Assembly (NCBI RefSeq): GCF_032854445.1
Contig: NC_088300.1
Location: 63,214,984 to 63,278,983, forward strand
Length of the DNA: 64,000 nt
Direction of reading: 5' to 3'
Source of the DNA: Liolophura sinensis
Taxonomy: Eukaryota; Mollusca; Polyplacophora; Chitonida; Chitonidae
Positions 1-64,000 of this stretch are shown here, piece by piece; the stretch's first letter is position 1, and the number at the start of each line of letters is the position of its first letter. Position numbers and translations under genes: made by a program. The notes under the pieces were generated by a model. It ran no database searches. It had not been told where the DNA came from and saw only the letters and a program-made list of their open reading frames with translations.

Positions 1-206
1 GCAACGACTGGTTGACCCGTATCAGGGCAGCTCATCTGCCTTCGGTAAGGCGTCTCAGTGAAGCAGCACTAGATATAAGAACGGTGGAAATCCGTCCTTC
101 AGCAAAGAGGCACAATACTTGCACTCTAAAGATTCCTTCGTCGTTATATGAAATATTGTTAAGTACGAAGTTAAACCCCAAGCACTCACTCACTTACTCA
201 TATTGA
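1..206 (+). repeat. SINE family B copy, 5'-truncated by the window edge
   Basis: Starts at gcaacgactggttgacccgt, contains ccttcggtaagg and gaagcagcacta, and ends gttaaaccccaagcactcac. It is clearly the same family as 31403-31628. Confidence 0.7.
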
Positions 207-2735
207 GTCACGGAATCGGCTGTGATTGCAACCAATAATTAATCCCTGGCAATGAATCGATTTGGCAGATATCAATATAACCGTGTTCTATTCTTCATCG
301 ATTAGCCACATTTAACGCTTGTCTCACAGAATGCCACTTAATAAAACGCTTCCCGAACCAAAATGGCGTCCTATCTGTCAAGAAAGACACATGCTTCTAT
401 AAATATTGTCGTTAATAACTTTATGAGATTGTATTAAAGGCAATAAAAACACTAACGTGACGTATACTTCAGCTAAAAACCATTAAACACCCTATAAACT
501 AATGAAAACAATTTATTTTTAACTTACTAAAATGCATTGGAGAGTTTTGTATCCGCGTTGGACGTTTCTGACCGTACTGAGAACAGTGTTGTCCCATCAG
601 GTTTTTGCCACTTAACACATAGACTGCTACAGATTTGTTTATTTAAAATACATATACATGAGGTCTATGAATGCCTTAGGTGTACCTTGAAACGCACCAT
701 TTTACTCGAATGGAAAAATTCTAGAAAATAAACCGAACTATTTTCCTGGACAGTGTTTAATGATCTTTCATCACATATGAACTTCATTTTAATGTTTTCT
801 TTGCCCTTATATACATTATAGTCACGGGGCATTCCGTCACAAGAACAGTCATAATATTACCTAATTGTACTTTTATGAACGACTATTTCAGCAAAGAAAA
901 CGCTTAATGATACAAATTTTCCTTAAATAAATATTTCATGCATAAATTACAGCCAAATTACTACACATTTGTTGAAAACAATATTCGTTACATTTAACTT
1001 TAAACTGTATTAGTTCAGTCCTCTGTAATTGTGGCTACGCTTAGAGGAATGTTAATGTTGTTCATGTTAGAAATGTACCTACAAAATGCTCCAAATAAAG
1101 TCCTAAGCTAATACAATATAAATGCATTCCTATTGTACGGGTATGACTATTGGAAACCCTTATACGGAGAGAGTACAGTGATGACATTACAAATAAAAGA
1201 GAGCAGGAATAAAAAAAGTTTAGTGAAGCCTAGTCATATTGAACAAATTGGCACGATTTTGTGATCGCTGTTTTTAATAATGAAAATGACCTGTGCATAG
1301 GCCTACTAACACTATCTATTCGCAGACCTTAGGATCGGAATCTTAGGTCCTCACAACTAAAAAGCCCCCAGTGTAATATACATATAATGGGTTCCCCGGA
1401 AATCATCTATCGTTTTGGCCTAATTATAACATTAAATAGTTGCCCCAATTATTATTACAGTGTAATAATAGATAAGTGCTGTAGTTAGTAGAATACGGCA
1501 CAGTGTACTGTATACGTTGTAGTACTACAGAGTAGGCTCAACGGCTGAGCTTTTGACGTTCCATGTGCTGTCAAACTAAAAGCGATGCGTATACCGTAAC
1601 ATGCACATTGCCTGTTTCTTTAATTTGTTAGTTTTGCCACAGTTTATGCAGTTTCAGTCATTCTACTGATGTTTATACAAAGGTATTTAAGTGATATGCA
1701 CACGTGTGTAATAGACACACTTCAGCACCTGGCCGCTGCGGGTGCATGACGTTTACATGCCTGTTAGGTACAAACTGTTCTTGCCGTTTTCTCCAAGCAC
1801 TTCCCATTTTCCTCCATGCAAGCATAAATATGTCCGCCGTTGTATAAGTGAGACATTTCCTGAGTACGCCGTTAAATCCCAATCACATAAACAAATAAAT
1901 GTAAAGTTCTCCAAATCGAGTGGAGTCAGCATAACTCGTATAACCGGTATCGCATTATGCGGGTGAAAATACATCACGGAAAAAAGAATTAGAAGAAATA
2001 GAATAAGTGAACGATCAGTAAGATAAAACATGTTTTACATTATCAACGTAAAACATAACCTCTTTGTCAAAGTCAATATTAAGTTATAGATTTGTCTTCG
2101 AGGTTAGGGAAACAAATATTAAACCAAATGTTTGTGGACAGGCAAATGTTTCTTCGCAAACTATATTGATATTCAATTCTGAACCAGAGCTAAATATGTT
2201 ATGTTATCAGCTTAAGCGTCGGTGGATATCTTACAGCCTTATGCACATGTACAACGCCAGACAAATTGTTTCAATATCATTTACACCTCAGGGATTATAG
2301 TTAATAAACAGTGCATGGAAAGTAAGTTAATATCATATAGTACAACATCTACGCCATTTCCATCGAAATTGTTGTTTAATTCCAATTCTGGAGAATATAT
2401 TTTCGGGGGACTGTCTGGAAGAGCCTCATAAAATATTGTGCAGCTGTTACTATATTACGGAAAGGAAGTGTAAATCAATGGTCCATTTCATCAAGTTAAA
2501 ACCTTCATAAATCAGGTCGCCTTATGGACATTTAACGTTGACAACACCATTTTCCCCTGAGAAAATTCCTAAAGAATGGTTTCTTAAACTTTTGTGAAAG
2601 TGGTAGTTAATCACGGTAAGCAGTCAAAAAGCACAATGACAAAAGATGAGCTGGATGCGTGTCACCTAGACGGCCACCTGTGACGTCACATGTACAACTC
2701 TTTGTGGCAGCAAATACCACGACTCATACTCTGGT
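207..2735. other. AT-rich non-coding DNA, nothing recognised
   Basis: Only short frames with no recognisable domain, plus the small dispersed repeat at 741. No splice-consistent conserved exon seen on either strand. Confidence 0.5.
741..805. repeat. dispersed repeat fragment (also at 47252)
   Basis: tttcctggacagtgtttaat gatctttcatc and gttttctttg recur at 47252-47315 with few changes. Confidence 0.5.
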
Positions 2736-3820
2736 GGTGAATATCACACGGATCTCAGTAACACCATGCATGACTCGTGCATTTTGGCGGATGTCAGTAA
2801 CGCCACGCGTGACTCGTGCATTTTGGCGGATGTCAGTAACGCCACGCGTGACTCGTGCATTTTGGCGGATGTCAGTAACGCCACGCGTGACTCGTGCGTT
2901 TTGGTGGATGTCAGTAACTCCATGCATGACTTGTGCATTTTGGCGGATGTCAGTAACACCATGCATGACTTGTGTATTTTGGCGTATGTCAGTAACACCA
3001 TGCATGACTCGTGCGTTCTGGCGGATATCAGTAACTCCATGCATGACTCGTGCGTTCTGGCGGATATCAGTAACTCCATGCATGACTCGTGCGTTATGGC
3101 GCATTCAACTTACACTATGACTTGTGTGTTATGGCGGATGTCAGTAACACCTTGCATGACTCGTGTCATAAGGCGGAGATCAGTAACACCATGACTTACG
3201 TGTTATGACGGAAATCAGTATCACCATGCCTCGCGAGTTATGACGCATATCGGTAACACTATGACACATCAGTGTTGGCGGATATCCGTAACACTATTAC
3301 TGTCAGTAGCACCGTGACTCTTGCGTTATGTCGGATAGGAATAACACCAAGACCCATGCTTTATGACAGAGATCAGTAACACCATGACTCGCTCGTTATG
3401 ACGGATATCAGTAACACCATGACTCGTGCGTTATGGCGGATAGGAGTAGTACTATGACTCCAGTGTTATGGCGGATGTCAGTAGCACCATGACTCCTGTG
3501 TTATGGCGGATGTCAGTAACACCATTACTCCTGTGTTATGGCGGATGTCAGTAACACCATGACTCTTGCGTTATGTCGGATAGGAGTAACACCAAGGCTC
3601 GCGCTTTATGACAGAGATCAGTAACACCATGACTCGTGCGTTATGGCGGATGTCAGTAACACTATGACCCCTGTGTTATGGCGGATGTCAGTAACACCAC
3701 GACTCGTGCGTTATGACGGATATCAGTAACACCATGACTTGTGCGTTATGACAGAGATCAGTAACACCATGACTCGTGCGTTATGACGGATGTCCGCAAC
3801 ACCATGACTCGTTCGCTGGT
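2736..3820. repeat. minisatellite, 39-bp units grading into 35-bp units
   Basis: Tandem copies of a unit like catgactcgtgcattttggc plus ggatgtcagtaacacc. The first block (to about 3110) has 39-bp units with an extra atgc. From there the unit is about 35 bp and more variable (ttatggcggat instead of ttttggcgg). Because 39 is divisible by three, long frames stay open on both strands in the first block. Confidence 0.9.
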
Positions 3821-4350
3821 CGCACGTCTAATGTCGGAAATTAATCGATGGTCAGGTCAAGACGCAGGTAACATTAATTTAATTTCCTACTCTTCAGATC
3901 AATCATCAATTAATTCTACAAATTAAACGAAATAATAGCTTTCACCACTTTTGTTTTACACACTAATTCATTCTAGATTGTTATCAAAAAACACAAATCA
4001 TTTTCTCGGTTCTCAGTCTGCCGTTGATTTGCGAGGGTTTATTTGTTCCGATGTTTCCTTTATACAAAGTAGCAGCAAATCCAATTATTAGCAGAAGGCT
4101 TAAAAGTGTAGATGTTGCAAGGCGACATCGCTGCAAAAATATAAACAATTTAAATGATTTGAAGTACAGTTGATCCAGGGATCGCCCATAGCAAGTTTTT
4201 GGTTTAATTGAATAAAATTTATTGTTAAATATGCAACCAGATTGTTAAAAATAGCTCATAAGCACATCCAGAGAACATGGGCGAACATGCCACAGAGAGA
4301 GAGAGAGCTCCTGAAGCTTGAAGTAAGTCAGAATTACCACATGAGCGAGC

Positions 4351-4352
<2 letters not shown>

Positions 4353-4406
<54 letters not shown>
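4353..4406. repeat. (GA)n microsatellite with related flanks
   Basis: About 27 GA repeats. The flanks (cacatgagcgagcctg, ttatggggacc, cccataaaacg) are related to those of the GA tract at 20209-20242. Confidence 0.9.
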
Positions 4407-4408
<2 letters not shown>

Positions 4409-4509
4409 TTGTGTTTGGTGTTTTATGGGGACCTAAGACCGTCCTGTGACCTGGACTGTGGGGACTTCACGGTTTATGGGGACCTCTCATTTGGCCCATA
4501 AAACGTTTG

Positions 4510-5841
4510 CGGTATTTTTCGGCTGTAAACAGAGCAGCCTGCCATATAATTAACGGAAAGGTACTTTCTTGTAATTGTATTTGCTTTAAATTATTAAATA
4601 ATGCTGCTTTGGATGATTTAACCCCATTAACCCTTTATTTTATAAAATGTGAGAGTTGTCCCCCTTGGATAACTTTGACCACCAGGCTGCTGCATTTCTC
4701 GATCACATAGATGATAAAGAAGGCGCGAGAAATGAGGTAGATGGTTATTTGTAATTTTTTTCTCCGTATTATGTAGATGTAGTATATGTAGAGTGGTTTC
4801 ATTGTGTGAAGTTGATCATAATGCAGACAAACTGTTGTTGTTATACCCTTGCCCGTGCTTTATATACGTAAAATGACAAAATTGTTGTTGTTGTTGGACA
4901 TTACTTATGTCTGAGGGGACGGGTTGGCACTACTGTCCATATTTAACGGCTTAAGTTGCAAAATGGAAGTCTATGAATAAAATGATTTCTTATGTTTCTG
5001 GTGTGTGCAAATGTCAGTCTGGTGTAATTTGCATATTTAATTCAGTCTTGATCTTATATTCTTCGGATTAAGGACACGCTTATGAATAGATTTCCTCTAA
5101 ATGAGGATATGGTGCGTGTGTTACAAAGTGATTTGTACTTGAATTTGGTATTTCCTACGAACAAATGTGCAAGAAAAGGATTTTTATATTGATATTATTA
5201 CGATTATTATATTTATAGTTATACTTTCATAAATGCACAAAAACAACACGTTTACTTTCAAATGTATTTAATAGACATATGTCACATCTCCATTTAGTGC
5301 ATATTAATGCACAAATAATGTGTCGAACTTCCATTCCAAGCTGAGGTAATTCCAAATATTCAGGATACAATATTTTCAAATGTCTCTTTTGCTTTAAATC
5401 AAAATTCTTGCATATGAAGTTTGAATGCGAAAGGTCTTCCAGCAGGCCCTGAAATACAAACTTTTCATGTGGATTAATGGGGATAGGAAATTTAATATCG
5501 CTGTCATCTGTTTAAATCCTTCCGACTCTTTTCTTCAACAGTTTTGTATCACAAATCCAATACCGCTTTTTCACTTTTTAAAAGTATCTCTTTCACCTTC
5601 CACATCTGTAATGTTGCTTGCGAGGGCAGTTAAGAAGAGGACAAAATGTGCGATGAAACCACTCCGTTCATTTCTTAAACATTGCGACACATGTGAAAGA
5701 TATCAGGAATTGTTGAATTTCAAATTACTGGAGAACATGAAGTATATATCAAGAGGGGTTAATTCCTGATATTTTTTGTGATGCTTTGGTCTGTGTTACG
5801 ATGTACAAATTATTTGCCGTTGATGTATCTTTAGATAGACA
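4510..5841. other. 5' flank of the fusion gene
   Basis: No repeat of note and no clear TATA box or initiator that I would defend. An open frame of 114 codons (5425-5769) shows no family resemblance. The promoter and 5' UTR of the fusion gene probably lie here. Confidence 0.4.
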
Positions 5842-8800
5842 ATGGCATCCAGACGACCAAAGCGTAAATGCAGACTTCAGACATCAGAAAAGTACAGCCC
5901 GTTGACTAAGGCCCTAGGCTCTGGCAGGGACCAAGAGGGTTTTGAGGTCAGATATATCAATGGATATATTGGTGAGGAGGGGTTGCATATTTGACATTCT
6001 GAATAGCTAATGTAAATCCACCACTGACTTCTGTTTATTACCTGCATTTATAATTGTTACTTTTAATGCTAAAACATTATTATACTAATTTAAAATCATT
6101 GTTTTGCAGTCTTGTCAGTATAAGATGCAAAAAAGTTAAACTGTTTGTTTGTTTCGTTGGAGGTACGTATGTTACTTGTGTTATTTGTATTAATTTTGCA
6201 GGGCATGGAGTATTTGCTTCACAGAAATTTAACACGGGAGATTTCCTCCTGGAGTATAAGGGAGACTTAGTTTCCAGAAAGGAAGGAGAAAGACGAGAGG
6301 CACAATATACCCCGACTAAAGGAAGTTTTCTGATGTTCTTTTCCTACGATGGAAAGAGACTGTGGTGAGAAATCGCAATGTAAATGTACCATGCAAAACA
6401 AATCGTTTTTGAAATAAAACTGACACAGTGTGCATGTGTTTGAAGTTTTATTATGTAATACTGCATAACATTTTTTCAGTGGATGGTTTCATATGTAAAG
6501 TTTTTATTCCTTTCATAGCGATAGTCCCTATAAGGTCATTAACGACAGACATTATCAATATGGCCCATAAAGCCCACCAAACTATCAAAACTTTGAATCA
6601 AAGTAATTAAAAGGTATTTTAATGTTGTTTTCAATGGGCTTTTTTCTGATGCTTTTAAATTATGTGATTTCATTTTAAAAGTTTCTTCAGTCCAAACATG
6701 AAGTATTAACACTTATTTGTTACTTATTATCTACAAATACTTACTGTGTCAGTTATAATGGGTTTTTTTCTTGATCGTTTTTTTTTATTATTTTTTTTTA
6801 AATACAAAGTATGGATGGAACAGAGGACCCGTTTGATACAAACATGGCAAGGATGATCAATGACGAGGGAGAAAATCCAAACTGTGTGATGAGGGCCATT
6901 TCATTTCTTGGACGACCCCGTCTGTGCCTGTTTGCCCTAAAAGACATCAATATTGGGGAAGAATTAAGATATGATTATGGAGTGGAAGATCTGCCTTGGC
7001 GATTGGTAAATCTTCTGTGTTTTTTAATTAGAAACATTTAGACCCTATAATGTATGTTTATTCTCTGGGACTTTTTTGGAAAGTTCCAAACCTTGTACCC
7101 TATTAGGAATATAGTCTCACCGTTGACTTTTAGGTTTGAACCACTCAGGTATTTAGTAATTATCTAACGGGCTGGGGAAAAAATACATTAGCAGTATTGT
7201 CCAGTATGTCTTGGAATGTAATGAAGAGAGGCTTACAATAATCTTTCCAATTTTTGGTTTTACTCTTCATTATCTCTCAGGAATCCAAGCGGAAGTCACT
7301 AAGAAGGTAAGACAAGTAAACGTGTCCTAAGTGTAATGCGTAACACAAGTTTGAAAGAAATTATTGTTTTTATGTTCAATTTTTCAACTGTTTTCGGCTA
7401 AAATTAAACTTCCACTGTTAATATAATTTCTTGCTCTGGCCTATTCCACTCATATAATAAACAAAGTACATGTACTGTTATCTATAGTAGTTTGATCAGA
7501 ATTTTAGTACATGTAGTTTTCCACGTCTTGTTTTCAGAAATTCATCTTTAGATGAATTGACCTTCTGTGGCCTAAACAAGGTGAGCCACATGTGTATGAT
7601 GCGTTTAAATTTTGTGTTTACTAATGGGCAGATTATACACCTTAAACATGCAACATAATGTGCAAACCATTGTCATAACAGATTTATAATACTTCTCATG
7701 TTTATGTTAGTCTCTAATGTCTGAAAATATGAACGTTAACTCACAGATGCTGGTGATATAATGTTGTTCTTGACAAATCTTAGAATACAATGTGTGTTCA
7801 TCACTAATGCATTGATATAGGCTAACAAAAACAGTTCAATTTGCCTTCAATAATTGCAGCAAGCTTATCCGCTTCAGGTAGAAAAGGACGGTATGGGACA
7901 TATTTTACTAGTTATTTTAGTACGAATGGCCGCGTTTTCATTTTTAAGTTTATACGGCTTATTTGGGTAAGCTTTTCTAACAGCTTACACACCAATGCTT
8001 CACTTAACCCGTATTTGGTCCTGTTTACAATTTGTTTCATTAATACCATTTTTATTCATATTGTGTGAAAAGTTACGACCAATTCAGACAATTTGTTACA
8101 CTTTTGAACACTTCGCCTTTATCCCAAAATTTATGTAATTGGAAATAAAATAAATCTGATGTCTTGAGTAACCAGTCAGCCTGTAGTTTAAACAGACAAT
8201 ATTTTATTGCAGGATCAAATGTCATTTGTCCTTTGGCTTGATTTGACACATGCTTGATTTCATAAATGTAAACTGAAACTTTTGAAATTGTGTATTTTAA
8301 AAACGTTTACAATATGGGTCATTAAATGTTATTACTTTAGGTGGTTTTGTTATCCTTACAAATTTCAGGAAACAACAAAAAGTTGGTGGATGTGAGAAGT
8401 GAAGAGGCTGATGTTCGTCATACAGGTGTTGGGAGAGAAACCGAGAGAGCAAGTGCGGTGACAGAACAAACAGGCTGTGACATACCATGTCATGCAGATC
8501 AGATTTCCTGTGTGCCTGGTATGGGGAATAGTTATACTATAATATTTATTTATTGATATATAATGATAATAAGCGTAATGACCCAGAAGCCTTTCAGCAA
8601 TGCGGCCGCTGTGAGTTCAAATTCAGCTCATGCTGGCTTCCTCTCCGGATGTAAGTGAGAAGGTCTGCAGCAACCTGCGCATGGTCGTAGATTTCTGCCC
8701 GGTTTCCGGTCACCATAATGCGGACAGCTGTCGTATAAATGAAATATTCTTGAGTACGGCATAAAGCACCAGTCAAATAGATAAATAAATATAATGATAA

Positions 8801-11800
8801 TATGCCTTATAGCTGTGCTAGAAGCTTTTAGCTTTGGTTTCCTAAAAACTTTCAGGTAACAGGGAAAAGATTGTTGAAGTGGAAAATGCATATACATTGA
8901 CACAAGCATGTACGGATGAATTGACAGCAGATACACAAGTAGTCAAACCTTTGGATCAGACTTTTGTCAAAAGTAGGCTAAGTTGTGAAATGTTTATGTG
9001 TACACTTTTGGATTCTTAACTTGTATCATGCATTAGCTTTGTTTTATGACTGACTGGTTTTTGACACCATAATCAAATTTACTCTGTTAAGTTTATGGTT
9101 GGAGAAAAGCGGAGTAAACAACTATTCTTTTGATAAGTATATTTATCAGTGAAAGCACTGTGTGCTTTAAAGCAGTTTCTGATGTACACTAATAATTTCA
9201 GAGACAGCCTTTGGAAGTGAAGAAGTTGGGATGAAAACATACACGGATGGAGACACGGAAACTTCAAAATTGGCTTTTGTGACAGGGAATGGTGAAATGC
9301 TTCAGGAGCCTTCAGGTACATTAACAAGCAATGGTGATGACGCGACACCTGTAATTGAAAGGATAGTATTAGTTTGAATGCCCTACATATCATATATTGT
9401 CCGTGGTTTGCATATAAATTGCGCAAATAATTAGATCTTAATGCAGACAACAGAAGATTTTACAGACGCTTTGTGATGATGGCTTACAAGGAAATTTGTT
9501 TTACCAAAAGTCCACTATAATTAACAACCCATGACCAGAAGTGCTCAACAGATTATGAACTCTTTGTTATAGAGGCATGAGCAACAGATGTGTGACCACC
9601 CATGATTCCTAAGTGATGTGTTCATAACTATATGTAGGTGTTATGATTTTATAATATGGTAGTGATGCTGTCACAAACTATGGGCGTGTGAATGGTTGTA
9701 CCTAATAGGAGCGCTTTCATTTCTCACTTTCTTTCAGTTATGGTTAATTCGCTCCTTTTAGACTTTAATCATTGGGAACTTTGGTCATTATTGGATATAT
9801 TTATTTGTTTAAAATTCCAGAGACCGCACAAGAAACTGTGATTGTGGAAGGTATAAAAGCTTGGATGGATGGTGTTGAGGTGCCAGTAGATATTGCGAAT
9901 ACAGAACTTAACTTGGCAAAGAATTCTGATGTCTCAGGTACACATGTAGTCCATCAATGATTTTAATGTTTCCCGCATGAAGTTTTGGATTTGCTTGTTG
10001 TTTGTTCAAACAACGACTGACGAGAGCTGTTTAACTGTCGCTGTTGAATGACAGGGTAAGAGTTAAAAAAATTACATACCAGACTAGATGCACATTTAAT
10101 AGATGTATCAGTGGAGGTGGTGTAAATTGATTAGATCGTTTTATTTTTTGTAAACATTACAGAGAACAAAGAAGTGATGGCTGTGGAAAGTCAAGAAGCT
10201 GAAAGAGCAAGCGCGGTGACAGAACAAGCAGGCTGTGACATACAAGGTTACCCTGACCAGAGTTCCCATGTGTCTGGTATGTGGTGTACTAATATGATAA
10301 TAATAATATGACTAATATGACTAATTATTTGTTTTGGTAAGTGCAGACATAGGGACAAATATATGGAAACGAGTGAGGCAAAAGTCGATATCAAACGTGA
10401 CTGTGTCCAAAATCAAGTGTAATCATGGTAATGTGAATTGTACGCCAACATAAGTGTATTGTTAGATTGCTATTAAACTTTGTGCACCAGTGAGAACGTC
10501 ACAAATTATGATATGCTTTAATAGTTTCAGGGCTGATACTTTTGAGAAGTGTTAACGGAGAAATCGATACATGCACGAATGGAGAGACTTTGGGAATGTC
10601 TGAGGTAACAGCGGATGCTGAAATACATCAACTCTTGAAGAAGACTTCAGGTGTTTTAGGTAATGGAGATGAAACACGCGTAATTGAACGCGTTCTGTTA
10701 GACTGGATGCCTTATTTGTCTTGGGTTTACCATCCTAACTTAACATTGCATAATTTAATGTTAGGGTAAAAAGCAGAATATTTGCAAGTTTTGCATTGAT
10801 GGGTTTAAAAGAAATCAATAATAGGCACCAAGATTACTTCCATGTCCGTCTCTAGTTTAATAAGGTTAGACTCCAATGTTAAGCTATAATATTGACGACT
10901 CGGTGACGGCAAGATGATAAGTTTGTTTGTTTAAAGTTTCAGAGAACACACAAGAGGCTGAAAGTATTGGAGGTGAAGGGGCTATGAGTGTTGGAGGTGT
11001 AGCAGCTTGGGTTGATGGACTGTCAGACAGAGTTGAGGTCTTAGCAGACATATCTTTGAAACAGACGTTTGATGTCTCAGGTATTGCTATTAACGTTTAT
11101 GTTTTTAGTTAAGTTTTTTGTTATGTCTTAAGTGCATGTGTTTTATGCACATCAGGCCTGTGATGTGGAAGAGTTGTGATTTGATATTACAGGGAAATAC
11201 TTTCTAAATTTAAATTTGATTGTCCTGGCATAGAAAAGTAGTATTTTTATGAGTTTGATATAAATCCAAAGCAGAATTAAAACAATAATGTTGAATATAT
11301 TAAAATGTTATCCAATTTTAGAAAAGAAGATAATGACGGTTGAAAGTAAAGATTTTAACGTGGGATTAGTAGATGAAATCAGTGCTTCAGACGTATCTGA
11401 CGATGATTCGGACTACATCCCAGCAAGCTCTGATGAGGACTCCAGTGGCAACTCTGAAGTTTTCCCCCAGCTGGTAAGACGTTGACCTCACAGTGCCAGG
11501 TGATGCATGGGCAGAAGTTGTTTTTAGAGTAATCAATTTAAAATTTTCGCCATCTTTTAAACTGGTTTATGCCTTGTTAATGTATAACAACAACCATTGT
11601 TTTGGGAAGAGATAACGAGACACGATTAAATATATTATGTATTGTAGGTTCCATGTGATTGCAGACTTGACGTTTGTGAATGTTGTTTTAGCAAAATATC
11701 GCATGGTAATGGTACATAAAATTTATTTCTCATTTAGAGTCCTGTTGGTCTGAAGAGAAAAGCTGCTCACGATGATCCTGACAAACAAAAAAGCAGAAGT

Positions 11801-14800
11801 GTGAAGACAGGTATTATTACAAACTTTTACTGAAATATTCCAGCAATTATAAGTTTAGATGAGTTTTTTAAAGAGCGCATCTTCAGCACAATTTGTACTG
11901 AAATTATTCTTAATCTTAAAGGTCTTGGAAATAAGTTATTACCAGCTTCGGAAAACGAATTTCTGTAGTTGTGACATCTGCCCGGTAGTTCGTTACACGG
12001 AATAGATCCAACTGTCAAAACAGCATCTTGCTTGTCATTGGTAATGGGCATGAGTCTTTATGTATAGTACTTTAGATAGCAATTTTCGAGGAGGTTAAGA
12101 TATAAGATGATGTTAAAAGTTGTTTTTCATGATCTGGATTTATATTATTTTTATGCAGATGTTTGATATTTGCAGTGCTTTCATGACTAAATTTTGTTGT
12201 TTCAGTGTTTTATAAAAGTTTATATTATTCTCTGTTACAGATATCACAAAGGTCGTGGAAAACTCAAAGCTAAGAGGTAATAGTCTTCTGCAACTTGTAA
12301 TCAAAGGTACAGGACTGCATGAAGACTGTGTCACATCTATAGCAGAAAAAAAACAGAACTATTCATACGAACCATAAAAGCTACTGAAAACTTTAACCAT
12401 ATGTCCTCCAATACCTCCACATGCACTGTGCGTTTAACATAAATGTGGGTTTTGTTATAAGGCCACAAATTTCACTGATCAGATCTTAAAACACGTACCG
12501 CTATGATATTTGAATTAATCCTTTACTGTTTAAAATGTTGAATGTCTTGCACTGTTCTTCACAGATTATGCCTTTTGTATTTTCAGTCCCAAGTGTTCAA
12601 AAAAACACTGGGAAGCGAGTGTACGACAAAACCCAGGCCTGTTACTATTGCGGTAAACTAGTGAAAAAACTGGCACGCCATTTAGATACTTGTCATAAAG
12701 ACGAATCACTAGTCGCTAAGTCATCTGCATCGAAGGGGAAGGCAAGGAAATGTCTAATTAAACAGCTACGTTTCCTGGGAAACTTTGAGCATAACATCAA
12801 CGTTCTAGCTAAAGGTGAAGGAGAACTGATTGTTGTGCGACGGGGAAAGGAGTGTCTCCCTGCGACGGCCTATTTACCCTGTAAGTTTTGTCTTGGATTC
12901 TTCACCAAGAAGGAACTTTGGAGGCATGTAAGTTCCTGTGACATGAAAGGGGTTGACTGTGAAGAAACTGATGCTGATGCAGTAAAAAGTGGGAAATGGT
13001 TGCTCTTAGGCTCGGTGTGTCCACGATACGAGCAAGAAGATCTCATACAGTTTGTATTAAGCACGCTAAGAGATGATCATGTTGCTGACGTTGTAAAGAA
13101 GGACAACTTCATTTTACAACTTGGCAACAGTAAACTCCAGAAACTGGGAGTAAAGAAAGCCGCTGTTGTAAGAGAGCAGATGCGACTAGCAGCACGTTGT
13201 TTGATAGAGCTTCGCAAGCTTACGGAAAGACCAAGTGCATACATGTCTGATTTCCTTAACCCAGAATCATTTGATCTTCTTGTACTGGCTGTAAAGAATG
13301 TCTGTGTTCAAGCGGAACAGAGGTCTATGACTGGTTCAATCAAATTTGAGAAGCCCGCAATAGCTCTGAAAATGGGACAGGTGTTGAAGAAGTTGATTTG
13401 TCTTAAAGAGGGGTGGACTATCCGAAACAAAGACTGTCATGGAAAAGAAGAGGCGAGTGATTTGCTGAAGTTGTATCACCGAGAATGGTGTGATAAGATA
13501 AATTCAATTGCCTTCCAAACGCTTCGGGAACGAAAGTATAACAATACTGAACTATTGCCTCTAACAGAAGATTTACTGAAGCTGAAAACCTACCAAATTG
13601 CACAGATGAAAGTACTTGTGCAGCTGCTAAAATCTAAACCATCAGGAGACGTTTGGAGAAAGCTGGCATTAACAACACTTGGTCGAATAAGCGTTTTTAA
13701 TAAACGAAGAGAGGCCGAAGTTGGAGAAGTGCAGCTATCATTGTACCTCAAGTCTAGGAGTTCAACCAGTGTGAACAGTGACCTCTTGCAAAGTCTGACA
13801 GAGTTTGAGAGAAAACTTTGCAACAAGTTAGTATTTGAACTACAAAGTGTTTCAGCCCTGTTGTATTTTAAATCTTAATCAGTAATAGTAATAGGGTTGT
13901 TTATGCAATAAGATATTTTTGCTTTTGGATACATCTGTGCTAGCATATTTTGAACCCAATACCTATAGAATATATGATACAATAACACATGTATAAACCT
14001 ATTAAAAATCGTGTGTATTTAGCTTGATGCTGTAACTCTGCTGGTCGCTGGTTGCTGGTTACTGGTTGTTACAAGAGAAACAAAACAGCTTTGTTTCTTG
14101 CAATGCAAGTTGTCAAGGCCAGTAATCTTTTCTGTGGAGTGATATTAAGATATCTGTATCACCTGGAAGTTATTAGTGCTTGATTATAACTTCAGTCTTG
14201 TATTCTTTAATTCATATTTATATTTAAGCATGCGGCACTTGGAAGTTATTGGGAAACAAAACCGCAAAGTTCCTATCGTCTTGACGGAAGACATGGTTGA
14301 GGCAGTTGACACTCTCATCAGCTACCGGAAATGGGCAAAAACCTCTGAGGATAATCCTTTCTTGTTTGCCAGTGGGGGAAAGTCTCACTTGAAAACTTCA
14401 CAAGCTATGAAGATGGCAGCACATGATGCTGGTTTGTCACACCCTGAACTGATTACCAGCACGAAACTAAGAAAGTACATGGCAACAGTGTCACAGGTAT
14501 ACAGCACGAGATTGCCATTGAGTTGGTTTCACCTTTGATTTTCTGCACTGCAAACATACAAGTTTGTGCATTAAGGAATTTTTAGTTCTCCGTATTTTGA
14601 TGCAATGTGCTGGCCAAAAATTTAATTTATATCCCTCTGGCTATGGGCACAATGGTGATATTTTTAATACAGTATGTAAAATCTTATATGAAAACATTTA
14701 TTACGGTCCAAACCACAGAAAGGGGCGTGATTGACTCGACCCATGAAAGTGATTGTCATCGTAGAAGTGGAAAACTTTAACACGATTTATTTTGTTCATT

Positions 14801-17800
14801 TCAGGTCATTAGCCTAACAGAGAATGAACTTGAATATCTGGCCAATCACATGGGTCATGATATTAGTGTTCATCGAAACTTCTACCGTTTACAAGATTCA
14901 ACACTTGAGCTGGCTAAAGTAAGCAGACTGTTACTGGCTGCAGAACAAGGGAAGATGGGTTCATTTGCTGGGAAAACATTGAACGATATAACATTTAGTG
15001 GTAAGTAATGCCCATTGTTTAGTTTAATGAGGTCCTTTCCATATGACTCAAAAGTCATATGTAGTACTGACTTACTGCTTGTCTTATGCTTGCTTAAAGA
15101 ACAGTCAAATCAAATAAGATAATTGTGAAATAAACCTATAGATTGAGATATAGACCTCTTCAAAGCTATCTGGACTGCTTCCTTTCAAACCAACAGCCAT
15201 TGATCAAAACTGCCAGGTGTTGATAAGGAGCGTCTACTCATTTAACCTTGGCATTGACTTAGACTTGTAAGTTATCCTTCTTTGATGCATGGTAGGGTTA
15301 TTTTCCTCCACTTATTTCTGGCTGCTTGGATGTAACAGAAATGTTTTCAGTTGGATACGAAGCGGTGTAATCAAGAATCAACAATTTTCATTAACGATAT
15401 CACATTATGACGATATGATTCAGCTCCAGTCATAATTAAATAAATAAATAAAATAATGTAAATAGTTAGCTTAACCACAAATGACAGACAGGTAACAAAC
15501 AATTCAGAACTGCTGTGGTACATTAGCCACAAATTACAGTGAAAGTGAACACACAATTCAGAACGGTTGTGGTACCTTAGCCACAAATTACAGTGAAAGT
15601 GAACACACAATTCAGACCGGTTGTACATTAACAACAAATTACAGCGAAAGTGAACACGCAATTCAGAACGGTTGTGGTACCTGAGCCACAAACTACAGTG
15701 AAAGTGAATACACAATTCAGAACAGTTGTGGTATATAACTTAGCCACAAATTATAGTGAAAGTGAAAACAATTCAGACCGGTTGTACATTAGCCACAAAT
15801 TACAGTGAAAGTTAACACACAATTCAGACCGGTTGCACATTAGCCACAAATTACAGTGAAAGTTAACACACAATTCAGACCGGTTGCACATTAGCCACAA
15901 ATTACAGTGAAAGTGAACACACAATTCAGAACGGTTGTACATTAGCCACAAATTGCAGTGAAAGTGAACACACAATTCAGAACAGTTGTGGTATATAACT
16001 TAGCCACAAATTATAGTGAAAGTTAACACACAATTCAGAACAGTTGTGGTACCTTAGCGAATTATTATAGGATACACAATTGGATTTTTTGGGGGGATAC
16101 CTCCAATGCTGTGGTAGTAATATAGAATTGAAACATTGAATGTCTGTAAATTAAATTTTGTGCTGTTACTTTTCTGCTGAAACAGATGTTCCAAGACCTT
16201 GTCTGTACAATATAAATGGTTTTTTATTTCAGATTTTCCGGACTACTGTGAAGATGATTGTGGAGGTAAGCGGTCATTTTTCACAATAATTTGTGTAAGT
16301 GCAAATGTGTATTTGTTTCATTGTTAATGTATTTATAATGCTTTTTCGTCGTTTGTTTCATTGTCTTTCAAAAAGTTTTCTTGCTTGTCTACGTAATGCT
16401 TTTCCAGGGCTAACTAAAAGTATTCTACTTCTGTGGTATGGTATGGGCTGTGATTATTCATGTATGTGCGATTTATTATCACCTGTGACTCAATTAGCCC
16501 AAAGCTTCAAGTCTCAACTGCGGCTCGTGTTTATTTTGTTAGACGTGCAAGTTCACTGATGATGGATTTGGTGTTCATTACCCTTTTGACACTAAGATAT
16601 TATGATGTGTTTTTTTCAAAACTCCAGCCAAGGCTGAGTGGGATGGAGACGCACCTTTCTACTAGTTTTATATCCTTATTAAACATTTACCCTTCTGGTT
16701 TTATTCACAAACAGATTCTTCCGGAGAAGTTCAGGCTCCAGAGATGGAGAAGTTAAGCAGCCAGCTGGCCCCAATTACCCCCAAATCTGTGACAGATGAA
16801 ACGACTCATGCTCCATCTACATCTGTGGCAGATGAAACAACTGGTGTGTTAATGTTTTGTTTGGAATCTCGGTCATATCAGTTGAAAGAACGGATTGTCG
16901 TGCAGGACATCTTAGCCTCGCTGCTTCACGACTGTGATTCAGCTGTCGACATTCACTTGTAAACCAACTTGGTTGCAACCTTTGTGACGTGATAGATGAT
17001 TTCCGTGGATCGATCTTAAGAATATCGTTGGCAAACAAATACTAATGTAGAAACGATACCTCAGACGACATAATTTTGTGAAGTAAGTTTTTTCAGTAAT
17101 CATTCTAAAAAGTGTGAGTTTCTCCCAAGCACTAAAGCCACAATAGTATTTCTGCACGATATGAACAGGACTTTGTTTAATAATGAAATATGTTCAGTTC
17201 AATCTTTTTAGTTCAAACTCAGTTGCCTATTTTATGAGGCTTCATGGGACGACGTAATTATAAATGATTTCTTGTTCCGATGCTTACATGTACTGGTATC
17301 TATCATTTGTATTTTCATGTGTTTTCATTTATTCTCTAGACAGTGGTGATATCAGTGACATTGTCATGGCAGGGAACACCAAAATGTACAAAGGTAAAAA
17401 AAAACACTTTTAGTTTAATGTTTAGCCAGATAATCAAGTTATATCATTTATCAACCTAACTGAAACAAGGGCAAGGGAACTGCCGAACACGACAATATAT
17501 TACATGCTCACTTTTGTTTATGAGGACTTTCAGAAACTTGGAAAGGTATAAGTTTCCTGTTTGCTTTGTGCAGTTTCATCCGCCAGTATTTATTAAACTT
17601 GACCAGCGTAGAATACATGTATTCTGGAATAGGTGTAAAATAAAAATCACAAAAAATAAATATACGAATATATAAGTTATTTATCTCACAGTTGCATGTT
17701 GTGTTTTAGGAAAGGCTGTTCAACGCACAGAATGGAGAAGTGATGAAATGAAGGCCATCTCAGACTTGATTGATCAGTCAGTACAGTCGAGGAAACCTCC

Positions 17801-17951
17801 CAGAAAAGCTGACGTTATTAGCTGCCTGAGTTCTTTTCCGCAGCTTAAGGCACGCAAGTGGATTCATGTTAAATTTCGTGTTTGGGCAGAGGCGCAGAAA
17901 ATGATAAACAAAAAAAAATCTGTAAAAGCCTCTTTTCTGAGCCATGATTAA
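5842..17951 (+). CDS. SET domain / zinc finger / tyrosine recombinase / SANT-like fusion protein (23 coding exons)
   Basis: A spliced model predicts 1293 residues. Coding exons: 5842-5971, 6202-6364, 6810-7005, 7281-7306, 7538-7580, 7860-7890, 8369-8518, 8856-8972, 9202-9315, 9821-9937, 10163-10276, 10531-10650, 10943-11080, 11322-11473, 11738-11810, 12241-12276, 12587-13826, 14229-14496, 14805-15000, 16233-16265, 16715-16843, 17340-17393, 17710-17951. Every intron is GT-AG and the summed length (3882 nt) is a multiple of three. Domains seen: SET about 44-162, acidic/serine-rich 487-537, basic patch 538-561, zinc-finger-like motifs 592-610 and 672-691, recombinase core about 940-1110, SANT-like 1214-1293. 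The start ATG has A at -3 and G at +4. Proteins of this general architecture occur in fish and invertebrates; whether it is a domesticated host gene or a mobile element that kept introns is open. Likely nuclear and DNA- or chromatin-binding (inference). The exon 6 and exon 17 boundaries are least certain. Confidence 0.85.
6202..7005 (+). CDS. SET-domain exons 2-3 of the fusion gene (KMT5A-like)
   Basis: Exons 6202-6364 and 6810-7005 encode residues 44-163. Exon 1 ends in phase 1, and its last base plus GG restores a glycine at the start of the SET motif GHGVFA. Further SET motifs are the EYKGDL strand, the RPRLCLFALKDI strand and the C-terminal GEELRYDYG (Tyr152 and Tyr154), where the family places its catalytic tyrosine. 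The usual NHS motif is replaced by IND near residues 114-116, as happens in atypical SET proteins. No post-SET cysteine cluster follows, which agrees with a KMT5A-type SET fold. Lysine methylation is expected from the family. Target and activity are unknown, and the weakened NHS motif leaves catalysis uncertain. Confidence 0.85.
8369..11080 (+). CDS. duplicated phase 1-1 linker exons 7-13 of the fusion gene
   Basis: Seven short exons (150, 117, 114, 117, 114, 120 and 138 nt) each start and end in phase 1, so each can be skipped or duplicated without shifting the frame. They fall into three types. Type A (8369-8518, 8856-8972, 10163-10276) begins like GNNKKLVDV or ENKEVMAVES. Type B is 9202-9315 and 10531-10650. 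Type C (9821-9937, 10943-11080) ends in DVSG. The first A exon and 10163-10276 share ERASAVTEQ followed by a GCDI stretch. The B copies stay similar past the donor into the intron. This indicates a genomic tandem duplication of an A-(A)-B-C block. The encoded linker is hydrophilic, with no domain I recognise. Confidence 0.75.
8570..8790 (+). repeat. SINE family A (tRNA-derived) copy
   Basis: Body ctcatgctggcttcctctcc, then gtataaatgaaatattcttg, gagtacggcataaagcacc and an AAAT tail. It is inserted in the intron between exons 7 and 8 of the fusion gene and is absent from the duplicated exon block, so it probably arrived after the duplication. Confidence 0.75.
11322..11810 (+). CDS. acidic/serine-rich segment and basic NLS-like patch (exons 14-15)
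   Basis: Exon 11322-11473 (phase 1 to 0) starts with a type-A-like stretch (KKIMTVESKDF) and then encodes a very acidic serine tract, SDVSDDDSDYIPASSDEDSS. Exon 11738-11810 (phase 0 to 1) encodes KRKAAHDDPDKQKSR, two basic clusters separated by an acidic spacer, in the style of a bipartite nuclear localisation signal. Such acidic Ser tracts are frequent CK2-site-like regions in nuclear proteins (general knowledge; not shown here). The acceptor at 11737 could also be used two bases later, but only the stated position keeps the frame. Confidence 0.7.
12587..13826 (+). CDS. zinc-finger and recombinase N-terminal/box I exon 17
   Basis: This is the largest exon, residues 574-987. It contains two C2H2-like motifs. 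The first is C592-X2-C595 with H605 and H610 (CYYCGKLVKKLARHLDTCH). The second is C672-X2-C675 with H687 and C691 (CKFCLGFF...LWRHVSSC), a C2HC variant. A helical core-binding-like region follows, then the recombinase box I arginine in SVFNKRREAEVGEV (R957/R958). The open frame continues to a stop at 13878. I end the exon at a GT at 13827 because joining to 14229 in phase 2 continues the recombinase fold directly, whereas the read-through tail resembles nothing. A truncated read-through isoform remains possible. Confidence 0.8.
14229..15000 (+). CDS. tyrosine recombinase catalytic exons 18-19 (boxes II and III)
   Basis: Exons 14229-14496 and 14805-15000 encode residues 988-1141. Visible catalytic landmarks are TKLRKYMAT (box II arginine R1068; the usual first His of HxxR is Thr1065), HMGHD (H1094) and VHRNFYRL, whose Tyr1103 is the candidate nucleophile. 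With the box I arginine from the preceding exon, R, R, H and Y are all present, so the site looks catalytically plausible. Tyrosine recombinases cut and rejoin DNA through a 3'-phosphotyrosine link. In animals such domains come from Crypton, DIRS and related elements. I see no DIRS/Ngaro reverse transcriptase nearby, so a Crypton-like origin is the better fit (inference). Confidence 0.85.
15480..16070. repeat. minisatellite in intron 19 of the fusion gene
   Basis: About ten copies of a 50-60-bp unit like gccacaaattacagtgaaag tgaacacacaattcagaac ggttgtggtacctta. It fills half of the intron between exons 14805-15000 and 16233-16265. Confidence 0.88.
17710..17951 (+). CDS. C-terminal SANT/Myb-like exon 23 of the fusion gene
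   Basis: The last coding exon (residues 1214-1293) reads TEWRSDEMKAISDLI and later RKWIHVKFRVWAEAQ. This is a three-helix pattern with conserved tryptophans in the style of a SANT/Myb-like DNA-binding segment. It is joined to the recombinase by three short exons (16233-16265, 16715-16843 and 17340-17393), all phase 1-1 and hydrophilic. One of them carries a short imperfect duplication (SVTDETTHAPSTSVADETT). The stop is TAA at 17949-17951. Assignment rests on pattern only. Confidence 0.65.
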
Positions 17952-17966
17952 AATGTCACCACGTTC

Positions 17967-17972
17967 AATAAA
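17967..17972 (+). terminator. poly(A) signal AATAAA of the fusion gene
   Basis: A canonical AATAAA lies 16 bases after the TAA stop at 17951, followed by a GT-rich stretch near 17975-18020. This supports 17951 as the true 3' end of the coding region. Confidence 0.65.
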
Positions 17973-18110
17973 TGTATTGCTCACACAGATTTTGGTATGT
18001 TTTGCATTCCTGTATTTTGCTGTATGTGGGCCATTTGTTGAGTTGTTTGAATTTGAGTAAAATATGGCACGGGAATATGATTCTTACACGATGGATTACT
18101 GATGGGGTGA

Positions 18111-18310
18111 ACTTTATTTGACTGGAATTTCGTGCCATACTCAAGAATATTTCACTTATACGACGGCGACCACATTATGGCGGACGGAAATCGTGCAGTG
18201 CCCTGGGGAAACCCACGACCTTCAGCATGTTGCTGTCGGACATTCCCACGTCAGACCAGAGATAGAGATCCAGTCCGAGCTGGAAGACTAAGGAAGCCAT
18301 ACAAAACAAC
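18111..18310 (-). repeat. SINE family A copy, antisense
   Basis: Reverse-complement tail (tttatttgactgg, ccatactcaagaatatttca) followed by cttatacgacggcgacc and gggaaacccacgacc. It lies just downstream of the fusion gene's poly(A) signal. Confidence 0.7.
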
Positions 18311-18367
18311 TTCTACTTCTATGATCTACTCAGCTTCTGTGCCGACCGAACAGCAGCCACATTCATT

Positions 18368-18455
18368 TACTTAAAATTGCATTTAACGCCGAACTCAAGA
18401 ATGTTTCACATATTATGACAGCTGTCAGTTTTATAGGTGGAGAAAAGCGGAGTGT
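18368..18455 (-). repeat. SINE family A fragment, antisense
   Basis: Only the 3' end is clear: catttaacgccgaactcaag followed by aatgtttcacatattatgac. Degenerate. Confidence 0.45.
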
Positions 18456-18904
18456 ACGCATTGAACCATTGCTCCTTGCCACGTGTTATAGGAAGTTATA
18501 GACATCATGCTTGTCCATCACTTGGGCAAACCAATACGGCACTTCAACGCCACAGACTTATTTTGCTCACACCTAATTTTGGGAAACAGAAAGTGATATG
18601 GTGAAAAAATATCTTTTAATAAGAAGAAAGAAGGGAAAATCTAATTTTAATCACTTCTCCATCTGCTTAAGTTTTAAACGCAACACTTTAATTTTAAGAA
18701 TGCAAAGTGCAAATAACCCAAATTGAGATGACATGCTGTTAAATATGAATCATTTGAAGTTGTAAATATTTGACTAATTAATTTTTTTCCATGCCTCTAC
18801 CTTAATAGACAGGTTAATATTAAATTTATAGTTTTTAAGAGACCAACAATTGTATCCCCAGCTAAAGGACCGAAATCTCATCCAAACTAAAATGGTGTAG
18901 GCCT

Positions 18905-19410
18905 ATTTCACCCCGTCACAAAACTCCTCTATCGGAAGACCCCATAAAAGGTTTCTCTAATAATTAACCCCTCAAACTCCACTCTCTCTTGCCCAACAAA
19001 ATTAAATCTCACTTTAAGGTGCCCATAAAACGTCTCTCTCAGAAGACCCCATAAACGGTTTCTCTGATAATTAACTCCTCAAACTGCTCTCTCTTTTGCA
19101 CAACAAAATTAAGTCTCACTTTAAGGTGCCCATAAAACGTTCCTCTCGGAAGACCCCATTAACGGTTTCGCTAATAATTTACCCCTCAAACTTCACTCTC
19201 TTTTGTCCCACAAAATGAAGTCTCATTTAAAGGTGCCCATATAACTTCTCTCTCGGAAGACCCCATAAACGGTTTCTTTGATAATTAGACCGACAAATTC
19301 CACTCTTTCGTCCAACAAAAGCAAGTCTCCCTATGAAGTCCCCATAAAACCTCTCTCTTCGAAGATCACACAAACGGTCTCTCTGATAATCGGTCCCACA
19401 AACTCCTGTC
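18905..19410. repeat. about 106-bp tandem repeat, about five copies
   Basis: Repeated blocks of cggaagaccccataaacggt, ttctctgataattaacccc, tcaaactccactctctcttt and aagtctcactttaaggtgcc. Spacing between the gaccccat anchors is about 106 bp. Confidence 0.8.
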
Positions 19411-20206
19411 ATTCCTGTAGCTGGAGGTCAAGTAAATATTACTATTTGCCTACAAAAACTTCTGCTTGAGAAAATCCTTTGTACATTCTCCATAAAATAT
19501 TCATCTGTCTGACTTCAACAGCAGCTTATTTCGGTTCAGTCAACTCTTCTCATGCATGTACTTTCCAAGCTGGTCCTAACGTGGAAATCAAATTTGTGCG
19601 GTTTTGTTTACTATAAATCATGGCTTAATTATAATAATGATGTTAGTTTGGATTTCTAAGTAGCATGCTGAAGTTAAAATACAGAATATGAAATACACTG
19701 TAAGGTAAAAATATGTAACATTTCTGGAAAAATCCGTGTACAAATTCTGTTTGACTCTCCACAAAATGATTTCACATTTGGAAAGAATTACAGAACTATT
19801 ACGTATATATAAAGTATTAGAAAAATCCACAAAATTGTTTGATAAAATGATAAATTTTAATGTTTCAAAATAACTTTCCAAATACTTTGCATAGTACATC
19901 ATGCGTGTACCTTTTTTGGCCCATAAATTCTACTCTCTTTTTATGTACCCCTGACAATCTTTCTCTAAAAGCTCCATAAACTGATTTCTCTCATATGAGT
20001 TCCCACTGAAGCCCCTCTCTATAAAACACAAAACACTTTAATTGATGACTGAAATGAAGAGAGAGTTAACCCCCTTCAATGAAATTTTGTCTAACGATCA
20101 CCTTGCAGATATTTTCAACTTAAAATGAATTGTGTCAGTATATAGCATAATGGTGTCCCCATAATCCGTTCTTTGGAGGAATGGCCCATAAACCATGGAA
20201 TCCCAG

Positions 20207-20208
<2 letters not shown>

Positions 20209-20242
<34 letters not shown>
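20209..20242. repeat. (AG)n microsatellite
   Basis: About 16 AG repeats followed by cttgaaataagttgaaatta and cacatgagcgag, nearly the same flank as at 4310-4350. Confidence 0.85.
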
Positions 20243-20246
<4 letters not shown>

Positions 20247-20299
20247 AAATAAGTTGAAATTAACACATGAGCGAGTCTGTACAGGATGCTACTACAATA

Positions 20300-21990
20300 G
20301 ACTACCGGTAGATATCAAAACTGTTTCACTAAGGTAACATTGGTAATTACCAAGACTGTTTTACGAATGTCGAATGTAATACCGATAGCTATCAGAATGA
20401 ATGTTTCACTAATGCAATATAGGTTGTAATCAAGGCTGTTTTATGTATGTAATACCGATAGCTATCAGGATGAATGTTTCACTAATGCAGTATAGGTTGT
20501 AATCGAGGCTGTTTTACGTATCTAATACCGATAGCTATCAGGATGAATGTTTCACTAGTGCTGTATAGGTTGTAATCAAGGCTGTTTTATGTATGTAATA
20601 CCGATAGCTATCAGGATGAATGTTTCACTAATGCTGTATAGGTTGTAATCAAGGCTGTTTTATGTATGTAATACCGATAGCTATCAGGATGAATGTTTCA
20701 CTAATGCTGTATAGGTTGTAATCAAGGCTGTTTTATGTATGTAATACCGATAGCTATCAGGATGAATGTTTCACGAGTGCTGTACAGGTTGTAATCAAGG
20801 CTGTTATATGTATGTAATACCGATAGCTATCAGGATGAATGTTTCACTAATGCTGTATAGGTTGTAATCAAGGCTGTTTTATGTATGTAATACCGATAGC
20901 TATCAGGATGAATGTTTCACTAGTGCTGTACAGGTTGTAATCAAGGCTGTTTTATGTATGTAATACCGATAGCTATCAGGATGAATGTTTCACTAGTGCT
21001 GTATAGGTTGTAATCAAGGCTGTTTTATGTATGTAATACCGATAGCTATCAGGATGAATGTTTCACTAATGCAGTATAAGTTGTAATTAAGACTGTTTTA
21101 CGAGTGCAGTACTGGTAGATATATCAAGATTCTTTTATCATTGCAGTACCGGTAATTATCATGAATGTTTTACGAATGCAGTACTGGTAGATATATTAAA
21201 ATTGCTTTACCAATGCAGTACCAACAATTATCAGGCCTAATACAGTAGGACTAACAGTATCTATCAAAATTAAATTAGGAATCCGGTATTATTACGGTAG
21301 TTATCAACATTGTTTCACTGAGGCAGCATCGGTAGCTATCAGGACTATTTTACTAATACTGTATATCTGTAATTACCACCAATGTTTTACTAATGCAATA
21401 CCTGTATTTATCTACACTGTTTTACTATATGAGAGTATCTATCAAGACAGTTATCAAGACAGTTCCACAAAGGTTAGTAGCACGGTGCCGATAGTTATCA
21501 AGACTGCTTTACTGTGGCAGTACATGTTGCTATCAAGACTGCTTTATTAATGCAGTACAGGCAGAAATAAAGACTGTTTTACAGTTTGAGTATGTGTAAC
21601 TATCAAGACTCCTTTACCGTGGGAGTACAGATAGCTATCAAGGCTGCTTTAGTGTGAGAGTACAAGTAGCTATCAAGAGTGCTTTACTGTGGGAGTACAG
21701 GTAGAAATGAAGACCGCTTTACTGTGAGAGTATTTGTAACTATCAAGATTCCTTTACTGTGGGAATACAGGTAAGTATCAAAACTGCTTTACCGTGGGAG
21801 TAGAGTTAGAAATAAAGACTGCTTTACTGTGGGAGTACAGGTAGAAATAAAGGCTGCTTTACTATGGGAGTACAGGTAGCTATCAAGACTGCTTTACTGT
21901 GGGAGTACAGATTGGTATCAAGACTGTTTTAGTATGGGAGTACAGGTAGCTATCAAGACTGCTTGAGTATGACAGCATCAGTAGTTATCA
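20300..21990. repeat. satellite array: 73-bp units plus diverged about 36-bp units
   Basis: About ten very similar 73-bp units (20380-21080) with anchors ccgatagctatcaggatgaa tgtttcacta and ggttgtaatcaaggctgttt. On both sides, and down to 21990, the array continues as diverged units of about 35-37 bp (gctatcaagactgctttact gtgggagtacaggta). The 73-bp unit looks like a dimer of the shorter one that was later homogenised. Confidence 0.9.
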
Positions 21991-21999
21991 AAGATAAAT

Positions 22000-22700
22000 G
22001 ACTACTCCGGAAGCGGTAAGGTTGTATCAAACTGAATAGTTTCTCAGTTAGGTAGCATCGGTAGGTATCAAAACTGTTTAACATGTAGAACATGGTTTTC
22101 TGCTGATTAAGCGCCTAAAGTTCTCATGTAGGACAGTTTTCCTATAACTGCACCTGTTAATACGTTAAGCCATAATCATTCATTCCTGTATAATGCCGCA
22201 TTGGTAGCCTACCCGTATCCGAAGATTCAGAAAAAAGTTACGACTGGATGTGCAAGTTTTTAGTGCTACTCAAAGGTCTACAAAATAAGAAGAATAGTTC
22301 TAAATCTAATAATAAGTAAATCCAGTGTTTTTCTTTACGTGGAAGAACACGTATCTTACCCTTTCGAACTGCATGGTTTTTGTCTATATCCAGGTAAGCA
22401 CCATCCAACTGGTGGAATCAACATGCACGCCTTTAAAGGGCAGGTACCATTACCTGCCCGTTTCAAACGTGAAGCGTTCAGAGTTACTTCCCTTGGCCTG
22501 TGAATATGTGTATATATCTGCTCCGCAACCGACGCTTGATAGTGGGTTCCCTTACATCATAATGCTTTCATATTAAAACTTGGTTTAGTTGAAGGCCTAA
22601 AAAAAGCCTGAGGAGGCCTATATGTAACCTTAAAAGAAAGTCCTCATAGTAGCGTGTTAGGCCTGTACATGTAGTTCGCCATTATCTGTACCGTATATAC
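22000..22700. other. unannotated spacer between satellite and SINE
   Basis: Unique-looking sequence with no gene signature. An 83-codon frame (22325-22576) has no recognised domain. Confidence 0.4.
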
Positions 22701-22706
22701 CGCCTG

Positions 22707-22937
22707 TCGTGGCCTCTGTGGTTAGCGCGCTAGCCTCTCACCAATGTGGTCGCTGTGAGTTCAAGTCCAGCTCATGCTGGCTTCCTCTCCGACTGTAAGT
22801 GGGGAGGTCTTCCGTCAACCTGCGGATGGTCGTGGGTTTCCTCCAGGCTCTGCCCGGTTTCCTCCCACCATGCTGGCCGTAGTCGTATAAGTGAAATATT
22901 CTTGAGTACAGCGCAAAACACCCATCAAATTAAATAA
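22707..22937 (+). repeat. SINE family A with tRNA-like head
   Basis: The head (gtggttagcgcgctagcctc ... gtgagttcaagtcc) shows RNA polymerase III A-box-like and B-box-like elements, followed by the common body and tail ending caaattaaataaa. One of the most complete copies. Confidence 0.75.
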
Positions 22938-22939
22938 AT

Positions 22940-23062
22940 TTGTTCATTGCTTTACGCCAGACTCAAGAATATTTCACTTATACGACGGCGGCCAGCATTA
23001 TGATGGGAGAGGGAAACCGGGCAGAGCCCGGGGGAAACCCATGACCATACGCAGGCTGATGA
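22940..23062 (-). repeat. SINE family A fragment, inverted partner
   Basis: Begins ttacgccagactcaagaata and continues cttatacgacggcggccag and gggggaaacccatgacc. It lies three bases after the plus-oriented copy, giving a tail-to-tail inverted pair. Confidence 0.7.
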
Positions 23063-24129
23063 TTTATATTGGTCTAAACTTAGATACCCGTATAAAGGAA
23101 CGATGGTGTACAGTGATGGATTTTTCTTGGATTGTCTTCAGGCTATAAAGACGTTGTCATTTTCAGTGCCTACATGGGCCATGCAAATACATAATGAATC
23201 GTCCTTAAATATTACAGCAAAATACACATAAACTTTGTGACATGAGAATAATTAATAACATGCTAGCACCATACTCGAGCCAGTGCGTCACTGGAAATGT
23301 GAATTCAAATAACGAACCAGTGATAAACCTGGTGTTAAACCTGCGTGCTGAGTTTGTCAGAAAATTAAGACTGACAAGTGTTTTAAACCCATTCAAGAAG
23401 TTTTCATTTATGTTTCTTAAACATATATATAGGCGATGGCGATTTTGAGGGAATTTTTTTTTATCAGAGGCACGAACCGTAAATTTAACTTTAAGTTTAT
23501 GATGGTATTTCATTTATTCAACATAAAATAGATTTTGCTTTCAATAACATATACAAACAAAATAGGGGCGGAACAAAACCCCCTGGGGTTTGTTCTATCC
23601 TTTATACATAGAAGATATTGAAAATATCAAAACAAAAATATATAATGTCCAACAGCAAACCCGTAGTGGACAGGTGAAAGCATTAGTATAACATAAAAGC
23701 GGTAGTAATATTACAGTACCACACTTTGTCGCCTGTATAAACTTGTTCCATCGAGTAAGAAAGGCATTAATACAGATGGCGCAATTTTCAATTACATAAA
23801 TTTTAAATAATAACTTAAAAAGCTACATTGATTTAAAAGAGACCAGTGAACAAAACCGGGTTGAGACTTTAAAAATGCTAATTGCTGCTGCCTCACTTGA
23901 CGCTCGCCACGTAGAGGCTATAGAACTAGTTGATCTGATGTCGGTATAATGTGACTGGTTGGGATGTCATGTCTGGTGTCTGGCATAATACTTCAGTGGC
24001 CGCAGCAATTGGCGGCATGGACTTGCCATGTCACAAGAAGACACATTCACTCCTCGTCCTCAGATGAGTGTAAAAATGTTAAGTCTGACGTAAAGACCCC
24101 AGATTTATAAGTGACACATTTATTTTTAA

Positions 24130-24210
24130 CTGGCGATTTCTTACATGTTCCGCGCAGTTTGTTAATTTAATTGGCGATTTCTTGTATGTTCCGCGTAGTT
24201 TGTTAATTTA
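24130..24210. repeat. 43-bp direct duplication
   Basis: ctggcgatttcttacatgtt ccgcgcagtttgttaattta is followed at once by a second copy (ttggcgatttcttgtatgtt ...). Confidence 0.75.
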
Positions 24211-24963
24211 AACTTTATGGATTCAATCCACTTACATGTAAAATGCGAAAAAAGCATTTTGTTCTATAATAGTATAAAGACAAGCACACAAATGCACAAA
24301 TGATCAACGCAACCGTTCAGTGAAGATTCTCTATGCGTTCAAGACTTGATTTTAATGTCATAAATTTGGCAAAATTGGAAAATGGCTCAGTGATTAGCGT
24401 TTGTGTGTAGCCTTTTGTTCGTGTTGGGACAATAACTGTTGGTATTGACTAAAGAAATAACTATATAAAAAAACGACTATGTTGCGAAATTGCCTTTTAA
24501 GTTCGCAAAACTCAGTATTGAAGATAAAAGAATAAATGTGTTCAACTTTAGAGTATAACCATTTGTCACTCAACCACAGGTCTGATAAAATAAAGGGAAG
24601 CCACCCCTGCAAGCCTACATGCCCGAGAGCAATAAGGTCAGCGTTGTTCTGCGAGTCACTTGTTTCTCGTGTCAGTACCCTTATTTAAAAATTGTCGATT
24701 TCTAGCGGGTGTATTATCCTAAATTGTAACTTTTTAGATGCAGGTATTCTGCATGTAGGTGATTTGCCCCACGGTGAGTTGTAAAAGTATCATTTGTAGA
24801 CAACAACGCTGATGACGCGTCCAGGGCTCTGACGGTATGTGAGTTGAAGACATAGGCCTATGTTTTGTGTAGTACCAGTAAGCCCATACCCATGGAATCA
24901 TCTACTGTAATTATTCAACCTTTTCTGCAACGTCTTTATCCAAACAAACTCTGGGGCTCTATT

Positions 24964-25052
24964 CTGTATGGACTGAAAAATACTTTGTCTAGACACCTAA
25001 TAACTCCTCATAGTCATAGGAATGAAAAATACTTTGTCTACATACCTAATAA
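24964..25052. repeat. direct repeat pair, about 50-bp spacing
   Basis: gaaaaatactttgtctagac acctaataactc recurs about 50 bp later as gaaaaatactttgtctacat acctaataactc. Confidence 0.7.
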
Positions 25053-26004
25053 CTCAAGCATAGTTAGCAAATGTCAAGCATACATACATGCTTTTTGTGA
25101 AGCCCTGAAGTTGACCAACCCAAACAATATGGTTATATCTCCAAAATCAAACAAAAAGGAGCCTAAGCTCGCAATGAAAGTTGTTCTTTCATATGTGAAA
25201 ATGTTGAGCAATTATGGTAATGATTAGTTTCTCAGCCATGGCTGTGTAATGGTCATGGCTGAGAACCATCGTGGTGCTCACCCATATGACATGTCGTTTT
25301 GGTGTTAACTTACATGTAGGTACAAAGCAAGCGTGCACATGTGCCATTCTTTTTGCATATGTTAACTAAACGTTTAATATACATACATAGAAATCTTAAA
25401 TATACATTGTCGCGTATGGGCCTTTATTCTGCTTATGCGATATTTTGCTTTCCCCCCAGTAGTTAAAATCAACAAGGTAATTCAATGTATTCTGACTTTC
25501 TGGAAAATGTATGCAACGCATCGTGGCGGTTAGCACAGCTGCTATTGACGTATTGATATTTTGTGTTATCTGCGATAAAGCCTCCCAATGACATACCTTC
25601 ACGAAAAAAAAATCTCTCAGAAAGAGATCAACCCTTACTTCCTTTCCCTACCATACGGAAACATCCTTATTATTGAAAAAGACTATTTAACATATATGCA
25701 ATTATTTTAAACATTTCCTTGAACATATGTACCAAAGAATTGAAGATACATATATCTAAGCAACTTTTCTTTGACACATGTAAAATGTTTTGTACATATT
25801 TGCAAACTGCCCGTTATCGTATTACAGTGAAAATTTCTTCAGTATGCCTTTAGGCAACAATTAAATAAATAAATACATATTTGCATTTTCAAATATACCT
25901 GAAGCTTTCAGACCATATGGTACAAATATTTGTACATACTGCATGGTATGTGCTAAACTTTGACATATGTTTTGTTGTTTTGCATATTTGTATAATTAGT
26001 TAAC

Positions 26005-26215
26005 GTTCGATAAAAGTATAAAATATCTTGTTCAACAGTAGTAATAACCTTTTCTCTGTTTTAATATTGTATATATATGTTCATGTACGTTAAAAATTAT
26101 TATGCAATGGTTCGTGTCACTTGATGGTAGTCATATAGGCCCCAAAGTTCGATAAAAGTATAAAATATCCTGTTCAACTGTAGTAATAACCTTTGTGTAC
26201 GATTTTAATTATAAA
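26005..26215. repeat. direct repeat pair, about 145-bp spacing
   Basis: gttcgataaaagtataaaat atcttgttcaacagtagtaa taacctttt (26005) recurs at 26149 with three or four changes. Confidence 0.7.
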
Positions 26216-28688
26216 TCAGTCACTCAAGTAATCATTTTATTATAAAAATGTGGGAAACGCCTCTCTCTAGTACAGGATGTATTGTAAACTTTCCAGGTTG
26301 CTACCAGAGCTATAATGCTCACAAAACCATGGTCACGGTAGTGCTATGTGTAGATAACGCTATAAGTGCCGACTGTCGGCTGTAAAGTCTGCGTCAGTTT
26401 GGCACATTACAAACTTGTCAATTGTGATGAGATGTTGGAGACTCCAAGCATTTCATTTGTAGCCCTGGTAAGTTAACAGGAGACACGTTTCAGCTTTCGA
26501 GAAACAAACTGGAAATGTTAAGTACTCTTTTGTGTGATCTGGTACGAATATAAACGTCATCAACATGTTTCTAACTAGTAATTTGTCAAATGTATGGTCC
26601 TCATGACCCGAAAACTTGCCGAACCTGGATCAACACTTCTGTAAAGGACATACTGGTTCCCAATACTCTCCCAATTCTTTTAGGACAGATATTAGCAGTA
26701 CACAAAGCCAAAAATTACATTTCTCAGCTTTTTTTTAATACAAAGGATATGTATATGTTGTCCATTAGATGGACTAACCCTGTGCGAAAAGAGAAACTTG
26801 TATTATGTCGGCTACAAGGAGCAAGCCAGATTTCCTCAAAATTAGGAGAATTACAGTTAATGACTGTGGCGACTTTCAGCAAACAAAGTTAGTGCGCAAG
26901 CCCATTATAGCTTTTACAAAATGAACAGTTTCCAAAATGAAAAGTAACAAAAATTAATATTAACGGTTATTAGTTTTTATGAATTCTAATCATTCTTATT
27001 ACATCTGACAAAAACCTACGTGCGTTTATTTGTCTGTTTGTCTCTCAGCAACTTTACATATTGTTGAGCAGGTATTTCGATTCATTGTCGTTTAACCCCA
27101 AACTAAAGAATTTTTCACTTTAGTTGAAAATTTGTGCACAGAATGACCTCGGACTAACTTGGACCAGTCGATTAAATCTGATTGGCAATCTGGACTGGGA
27201 TTCCCCTTGACCATTCACTGACTGGACAGACATGTGTTGTCTTTGCTTTGAGAGTTTCCACCGTCGGCTGTGACAGAAGTTTTTGCTCTCTGGGTGTCCA
27301 GGAGTTTCCAACCTTATCAGTTGATTGATTGATTGATTGTGGAATAAATCTACCCAGGGTTATGCATGTTTTCGATTCCAGATCGCTGACACACCAGAGA
27401 TCACGGTTCGATCCTATCCGTGGACAGGGAATAATTAGGCTTCCTGGATCTCATTGTTTTTGGGGTCCTGTTGACGACAAGCGGCTTTACTTTCGTTGAC
27501 TATCTAAGACATGACCAAAGCTGGGTGTTGTCCTTTTCATCCCCGCTCATTATGTCATTCTTCCAACGTGGCCCAGTGAAATCTTTACGGTTGACACCCG
27601 GAGATGATAACAGTACACATGAGGTAATGAATTTCACTTTAATCCACAGTTTATGCGTGGGATAAACAGTACTATAGAAATGTATATATTTTCATTCCCT
27701 GAATACGACGATTACAGTTCCACAGAAATATTTTAACACCTTTGTTGACCACCAATCAAATGCCTGTAGATGAAAGACTAAAGCATAGAGGGTTAAACCA
27801 GAACAGCGACGACAGTGCGATAGTTGGCAGATGGTCACGCTTAACCGCTAAACTCCGTCTTACTCAACCTGTTCACATGAATGCTTAAAAAGTAGCAACA
27901 TGAAAAAGAAAAGTATAAAAAAGAAGTTACACTCAGTACACATGCAGTAGCATTTTTCAACGATAAAGAGACATTTGTAACCTCAAGCGATAACATAAAC
28001 GCAAATGTACGTTCATTCAATTTCCATGAACACATATTTACATGTATTTAATTTATTTCTTCTTGTCAAAATAACTTCAAACATGTATGTAAGTATACAT
28101 AATTAAGCTTTATGCTCTAGGGTTATTATCTGTTGGCCTGTCATAAATGTATTTGTTTGAATGCACACGCACATTTCCTGGCTCTGTCGCTGTAAATACC
28201 TAGAGGAATGTAGTCTCTCATTTTTGTCCCTGGTGTCAAGCGACAGTGGTATTGTTTTCGTTCGTGATGTCTTCAAATGTCGGTATATTTAATAACTTCA
28301 CATCGGTCTACTTAGGCTTGATGAATATAGCGTTAAGCTTACGAATTTATTCATTAATTGATTTCATTTGAATTAAAGGCTTACATTTGACAAGGCGTAC
28401 CAGTCCATCTTACCCACTGTAGGATAAAACCTCATTCCTTTTCCTTGGTAACAAAAAAAAAAATGGCCACGACGCTGTAACGTCTTCCACCGATATGGTG
28501 TTCATATCTGTACGTCACATGTCAGTAACTTGCCGAACGTCAATGGTTTAACCCGGGCAATCCAGTTTCATAAAAATGGCCACTATCGGATACGTGAAAA
28601 CTTTCTGAGTATGGCGTTGGGCAATTATCATTGAACCCGTCAGACATAATTCTGTTATAGAAGGAATAATACACAGACAGTCATGTGA

Positions 28689-28694
28689 TTTATT
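28689..28694 (-). terminator. candidate poly(A) signal of the METTL27-like gene
   Basis: TTTATT on the plus strand reads AATAAA on the minus strand, about 150 bases downstream of the TAA stop. It is the nearest canonical signal I see. Confidence 0.45.
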
Positions 28695-28846
28695 ATACCG
28701 GTATTTTACTTGTCAAAACCCAAATGAATTCATTTAAAAAACGTATCCCAAACATGTCATAGTTATATTGATAAATATATAGACTGTAAAATCCCATCAT
28801 TGCACTCGCAAAAGAAAAACAAAAACAAAAAAACCAGAATAACATG

Positions 28847-31800
28847 TTAGCATACGCGGTACTTGAACACAACACCATTTTTGTTGAAGGAGTAGTTAGG
28901 GACTACATTTCTCGATATCCTCGCCCATTTGCCCGAGTCAACCAGACTTTGCATGTGCTTTTCCAAATTTCCACGATACTCTTCCACGGTTGACAGATAT
29001 TCCTCTCTCATCACGATGCAAATGAGGCCACCTGAAAAAGACGTCGCAGTCAAGATAAAGGGGCAACACGCTCCATCCACGAACAAAATAACCCATCTCC
29101 AATGACGATATATTTCCCATCCCCACCAATAATAATATATTCCCTATCCCCTCCAGTGATGATATATTCCCCATCCACTCCATTGACGATATATTCCCCA
29201 TACTCATAAAAAGATATATTCCCCATCCCCTCCAACGATGATATATTCCCCATCTCCACTAATAATGATATACTCCCCATCCACTACAATGATACATTCA
29301 CCATTCAGACCAATAATTATATATATTCCCCATCCCCACCAATGATATATTTCCCATCCCCTCCAATGATGATATATTCCCCATCTCTACCCATAATGAT
29401 ATATTCCCCATCCCCACCAATGATGATATATTTCCCATCCCCTCCGATGATGATATATCCCTATCCCATGTTCATACATGCAAGTTCCCTGTCGTTATGT
29501 ATGCCCATACGTAGTAGTTCATATCCATCAATGGAAACTCACAAAACTCCGTTTATTCCAATTTTGAGTAATTTTCTCTCCATTCTGTTATCTCATTATT
29601 TACAGTGGCCATTAAGTGGCTTTAAGTTTTTATACCCGCAATGGCTAGGTATCTTCTCACACCCACCTTGCTTCACAATGCGTATAAGCTCATCCAACCC
29701 CTTGTACGGAATGTGTCCCTCTCCCATACCACCGGCAATGGCGGCACAGTCATAGCTGTCTAATGGTTAGAAAACAAGACACAATGGAGATTCATTTTGT
29801 TGGAATAAACTGTCTGAGCCAGATAAAAACTTACACCGTGTCGTTTCAGTGTCGTCATCTAGACTGAAGATTCATTCCAAACAACAGCCCTAACCTAACC
29901 TGTCAAATACACTGACAACTGAAAGAGCTGCCAGTTTGCTTCTTGCGCTTTCCAAAGTCAGAAAATCAGAACTCCCATAGTGTGTATGTAGAGTTCGACA
30001 TTGAAAAGTCTGCTAGTAAGATAGAGAAATGTGAAAAAGAGAACTGCATTTATTTACTTATTTATTTAGAACTGTAAATGAGTGGTTTTACCCACCATAA
30101 TGGTAGCCAACGTAGTATAAGTGAAATATACTTGAGTGCGGTTCAAGTCCAGCTCATGCTGGCTTCCTCTCCGGTCGCACGTGGGAAGGCCTGCAGAAAC
30201 CTGCGGATGGTCGTGGGTTTCCCCCGGGTTCTGCCCGGTTTCCTCCCACCATAATGCTGGCAGCCGTGGTATAAGTGAAATATTCTTGAGTGCGGCGTAA
30301 AACACCAATCAAATAAATAAATAAATGCTTGAGTGCGGTGTAACATATTAATGCAATAAATAATGTGTGAAATGAGTGTCAAATATAGCAATTCTCGTAT
30401 CTTTCGTTGCAGCTAATTGATCTAATTCTAAATTTAAGTACATTTCCTCTGAATTTCGTTAATTATATATTCTTATAGTCCATACAATAAATATGGTCTG
30501 TTGTATTTATATATCATCATAATACTATTCCAACCATTACCTTTGTCAATGTCCAATTGATTGGGACCTAAGAAGTCACATACTAGCCGGTGGTAGATTC
30601 CTTTCTCCTTGGCAACATCCAGCATTCCTTGTGCGGGATCCAAAGCATCCAGGTTGCGGAAACCAAGTTTGGTCAGCTGTAACGGAAAAGCGCTTGTTAT
30701 AAAACGACATACTCATAAAGCCCATGTTACATGCTTTAGATAGACACGGTTAATATCTAGGTTAGGAGACAGTAAAGGTGTCCATGTAGAACGCGTACTG
30801 TCGGTGTCCATGATAAGCAGGTTGTTGAATTGCTTAATTTTGATATTGATGCAATTTTAATCGTGAATAAGAGTGATTTTACAGATAGATGAATAGATGG
30901 CATGTTAAAGGAACATGAAGCATGTTTTTAGACAATATTTTCAACTCCGAGTCCGAGCGAGTAAAACTGTAAGTGCGAGAAAACAGGAAGTGTCCAGTTG
31001 TTCTAGCGTATGTATTTATTTATTTGATGACTGTTTTACGCTGTAGTCATCAATATCGCACTTATGCAACGGCGGTCACCATTATGGTGGGAGAAACTTG
31101 GACAGAGCCCGGAGGAAACCCATGATCACCCGCAGGTTGCTGGCAAACTTTCCCACGTCCGACCAAAGAGGAATCCAGCATGAGCTGGACTTGAACCTAC
31201 AGCGATCGCATTAGTCATCGCATTGATCCCGGGTCACTGCTCTGCGCTAGCGCGCTAACCAATGGTTCACGAATTAGCTGAAAATCTTCATATTGCGAAT
31301 GGAGCATCCGCTTCGGGACCGGTAGATCCAGGATCAATCCTTGATCGAGTCACACCTAAGACTTTAAAAGAGGAAGTTGTAACTTCCTCGTTTGGCGTTC
31401 AGCATGAAGGGGATAGTGCAACGACTGGTTGACCCGTATCAACCAGGCGGAGCGGCTTACCTGCCTTCGGTAAGTCTGAGTGAAGCAGCACTAAATAAAA
31501 GAGCGGTGGAAATCCGTCCTGCAACAAGGAGGCACATTACACGTGCATGCACCCTAAGGATTCCTTCGTCGTCATATGACTGAAAAATTGTTGAGTACGA
31601 CGTTAAACCCCAAGCACTCACTCACTCATATTGCGAATGGTTTTTCATCATGTTGACCCTCACCAATTCAGTCATAAACGCTCCCATCAAATGCTGTGCA
31701 TACAAGCTTCCATCAGAACACGCGTGTAGTCAGCAGCTGAGCAGACGATTAATCGATATCTCATTTCAGTCATGCTGCTAGGAGCATTTCTTCTCAGTCA

Positions 31801-34800
31801 CTGAGTACTCAGGTAGACGTTAATTTATAGATGACGTTTACTGTTAAGCATTTTACAGAGTTGTCATTATGGGAAATCGTTAATAATGCAGCATGCTTTA
31901 CAAAGGATGTGCAGAAGGATTGTGCGAAGGCTGTAAGAGTACCGCTATCGGAGGGTAAAGATGAGAAACAACTGTCTTATTATAAAATAATTTAAATACA
32001 TATATTTTAACAAAACAGACATATAATACAACTGAAAATAATATACAAAACAATACAATATATATATATATATAGTATCTTACAGCCTGTGAATGTGTAA
32101 CGGGTTGACTGTAGCGAACGTGAGGCCGATCTGTCGATATAGGTTTCCTCGGAAATATACACAAGTCACTTTCAAAGTAAACTGAGACGAAATGTATGTA
32201 ATGGCACAAAGAGACAATGAGCGATACAAGCTCCAAAATAAAGTCTCCAAAATACAGCAAGTGACCAAACACATGCTCACAAAGTGCTCTGTACAGTTAA
32301 TTGAGTACAAATGACGAATGTCTAATGGCGTGAAAGCCGATATCTCCAAAACCAGTAAAATTGTTCACAGTGAATGAGAGTAAATTTGATTGCTCTCAAA
32401 TGTACTTGAGAAAATAACTGCTCAAAGCTCAAAGTGGACTTGAATGAATGGCTGCGACCTTCACAACTCCGTCGTTCATATATACAGACTAACGCAAAAG
32501 AAAATTCTGGGTGGTTTGATCGTAAACATGTTTACAACACCAAACATATTTTCCAGAATGTACACTCTATTTACAATGACTCTAAACTCCTAACACCGAA
32601 GCCTCGAGAAAGCTCGAGTGAATTACAGTGCAGGCTATAACGTACAAAGAGAGAAAAATCTAGGTCAGACACTGACACATAAAAAAATACAAAAATATAA
32701 TGCAATGTTCACAGACGGGGTTCATAACCAGGCCTATATCCCTCTGGTCGCAGTCAACTGTAAAAGTGGCATGTGATGGTGTGATACGTCTGTTACAGGC
32801 ATAACACAATATAATTATATACAGTCCTGGCTGTTTCGGTAGCCTGGCAATCGAAAGCTCGGGATCGGGTTCTGACCAATGAGGACGTGGGATCAAATCC
32901 AGCCCTCCATGGTAATTTTATTAATTATGATGTCACTCAAGGCAATGCTTTCGCCTCGAAAACAAGCTTGTGTAGTGGTGAATTTACAAACAATATGAAT
33001 CAGAAAAAGTATTCTAACCAAAGTTTCTTAGCAGAAATATAAACGTCAAGCACATCACTTTGTACAGCTTGCATAAAGACGAAAGGCAAGGGTGGCAGTG
33101 CGTACACAGTGACATACAGTGAGTTACACATATAATACAGACAGTAAATCAAAAGACTACAGTATAATTATCTTAATATTCTCTGATGCCACTGTTGCTA
33201 TTTATTATTTGTTATTATCAGTTTTACTGGACTCTACGAGGTTGTTGTGGTTGACTAAATAGATATGTCATATTTTCTATACATCTTTATTTCTATAGTA
33301 TAGTCTGCTAACCGAAGCTCATTTTGACAGAAATATTATTTCAAAGCGAACAAACCTGTTCTCCCAAAAAACCAGTTCCAGCGGCTACGTCTAAGATTTT
33401 GACGGTCTCTCTGTTTTCCTTGTAATGATCAGCCAACGCCTGAGCACAGATCGTGGGTCCGTTATACCGCCCTGGACACAAGTCCTACAAGGTTAGGAAA
33501 CGTGAAATTTAACATTGATCTGCCACAGACACAAGTAATACAAGAAAGGGTAGGAAACGTGGAGTTTTACATTGATCTGCCATAGACACAAGTCCTGCAA
33601 GAAGAGTAGGAAAAATGAAGTTTGATATTCATCTGCCCCAGACACAAGTCCTACAAAAAAGGGTATTTCTGGGTCTAGGAAATATGTGTGGATGTTAAAT
33701 GAAAAGCACATACGAAATGGGGAGTTCAAAAATGAGCTACCCTGGGCAGAAGTCCTTCAGAAACACGAAAAAAACGTGGAGTTTGACATTCATCTGCCTT
33801 AAGTACGCCCTACAATAGACATAAGATAGTGTACAGTTTGACACTGAACTTCCCTAAGCACGTTCTACAAGAAACACAAGGAAGTGAACCTTTTTTACAC
33901 TGAACAGCCCTAAACACAATTAATACAAAAAAACACCAAGAAATGTGAAGTTTAATGTTGAACTACGGGCTCGACATACTTAAATCATGCACTAACGATA
34001 TTACAATTGATTAAGGAAATTTTCAGCTGTTTACACATATCTGATTAATCAAAATAATCTTGATATTTACTTGACTCCTGTTTTACGCCGTACTCTAGAA
34101 TATTTCACTTATACGACGGCGAACAGCGTTATGGTGGGGTTACACCCGGGGGAAAACCACGACCCTCTACAGGGTTGGTGAAAGACCTTCCCACGTGCGG
34201 CCGGAGAGGAAGCCAGCATGAACTGGACTTGAACTCCCTCGGCCACGGATCGACTTAAGCATAGAATCAAAACAGTGATGTTAGACCTTACAAACAATAC
34301 TACAGCCAAAATGTGACCTATGGTAAAGGCAGCTATGTACGGGATGGAATTCTACAACTAAAATGTGAACTATGATAAACGCAGGTATGTTCCGGATGGA
34401 ATACAATAACAACATATGAATTATGGTAAACACAGCTATGTACTGGCTTGAGCACCAGAACCAAAATGTGAACTTTGGTAAAGGCAGCTATGTACCGGAT
34501 GGAATGCTAGAACCAAAATGTCAACTATGGTAAGGCAGCTATGTACTGGCTGGAACACTAGAACTAAAATGTGAACTATGGTAAAGGCAGCTATGTACCA
34601 GTTGGAATACTACAACTAAAATGTGAATTTTGGTAAAGGCAGCTATGTACTGGCTGGAAAACTAGAGCTAAAATGTGAACTATGGTAAAGGCAGCTACGT
34701 ACCAGCTGGAATATTAGAATTCACCAACTTTGAACTATGGCAAAGGTATCCATGTACCGGCTGGAATGCTGGAAGCAGAATGTGAATGTAAGGCAGCTAC

Positions 34801-37800
34801 ATTAGCCTCAGGATAACGAAGCAGTCTTAGATTTACGTCAAACTTTGTCTTAAACTGAGAACAGCTTGCTGTGCTAACGTTGTTTAGTTTAAGACTTTTG
34901 ATTTAAATACTGAGAGTTGTCTTAGAAATTCTAGATAATAAGGGAAAGTTACTTTAAAGTTCAAATCTTAAGTTCACGAATAATACCACAAGTTAAGACG
35001 ACGTCTGGCTTAAGTCTAAAATAACTTCGTGACCTGGCACACAACTAACAGGTAAAACAACACATACTGCAGCCTTTCTATAATTTCTTCAACACACAAT
35101 TTCCTGACACGCAAAGCATTCAGGCATGCTTTTTATAGTACATGCTAAAGGTCTATTGGTTTGCTTATTATTTTGTCATTTCGATGACAGAATTATATTT
35201 TACCTGCTAGAAGAGAAAATGTATTATTTTTTACTTGACTGATACCCGTTGCCTTATTTTGCGTCGACATCTCACCATGTGTCGTTCAGTTGTCAACATT
35301 ACACACTTGCACCTTAAAACCTATGCTACAATGAAATGGTGATAATCCCTTAAAGAGTAGCAAATTCTGGGTTGTTGAACAACAAATAAAACATCCAGCT
35401 AATGCGGACAAGGGCTTTCATCTCATAAGTCAGAGCTTATCAACTTCAAACAGCATGACATAGGCCTAAGCATAACTAATGACTAGAGCCGCGCGCGGTG
35501 ATCCGTCCCTTGTTGTTGTTGAATAGCGACCATCGATCGTTCGGCTATTTTGATCTATAAATTCCCTTCCTTGTCTTTCTGCTGCATAGCGACCATCGAT
35601 CCTCATGTCATGGTGATATCATTAGAAATACTTCGAAGCTATTTCCTCCAATGGACAGCGTCCTGTGTTAGATTGTTAATCTCTAGCTCTGTAGTATTCT
35701 CCAACGGTATATCATGCAGCCCTTCATCTACATGGACTACAGGTTACGAATAAAACTCACATGCATGATGCATGATTTGCCGTTGCCATGGAGACTTCTA
35801 CTTGTTTTTTCCTTTCTCCCCCAAGGTTTGATTCCTTGCCCGCACAGCAACGGAATCAGGGCAGGGAACATACTGTGTCATATTATTCATGTCAAAAATA
35901 GTTTGCTAATTATAATAACGCAGAATTTATGAATTTATTTGATTGCATGATTTATGCTCGTACGATGGGTGTCAAGTTTATGGATTATATCGGGAAAATA
36001 TCAAATATAACCTGTTGGGTTCACTTAATAAGATATAGTCTCTGTTTGTATAATGACTGAATAATCCATATCTGTAGCGAAAGGTGAGTTAAGTATTCGT
36101 CACAAAATAAAGTGCGCACGGGCTTATGATGGTATAGGCATACACTCGACACGACACATATCAGACTGTGATATACAATATACAATAACTGGCTGAACGA
36201 AAAGCAATACAGTATCAATTGAAAATTTTTAATTTTTGAATTGAATCTCGGTAGCTACCAAATCGTTCAATGATCGATCAATTATGGCAAGTGAGACGGT
36301 TTATACAAAAGCTTCAGCCACAGGCTCATTTGTAGTGGATAGTTTACGGATGGTAGAGTTGTATTCAGAAGAGCAATGAGTGCTGAAATAAAAATAAATT
36401 TTAGCCTTGATACTAAATGACACTGAAGAAACGTACCCGGCCTTCGTGTTTTAGGTCATTTTAGGAGAAGAAATGGGGGTTTCGTCAAATGCAGGTTTAC
36501 CATCACTGCCAAATATAGCCAAAACCTTCAATATGGCGAAATCGTTGTACCTGCTCAATGAAGTATTGTGACGTTTATACATGCCCTAAATGTGCCTCTG
36601 CCGCCAACATAAGGAATCTGAATTGACAAAAAGATCATGCAAAGACAGGACAATTCAAGGTGGAACACTTGTGCCAATTTAATAAAATGTCCTACACACA
36701 CCGTCCTTTTAATTCATGAACCCGCCCATTTAATGTTGTTCTACACACACTCTCATTTTAATTCATGAACCCGCCAATTTACTGTTGCTCTACACACATA
36801 TCCTCGTTTTAATACATGAACCCGCCAATTTAATGTTGTTCTACACACACCCTCCTTTTAATTCATGAACTCGCCAATTTTATGTGGTTATACACACACA
36901 CCCCTTTTGTCTCTTTCCTCAAAATAAGGGCTCTGAGTAAAATCCTGAGCCAATTTGAGGTCATAATAAAAATTTTTTTTCCAGCTCTAGAAAGTATGAA
37001 AGTGTTTGAAACAGAGAAATAAAAGGAACAAGCCGCAATTTACCTACACTGCCCGCTCAAGACAAGTCTTTCCAAAGAATGCACTTTTTTATTTCTTTCT
37101 TTAATTCGTCAGTGTTTCTGTATAGTTGTGCTCGTAAAGCATAAGCAGATAATTTTTTTTTTATTTTGTGTTTTTTTGTGTTTTTTTATTTCTTGCATGC
37201 TTTGGAACCGACTTGTGTAGGCAGGAAATGTTGAGCGATTACAACCAAACAGAATGTTGTTATATACACGACGTCTCTTTGCCCCTGCCCTTAAAAATAA
37301 GCAATCTGATTCGACCAAAAGCTTCATACATGGACCGTCTGATTTAGGATGCAAACCAAAACTGTCATGCGCATTCATTTGTAATGGATATCATTACATA
37401 TTTACCTCCTCCATGCTTGCTGCAAAAACGAGAGATAAATGAGAGATGTAATTACATATGATTTGGCTCTGGCTAAAAATAACGTAAGTCAAGAAAGTGG
37501 AACTAATATGTCCTAATCAAGATTTCAGAACATAATCAGATTTAGTGATGAAAACTCAGCACATAAAACTACCGGGCAAAAGAAACGTATAACCTTGTTC
37601 AGCACCACAAGAAAGAGAAAGAAAGACAGACAGTATCAACATGATAAGCATTATATTGCAATAAACCATTTTCCAAGTTCTGTTCAAAAATTCAAAGCCA
37701 TATGGATATTACACTTGCTGTCAGGCCGAGTAAAGAAGGCATGGGGTAAATCTGAAAAATTACACAAATGCAAGTAAAGGGACTCCCTTAAAAAGGTGTA

Positions 37801-40800
37801 CCTAATGTCCTATCATGTCATAAGACAGATCGTTGGTAGCGTGTGTGAGCACCCATTGCATCAATTAAAGCCAAAAAACGTCTCCTCATGGAAGTTGTCA
37901 GCCGCCGGATGACGTCATCAGGAATTCTGTCCAACTCCTCAAATAAAGCCTGTTCGAGCTGTTGCCTGTTTTGTGGGGGAGGGACGCGTTGTCTCAGACG
38001 TCGATCAAGATGATCCCACAGATGCTCTAAGGGATTCATGTCTGGCGATCGTGCTGGCCAAGGCAGTATGTTGACATCAATGGTGTCCAGATAATTTAGT
38101 ACAACTCTGGCGGTATGAGGTCGTGCATTGTCCTGCTGCAAAAGGATACCCCTATGCTGTTGATGCACGAATGGCACCACAACAGGTTCCAATATTTCAT
38201 CTCGGTATCTTTGGCCAGTCAGATTTCCCTGGATGATGACCAATCTCGTTCTCACCTGTCCACAAATTCCGCCCCATACAAGCACCCAACCAGCACCAAA
38301 AGGGTGGACATTCTGAATGCAGTTTTGTGCCAATCGCTCTCCCCTGCGTCGATACACACGAATTCGACCATCATTTCTGAAGAGGTTATATCGGCTTTTA
38401 TCAGTGAACAGCACCCTTTCCCAGTCTCGTCGCTGCCATCGAAGTACAACTCTTGCCCAACGCAACCTGTTTTGACGGTGTAGAGGAGTCAATGCCATTC
38501 CACGGAAGGGGCGATAGGCTCTGATACCACTTACACGGAGTCGTCGTAAGACTGTGCGTCTGCTGATGGGGTGTCCCAGTGCCGTTTCCGCCGTTTCCGC
38601 CGTTGACGTCGCCGTCACAAACCGGTTACGCAGGTGGATTGTGCGGATGTACCGGTCTTCGCCAGGCGTTGTAACACTTGGCCTGCCCGATCTTGGACGA
38701 TCTTGTGTCCTGCCTGTTAGGCGGTAACAACCCAACAGTCTGCTGATGGTGGCTTGACTGCAATTGAATGTTCTGGCAATGTGGTGTTGGCTGGCCCCAA
38801 TGTTGGCCATACCAGTGGCTCTGTCACGTTTTGCTTGTGTGAGTCTCGGCATCTGTTAGATGTTTTTATGGTATTGCACCCTTACCATGTGCTACATCGG
38901 TATTTATACAGCGGTCATTATCGAGAATTTTCAACAGGGCCCGAAACTCTGTTTTTCCGATTTTTCATGATGTCTTACACCAGTTTCAATGAATCTCGTT
39001 AAAAAGTGATGTGTACACAGGGTGCTTATGTGCAAACGTATTCGCACAACGTTAAAACTTATTCAACTTATTTTTCCATAGAAAAAACTGCATTTAAAAG
39101 TTATACGTTTCTTTTGCCCGGTAGTTTAACATCCGCCATTTTAAATACTGTAAAAATTCCTTTTCCACTGAAGACGTGAACACTAAATAAACAATAAACA
39201 TTAAAAGACATAATTCTACCCAACAATTAAATACTATTTTAAACGGCCTTTTTCTGATTTCCCTCGCAACAGTGACGTCAGTTTTTTTAAATGGCAGTCA
39301 AAACACATACTGAACCCAAAACTACGCTGTCGTCATATTCTACACATTTAGAATATGTCCAAACACATTATAGACCTGTCTATAAATTTATTTTCTTCCA
39401 AATATAAGTCCTTCGTGTGCGTACATCCAAATGGGTGGATGGAATTTGGGCCTTTAGTGCTGACCAACAACAGAATTGCTCCAAAATGCTGGTGCGTAAA
39501 ATAAATGCTCAGATATTGGGCTATTAAGCTTAACCCTGACACTAAACGAAGCGATTTTAGACAGTCACCTACACATAAAACCCCATCAGTTATTCCACAC
39601 CTCACTAAACAACAGCCGAACCAACGATCGCTGAGATATAAACACGCGATCTCACTGGCGACGCTTTGATGTCAGTGACAAGCCGTCGCTTTAACCATCG
39701 AAGCCTGAACGGTTCGTATTACACCAGCAGGTTTGAGGCCATCAAGCATACACTGGGAATAGTACACCTTAGTATCCGTACACACACCACATCGCGGTTA
39801 CGGATAGGCTTGGTCGTGAGAGAATAGCTGGTGAACAGTTTACCACTTAATTGCCTGCCTCTAAATTTAGATCTTGACACTGTACAAAGAAACATGAAAC
39901 ACGAAAGCGTGGGGTGGGGGGGGGGGGTCTGCCATCATGGTCTTTACATATATACAATTTTATACATTAACATTCAATGGACTGTGTAAGTTTACGAGAA
40001 CAAAATACTGCCACAAGCATGACGCTGTACATATACCAGTAGGTTGGCTCTATCAGTGACAAGAGACCTTTGTAGGTCGGACGAAAGTATGTAAGTGGAT
40101 GTGGAGAGTGATAGGGTACACAGCTTAAAATACTTCGCTATAGTTTGCATGGGGGTAAACTTGACGAATTCAAAGTCGGTCAAGTTAGTTTATAGTTTAA
40201 TAACACATCAGAGGAAACAACTGTTTCCTTGTTCTAACATGTTAAGTACTACGAAAATGGCGTTAAAACCATACATTCATTCATTTTAAACCATCAAAAC
40301 ATTTAACACACACCACTGCTTCTGTACAGTTGTGCTCAAAAGCAAAGAGGTAGTGTAACAGCAAATAGTGATTTGTTTCTACACGACTTGCATCTAGGCA
40401 TCGAAACAGACATTCGTATACCAGCCTTCAATCAAAATGGACTTTCCAGGGCAATGATCCCACGGCTTTTTACCAATACACCGTTCGGCACAAACCACCA
40501 ATGAACTAAGAAAGTACATTAAGTACAAAATTAAGACGAATTAATACAAACAGAAGCAATGGGCAGTTTTCAATAATGATGGAAAGACTTAAGAAATGTT
40601 CTAGGCGAATGAATAAAATTAGCATCCAAACCGACATATGTTGGCGGGAAATGTTCTGCGACCACGTTCATTAAGTCATTTTCCGATAGGCTTATGATTA
40701 CGTTTGGATTTTTAAAGTACAAGGTTTATGGTTTATGTACGGTGTATACATGTGTGTTCATATTTATGTCAAAAAGTTACATCAGGTTGGCTACACAAAT

Positions 40801-43800
40801 AACTGCTGAAGTGTGCAGTTTAGGTTTCGGTTCATACTGTGGGGGGGGGGGGAGTCATCGAATTCTGTTTTGGCTTTCATGCTCTTGTTTATACTCCTGC
40901 TGTGAAAATAATGAACGAGTGCATGACAGATTGTCGCAATAGGGAATAACTTTTGGCAGAATGGTGCATATGTACCGAGCTCGCATAACGGCATTGTTCC
41001 CAGAGAATCGAGAATCCTTGAACTGGAGTGGATTGCGTGGCTTGTTCGTGATTTGTCGGATGGATATGTCGACCAGTGTGTAAAATAGAAGGTACCACGT
41101 GATTTGGGCCTGCCCGTTCTCACGCGCAGTATTTCAGTCTCAAACAAATTTACTATGCTCTTTAGGTGTATTACGTATCTTATCAGCTACGAAGAAGTGG
41201 TACAAGGTCTGCCTTAATTAAATTTCCCCAATCATAACCTTCAGGTATAAGTCTGTATATTCCCACACAAACCTATCGTTTGGGCTGCACTTAGCCGAAA
41301 CTTTATGTTTAACTGAATGGATCAGTATGTCTTATAGCAAGACGTGGGGTCCTCCGTGACCGAGATGGTTAACGTCTAGCTCATGCTGGATTCCTCTCCG
41401 GCCGTACGTGGGAAGGTCTGTCGGCAACCTGTGGATGGTCGTGGTTCCCCCCCCCCAAAGGTTTTGCCCGGTTTCCTCCTACCATAATGATGTCCGCCGT
41501 TGTATAAGTGAAATATTCTTGGGTACGGAGAAAAACACCAATCAAACAAATATACTTCACCTAGGCAAAATTTCAACCATATCATAGTGACTTTCAATTA
41601 TCGCAAAAATAATGGCCGAGCCGGCATAAGTTAAAATGGCCCAAAGACCTGATCCACCATACTCAAGTGAAAGGAAAACCTCTTCATCCCCTTAAGCTTT
41701 TAGTTGAAAGGACGAGACAATTACAGAATTAATATGTGATTGCTTGGTGAAAATGGTGCAAAAAACAAAAGCAAAAATATAAATCACATATTAATTCAGC
41801 CAATGTGTGGTTGTGCATGTGTAGTTGACTGGATAGGCAATTGATAGGCACTTTTCCGACACGCTTGGGTTTGTTTGTAATAGATAAGTGTGTGGGGAAC
41901 GGGGAGGGGAGTGCCGTCCCGCAGTTATTGGCGAATGTCGTTACAATGACAGCTTGAATTACCTTTAAGTGTGTGCAGATAAATCGTGCGCTGAAAACCA
42001 TATACCTAGACCTCCAGGTTACGGGTCATTATCATACTAACAGTCACCTCGATGTAGGTTAGTGCTGGCCTTAATTCACGCCCTGGGTATGTAGATCGAA
42101 CACTGTCAGTCTACCAAGCCTTATAAAGAGTTCATGGCTCTGCTGAGTTTTCCAGGGTACTCACACTGCAAAGCTGCAGTTTGTCTCCTCTATTTGTCAA
42201 TACTTACTTCCGTGTGTTAAGATATATATGATATAAGACACCGGTACGGTCAGGTTACTTATGGGTGTTCATTTAGCCAATTCGTACCTGCATGCTTAGT
42301 GAAAAAACAAGTCTGGGCTAAGTCAGGTGAAGACATATTATAATCTAATACCTTGCAATCGATCACTTCCTCAGATGCATGTGGGATCACGTCATACTCC
42401 AGTACCTTGCGATGGCTCAGTTCATCTGACGTCAGCGGAGACTTATATTTCAAAACCTTGAAATCGCTCAGTTTATCTAAGGTGACTGAAGCCAAGTTAT
42501 GCTCCGGTACCTTTCGATCGCTCTGTTTATTAGAGACTAGTGGAATGCTATTCTCCAGTACCTTGTGATCGCTCTGTTTACTAGTAGAGCCATTTTATAC
42601 TCTAGAACCTTGTGATCATTCAGTTCATCTGGGTCAGAAGAGCCAATTTATGCTCTAGTACCTTGCGATCGCCCAGTTTATCAGAGGCTAGTGGACTCAT
42701 GTTATACCTTAGTACCTTGCAATCGACCAGCGCAGGTGAGGTCAGAAGAGCTGTGTTACACTGTGGAACCAGGCAACTGGCAAGTCCTCCTGACCTCAAC
42801 AGAAACATCCAGTAAACATTCACGTCTAGTTTTGTCTTAAGAATATGTCACCGCATGGCTATCCAACTAAATTCACTGTGCAATCGATTCAAGGTATTTT
42901 ACACTTTATTTTATATCTTCGTTCACTGACAGCTTACGGCCACGAGAAACTGGAAATTCATTGTTTTTAAAAGTGTACACAAGCAGAAATGATTCAAAAG
43001 CGTTTTAGATAAACTCTCACAGAAAATATAAGCAGGACGTCTCAATGCCACCAGCATTTCGAGAAAGTTGTCAAGCGTCTGAATATATGTAAGACGTCTG
43101 TAAAATATTCGCTTTGTTCTTAACATGATATGGTCGATGACAGGCACTTGTTTAAGGGTGATTATTCATTTAAACCAGACTACAGTCTTGTTATGACATT
43201 CTATCAGACACTCTGCTATGTCAAACAGACAGTACGCAACACTATATGAGCAAGAGTGATCCGCATATGTTTTTCAGCTAAGGTGAAAGGACAGCAGAGA
43301 TACGGTGTTCATGACATACACTACACATTTAGATGTTATGTAAATTATATTATTATCATGAAATCCGACCTTTACATATGTACTAGTATTAGACATAATC
43401 CACTGTATACGCGTGGATTATATCTTTTACCCAGCAGGTGTAGAGTGTTGCGCGTGTTAGACTCCCACCATAATGCTGGCCGCCGTCATTCAAGTGAAAT
43501 ATCATTGAGTACGGCGTAAAACACCAATTAAATAAATAAATAATTTATTTATAAGAGAAGGCCCATTCGCTTATATTCAAATATACATTATTATTTATTT
43601 ATTTGATTCTTGTTTAACGCCATGCATACTCAGTAATGTTTCACTTATAATGCAGTGTTACCTAGGGCCCACAAACAGTGAGGGCTGGTGATGTACAAAT
43701 GTGCAAAAGGCCGCGACTGAACCCGTGCCTTGTGTGACCCATGTTTGAAATACAAGTACTTTTAACCCCTCGGCCACGCCCAGTTCTGCTATCTCAGATG

Positions 43801-44408
43801 TATACATTAATCTGTATCAAAAATTGCGCAACTTTATGCTGCCCCGTTCGACAAACTTACCAGTTAAATTCGAACAGAACTTAAGTGAGAACAGTAAAGT
43901 TTAAACTGAGGTTACCTCAGATCGTGACGTCATCAATTCTTTGTAGGTGTAAGTACAACAAAATCTTCAGTACTTAAATCTATCGAAAGCTCACATAAGC
44001 GTTGCCCAATTTAAGCATGATTCAGTTCCCTCAGGTGTGAGCGTTATAAAAGCTGACGAAACAGACTATAGCCTGCAGTATGATTGATCAAGGTCAATGA
44101 GACAGCTGGTGCCAAGCAACATATTATGTGTGTAGTTTGCAAGTCCTATACCGACAATCAGTACAGAAGCGCCCTATACCCGCAGAGGGTAGAATAACGA
44201 TAGAATACCTATCACTATATCGCGTATTCGTGGATAAGAGATGTATAAAGCTGATTTATGTACATAGTTATGCAAATGTATATACCTTTTCATAATCGCC
44301 TGACTTGGCCCAGTTACTGTAGTAATCTGCCATTTCCTGGCTTGTTATGCCAGGTCTGTGCGCCCCATAATTCTTCCCATATGCCTGGTTGTCTCTCTCC
44401 GATTCCAT
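28847..44408 (-). CDS. METTL27: METTL27-like SAM-dependent methyltransferase (5 exons)
   Basis: A minus-strand spliced model predicts 221 residues. Exons in coding order: 44408-44286, 33484-33356, 30676-30541, 29759-29667, 29031-28847. All junctions are GT-AG and the phases agree. The protein starts MESERDNQAYGK. Exon 2 carries the motif I SAM-binding loop ILDVAAGTGFLG (residues 71-82). Exon 3 has the acidic end of strand 2 in LDALDPAQGML (Asp97). Exon 4 has DCAAIAGGMGEGHIP and exon 5 GGLICIVMREEY, which match the order of conserved blocks in METTL27 (WBSCR27). Substrate is not established for this family. Intron 1 is 10.8 kb and holds a Tc1 element. The start ATG has A at -3 and G at +4. Confident on family, less so on strict orthology. 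Confidence 0.88.
29090..29470. repeat. minisatellite in METTL27-like intron 4
   Basis: Copies of a unit of about 27 bp, ccccatccccaccaatgatg atatatt. It begins about 60 bp upstream (in gene sense) of the exon 5 acceptor. Confidence 0.88.
30090..30335 (+). repeat. SINE family A copy in METTL27-like intron
   Basis: Body gttcaagtccagctcatgct, ggatggtcgtgggtttcccc and tail gcgtaaaacaccaatcaaat with (AAAT)n. A short tail-like fragment lies just upstream and another downstream, suggesting nested or recombined copies. Confidence 0.7.
31012..31262 (-). repeat. SINE family A, antisense, full length with tRNA-like head
   Basis: The tail (atttatttatttgatgactg) is at the left end. The right end has gacttgaacctacagcg and gcgctagcgcgctaacc, the reverse complement of the B-box-like and A-box-like head. 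Confidence 0.7.
31403..31628 (+). repeat. SINE family B, near full length
   Basis: Runs from atgaaggggatagtgcaacg to a (ACTC)n tail after gagtacgacgttaaacccc. It shares head, body and tail with the copy at the window start. It lies in the METTL27-like gene's intron 2. Confidence 0.7.
33480..33960. repeat. minisatellite spanning the METTL27-like exon 2 acceptor
   Basis: Units of about 55-60 bp containing gacacaagtcctacaaga and taggaaacgtg and ttgatctgcc. The first unit includes the real splice acceptor and first ten bases of exon 2. Later units keep a decaying copy of that junction. Confidence 0.75.
34068..34258 (-). repeat. SINE family A copy, antisense
   Basis: ttttacgccgtactctagaa, cttatacgacggcgaacag and cagcatgaactggacttgaa are visible. 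It lies in METTL27-like intron 1, next to a minisatellite. Confidence 0.7.
34310..34800. repeat. minisatellite in METTL27-like intron 1
   Basis: About nine copies of a unit of roughly 52-60 bp with aaaatgtgaactatggtaaa ggcagctatgtaccggctgg. Confidence 0.85.
36665..36905. repeat. minisatellite, about 55-bp unit
   Basis: Four to five copies with ttttaattcatgaacccgcc aatttaatgttgttctacac acaccctc. METTL27-like intron 1. Confidence 0.8.
37566..37593. repeat. left terminal inverted repeat of the Tc1 element
   Basis: 28 bp, starting aaactaccgggc and ending acgtataac; an exact reverse complement of 39100-39127. It lies about 225 bp from the transposase stop. Confidence 0.9.
37818..38852 (-). CDS. 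Tc1-type transposase, DD34E, intact
   Basis: Open frame of 344 residues starting MPRLTQAKRD. An N-terminal helix-turn-helix (about 11-45, QHHIARTFNCSQATISRLL) is followed by a GRPR-like basic motif (about 47-59) and a second HTH. The RNase-H-like catalytic core has D151 (LFTDKSRY), D241 (LQQDNARPHTA) and E276 (SPDMNPLEHLW). There are 34 residues between the last two, hence DD34E. Length matches active Tc1 transposases (about 340). No stop or frameshift. It performs cut-and-paste transposition at TA sites (family knowledge). Confidence 0.95.
   Translation of the reverse strand: MPRLTQAKRDRATGMANIGASQHHIARTFNCSQATISRLLGCYRLTGRTQDRPRSGRPSVTTPGEDRYIRTIHLRNRFVTATSTAETAETALGHPISRRTVLRRLRVSGIRAYRPFRGMALTPLHRQNRLRWARVVLRWQRRDWERVLFTDKSRYNLFRNDGRIRVYRRRGERLAQNCIQNVHPFGAGWVLVWGGICGQVRTRLVIIQGNLTGQRYRDEILEPVVVPFVHQQHRGILLQQDNARPHTARVVLNYLDTIDVNILPWPARSPDMNPLEHLWDHLDRRLRQRVPPPQNRQQLEQALFEELDRIPDDVIRRLTTSMRRRFLALIDAMGAHTRYQRSVL
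39100..39127. repeat. right terminal inverted repeat of the Tc1 element
   Basis: 28 bp, starting gttatacgt and ending cccggtagttt; an exact reverse complement of 37566-37593. It lies about 250 bp upstream of the transposase start. Confidence 0.9.
40311..40660. repeat. dispersed repeat, copy 1
   Basis: Matches 60870-61110 in order and spacing: ggcatcgaaacagacattcg, cgttcggcacaaaccacca, gaagcaatgggcagttttca and gttctaggcgaatgaataaa. Its left end (cttctgtacagttgtgctca) also matches 37111-37135 loosely. No coding capacity seen. Confidence 0.6.
41350..41556 (+). repeat. SINE family A copy
   Basis: Head gtcctccgtgaccgagatgg, body ctcatgctggattcctctcc, tail aaaaacaccaatcaaacaaa. It has an internal poly-C run (about 41448-41456). 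Confidence 0.7.
42335..42780. repeat. tandem repeat of about 55-65 bp with a CGATCG-type core
   Basis: About eight copies of agtaccttgcgatcgctcag tttatctgaggtc and a variable spacer. The palindromic core gcgatcgc recurs with point changes. Frames stay open on both strands, so small ORFs here are by-products. Confidence 0.8.
43467..43546 (+). repeat. SINE family A 3' fragment
   Basis: Only the last about 80 bp are present: caccataatgctggccgccg through aaaacaccaattaaataaat. Confidence 0.65.
43592..43790 (-). repeat. degenerate SINE family A-like copy, antisense
   Basis: tatttatttatttgattctt, then taatgtttcacttataatgc. The right end has a Pol III B-box-like remnant. The middle is diverged. Confidence 0.45.
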
Positions 44409-44827
44409 GATGACCCGAGTATAAAAGTCGGACTGTTGTGGCGAGTGTCTTGTTCCAATCTGCTGTATATGTGGTTCGGGACCTGGCAGCTACGTAAGGC
44501 CTTTGTATCGCCTTACAACCTACCTACACCTGCTCGCTGTCCACGCCTCCTGTACGATAAAAACATGGCTGCTTTAACTCACCAACCGGGGTACGCATTT
44601 ACCTTGCCAGTCAAACAAAGACAGCGATATCAGTGACCTCTTTCCTTCTTGTCTATGGGACAAGGACCATATAGGTACAGTGTGTCTCATGATCATTGGA
44701 TGAAAGGTGGCATTATGGGCGTTACAGCTATAAATTGATGTATATTGCTATTGATATAAATTGTTATACTTCATTTCAGTTTTGTGTTCTGACTCATTTG
44801 AGAAACAAGTTTCACTCTTTGGTGACC

Positions 44828-44912
44828 TTCATTTCTACATACTAGAGCCTTCATTTCTATGTTCTAGAGCCTTCATTTCTACATACTAGAGCCTTCATTT
44901 CTATGTTCTAGG
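44828..44912. repeat. short tandem repeat, 21-22-bp unit
   Basis: Four copies of cttcatttctacatactaga gc, alternating with the variant ttctatgttctagag. Confidence 0.8.
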
Positions 44913-45134
44913 CCCTAATATATGTGTGAAATACCCGCTAAGTACGTTTAGTTAGCTTTGGTTTGATATGGTTTACATTACAGGTTCCATAAACCTTGCA
45001 TAAATAAGGAGAAACAGATACATTGACATAGAAATATGGACAGACAATGTGTGAAAATATGTGCCAATATACATTTGAACGTAAAATATAAGCAAATTAA
45101 ATTTTGCATAAATGTCATTTTCATCTTTTCTTGT

Positions 45135-45190
45135 TCTTTATTTATTTGATTAGTGCTTTTACTCAAGAATATTTCACTTACGACGGCCAT
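45135..45190 (-). repeat. SINE family A 3' fragment, antisense
   Basis: tttatttatttgattagtgc followed by ctcaagaatatttcacttac and gacggcca. Confidence 0.55.
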
Positions 45191-45969
45191 GGAGGTACCA
45201 TTTTTGTTGTTAAGATGGAAAGGATCTTAAATATGAAACTTGCATTTAGTTGGTACATAATGGCGTTACATCTCTGTATAGATATGGGTTTATTGCCAAT
45301 AAACTGCCAAATATTAGCTGCAGTATTATTGTTCTTTCAATCATGTATATGTAACATGTCATGTGTGAATGATCCCACCGTGTTTGTTTTTGCCGTCCAT
45401 CTGTCGTCGACAATAATAAAGAGGAACACCTCTATTTAGAACAAGTCGTTTATGTGAGGTACTGACAACTAGGCCATTACTACACGTCTGGGAGTGCCTT
45501 ACACTGTTTAAGGCCAGTCAAACACGAAAATGTCTATTACGCTGATATTATAATGAGCCATCTTGTATCTCTACAAATCGCATAGACAGTCATCTAACTT
45601 AACCTGATTTTATATGTCGTGTTTATAATAACCTATTGAATGGTAACAGCTATTTGTAGCAGAACACAACCCGAGGCTTATCAGAAATGCACATGTATAT
45701 TAACGTGTAGAAATACATGATCGCTTAATCTTTACTTGACGGTATGATCAATACTTTTAACATTTCTGTAAGTACTTCTGACCGAAATGAAATACATTTA
45801 TTTAGAAGACAGTTTATTTAAGAAATTTTCCAGTTATAGATATATTTAAATTAATGTGTCGACCCGCAAAACAATGAAATATAAAGATAGAAAAAATCCC
45901 TGTAATCGAAAAAGCAGGATTTGAACAAAAGCACAACCTTTGGTGTAGTAGTGCATGGTGAAATTGACT

Positions 45970-46128
45970 TGTTTATTTACTTTTCAGTTGATTGGTGATT
46001 TACGACAGCGGCCAGCATTATGGTGAGAGGAATCCGGGCAAACCCCGTGGGAAACCAACGACCATCCACATGTTGCTGGCAGACTTTCTCACGTACGACT
46101 GGAGTTGAACTTACAGCAGCCGCATTTT
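45970..46128 (-). repeat. SINE family A copy, antisense, diverged
   Basis: gacagcggccagcattatgg, gggaaaccaacgaccatcc and ctcacgtacgactggagttg are the recognisable blocks. Confidence 0.6.
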
Positions 46129-46402
46129 TGAGAGCCGCCATATTACAGCCGACAGATATTGTATATATAAAATGCACACTTGCAGTGTATTTGTTAGTTT
46201 GTAACATTTTCAATATTACAAGAAAGAACTCCTGGAATCAAGCTATATTTTGTTGCGGGGAAACTAAATGTTGTATTTGTGTGTCACCACTGCAAAAATG
46301 ATATTGAAACCGTGAATCGCTTTTTGTAATTATAAGAATTTTTCCTTGAAAATGCAAATAGTTTGGCAAATCATGATTGACTGACTGTCTTAGTCACTTT
46401 AG

Positions 46403-46799
46403 ATAGGTATAGAGGTTTAGAAAGTGGATTAAGTAACAGTATTATCGTTAATAGGGATTACACTTTCTGAATATAGCACAGATTCTAGTGCTGAAATTTG
46501 GCTGAAACCACTGCGGGTTTCGAGCCAGCGACCTCAGAGTCAGGCACCTAACCGCCAGCAATACATGTCAACCGTCTAAACCACTCGACCAACAGGCCTT
46601 CCACATGTCAACCGTCTAGACCACTCGACCAAAACGCCTGTTGGTCGAGTGGTCTAGACGGTTGACATGTATTGCTGGCGGTTAGGTGCCTGGCTCTGAG
46701 GTCGCTGGCTCGAAACCCGCACTGGTTTCAACCAAATTTCAGCACTAGAATCTGTGCTATATTCAGAAAGTGTAATCCCTATTAACGATAATACTGTTA
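46403..46799. mobile_element. fold-back (inverted-repeat) element with tRNA-like arms
   Basis: Arms 46434-46610 and about 46628-46799 are nearly perfect reverse complements, starting taacagtattatcgttaata on the left and mirrored at the right end. The arms contain a tRNA-like stretch (plus strand right arm: ggtcgagtggtctagacggt and gaggtcgctggctcgaaacc), with A-box-like and B-box-like sequences as in Leu/Ser tRNAs. A 13-bp direct repeat ttagtcactttag lies at 46390-46402 and 46798-46810, consistent with a target site duplication. Confidence 0.75.
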
Positions 46800-46814
46800 G
46801 TCACTTTAGTTCAG

Positions 46815-48950
46815 TTTTCAAATTGGGTGTTAATTTGAATGATAGAATGAATGAATGACTGAATAAATGCTTGGCTTTAAGTATATATGAAGTATATATC
46901 AGATGAAAGACCATTAAAATCGGTCCAAGAAAATAGTTGGATATATTTTTTTATAGTTTTTCTAACTGGTAAAATTGTGTAAAAAGATCAGATTCTACGG
47001 TGGTCTTTTGTGATCAGAAGGTACCATTTACGTCACATCAAATAATTCATCTCAAGGTCAAATCAGCGAATACGTATATGTATTTTAAATGATGAAATGT
47101 AGCCGTGTAATGTGTGTTAAGTAGCAAAAACTTTATATGAAGTCACTGGTAGCATTGTAGTCAGAAAATGCCACTATAGACTCGTGGAATAAAATATTCA
47201 AATGCACTGTACTAGGTTAAACAAATCCTGATAAAATAAATCCACCCACTTTCCTGGACAGTTTTTAATGATCTTTCATCTGATACATGTTTCATTTTAG
47301 TGTTTTCTTTGGCTTTAACATGTCGTTCCTATTCTCTTTATGTTTCTCAGCCGCTCACGCATTTTACAGTTAACGCGAAAAAATAGTTGCCTATCATGTT
47401 TTACCTTTAGCAAAAGAAGAATTCTAACTCAAGACTCCCCTATTGCGTGACAAACGTTTTGCAAGGATTCCGCTACAAGTGTGGGCCTAAATATGAGCCG
47501 CACTAAAAACTGAGTCTAACTGAAATCTGCCAAATATGTCAGTGAAGTTCCCCACTTACCAGTTCTCTGTGATGGACTTTGGGTGAAACGTGAGCAGAAA
47601 TCGTTTAACATTTAAGCAGGAAGTGAGTGCTATATTTAATCTGTCCTCAACTAGAAAGGCGGCTTTACAAATTCAGCTGACCCTGGGGAAAATAGTAGAT
47701 ATATATAGCTCATTGCTCTTTTATTCTGATGAAAGTCTAGATGTAATCCATGTTGTTAGCACAGGTTATGTGAACGGGAGCTTGTACGTTTACATGTACA
47801 TGAAGCAATATTATCAGAGTTACAAAATGAAAGCTAAAAGAAAATGACCGGTTAACTTACCTGTTTAGACACGGATAGCAATGAAAATACCTCTTACCAA
47901 AAAAAACTATGTCTTAGGCTGCTCTTCCTGGTATACATGTACGTATCCACCCCTGCTTACATATGCTCATAATACTTATACTCCACTCGTGACACCCCGT
48001 CCCTAAATAAAATCCGCCATATTGCCTCTTTCTCGATTGCGGATGCTAGGGGAGACACCCACTTTCGGTATCTTTTAGCTAATCCCCATAGCTATCCGTC
48101 CATCAGCTCACCAATAGCAGAGCTGCAGCAATGTATCTACGTTCACCTTCGCTTTTTCCAGGGCCCCTTTCACAGCATGTATGGTATAACAGTGAAACTA
48201 GCTAGCCCATTAAATTAAGGCATCAGTCTTGCGGCAGGCCACCCGCTTTTCACCATTAACGCCCGCGATCAAATCAAGCACCCTTTGGCTTGGATGTGGC
48301 CTTAAGTCAGGAATTTTCCTGGTACACCGGTGAAAAGTGGTGGTTCATCTCTGGCATTACAGTTTCCTTCATGCACATGCCTGGCTTTAGAGCGAAATAA
48401 AAAATAAGTAAACCACGTGCAAAAAAAAACATATGTTTCCTGACCTCGACAGGACACTAACCTTTAATTGAGCAATGTGAAACAGCCAACAAGTTATTTG
48501 TGTGATTTATTGTTTGTTATGTATAGGTTTAGCCCCTGACAATTAAGGGTACTAGACAACTGTATTGAGCCTTTGGACAGATTGTGTGAGTGAACATACT
48601 ATTATTTGAGTCAGACTAATCAATATCCTTTGCTTCCGCATGCTTGTACCGTAACATGTTTTTTTTTGGGGGGGGGGGGAGAAAATTTATACACAAAATG
48701 ATGACCTAAATTACGAATTGTTATTTAAAAAAACGTTTTACGAAATAAGTTTACCTTTTAGATCAGAATCTGTCTGATACAGTACCTAGCGTTTTGATAA
48801 CAAAAGTTTCACACGACACGAACATAGTCAGTGGAAGTGGTTCTATTCAACAGCTTGCTTAATCGACACCAGCAAAGCTTATAATATAGTCTTGGTTCTG
48901 TCCTGATGCTAGCACCCTTTGCCGTTTACAAAGGTTTGCTATAGGTAGAG
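46815..48950. other. non-coding spacer before the LTR-element wreck
   Basis: Contains the dispersed fragment at 47252 and a poly-T/poly-G stretch at about 48659-48680. No gene recognised; an 85-codon frame (47590-47847) is featureless. Confidence 0.4.
47252..47318. repeat. dispersed repeat fragment (also at 741)
   Basis: tttcctggacagtttttaat gatctttcatctg and ttagtgttttctttgg match 741-805. Confidence 0.5.
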
Positions 48951-48952
48951 CT

Positions 48953-51450
48953 GCAACAAGAAATACGAAGCCAGTCAGTCAATTATCGAGCACACAAGTG
49001 GAGGTCTTCTTTTATTAAAGAGACAAATATTAATATAAACAGGTGCATACATGTATATCCGTATTATGTGATACATTGTTTAATATTATATAACATTTGC
49101 ACCGCTTATTTACAAGTATATAAATGTCTTTAATATTTAACAATAATATTCGACAAACCGTAAATTATATAATATTCGATAATCATACTTATGAATCAGT
49201 ACGTACATGTAATACAATTTAACTACAGGTCTTACGCTGGGACACCTGTTGCTTACCTGCAACAAGAAATACGAAGCCAGTCAGTCAATTATCGAGCACA
49301 CAAGTGGAAGTGAAGTCCTACCACTCTGTGCCCGACTTTATAGCTGACCGACGTGGCAACGCATTCACAGAACAGGCAAGAACACGTGTCTCCACGGACG
49401 ACCGTACCTTGAACCTAGAGAGCGGCCCTTTCTATACATGTACGCTCCCGCTAATCGGGTTAATCCTCTACCCCGAGTCATTCATAATGACTCGGTAGCA
49501 GATGGGTATCCCGACCACAGGAGCGCGTACATACAATCTTTAAACATGTAGGTAAATATGTAGGTAAATATACGGTATATTCTATATAAGTAAATAGGTG
49601 TAGCATATTGATTTACATATACGCCAAATGATACATTTTATTATTAATTTAATACAGTGGTATGCCCTGTGACGTAAGTAAGTAATACATGGAGTAATAT
49701 GTGAATATAATATAACTTAAATAACATACAGTGAAATGGTGTGTGCATGCTGTGATGTGCATGTACACACCTTATCTTATACAATTCTATCGGTCTGAAT
49801 AAGGGCTAATACATATATCAAATAATACTGTCAATATAATATAACAAATAAATAATGTGATTATACATGTAATGAATCATATAAACAACATGGTCAATAT
49901 ATAAATAATCGTGATTATGTAACCTATAACATTTCCTCCTTGGTAAAAAATGTTTGGTCCTCCAAACTCAATATGTCTAGTATTAGGACACTAGCCAGTA
50001 TATGTTTACAGTAATTCTGATGTTAGATTTCCATGGTTCATGAAAGGTGCAGATGGCACAGTAGGATATATCTCATTTTGAGATTTATCCAGGGCTTGGA
50101 AAAACCCGTTATGTGTTAATATTATATTTGCAAAAAATGTATTGTTCAAAATTTTAAAATTTTACGTGCTTTCAAAATATTGATTTCAATATGGGCAGGA
50201 ATTTTAAAATTTGTTTTTGTCGATTTATTGATAACACTCCAATTCTGCCAGTTAACACGTAACTGAGGGCGAAGCGAACCAATAACATGCATGTTCGTTA
50301 TAGAAGTTGGAGGTGAAATGTTCCAGCATTCAGGACAAAAATGAAGGCTTATGAGATTGACAGTCTCGCAATGATCAGCAGAGCATAGCTGAAGGCTAAG
50401 CACAGTCTTCTTAGATTTTGACAAATAGTAGTGACATATAAAGATATCAAGTGAAACAATAATAACGGTAATGATTTGGTATACAACAAAGTTTAATATA
50501 AACAGGTGCACACATGTATATCCGTATTATGTAATACATTGTTTAATATTATATAACATTTGCACCGCTTATTTACAAGTATATAAATGTCTTTAATATT
50601 TAACAATAATATTCGACAAACCGTAAATTATATAATATTCGATAATCATACTTATGAATCAGTACGTACATGTAATACAATTTAACTATAGGTCTTACGC
50701 TGGGACACCTTCTTCCGACAGTCGCCCGAAAAGACCCCAAAACAATGACGGAATTAAGACAAGCAGTGCTCCATGCTGAGAATCTTCACTTCACCACAAA
50801 CAAGGCAAACGTTGGTTCGGTTGATGTGGACAGCTTTGCCAAACAAGTAATGGACAAAGTGTCGTCAATGATGACTCCCGACCAGCACGTCAATGAAATA
50901 CAAACGTATGGACCAAATCCTTGACCATGTCAAAGATACGATCAACGGCCAAGAAACCGGCAGTACCAAAATGGAAGGGGAAGAGGATACAGAAGACAAC
51001 AGTCACAACCACCCCCTTCATCCAATGGACGCTGGCAGTGGATTTCTAACCCACAACCACAGCCACAACAACCACTGCAACGTCCATAGCGACCTCAACT
51101 TCAACAGGGACAATGTCGTAAATGTGGTGAGTTCAATTGTAAATCAAAACCAGTTTGTGTCGCTAAAGATGCATACTGCACAAAATGTCATCGAACTGGT
51201 ACTACTCAATTCTCTGTGACGACAAAAGATTCAGATAGGAATTAGCGCCTATCCACAGGTCGCTACCTAGGGATAGGCATAGGAAAGGTCCAAAACTATC
51301 AAGAAACCAAGTGCAACCAAATGTAGAAGGAAATACCGTAAAATTGATCGCGCCCCTACAACAAAATAATGTGATTATACATGTAATGAATCATATAAAT
51401 AACATGGTCAATATATAAATAATCGTGATTATGTAACCTATAACACTTAG
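48953..51450. mobile_element. degenerate LTR-retrotransposon block with repeated arms
   Basis: Arm A occurs at 49028-49246 and again at 50492-50713 (key blocks gtatatccgtattatgt, tttgcaccgcttatttacaa, gtcttacgctgggacacc). Arm B occurs at 49852-49935 and 51364-51447 (gtgattatacatgtaatgaa, aatcgtgattatgtaaccta). A 50-bp sequence, gcaacaagaaatacgaagcc plus tcaattatcgagcacacaag, flanks the first arm at 48953 and 49258. Between A and B the first copy has unrelated sequence and the second a gag-like stretch. I read this as two recombined LTR-like units. Confidence 0.55.
50714..51240 (+). pseudogene. gag-like fragment of an LTR retrotransposon
   Basis: One reading frame starting LLPTVARKDPKTMTELRQA continues through an Arg/Gln/Pro-rich stretch to a cysteine-rich knuckle-like segment (CRKCGEFNC ... 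YCTKCHRTG). It is interrupted by two in-frame stops (about 50922 and 51088). Order and composition resemble the capsid end plus nucleocapsid of Ty3/gypsy-type gag. The protease/reverse transcriptase that should follow is missing; arm B starts at 51364 instead. Confidence 0.6.
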
Positions 51451-53329
51451 CCTCATCAGATTCCCTCGAAAACAACATCAAGAATAAAAAAAGATGCAAA
51501 ACGCGAAAATATTGTTTTGTCTATATATATTATACCAGTAACAAGATTTATTATCCTCCGCGTAAGTTTGTTAACATCCCTTTGGTTGAAATAATTTCAA
51601 ATTTTCTTAGGATGTGATGTGAAATGATATCAGAGTTCAATAATATGTACTGAGTGACACTAGTCCATGCTGGTGGGCTCAATGTGCTGTTTTAAAATTC
51701 TGACATTCATCGCACTACGTCTCAAACAAATCGCTACACATCAGAATAGATCGGATATGGACTATGAGCTCCATCTCTGACTCCGTTTGTGGGCTAGATA
51801 CATTGTCTAGGGCGTAGGCCACCAACGGTGATGTCGAAAAAAAGTTCACAAAATATATTCTAGTTTATACAAGACATTTCAGGTCATTGTTGAAACGCTC
51901 ACTCAAAATATCATGATTGATAACACCTTGTGATAGCAAATGTTACTACGATGTATTTGCTTTAATATTAGCACTGATTTGATACATTTTATCATATTTT
52001 AGAGGCTGTATAGGGTAACTTTGCATAGTAAATTGAATTGTAGAACTGAAGTGCGCTCTTTAGTAATGGCTACTAGAATCGGATTCCTATAGCTATTTAA
52101 CCATAAAGATTAAATTAACTTTAAGCAAAACAAATTAGCGCATAAAAGTAAAATTATTAATGTGATTTTCTCAGTTGTCGTAACAAATATCAACTTCTAC
52201 TAAAACTGGTCCACCGATTTTGAGAATGGTGAGTTTTGTTTTACATGCTATAATTTTAATTAAATACTTCTCTAAATGAAACTGATATACTTAAATGTTT
52301 GCATATTATCAAAGAACCTTAAATATAAAACGACTTAATTCATAGCTATACAGATTTGCACAAGTATAGATCCGAAGATCTACGTGCATAGTCATGAATC
52401 AAATTACATTTCAAGTGCCTAGAAAAAGTGTGATGGTTACTTGTCCATTGCCACAGGCATGTGACTTTTGAATGATGTAATGTCTCGTTACATACCTAGT
52501 GTCTAGTGAATCAGAAGGAATATCAGCTGGATAGCGGGATATACAGTGGGTCACTGCAGTGGTATATGACAGAAATATGGCTTACAGGAAGACCCCTCTC
52601 CGCCGCACTCGATCATTCCCTGTCAGATTTCTCCCTGTACGCTTGAAAGCTTTGACAATTTAATTAAGGCAAGATACAAAGTACAACTTAGATTTACGAA
52701 AAATACGTGCAGACATACCCTGGTATAAGACTGAGCCAGGTGTATAACTACCTGGTACCTTACCAGCTGAATATACCTGATAAATGTATTAAGCACACAA
52801 AGTTGTTTACGCGAAAGCATTTTATCGATTTAAAAGTTGTCATATCCTCGCTAATGCCTACCCTTCCCAAAACAGGAGCTCTCCTTAACTCGAACTGCAC
52901 TTAGGTCTCTCAACGCATACTACACTGTTAGTGTCAAGGAGCGAATGTATTCCACTGCAAATTTTTATATGTAGGAGAAAATGCGTTTGTACATTCCGCG
53001 CTTTGAAATGCTGAACTATTTTATATTTTACAGTCGCTCTGTTTTGTCACCGATGAAAATTACCGCCGGATCTCCCGTCGAAATACACACGGAATTTAAC
53101 CAGTTAAATAGTTTAAAATTTGAAAATGCATGATGTGCTGTACCAGTTCCACCAATATTTCAATCGACGTTGTACCAAAACCTTGGAGAAAACAAACACA
53201 ACTTGAATTGAAAGAATAAAGTTAAAATTAAAATTATTTGCTGTAGTCTAGTTCGACTGAAAGTAGTTTGTAGATTATAGAATGTCTTGAGAGACCTAAG
53301 AGGAGATCGAATAAATAAAAGCTCCCATG
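51450..53329. other. spacer between gag-like and integrase-like remnants
   Basis: Where reverse transcriptase would be expected in an intact element I find no RT motif in any frame. It is AT-rich unique-looking sequence. Confidence 0.4.
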
Positions 53330-54130
53330 CTTTCTTCCGCTGCTGAGACGACTGCCGGGGCATTTATTCGAGAATTAATCTCGCCATTCGGTATACCCTT
53401 AGAACTTTATATGGATAAATTTTGATAGTCACCTGTTCGAGCGGTTCTGTCGTTTGTTGGGTATAGCCAAAACCAGAACTACATCCTACCATCGTGTTTC
53501 CAACGGTCTTGTCGAGATATTTAACAGAACCCTCTTTCAAATGATTCGCTGTTATGCAGACCAAGGTCAGGGCGACTAGGACGAACATTTGTCTCTTCTA
53601 ACATCTGCGTACAGAGCAATTGCCCATTCAACTACAGATTTCACACCGAACAAGATGATGTTCGGTAGGGAGTTATACTAGCCGGAAACCATCCAGATGA
53701 GTATGCAGATTCTATTGAATGAGCATGACACCATACCCATTCCTTAGTGCGTGAGTCTCTCAAGGATTCTCTATTAAAGCAGAAGAGGTAATCCAAAGCT
53801 GAGATCTAGTGTATGCTAAGCATACTGCTAGGGCCAAAGCCCGTTGCCCGAAACAGTGGAATAGTCCACCTATGGTGAAGAAGAAGCTTGGTCCGGTCCT
53901 CTATATTTTACTTGCCGATCTAACGACATCAATGGTACTTCACCATGATCGCGTCAAACGGTCTCAAATGGAAGACAATCGATACTGGGTAACCAAGAAG
54001 AGACGTGCATTGTAAGAGGAGGTCTCAACTCGGTTCTCCAGCCCGGAGTCACAGTGATTAAACAATGGACTCTCCAAACGGTGATACAGAGGACCAGAAT
54101 GCGGTCTCCACTACGTCTGCAGTGTCGGAC
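53330..54130 (+). pseudogene. Ty3/gypsy-type integrase remnant
   Basis: A degenerate integrase C-terminal half is readable in pieces: FIRELISPFGIPLEL near 53360-53405, then after a small deletion/frameshift FERFCRLLGIAKTRTTSYH and EIFNRTLFQMIRCYADQG, then AYRAIAHSTTDFTPNKMMFG, and finally a GPVLYILLAD ... HHDRVKR tail. In-frame stops lie near 53578 and 53680. These motifs are the expected order for gypsy integrases. Possibly the 3' part of the same element as the gag fragment, with the intervening pol deleted or replaced. Confidence 0.75.
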
Positions 54131-54429
54131 CTAGACGTACCGTGACAGCACTCGTTTGCTCAAAAGTTCACATTCCGTGTCTGAAATAAACTCATGACAG
54201 CAAACCCAGTAAGTCAGTATAGATGTGCATTCTGTTAGTTAATTTTAATAAGTTAATGTTTCCTTTTATGATAATCATTTTCTTTGGTATTCTAAAACTC
54301 GTGTCAGTGGCCCTTTGAGAAATGCTAACAGTATTTAACAAATGCTTAAAGCAATCAGCATTTTGCATACTTTGGATGAACAGGTGTACTACTAAAACTG
54401 ACTGTATCTGTTACAATCGCTCTTATAAG

Positions 54430-54543
54430 TGATTCCCGGCTCTGCCCAGTTTCCACCCACCATAATGCTGGCCGCCGTCGTATAAGTGAAATATTCTTGA
54501 GTACGGCGTAAAACACCAATCAAAAAAAAAAAAAAAAAAAAAA
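54430..54543 (+). repeat. SINE family A 3' half with poly(A)
   Basis: cggctctgcccagtttccac through aaaacaccaatcaaaaaa, ending in an uninterrupted A-run of about 20 instead of the usual (AAAT)n. This suggests a relatively fresh reverse-transcribed end. Confidence 0.65.
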
Positions 54544-54544
54544 A

Positions 54545-56995
54545 TCTTATAAGTGATAAATGAAGTTACTGACATCAGTCTCCGATTAACTAAATATGGC
54601 TTTACACTGCCTTCTAAACGGGAAACAAGGATTCAATTCCTACTCGTGCCCAAGTCTTGGGACGACCTCATTTGGCACTCATTCCTGTACTGGTCAGCAA
54701 ATCACCATGGTACTAGGGCCTGCCTAAGTTGTAATTTTATCGTCCGCATCTGTATTTATGTATAGACACATGTAACAAGAAAAACAATCAGCGGTAAAGC
54801 TGAGATATGACTAAGAGCGGTCAGAAAATTGTCGTAAATTCGAGAAAATATTCTCGTAGCTCAAATAAAGTTCGCATAACTGAAATAACGTTGATGCCTC
54901 ACTGAGTACTAAGCCAGCATGAAAAATAAGCAAACCGATATGATGTAATAACTTGTAGTCGTTGGAAGATGGAGTAGTCTCCCTTCTCAAGAGAGTAGTT
55001 TGACATACGAATATTTTATATTCAGGATTTTCCCTGCAGAAAATGCTGAATGGGTGATTCACAAGAAATCCCTAGATTACCGGTATTACTTTATTGGGCG
55101 TTTAAACTAAATCCACACTTTTCTTTTGTCAGCCTCATAGTTGTGACATTTAGTGACAGATGTGTAAATGTTTATCAGTTTTGACAAGTAATTTTAAAAG
55201 ACATTTGACTCACTTTTAGAGACACCCGCTTTAATATTGTTGCCTTTATAAGCGCTCCACATACGGGGTGGTTATATTGCCTTTATCGGGGTACACTGAC
55301 AGGTCAGATCTACCCTTGACAAAGAGCAGCGTGTATATACTTATGAGAGCTTACTTATGTAAATGGGCTGGATTTGGGTAGATAAGCCAGGAAATTTATC
55401 ACCCCATTTACACGTGGCGTTTAAAGATCGATAATCCGTTCGCTAAAAATAAAAAAGAAATAGGCTATCGTTTACTAAGATGGCGCTCATATTCTTGCAT
55501 TTTTCTTAACTGCAGAACACAAAACTACATGTATATACAAGTACAAGGCAAGATATCCATATTGTATTCAGAACCAATGGTGCCCAAGGTGATTCAGTGT
55601 CAATAAACACCTGGCGCTTTGTCCAAGGATCAGGTAATGAATGGTCAATTCACCGCCTTCTTATTTTACAAGAGCGAACAACGCCACCCAACCATATTAG
55701 TCTATTTCTGCCTTAAATCATGACCTGAGGTTAACTGTTAGTCTGTTCACCGTATACCTGTTACAGATAAAGTATTAGTTCCTGTTGGTCTTTAAAGATA
55801 AACTGATAACAATCGTCTGAGCAGCTGGTATTCTTGGGGATTGTACAACCCAATTAACTTTGGTATCGTTATACAGGTTAACGTGTATGGCCTTGAAAAA
55901 ATCAGATCTTAATGCACGAAGCAGTAAGATCTTTGTGTACATATCCTTTTTATACGACGGCGGTCAGCATTATTTACTGTTTCAATTCTACCAGCCGACG
56001 CAGCTTTCGTAAAACGTTGAAAATTATACATTTTCGTAAATGACGTTATCTACACAATAAAGCGACGTGATTTACAAGGAAAGCCGTATTATTGTGTTGT
56101 TTTAAATGTATTTTTAAGTTTACTTTTAACATTACCAAGTCACGTTAATCAATGTATTGTCAATATCTTCTACCGTTATTTTCAGGATCAATTTCTGTCG
56201 GTTAGATGGACTGTGATATAAGTTTACCCTCACAAGAGAAATTCTGGCATCCCGCATATATAGTGCAAATATTTATAAAGTCCATTTTTCATTCCACAGA
56301 CGGTCTGAACGGTGCATAATTGCTTTTGTCAACAGTCACTGACCAGGGTTTTAAGTTTCAGTTTTATGAGTTTATATATATATATAGCATAGTTTAGTAT
56401 CGAAGGTGTAAGAAAGTCATATCTGGTTTATCATATGCTGAGCACACAACGAACTCCCAATGGACCTTCAATCAGCCGTATTGGCTTATAAACACAGTGT
56501 GGTATCCCCATGCATTAACAAAGTCTGAACATAGACTGACAGGAAATGCAAAACATACATAATTACCTGTAAATGTCAATAACAAATGTGCACGAACTTG
56601 TTAAAGCTAACTTGCAATTATATATGTAGCTTTGCTATAAAATATGTCCCCTGGGGCGGGCGGTGGGCGAGTTGATAATCGCTAGATTGAAACCCGATCT
56701 TGGGCAGAATTTTTGTGTAGATTATCCATCTCTCACTGGTCGTGAAGCCCTCGTGGACTATAAATGGTGTAACCCTTTGCGCAACTTATAACGTTTGTTC
56801 AACACCACATTTTCCCCATCCATGTACATGGTGTGCGTATACGTGTGTGTCACATGCATTTCAATGTAGAGCACACGAGGGACGGGTTCAAACCAAGTCA
56901 CAGACATAGAATTTCCAGGTTCCCCTGCTCGTGCGGCCTGGGTGACCGTAAGTGGTGGACGAGGCTTGGGTGGCCGTCTGGAATGTCTGTATTAA
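54545..56995. other. non-coding spacer
   Basis: No gene, RNA or tandem repeat recognised. A fragment tatacgacggcggtcagcat (about 55954) is a trace of SINE family A. Confidence 0.4.
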
Positions 56996-56999
56996 TTTA

Positions 57000-57180
57000 G
57001 TTATTTATTTGATTGGTGTTTTACACCGTACTCAAGAATATTTCATTCATACGACCGTGTCCATCTCTATTTTATCGTGGGAGGAAACCTGGCTGAGCCT
57101 GAGTTAAACCCACGAGCATCCGGAGGTTGCTGACAGACCGGCTGGTCATGTTCCCGGCTTAGCTGCCACATTAACCGCCC
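57000..57180 (-). repeat. SINE family A copy, antisense
   Basis: tagttatttatttgattggt, caccgtactcaagaatattt and ggaggaaacctggctgagcc. Confidence 0.65.
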
Positions 57181-57644
57181 TGAATCGTTACATTCATTAA
57201 CCTGGAACTCGGTACTGGCGCCTGCGCTGTCCTAAAAGTGTCAAATCTGTACGCAACGAAAACAGGTGTCCCGCGATCTTTACTTGAATAGGTCTGAGTT
57301 CGTGTCACCTCCAGTGCGACCGACTCGAGCTCAGCATGGCGGTCAGCAAAATTTAGCTTGCTGCCGATCGGTCAGGTAAATATGTGATAATTGTGACGTT
57401 ATGATCTTTATTATTCACGAATAATTATGTGATACGAAGACAGATTTATCTCAGCATGTACTGAGGACACTGATGACAGCATACTCGAAAAGACCGAGCT
57501 CCAGGTTAGTGAAATAAATAAACAAATAAATATGTTTCTTTCTCGTTATCCCAGCTGAAATCTCTCCACAGAGAGCACAGCTTTCATATAGGTTTACACA
57601 AACATTATACATGTATACATCGTGAATTAAATATGCACCAGAGG

Positions 57645-57890
57645 CCTCCGTGGCTCAGTCGGTTAGCGCGCTAGAGCAGCGTAATGACCCAGGAGCCTCT
57701 CATCAGTGGGGTCGCTCATGCTGGCTTCCTCTCCGCCCGTAAGTGGGAAGGTCTGCGAGCAACCTGCGGATGGTCGTGGGTTTCCCCCCGGACTGTGCCC
57801 TGTTTCCACCCATCATAATGCTGGCCGCCGTCGTATAAGTGAAATATTCTTGAGTACGGCGTAAAACACCAATCAAATAAATAAATATGC
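57645..57890 (+). repeat. SINE family A, best full-length copy
   Basis: The head cctccgtggctcagtcggtt agcgcgctag is strikingly tRNA-like (A box). The body follows, and the tail cggcgtaaaacaccaatcaa ends with (AAAT)n. Good reference copy for the family in this window. Confidence 0.8.
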
Positions 57891-58249
57891 ACCAAAAAGT
57901 TATTAGACATGTAATTACCAGTTATTTCTATTATGTGAACAGTTTATAACATTGACAACAGCCCTCTGGTTCCCGTTCGGCATGGGGCATAGATTATTAT
58001 GAAGGATTAATACGACTGTCTTTTCGCCATCGGACACATGAGGCGTTGATTAAATCCGTGCTTCGACTCAATATGACTGAAATACTGCATCTTGATGTTG
58101 TGTTAAACCTCAATCATTCTATCCAAGCTTTGGATAGTAAATCTTTCCGGAATCATTTGGGAACTTTGTGACAACAAGCAGTCTGCTCCGCTCGTGTTTT
58201 TCTTCAGGTAGACTTACATGGAGTTAGAGACAGACATGCCTTCCTCTAA

Positions 58250-58358
58250 CAACGCGTTTCCCCTGGGCTCTGTTGTGTTTCGTCCACCATAATGCTGGCC
58301 GTCATCGTATGAGTGAATGAGTACGGCGTAAACCACCGATCATATAAATAAATATATC
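58250..58358 (+). repeat. SINE family A 3' fragment
   Basis: gtttcccctgggctctgttg, ccaccataatgctggccgtc and gagtacggcgtaaaccaccg with an AAAT tail. A short deletion removes the usual aatattct block. Confidence 0.55.
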
Positions 58359-58359
58359 C

Positions 58360-60190
58360 AACATCCATCCACTTTGGGCTAGCTCTTCAGTTAAATAAAA
58401 ATCTGTGGGTTAAATAAAATGAATTAACGATGTCAAAACATGAATTATCGATATTGATAAACCTGTTACATATACCAATAAATCAGATACAAATCAGATA
58501 TATTGGTGTCTCATTAATCTATACTGATAATTCATCAATTCACATTATCATTTCGTTTAATGATATCGTTAATTCCCTGGATATTTATACAGCTATTCCA
58601 CTTGCATGTCAATGTTCTCTTCAGTTAAGGCTTGATCACTCTATTAACTTGATTCAAGCGTTATCACCTTTCCCACTTATTATCGAACACTTACTGCGAC
58701 GAGGCCCAACGAACAATAAGGACGACGTAATCTGTTAATTCCTGACCCAAGGCCGGGATTGAACCTGAGCCCTGTATGCCAGCGGTTAGTGGTTGGACGC
58801 TTTATCTCTGGGCCTCATCTCGCTTCTCCTGTGCCTTTCTGTACATGGGCACAACAATGACATGTATTCGTTGATGACACACTGATAACATTCAACAGAT
58901 CCATCCGATCCAGAATAAAACCCATTTAAGCCGTATGTAATTATTGCCCAAATAGCACACGAGACTTGGATTAGATCAATCTCATTTTTAGCCGCATCCC
59001 TTGTGACAACATGCAGTGTGTTCAAATAAAATTGCTCCACTTTTTTTTCAAATCTGCAATCATCTCAGAAGTAACAGTTAACCGATTTGTTTAAGGTAGA
59101 AATTGACCCAAGTGCACATCTGGAAAGAATCACGTGTCTAGCCCGAGAACAAATGTTGTCTGATCACGTTTTGTACTTTCCGACATCTGCACTGAATTTC
59201 CAGCTACGCAGAGACAAACATCAGGCACGCTTGCTCACGTGAGTGTGTTGTAACCAGTTTGATTGGGGTTTAGCGTCGCTTTCAACCTTATTGCGGTCAT
59301 ATAACGACAATGTCCTCGTAGCAGGCCCCAATGCTTGCATATGCACAGTGGTGCCTCACTGGAACGCCATGCTAAAGGCCCCAGACATGTTCACCCCTCC
59401 CAGTGAAATTATGTTTGACACCGGGCCCTCCAGTTCATCGCGCCCTCCTAAACGCCAAGAGAGGTAGTACCAAAAGTACCGATTTTAAAGTCTTAGATTC
59501 GATTCGGGATTAAATCCCAGATGTACCGCTTACACTCCCCTCACTACGCCGCCGCCGCCGCTGGCGTTGTTACCAGTCATTATTTATCTTATGTCTTTGA
59601 TTTTTTGGTTTGTTCAGTGTTCAACCCAACACTCAATTTTTCAGTTATAAAGGTTGATGTGTGGAGAAACCATTTTGCGCGAAGAAGATGGCCTACCACC
59701 TTTTGAAAGGCTTCCCGGCTTAAAGTTACAGCCGAACTAGCAAGAGCTGGATTCGAACCTGTGACCTCATCGGTTTGGGGTTAGCTACATCTATTAATGT
59801 TATGTGTGAATGAAAACCCTCCTATAGTCATAATGTTATAGCAGACTTGCTCTGGCTAAACATGTGCTTGGTTTTCTTCTCCACTGTTCTAAGTCGTGGT
59901 ATTTTAACATTGCGGTATTTGAACATTTCTTTTTGCCTGTATATATGTCACGGAAGGATACATGATATTTACTTGTGTTAATTCATTTCGAATTGTCGGC
60001 GATGTGAAGTAAAGAAAATGGCGTGTGGGTAGACATCGCCAGCTGCCTTCCTCAATAAATGGGACATTTAAAATTAACATATGTAGACAAAGGTGTGAAG
60101 TTCAAATCACATCATCTGCTGTAATACAATTTAACAACTTTTGCGTTGTTTTGCCTTTTCAACTGCGATGAGCGTTGTCATTTTTCTTGT
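58360..60190. other. non-coding spacer with decayed tRNA-like traces
   Basis: B-box-like sequences in reverse orientation near 58757 (gggattgaacctgagccc) and 59741 (agctggattcgaacctgtga) suggest old SINE ends. No gene recognised. Confidence 0.35.
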
Positions 60191-60194
60191 TGTT

Positions 60195-60415
60195 TGCGAT
60201 GAAGTTCTTGTGTTTGGGGTGGTGTTCTTGTTGCATGTTTGGGATGGTGTTCTTGTTGCATGTTTGGGATGGTGTTCTTGTTGCATGTTTGGGATGGTGC
60301 TCTTGTTGTTTGGGGTGGCGATCTTGTTTCTTGTTCTTGTTGTTTGGAATGGCGTTCTTGTTTGAGACGGTTTTCTTGTTGTTTGGGATGGTGTTCTTGT
60401 TGTTTGGGATGTGTT
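60195..60415. repeat. G/T-rich minisatellite, about 27-bp unit
   Basis: Copies of gttcttgttgcatgtttggg atggt, later gttcttgttgtttgggatgg. Strand composition is strongly asymmetric (almost no C). Confidence 0.85.
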
Positions 60416-60559
60416 GATTTGGGAATGCAGCTTATGACAGATATCAGCCATTTTTTCTTGCTTTTTTGTTTTTCCGGTGTTAAGTACTTTTTAAAACAAG
60501 CAGAAAATCCATCAAATGTGGTTCACTTCAAAAAGAGCACGAAGATCCTCTTCCAGCAG

Positions 60560-60672
60560 CCTGCGAATGGACATGGGTTTGACTTCCAAAATAATGCTGG
60601 CCACCGTGGTGTAAGTGAAATGATCTTGAGTACAATGTCCCGCAACAACGAAATAAATTTTAAAAAACATAA
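60560..60672 (+). repeat. diverged SINE family A-like copy
   Basis: cagcctgcgaatggacatgg, aataatgctggccaccgtgg and gtaagtgaaatgatcttgag remain. Confidence 0.45.
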
Positions 60673-60869
60673 ATAAATGAATGGCCATCACGAGCTCATA
60701 CTACCGTTAAGAAGATGAGTTGTATAATGGAGTAGGGTACCTCTTAGTTTATAAGAACTCATGGAACTGACATTGGGATATGGTTATGGAAGGATGTTTA
60801 TCTCGTTTAAGTTTTGCATATGATTGTTGCCCACAGTTGATCTTCACATGAGATTAGTTCGTATTCTTG

Positions 60870-61112
60870 TATATGTAGGCATCGAAGCCGACATTTGTAC
60901 ACCAACCGTCAGTCATGAGGCACGGTACTGGTCATTAATCACAAAACCTATTTCCTAAATAACGTTCCACACCAACCACTACAGAACTGAGAAAATGTAA
61001 TATTTAAGAAATTAGGGCGGATTCATGCGAAGAGAAGCAGTAAACAATTTTGAATGATGTCGGAAAGACGCAAGGAATGCTCTAGGCGAATGAACTAAAT
61101 TAGTATAGAAAT
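60870..61112. repeat. dispersed repeat, copy 2
   Basis: ggcatcgaagccgacatttg, cgttccacaccaaccactac, gaagcagtaaacaattttga and gctctaggcgaatgaactaa parallel copy 1 at 40311-40660 with many substitutions. Confidence 0.6.
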
Positions 61113-62033
61113 CGTTTATGGTAGTTCATAATCCAAAAATGTGTATCTTACCTACGCTTTGATGGCATTGTTCAGTGTGGCCGTTCAGTTACATAATCTT
61201 ATTGTCGTGTTGGGGGAAATGAGTGAGATGCAATAGGATAGAGCTTTACAGGGTTTTTATTATTGTATGAAGTGCCAATGGAGCATCAGTAGCGAAAAAT
61301 CTTGCCAGTTGCCATATTTGATTTGCACCCTCATAAAAAATGTGATGTTTGGCAACAGTATAGTGTATCGGATCACAATAAACCACATCAAGTGAAACCT
61401 AGACATCCTGAAACAACCACACGGTTTGTAGCCAAGGTCTGACAAAAAAATATGGAGTATAGATACACAGACTAAAATACCCTCTTGTCAAGTCGCTGTC
61501 CATATTAGACCTACATGTTTGACGATCTTCTCAGCGTACTGTAGAGGCCCGATGTTTTGTGACCCTGCGACAACGCCAGCCAGGCTGCTGTCCGGATGCT
61601 GGACTGGTTTTTGTTTCTGCCTATAAACGATTCAGTGACATTCCGCCACAATGTGTAGTCCACTGGTACATTATTAGCGGCTGACCTTCTAAATTTTCTC
61701 ACAGCTCAGTTAAAGGACAAGCATACGTCTTAGCTTTGAAGTCACATACTGGGTATTTATGCCGTACAGCCTGTCCCCTCGATCCGTGGCCCTCGGTTAC
61801 AATGGGATTAGAACAGACAGCATCACTTCCTACCTAGACAAATCGTTAAGCTCCAGGGCCGCCTTTGTGTATTGGAGCTAGTCGTCCCCGTTTGGATTTA
61901 GATGCATCCGTCTAAAAAACGAGTTTGATTTATGCAACATCGTCACAAACGGACCGCATCTCTTTCAGTTTGCTCGGGTAAAATAGCCGGAACGTGTATA
62001 CCTTGCCATCGTGGTTAAGTCGCCATTCTCAGC
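61113..62033. other. 5' flank of the CBM14 gene
   Basis: No coding exon recognised. The last about 60 bases before the ATG at 62034 presumably include its 5' UTR. No promoter motif I can defend. Confidence 0.35.
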
Positions 62034-62556
62034 ATGTTCAAACTGACGTTCTGGAGATGCCCCGTCAGGACTATCATCTCCCTGCTCATCGTCTTCTCGC
62101 CCTCCAGTGTGCTCCGTGTTAACTCACAGCTTCCTTGCCCGGATCATGACACCAAGTATGTCCGGGACCCGGACGATTGCACCCGCTATGTGGTCTGTGT
62201 GAACGGGCGAGCGTTCGTTATGCCGCCCTGCACTGCTTCCACGATTTGGTCCAACACCCTTCGGGCCTGTGTCCACTCGGGGTCGGCTCACGATGACTGT
62301 ACGTACGGGGTCCCGGAATCGCAGACCGGAACTACCGAGAAGGACACGGACTACCCTACCACCAGGGCGGCCACACCCACCCGGGAAGTTTCGCAAATAA
62401 CGACGAAAAATTACTGGACGTCTTCAATATATTTTCCCACGACGACCCGATCACCACCCCTACCGACGACCACTGCCCCTCCCCCACCCATCACGTCTGC
62501 CCCGGCCCCACCCGAGCCATCAGCCACGCCCTGGTCGGATCAGGGCAGCTTAAGAG
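62034..62556 (+). CDS. secreted peritrophin-A (CBM14) chitin-binding protein, first coding exon
   Basis: The ATG is followed by a hydrophobic signal peptide (about residues 1-31, core IISLLIVF). A CBM14 domain follows with six cysteines at C35, C49, C55, C66, C79 and C89; the spacing 13-5-10-12-9 fits the peritrophin-A consensus, and aromatic residues lie around YVVC. A Thr/Pro-rich low-complexity stalk (about 95-172, TTTxxPP-type runs) is a likely O-glycosylated mucin-like region. A good donor (AAGAG|GTGAGA) ends the exon at 62556 in phase 1. Without splicing the frame runs to 62651. Later exons are not recognisable before the window ends. Such proteins bind chitin in cuticle, gut lining or shell matrix (family knowledge). 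The exon is more GC-rich than its surroundings. Confidence 0.85.
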
Positions 62557-63439
62557 GTGAGAGACATAGAGAGGGTTACGTTATACCTAAAATGTTTGGA
62601 AGGATTGGAAGTCTAAGAAGTCCAGGGTATCGAGTACAGTACAACAATTAGTTTCTTCAAAATACTTCCAAAATATGTGAAAAAATATTAGACAACAAAT
62701 ATTAAAGTATGTTAAACAAGAAGCGTGCCTTCAGTGGCATTTAGAAGTTGGTCAGGAAGTACACTAACAAGTTGTTCCCTATGGATATACAATTTCTAGG
62801 TTTTCAAGACGTTTCAATGTAGATATAACATCGTTATCAGTGAGAAAGAAGCCACTGTATACCTAATGCAGGTACGGTATGTTTAACGGGAGCCCAGAAT
62901 ATGTGAAGACCAAGCTGTCCCGAGCACACGACAGTTCGGCACAAAGTTATTGAAGTACGGGAATTCAACTGAAGAGTCGGAAATGCTTTTACATATCGGC
63001 AAGCTTTTCCAGTCCATCTTTTTATGCACAACAACTGTCTTTTAACCTCACATTCTGTGGCAATTGGTCCAGCTCTCTATATTACAAATTGCTACCGTGC
63101 ATCTAAATACGTCTTCATTTAGCTAAAAAGGAAAGCTAGCAACAAGCATCTCCAATCATGCAGTCTTCTAGAGCACAGATAATTGTGGGGGAGGGGGTGA
63201 AGAGGTATGTGCTCAGCCCGAATATCTTTTTTTCTTTCACCGCGGTAATTAAGGAGGTAGAGAGATCTGAGCCCACCTGCATCAGCTGTTTTTATATCCA
63301 CAATGCATTTGTAAATCACAAAACAAGAAGAATGAAAATTGTTGCAATATTAAAAGTTCAGGACTATGGGAATATCGTATAATTTGACAAGCGTTTCTGT
63401 ATCTCTGATATAACACTTCAATCAGCAGCTTAATTTTCT

Positions 63440-63735
63440 GTCACAATTTAAGTTCATAAAAATCGCCTAAAACGAGTCTCCGCCTAGTTAAAAGGCCAGA
63501 GCTTCCGGGACCTTGAAGGTGACTGTACCCTGGCCTCTTTGTCTGGAAGATTATTACAAGTTATATTATATGAAAATTATATGACTCTCTGCCAGAAGAA
63601 CATTTTATCCTTGCTCCCCATATTTTTTATTTTAACAGAAATCTCCTAAAAAGCATCTCGTGTTATCTAAAAGGGTAGATTTCCAGGGCCCATGGGGACC
63701 TTCGCCTTTTGGGCCTGAGTAGTATTTTTCTTGGT
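63440..63735. repeat. diverged tandem pair of a dispersed repeat
   Basis: aaaatcgcctaaaacgagtc, gttaaaaggccagagcttcc and gggaccttgaagg are echoed about 180 bp later by gaaatctcctaaaaagcatc, tctaaaagggtagatttcc and catggggaccttc. Confidence 0.5.
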
Positions 63736-63837
63736 TCCCATACCTCACGAAAGTTTGTGCTGTGTCAGTCATAAACCTATTCTGCGCTCCATCCCCCACC
63801 CACTCTCTCTCTCTTTTTGGAAACTTCAGGCCCTATG

Positions 63838-63839
<2 letters not shown>

Positions 63840-63911
<72 letters not shown>
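63840..63911. repeat. (AT)n microsatellite
   Basis: About 35 uninterrupted AT dinucleotides, with a second short AT run at about 63920-63932. Confidence 0.95.
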
Positions 63912-63914
<3 letters not shown>

Positions 63915-64000
63915 CCTATGGTATATATATATTGTCCAGATGGATCGAGTTCAATTTGCTTTCCTCTGTGTTCATCTTTGGTATCTAGCTGAGATAATAT

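Follow-up and report, generated by a model that had tools for sequence, protein, structure and literature searches.

An intron-rich transposon with a predicted SET–tyrosine recombinase fusion gene that probably targets GA tracts in the chiton Liolophura sinensis

The window, a stretch of 64,000 nucleotides from Liolophura sinensis (NC_088300.1, positions 63,214,984 to 63,278,983 of the forward strand), holds a gene that an earlier note had modeled as 23 phase-closing exons joining a SET methyltransferase domain to a tyrosine recombinase (YR). We rebuilt this model from the letters of the window and obtained 3882 nt including the stop codon (5842-17951), the identical length of 1293 residues, GT/AG borders at all 22 introns and phases that close throughout. 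According to the gene model, SET and YR would share one transcript and form a fusion protein; separate SET and YR mRNAs could also be made. The features of the locus are collected in Table 1. Rfam gave no match within the window.

Table 1. Features of the element and of its predicted gene, in positions of the window
Feature	Position	Strand	Remark
Left target tract (GA)27; AGAGA adjoins the element	4353..4406	.	
Whole mobile element, 15,802 bp	4407..20208	+	ends common to other copies; C6:63219390-63235191
Left end, TTTATGGG motifs at 4422 (+), 4473 (+) and 4495 (-)	4407..4510	+	
Exons 1-3, KMT5A-like SET domain	5842-5971, 6202-6364, 6810-7005 (5842..7005)	+	Pfam and PDB matches
Exons 4-6, short linkers	7281-7306, 7538-7580, 7860-7890 (7281..7890)	+	splice sites and phase only
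Exons 7-14, spacer, mostly phase-1; internal duplications 7~11 and 10~13; exon 14 acidic	8369..11473	+	
Exons 15-16, linker	11738-11810, 12241-12276 (11738..12276)	+	splice sites and phase only
Exon 17, pair of zinc-finger-like motifs, recombinase N-terminal part, box I Arg	12587..13826	+	
Exon 18, recombinase catalytic part: conserved Lys, box II Arg, His->Thr	14229..14496	+	sub-cut-off Phage_integrase match
Exon 19, GH histidine followed 9 residues on by a catalytic-type Tyr	14805..15000	+	spacing like XerD/Cre and the C20 relative
51-bp minisatellite, intron between exons 19 and 20	15471..16070	.	
Exons 20-23, C-terminal tail, no recognised domain	16233-16265, 16715-16843, 17340-17393, 17710-17951 (16233..17951)	+	
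Right subterminal region with 8 CCCATAAA motifs, 6 of which fall in its 107-bp tandem repeats (18920-19390)	18920..20208	-	
Right target tract (AG)17; AGAGA adjoins the element	20209..20242	.	

The spliced SET part covered the full Pfam SET profile (E 1.9e-17, 64 bits). Its best 14 PDB matches were all KMT5A/SETD8 structures (E 1e-24 to 1.4e-22, the next match following at E 1.2e-17), and the best of them spans the SET domain plus its N-terminal flank, which bears out the earlier description of the domain as KMT5A-like. However, the NHS motif of the KMT5A/SETD8 family is absent: the window reads IND and thus has aspartate at the position of the histidine in the host KMT5A (LNHS). Aspartate also occupies this position in the SETs on C20, C10 and C4 and at C3:2935708. 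The SET of the element is a histone-methyltransferase-like domain, as judged from its predicted sequence.

The recombinase match of the window gene is weak and suggests a divergent YR. Exon 18 alone reached 26.0 bits with the Pfam profile Phage_integrase (E 9e-6, cut-off 27.1) and the spliced YR 22.6 bits (E 1e-4); a PDB sequence search with the window recombinase gave no match, and searches of NCBIfam and PHROGs profiles returned no YR family. In a thin profile comparison (hhalign) with XerC, XerD, lambda Int and Cre the probability was 2.6% and E was 0.017, and one of 30 column shuffles outscored it. Since a SET is present at C20:382154, a YR was sought there, and a 524-aa open frame of about 25% identity was found; this relative had no Phage_integrase match, and its three matches among solved structures all had E >1. 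The window YR contains, in this order, RREAEV, GKQNRK and LRK, which we take to be the box I arginine, the lysine and the box II arginine, followed by GH and by a tyrosine exactly 9 residues after GH. The last distance is the same in the C20 relative, XerD (GH) and Cre (GW), and the window recombinase thus shows the motif order and canonical spacing of the YR superfamily. At box II the window has TKLR and the C20 relative has RKMR, so that in both the histidine of HxxR is replaced and the R-H-R-Y tetrad is incomplete, both arginines and the tyrosine being kept. The earlier note had called the recombinase complete; the four residues it named (box I Arg, box II Arg, GH His and Tyr) are present in order, but the word is too strong because the box II histidine is threonine in the window. 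The YR is the only recombination enzyme recognised among the ORFs of the element that were searched, as its 20 other ORFs (about 79-126 aa, three overlapping exons) contained no reverse transcriptase (RT) or DDE match.

The remaining parts of the predicted protein are less well characterized. Both zinc-finger-like motifs are visible in the sequence but score only E 0.06-0.65 with Pfam, and a single-sequence structure prediction of exon 17 was useless (mean pLDDT 36.7). The tail downstream of the YR comprises about 150 residues, and its supposed SANT-like character found no support, the top Pfam match being DUF740 at E 0.47. Relatives of exon 23 occur at 8 or more other genomic places.

The gene lies inside a unit whose limits recur elsewhere in the genome. 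Searches for genomic copies and element ends, as the earlier note had advised, yielded at least nine near copies including the window and common ends at 4407 and 20208; all genome-wide counts of copies and ends are lower bounds, and copy number is low. The left end was found at at least four places and the right end at at least eight, seven of which reach the tip. AGAGA adjoins all four left ends and all seven complete right ends, compared with an AGAGA frequency of 0.00175 per base in the window, and a longer GA tract is present at 7 of the 11 ends read. The left flank on C3 has AGAGA alone, in unique DNA, and the right flank of C11a/b has AGAGAGAG alone. By eye, the terminal sequences are not inverted copies of one another; the AGAGA of the element agrees with short (4-6 bp) direct repeats of the Crypton type without long inverted terminal repeats. 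Oriented arrays of motifs are present in the end regions; all 12 end motifs of the window fall inside the element, and the exact two-motif TTTATGGG pattern was found at at least four genomic places, each a left end of this family. Short non-autonomous derivatives were not seen among the genome matches of ends and end motifs, which again are lower bounds.

Comparison of eleven 0.8-kb flanks revealed likeness only between C11a and C11b (97%) and between C30 and C4a, in a host repeat (76-85% per piece), besides one 28-bp match. C11a and C11b look like one local duplication, and because they have a flank in common the right ends represent six independent events. The C30 and C4a elements differ at 3.1% of 8612 aligned sites, whereas their host-repeat flanks are only about 80% alike. 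We rejected segmental duplication of a larger block since, C11a/C11b apart, the flanks either show no relationship or have diverged much further than the elements. When joined, the flanks of C4a are collinear (length differences aside) with the left flank of C30 and also with C2:25945692-25946296, an element-free site. At the C30 insertion, over 110 bp of host sequence that C2 and C4a have is missing, lost between GA tracts, and the left tip of this copy lacks a few bases; hence, the C30 event was not clean. Introns are preserved wherever the near copies still have the corresponding part, and near-identical intronless copies, which would have pointed to a transposon fragment beside a SET gene, were not seen. 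Only the window copy was found intact, the other eight near copies being broken in the parts read (C11c and C4c were partly read). Common ends, AGAGA repeats, independent insertions and intron retention are thus shown directly. The earlier note had offered a targeted recombinase, a domesticated transposase or an intron-bearing mobile element; the last of these readings receives strong support from common ends, AGAGA at both of them, unrelated flanks and host sites free of the element.

We consider it highly probable that the locus is an intron-rich, GA-targeting YR transposon of 15.8 kb encoding a SET-YR fusion; when intact, the element is probably autonomous. We infer that the predicted YR has recombinase activity. 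It would pair both element ends via the AGAGA repeats and excise a circle, which could then enter another AGAGA, often inside a GA tract, by the same recombination. The element protein probably binds the TTTATGGG and CCCATAAA arrays close to the two ends. The SET part may mark or read nucleosomes, as in H4K20-like biology, most likely to the benefit of the element, either by resisting silencing or by tethering the recombinase to chromatin.

An unlikely alternative is that a neighboring SET gene and YR gene only look fused in the model, as splice signals are the sole basis of exons 4-6 and 15-16 and the middle exons are unsupported by dN/dS. Against it, SET and YR lie within one unit with common ends, the exon pairs 7/11 and 10/13 resemble each other as peptides (z 14.6 and 6.2), and the SET-YR order and strand are repeated. 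SET and YR occur together at five loci: five of nine SET loci have a same-strand YR downstream, namely the window, its near copy on C30, C4:635301, C10:2301001 and C20:382154. These represent four distinct families with identities down to about 25%. In one relative the order SET, exon 14, exons 17-19 is preserved; the older C4 relative has exon 14 at 45% identity (E 7.7e-4). The other SET loci comprise the host KMT5A (C10:10141090, no YR of its own in the 600 bases read), a truncated copy without its own YR (C3:6996233), an internally deleted copy without its own YR (C4:582520), past whose right end a different YR fragment of 27% lies at C4:597077, and C3:2935708, where 9.6 kb downstream, a stretch too short to exclude a YR, contained none. 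For the older relatives at C4, C10 and C20, the stretches examined revealed no element ends and just a single (AG)5 or (CT)5 tract, 10 bases long, on C4.

Constraint along the gene is patchy. Compared with the broken C30 copy, the window has an overall dN/dS of 0.47 (Fisher p 0.008) and one of 0.28 for exons 17-19 (p 0.0015); with C11b, the latter exons gave 0.20 (p 8e-5). For SET and the middle exons the C30 comparison gave 0.85 (p 0.69) and 0.72 (p 0.46), and the C4a SET shows three non-synonymous and no synonymous differences; only the comparison with the short C3 copy speaks for SET constraint (0.13, p 0.004). In the tail exons dN/dS was 1.20 (C11c) and 0.92 (C4b). With the window as reference in every comparison, exons diverged less than introns in 8/8 other copies.

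A constrained recombinase segment and recurring SET-YR loci also disagree with passive spread, in which host recombination between flanking GA tracts would release circles or fragments that re-enter GA tracts with the recombinase as a bystander. This is quite improbable even though 7 of the 11 ends border GA tracts, GA-rich host repeats make up some of the flanks, and host DNA between GA tracts was lost in the C30 event: the AGAGA of the C3 left flank and the AGAGAGAG of the C11a/b right flank are short for homologous recombination, and the end regions carry oriented arrays. Domestication of the window copy into a host gene, an element-derived chromatin regulator that stays intact while sister copies decay, is very unlikely and needless for the data, since despite its being the sole intact copy and its dN/dS <1 against the broken C30 copy it still sits between full element ends in GA tracts and differs by just 1-3% from the dead C30 and C4a copies, as recent insertion predicts. 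A viral carrier, an idea raised by GC-rich flanks, was rejected: by eye the flank ORFs resembled retrotransposons, a mariner and host repeats, and searches of viral_contigs with SET, the YR and the YR profile gave no match.

A mobile YR transposon shares individual features with several known systems. Starships are large fungal elements, classified by their YR, that carry cargo genes, whereas the window element is without a second recognised gene; DIRS and Ngaro have an RT beside the YR, and the tested ORFs of the window element had no RT match. In primates, SETMAR consists of a SET domain fused to a mariner transposase and in this respect resembles the window gene, in which SET is likewise joined to a recombination enzyme of a mobile element. 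However, SETMAR is a single domesticated gene of the DDE type, while the window fusion sits inside a mobile unit. The HarbingerS and MuDR transposons of oomycetes also use DDE transposases. In Phytophthora, both have incorporated a SET histone methyltransferase gene, as reported in work cited in PMC12730594. SET-carrying transposons are thus already known, and it is the SET-YR variant that is new: the window element is an animal YR element whose single predicted protein contains both SET and YR. Searches of the open-access literature, which excludes preprint servers and most subscription papers, returned no description of a SET-YR element.

Cryptons, as treated in the sections of PMC3212892 used here, are DNA transposons moved by a YR that lack terminal inverted repeats, and those of fungi, oomycetes and diatoms have 4-6-bp direct repeats at their ends. 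The window element resembles them in all these points, although its box II threonine departs from the Crypton R-H-R-Y tetrad. For the animal Cryptons (A, I), the same sections report that terminal repeats were not found and that the YR has no further C-terminal domain; unlike these, the window element has AGAGA repeats, 15.8 kb, 23 exons, a SET, zinc-finger-like motifs and a tail. Endogenous nimavirus YRs carry a C2H2 zinc-binding domain, and the carrier inserts specifically into a (TAACC)n microsatellite (PMC10871703, in part). The window element is similar in its zinc-finger-like motifs and its apparent targeting of a microsatellite; nimaviruses differ in being large DNA viruses of crustaceans with another target repeat, and the portion of that source used here describes no SET fusion.

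In Hydractinia (65), Hydra (24) and sea urchin (61), KMT5A-like genes with an N-terminal SET are described as predicted H4K20 methyltransferase genes in the parts of PMC10368294 considered here. There, the Hydractinia genes are dispersed and highly divergent, and in Hydractinia and sea urchin SET is mostly N-terminal, as in the window gene, longer genes have other domains, and C-termini are conserved between both. The words ‘recombinase’ and ‘integrase’ are absent from the main text. SET-YR elements may explain the Hydractinia and sea urchin expansions. We lean, with modest confidence, towards an ancient animal-wide class of YR elements with a KMT5A-derived, Asp-signature SET, of which the Hydractinia, Hydra and sea urchin genes, some on at genome activation, would be members or derivatives rather than ordinary H4K20 methyltransferase genes. 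If these ‘expanded KMT5A genes’ are mobile elements, the data on Hydractinia zygotic genome activation and sea urchin development would have to be read differently. If our reading of the window is true, the animal mobile-element repertoire gains a microsatellite-targeting YR transposon with a built-in histone-methyltransferase-like domain, suggesting that a chromatin writer or reader can travel within the transposon’s recombinase itself, and a YR with an AGAGA core could serve as a recombination tool.

The segment carrying the 23-exon gene is a mobile element, present in the genome as the window unit and at least eight near copies (C30, C4a, C4b, C4c, C3, C11a, C11b and C11c). The earlier note had offered an intron-bearing mobile element as one reading of the gene, and this is strongly supported by common ends, AGAGA at these ends, unrelated flanks and introns kept in the copies. 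Tip-sequence searches of the 609-Mb genome gave at least four left and eight right ends (seven of the latter complete). AGAGA adjoins 4/4 left ends and 7/7 complete right ends, the latter representing six independent events since C11a and C11b have a common flank. A longer GA tract is found at 7 of the 11 ends; the C3 end has just AGAGA in otherwise unrelated surrounding DNA, and at the C11a/b end only AGAGAGAG is present. Between copies, the 0.8-kb flanks show no relation outside the pairs C11a/C11b and C30/C4a, apart from a 28-bp stretch shared by C11a and C4b. The C30 and C4a flanks are parts of one host repeat and are 76-85% identical, but their elements diverge by 3.1%, so that both insertions were independent and are younger than the repeat. 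A third repeat copy, on C2, is element-free; the joined C4a flanks are collinear, bar length differences, with this copy and with the C30 left flank, in which that site is empty. Insertion was less clean at C30, where over 110 bp of the host sequence separating GA tracts are missing and a few bases are absent from the left tip of the element. The GC-rich repeat took the element at two different GA tracts, and its right part looks protein-coding by eye.

The 64-kb window contains 12 instances of the end motif in its two orientations, TTTATGGG/CCCATAAA, every one within the element, compared to an expectation for the whole window of 3.0 by a first-order model (maximum 7 across 40 samples). The left tip has three of them (two +, one -) and an intron a single one; the other eight, all -, lie in the right subterminal region, where six belong to a 107-bp tandem repeat and are thus not independent. 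A genome search with the exact two-motif left-end pattern matched four places, each a left end of this family, and one with its reversed control matched none. No RT or DDE domain was detected among the 20 other ORFs of the element. As introns are retained in other copies, these arose at the DNA level. In the portions examined (C11c and C4c partial), each of the eight near copies is disrupted, be it by frameshifts, stop codons, deletions or truncation; the window copy is intact.

In the gene model rebuilt from sequence, 22/22 introns read GT...AG and every phase closes; the predicted product is 1293 residues long, as given before. The proposed KMT5A-like SET domain (exons 1-3) has KMT5A as best match (Pfam SET 1.9e-17, PDB 1e-24). 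Zinc-finger-like motifs are visible but score weakly, and a SANT-like tail is unsupported in the domain search of the product.

In 8/8 comparisons of the window with other copies, divergence is lower in exons than in introns (C30: 1.6% and 2.4%; C4c: 11% and 19%). In dN/dS comparisons, whose partners are dead copies and which all share the window branch, the value against the broken C30 is 0.47 (p 0.008) when the whole gene is taken and 0.28 (p 0.0015) for exons 17-19, which carry the tyrosine recombinase (YR); neither the SET alone (0.85) nor the middle exons (0.72) are significantly constrained. The recombinase part yielded 0.20 with C11b and 0.59 with C4c (p 0.004), the SET 0.13 with the short C3 copy (p 0.004), and the tail exons 1.20 with C11c and 0.92 with C4b, while the C4a SET shows three non-synonymous and no synonymous differences. 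These values per part indicate clear constraint on the recombinase and a mixed picture for the rest of the gene.

The recombinase itself is very divergent. Exon 18 alone matches Phage_integrase at E 9e-6, slightly below the curated cut-off, and the YR of the older SET-YR locus on C20, about 25% identical to that of the window, had zero Phage_integrase matches in a profile search. The claim of a complete tyrosine recombinase holds for motif order and GH-to-Tyr spacing but not for the box II His, which is Thr in the window and Arg in the C20 relative. Because of the motif order and the gap of exactly 9 residues, also found in the C20 relative, XerD and Cre, the window protein is in our judgement a tyrosine recombinase. 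The C10 (decayed) and C20 YRs lack the two introns splitting the window's YR; judging from these sequences, introns have been gained or lost within the family. Genome-wide, 150 of 185 candidates were scored, giving at least 82 Phage_integrase matches at E 0.001 without the window's gene among them, which implies many other YR elements. The mitochondrial genes of this genome read under code 5 and run nad2, cox1, cox2, atp6 (names assigned by eye), an arrangement typical of molluscs.

Searching the genome with the SET exons gave ten rows representing nine loci, and at five of them (window, C30, C4:635301, C10:2301001, C20:382154) a YR lies downstream on the same strand. The C20 YR was missed by the YR search and found by inspecting the DNA downstream of its SET. 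No YR was found in the 9.6 kb downstream of the C3:2935708 SET. Asp replaces the His of host KMT5A in the four distinct-sequence SETs with a YR and in the decayed C3:2935708 SET, a common signature which points to a SET lineage of its own rather than to recent fusions. Similar uncharacterised proteins exist in fish.

Coordinates of the element, related loci and neighbouring features (bare positions refer to the window)
Feature	Position	Details
Element	4407-20208	15,802 bp; homology with other copies starts and stops here
Gene	5842-17951	23 exons
Exons 7-10/11-13	8369-11080	apparent internal duplication (7~11 z 14.6, 10~13 z 6.2); DNA similarity centred on exons
Long minisatellite arrays flanking element	2749-3812; 20374-21964	39/35-bp and 73/140-bp units
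Tc1/mariner-type transposase	37818-38855 (-)	345-aa open frame; HTH_Tnp_Tc3_2 E 8.8e-14, DDE_3 E 1.5e-11
Chitin-binding CBM_14 open frame	62019-62651 (+)	E 1.7e-9
C4:635301 relative, YR	C4:648.6-652.4 kb	mostly ~65% identity
C10:2301001 relative, YR	C10:2308437-2310027 (2308.4-2310.0 kb)	decayed
C20:382154 relative, YR	C20:390341-391915	524-residue open frame; SET with one internal stop
SET locus	C4:582520	internally deleted copy
YR fragment past right end of C4:582520 copy	C4:597077	distinct, 27% identical
SET locus	C3:6996233	truncated copy
SET locus	C10:10141090	host KMT5A with NHS motif; 600 bases read
Element copy	C4:580100-593871	YR exons lost; SET exons near-identical (3 amino-acid changes/197 codons); ~4.4 kb other DNA beyond equivalent of window 18597
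GC-rich host repeat with GA tracts	C2:25945692-25946296; C4:593928-594418; C30:16566-16716 and 31944-32203

By analogy, the recombinase would recombine AGAGA at the two ends to yield a circle, which would then be inserted at AGAGA elsewhere. Such a cycle has been suggested for Cryptons on the model of prokaryotic YR elements (PMC3212892), and endogenous nimaviruses provide a precedent for YR carriers targeting microsatellites (PMC10871703). A possible role of the SET part is to counteract silencing or to bind chromatin. SET genes have already been recorded in transposons, namely HarbingerS and MuDR of Phytophthora (PMC12730594).

KMT5A-like genes number 65 in Hydractinia, 24 in Hydra and 61 in sea urchin, and as Nematostella has just one KMT5A gene, not every lineage shares the expansion (PMC10368294). 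According to the same article, the SET is mostly N-terminal in Hydractinia and in expressed urchin KMT5A-like genes, the longer genes have C-termini conserved between Hydractinia and sea urchin, and 13 Hydractinia genes show early activation; the words 'integrase' and 'recombinase' are absent from its main text. By this published description, the Hydractinia, Hydra and sea urchin genes might correspond to the SET-YR element. Elsewhere in the window lie a Tc1/mariner-type transposase and a CBM_14 open frame, the latter probably part of a host gene.
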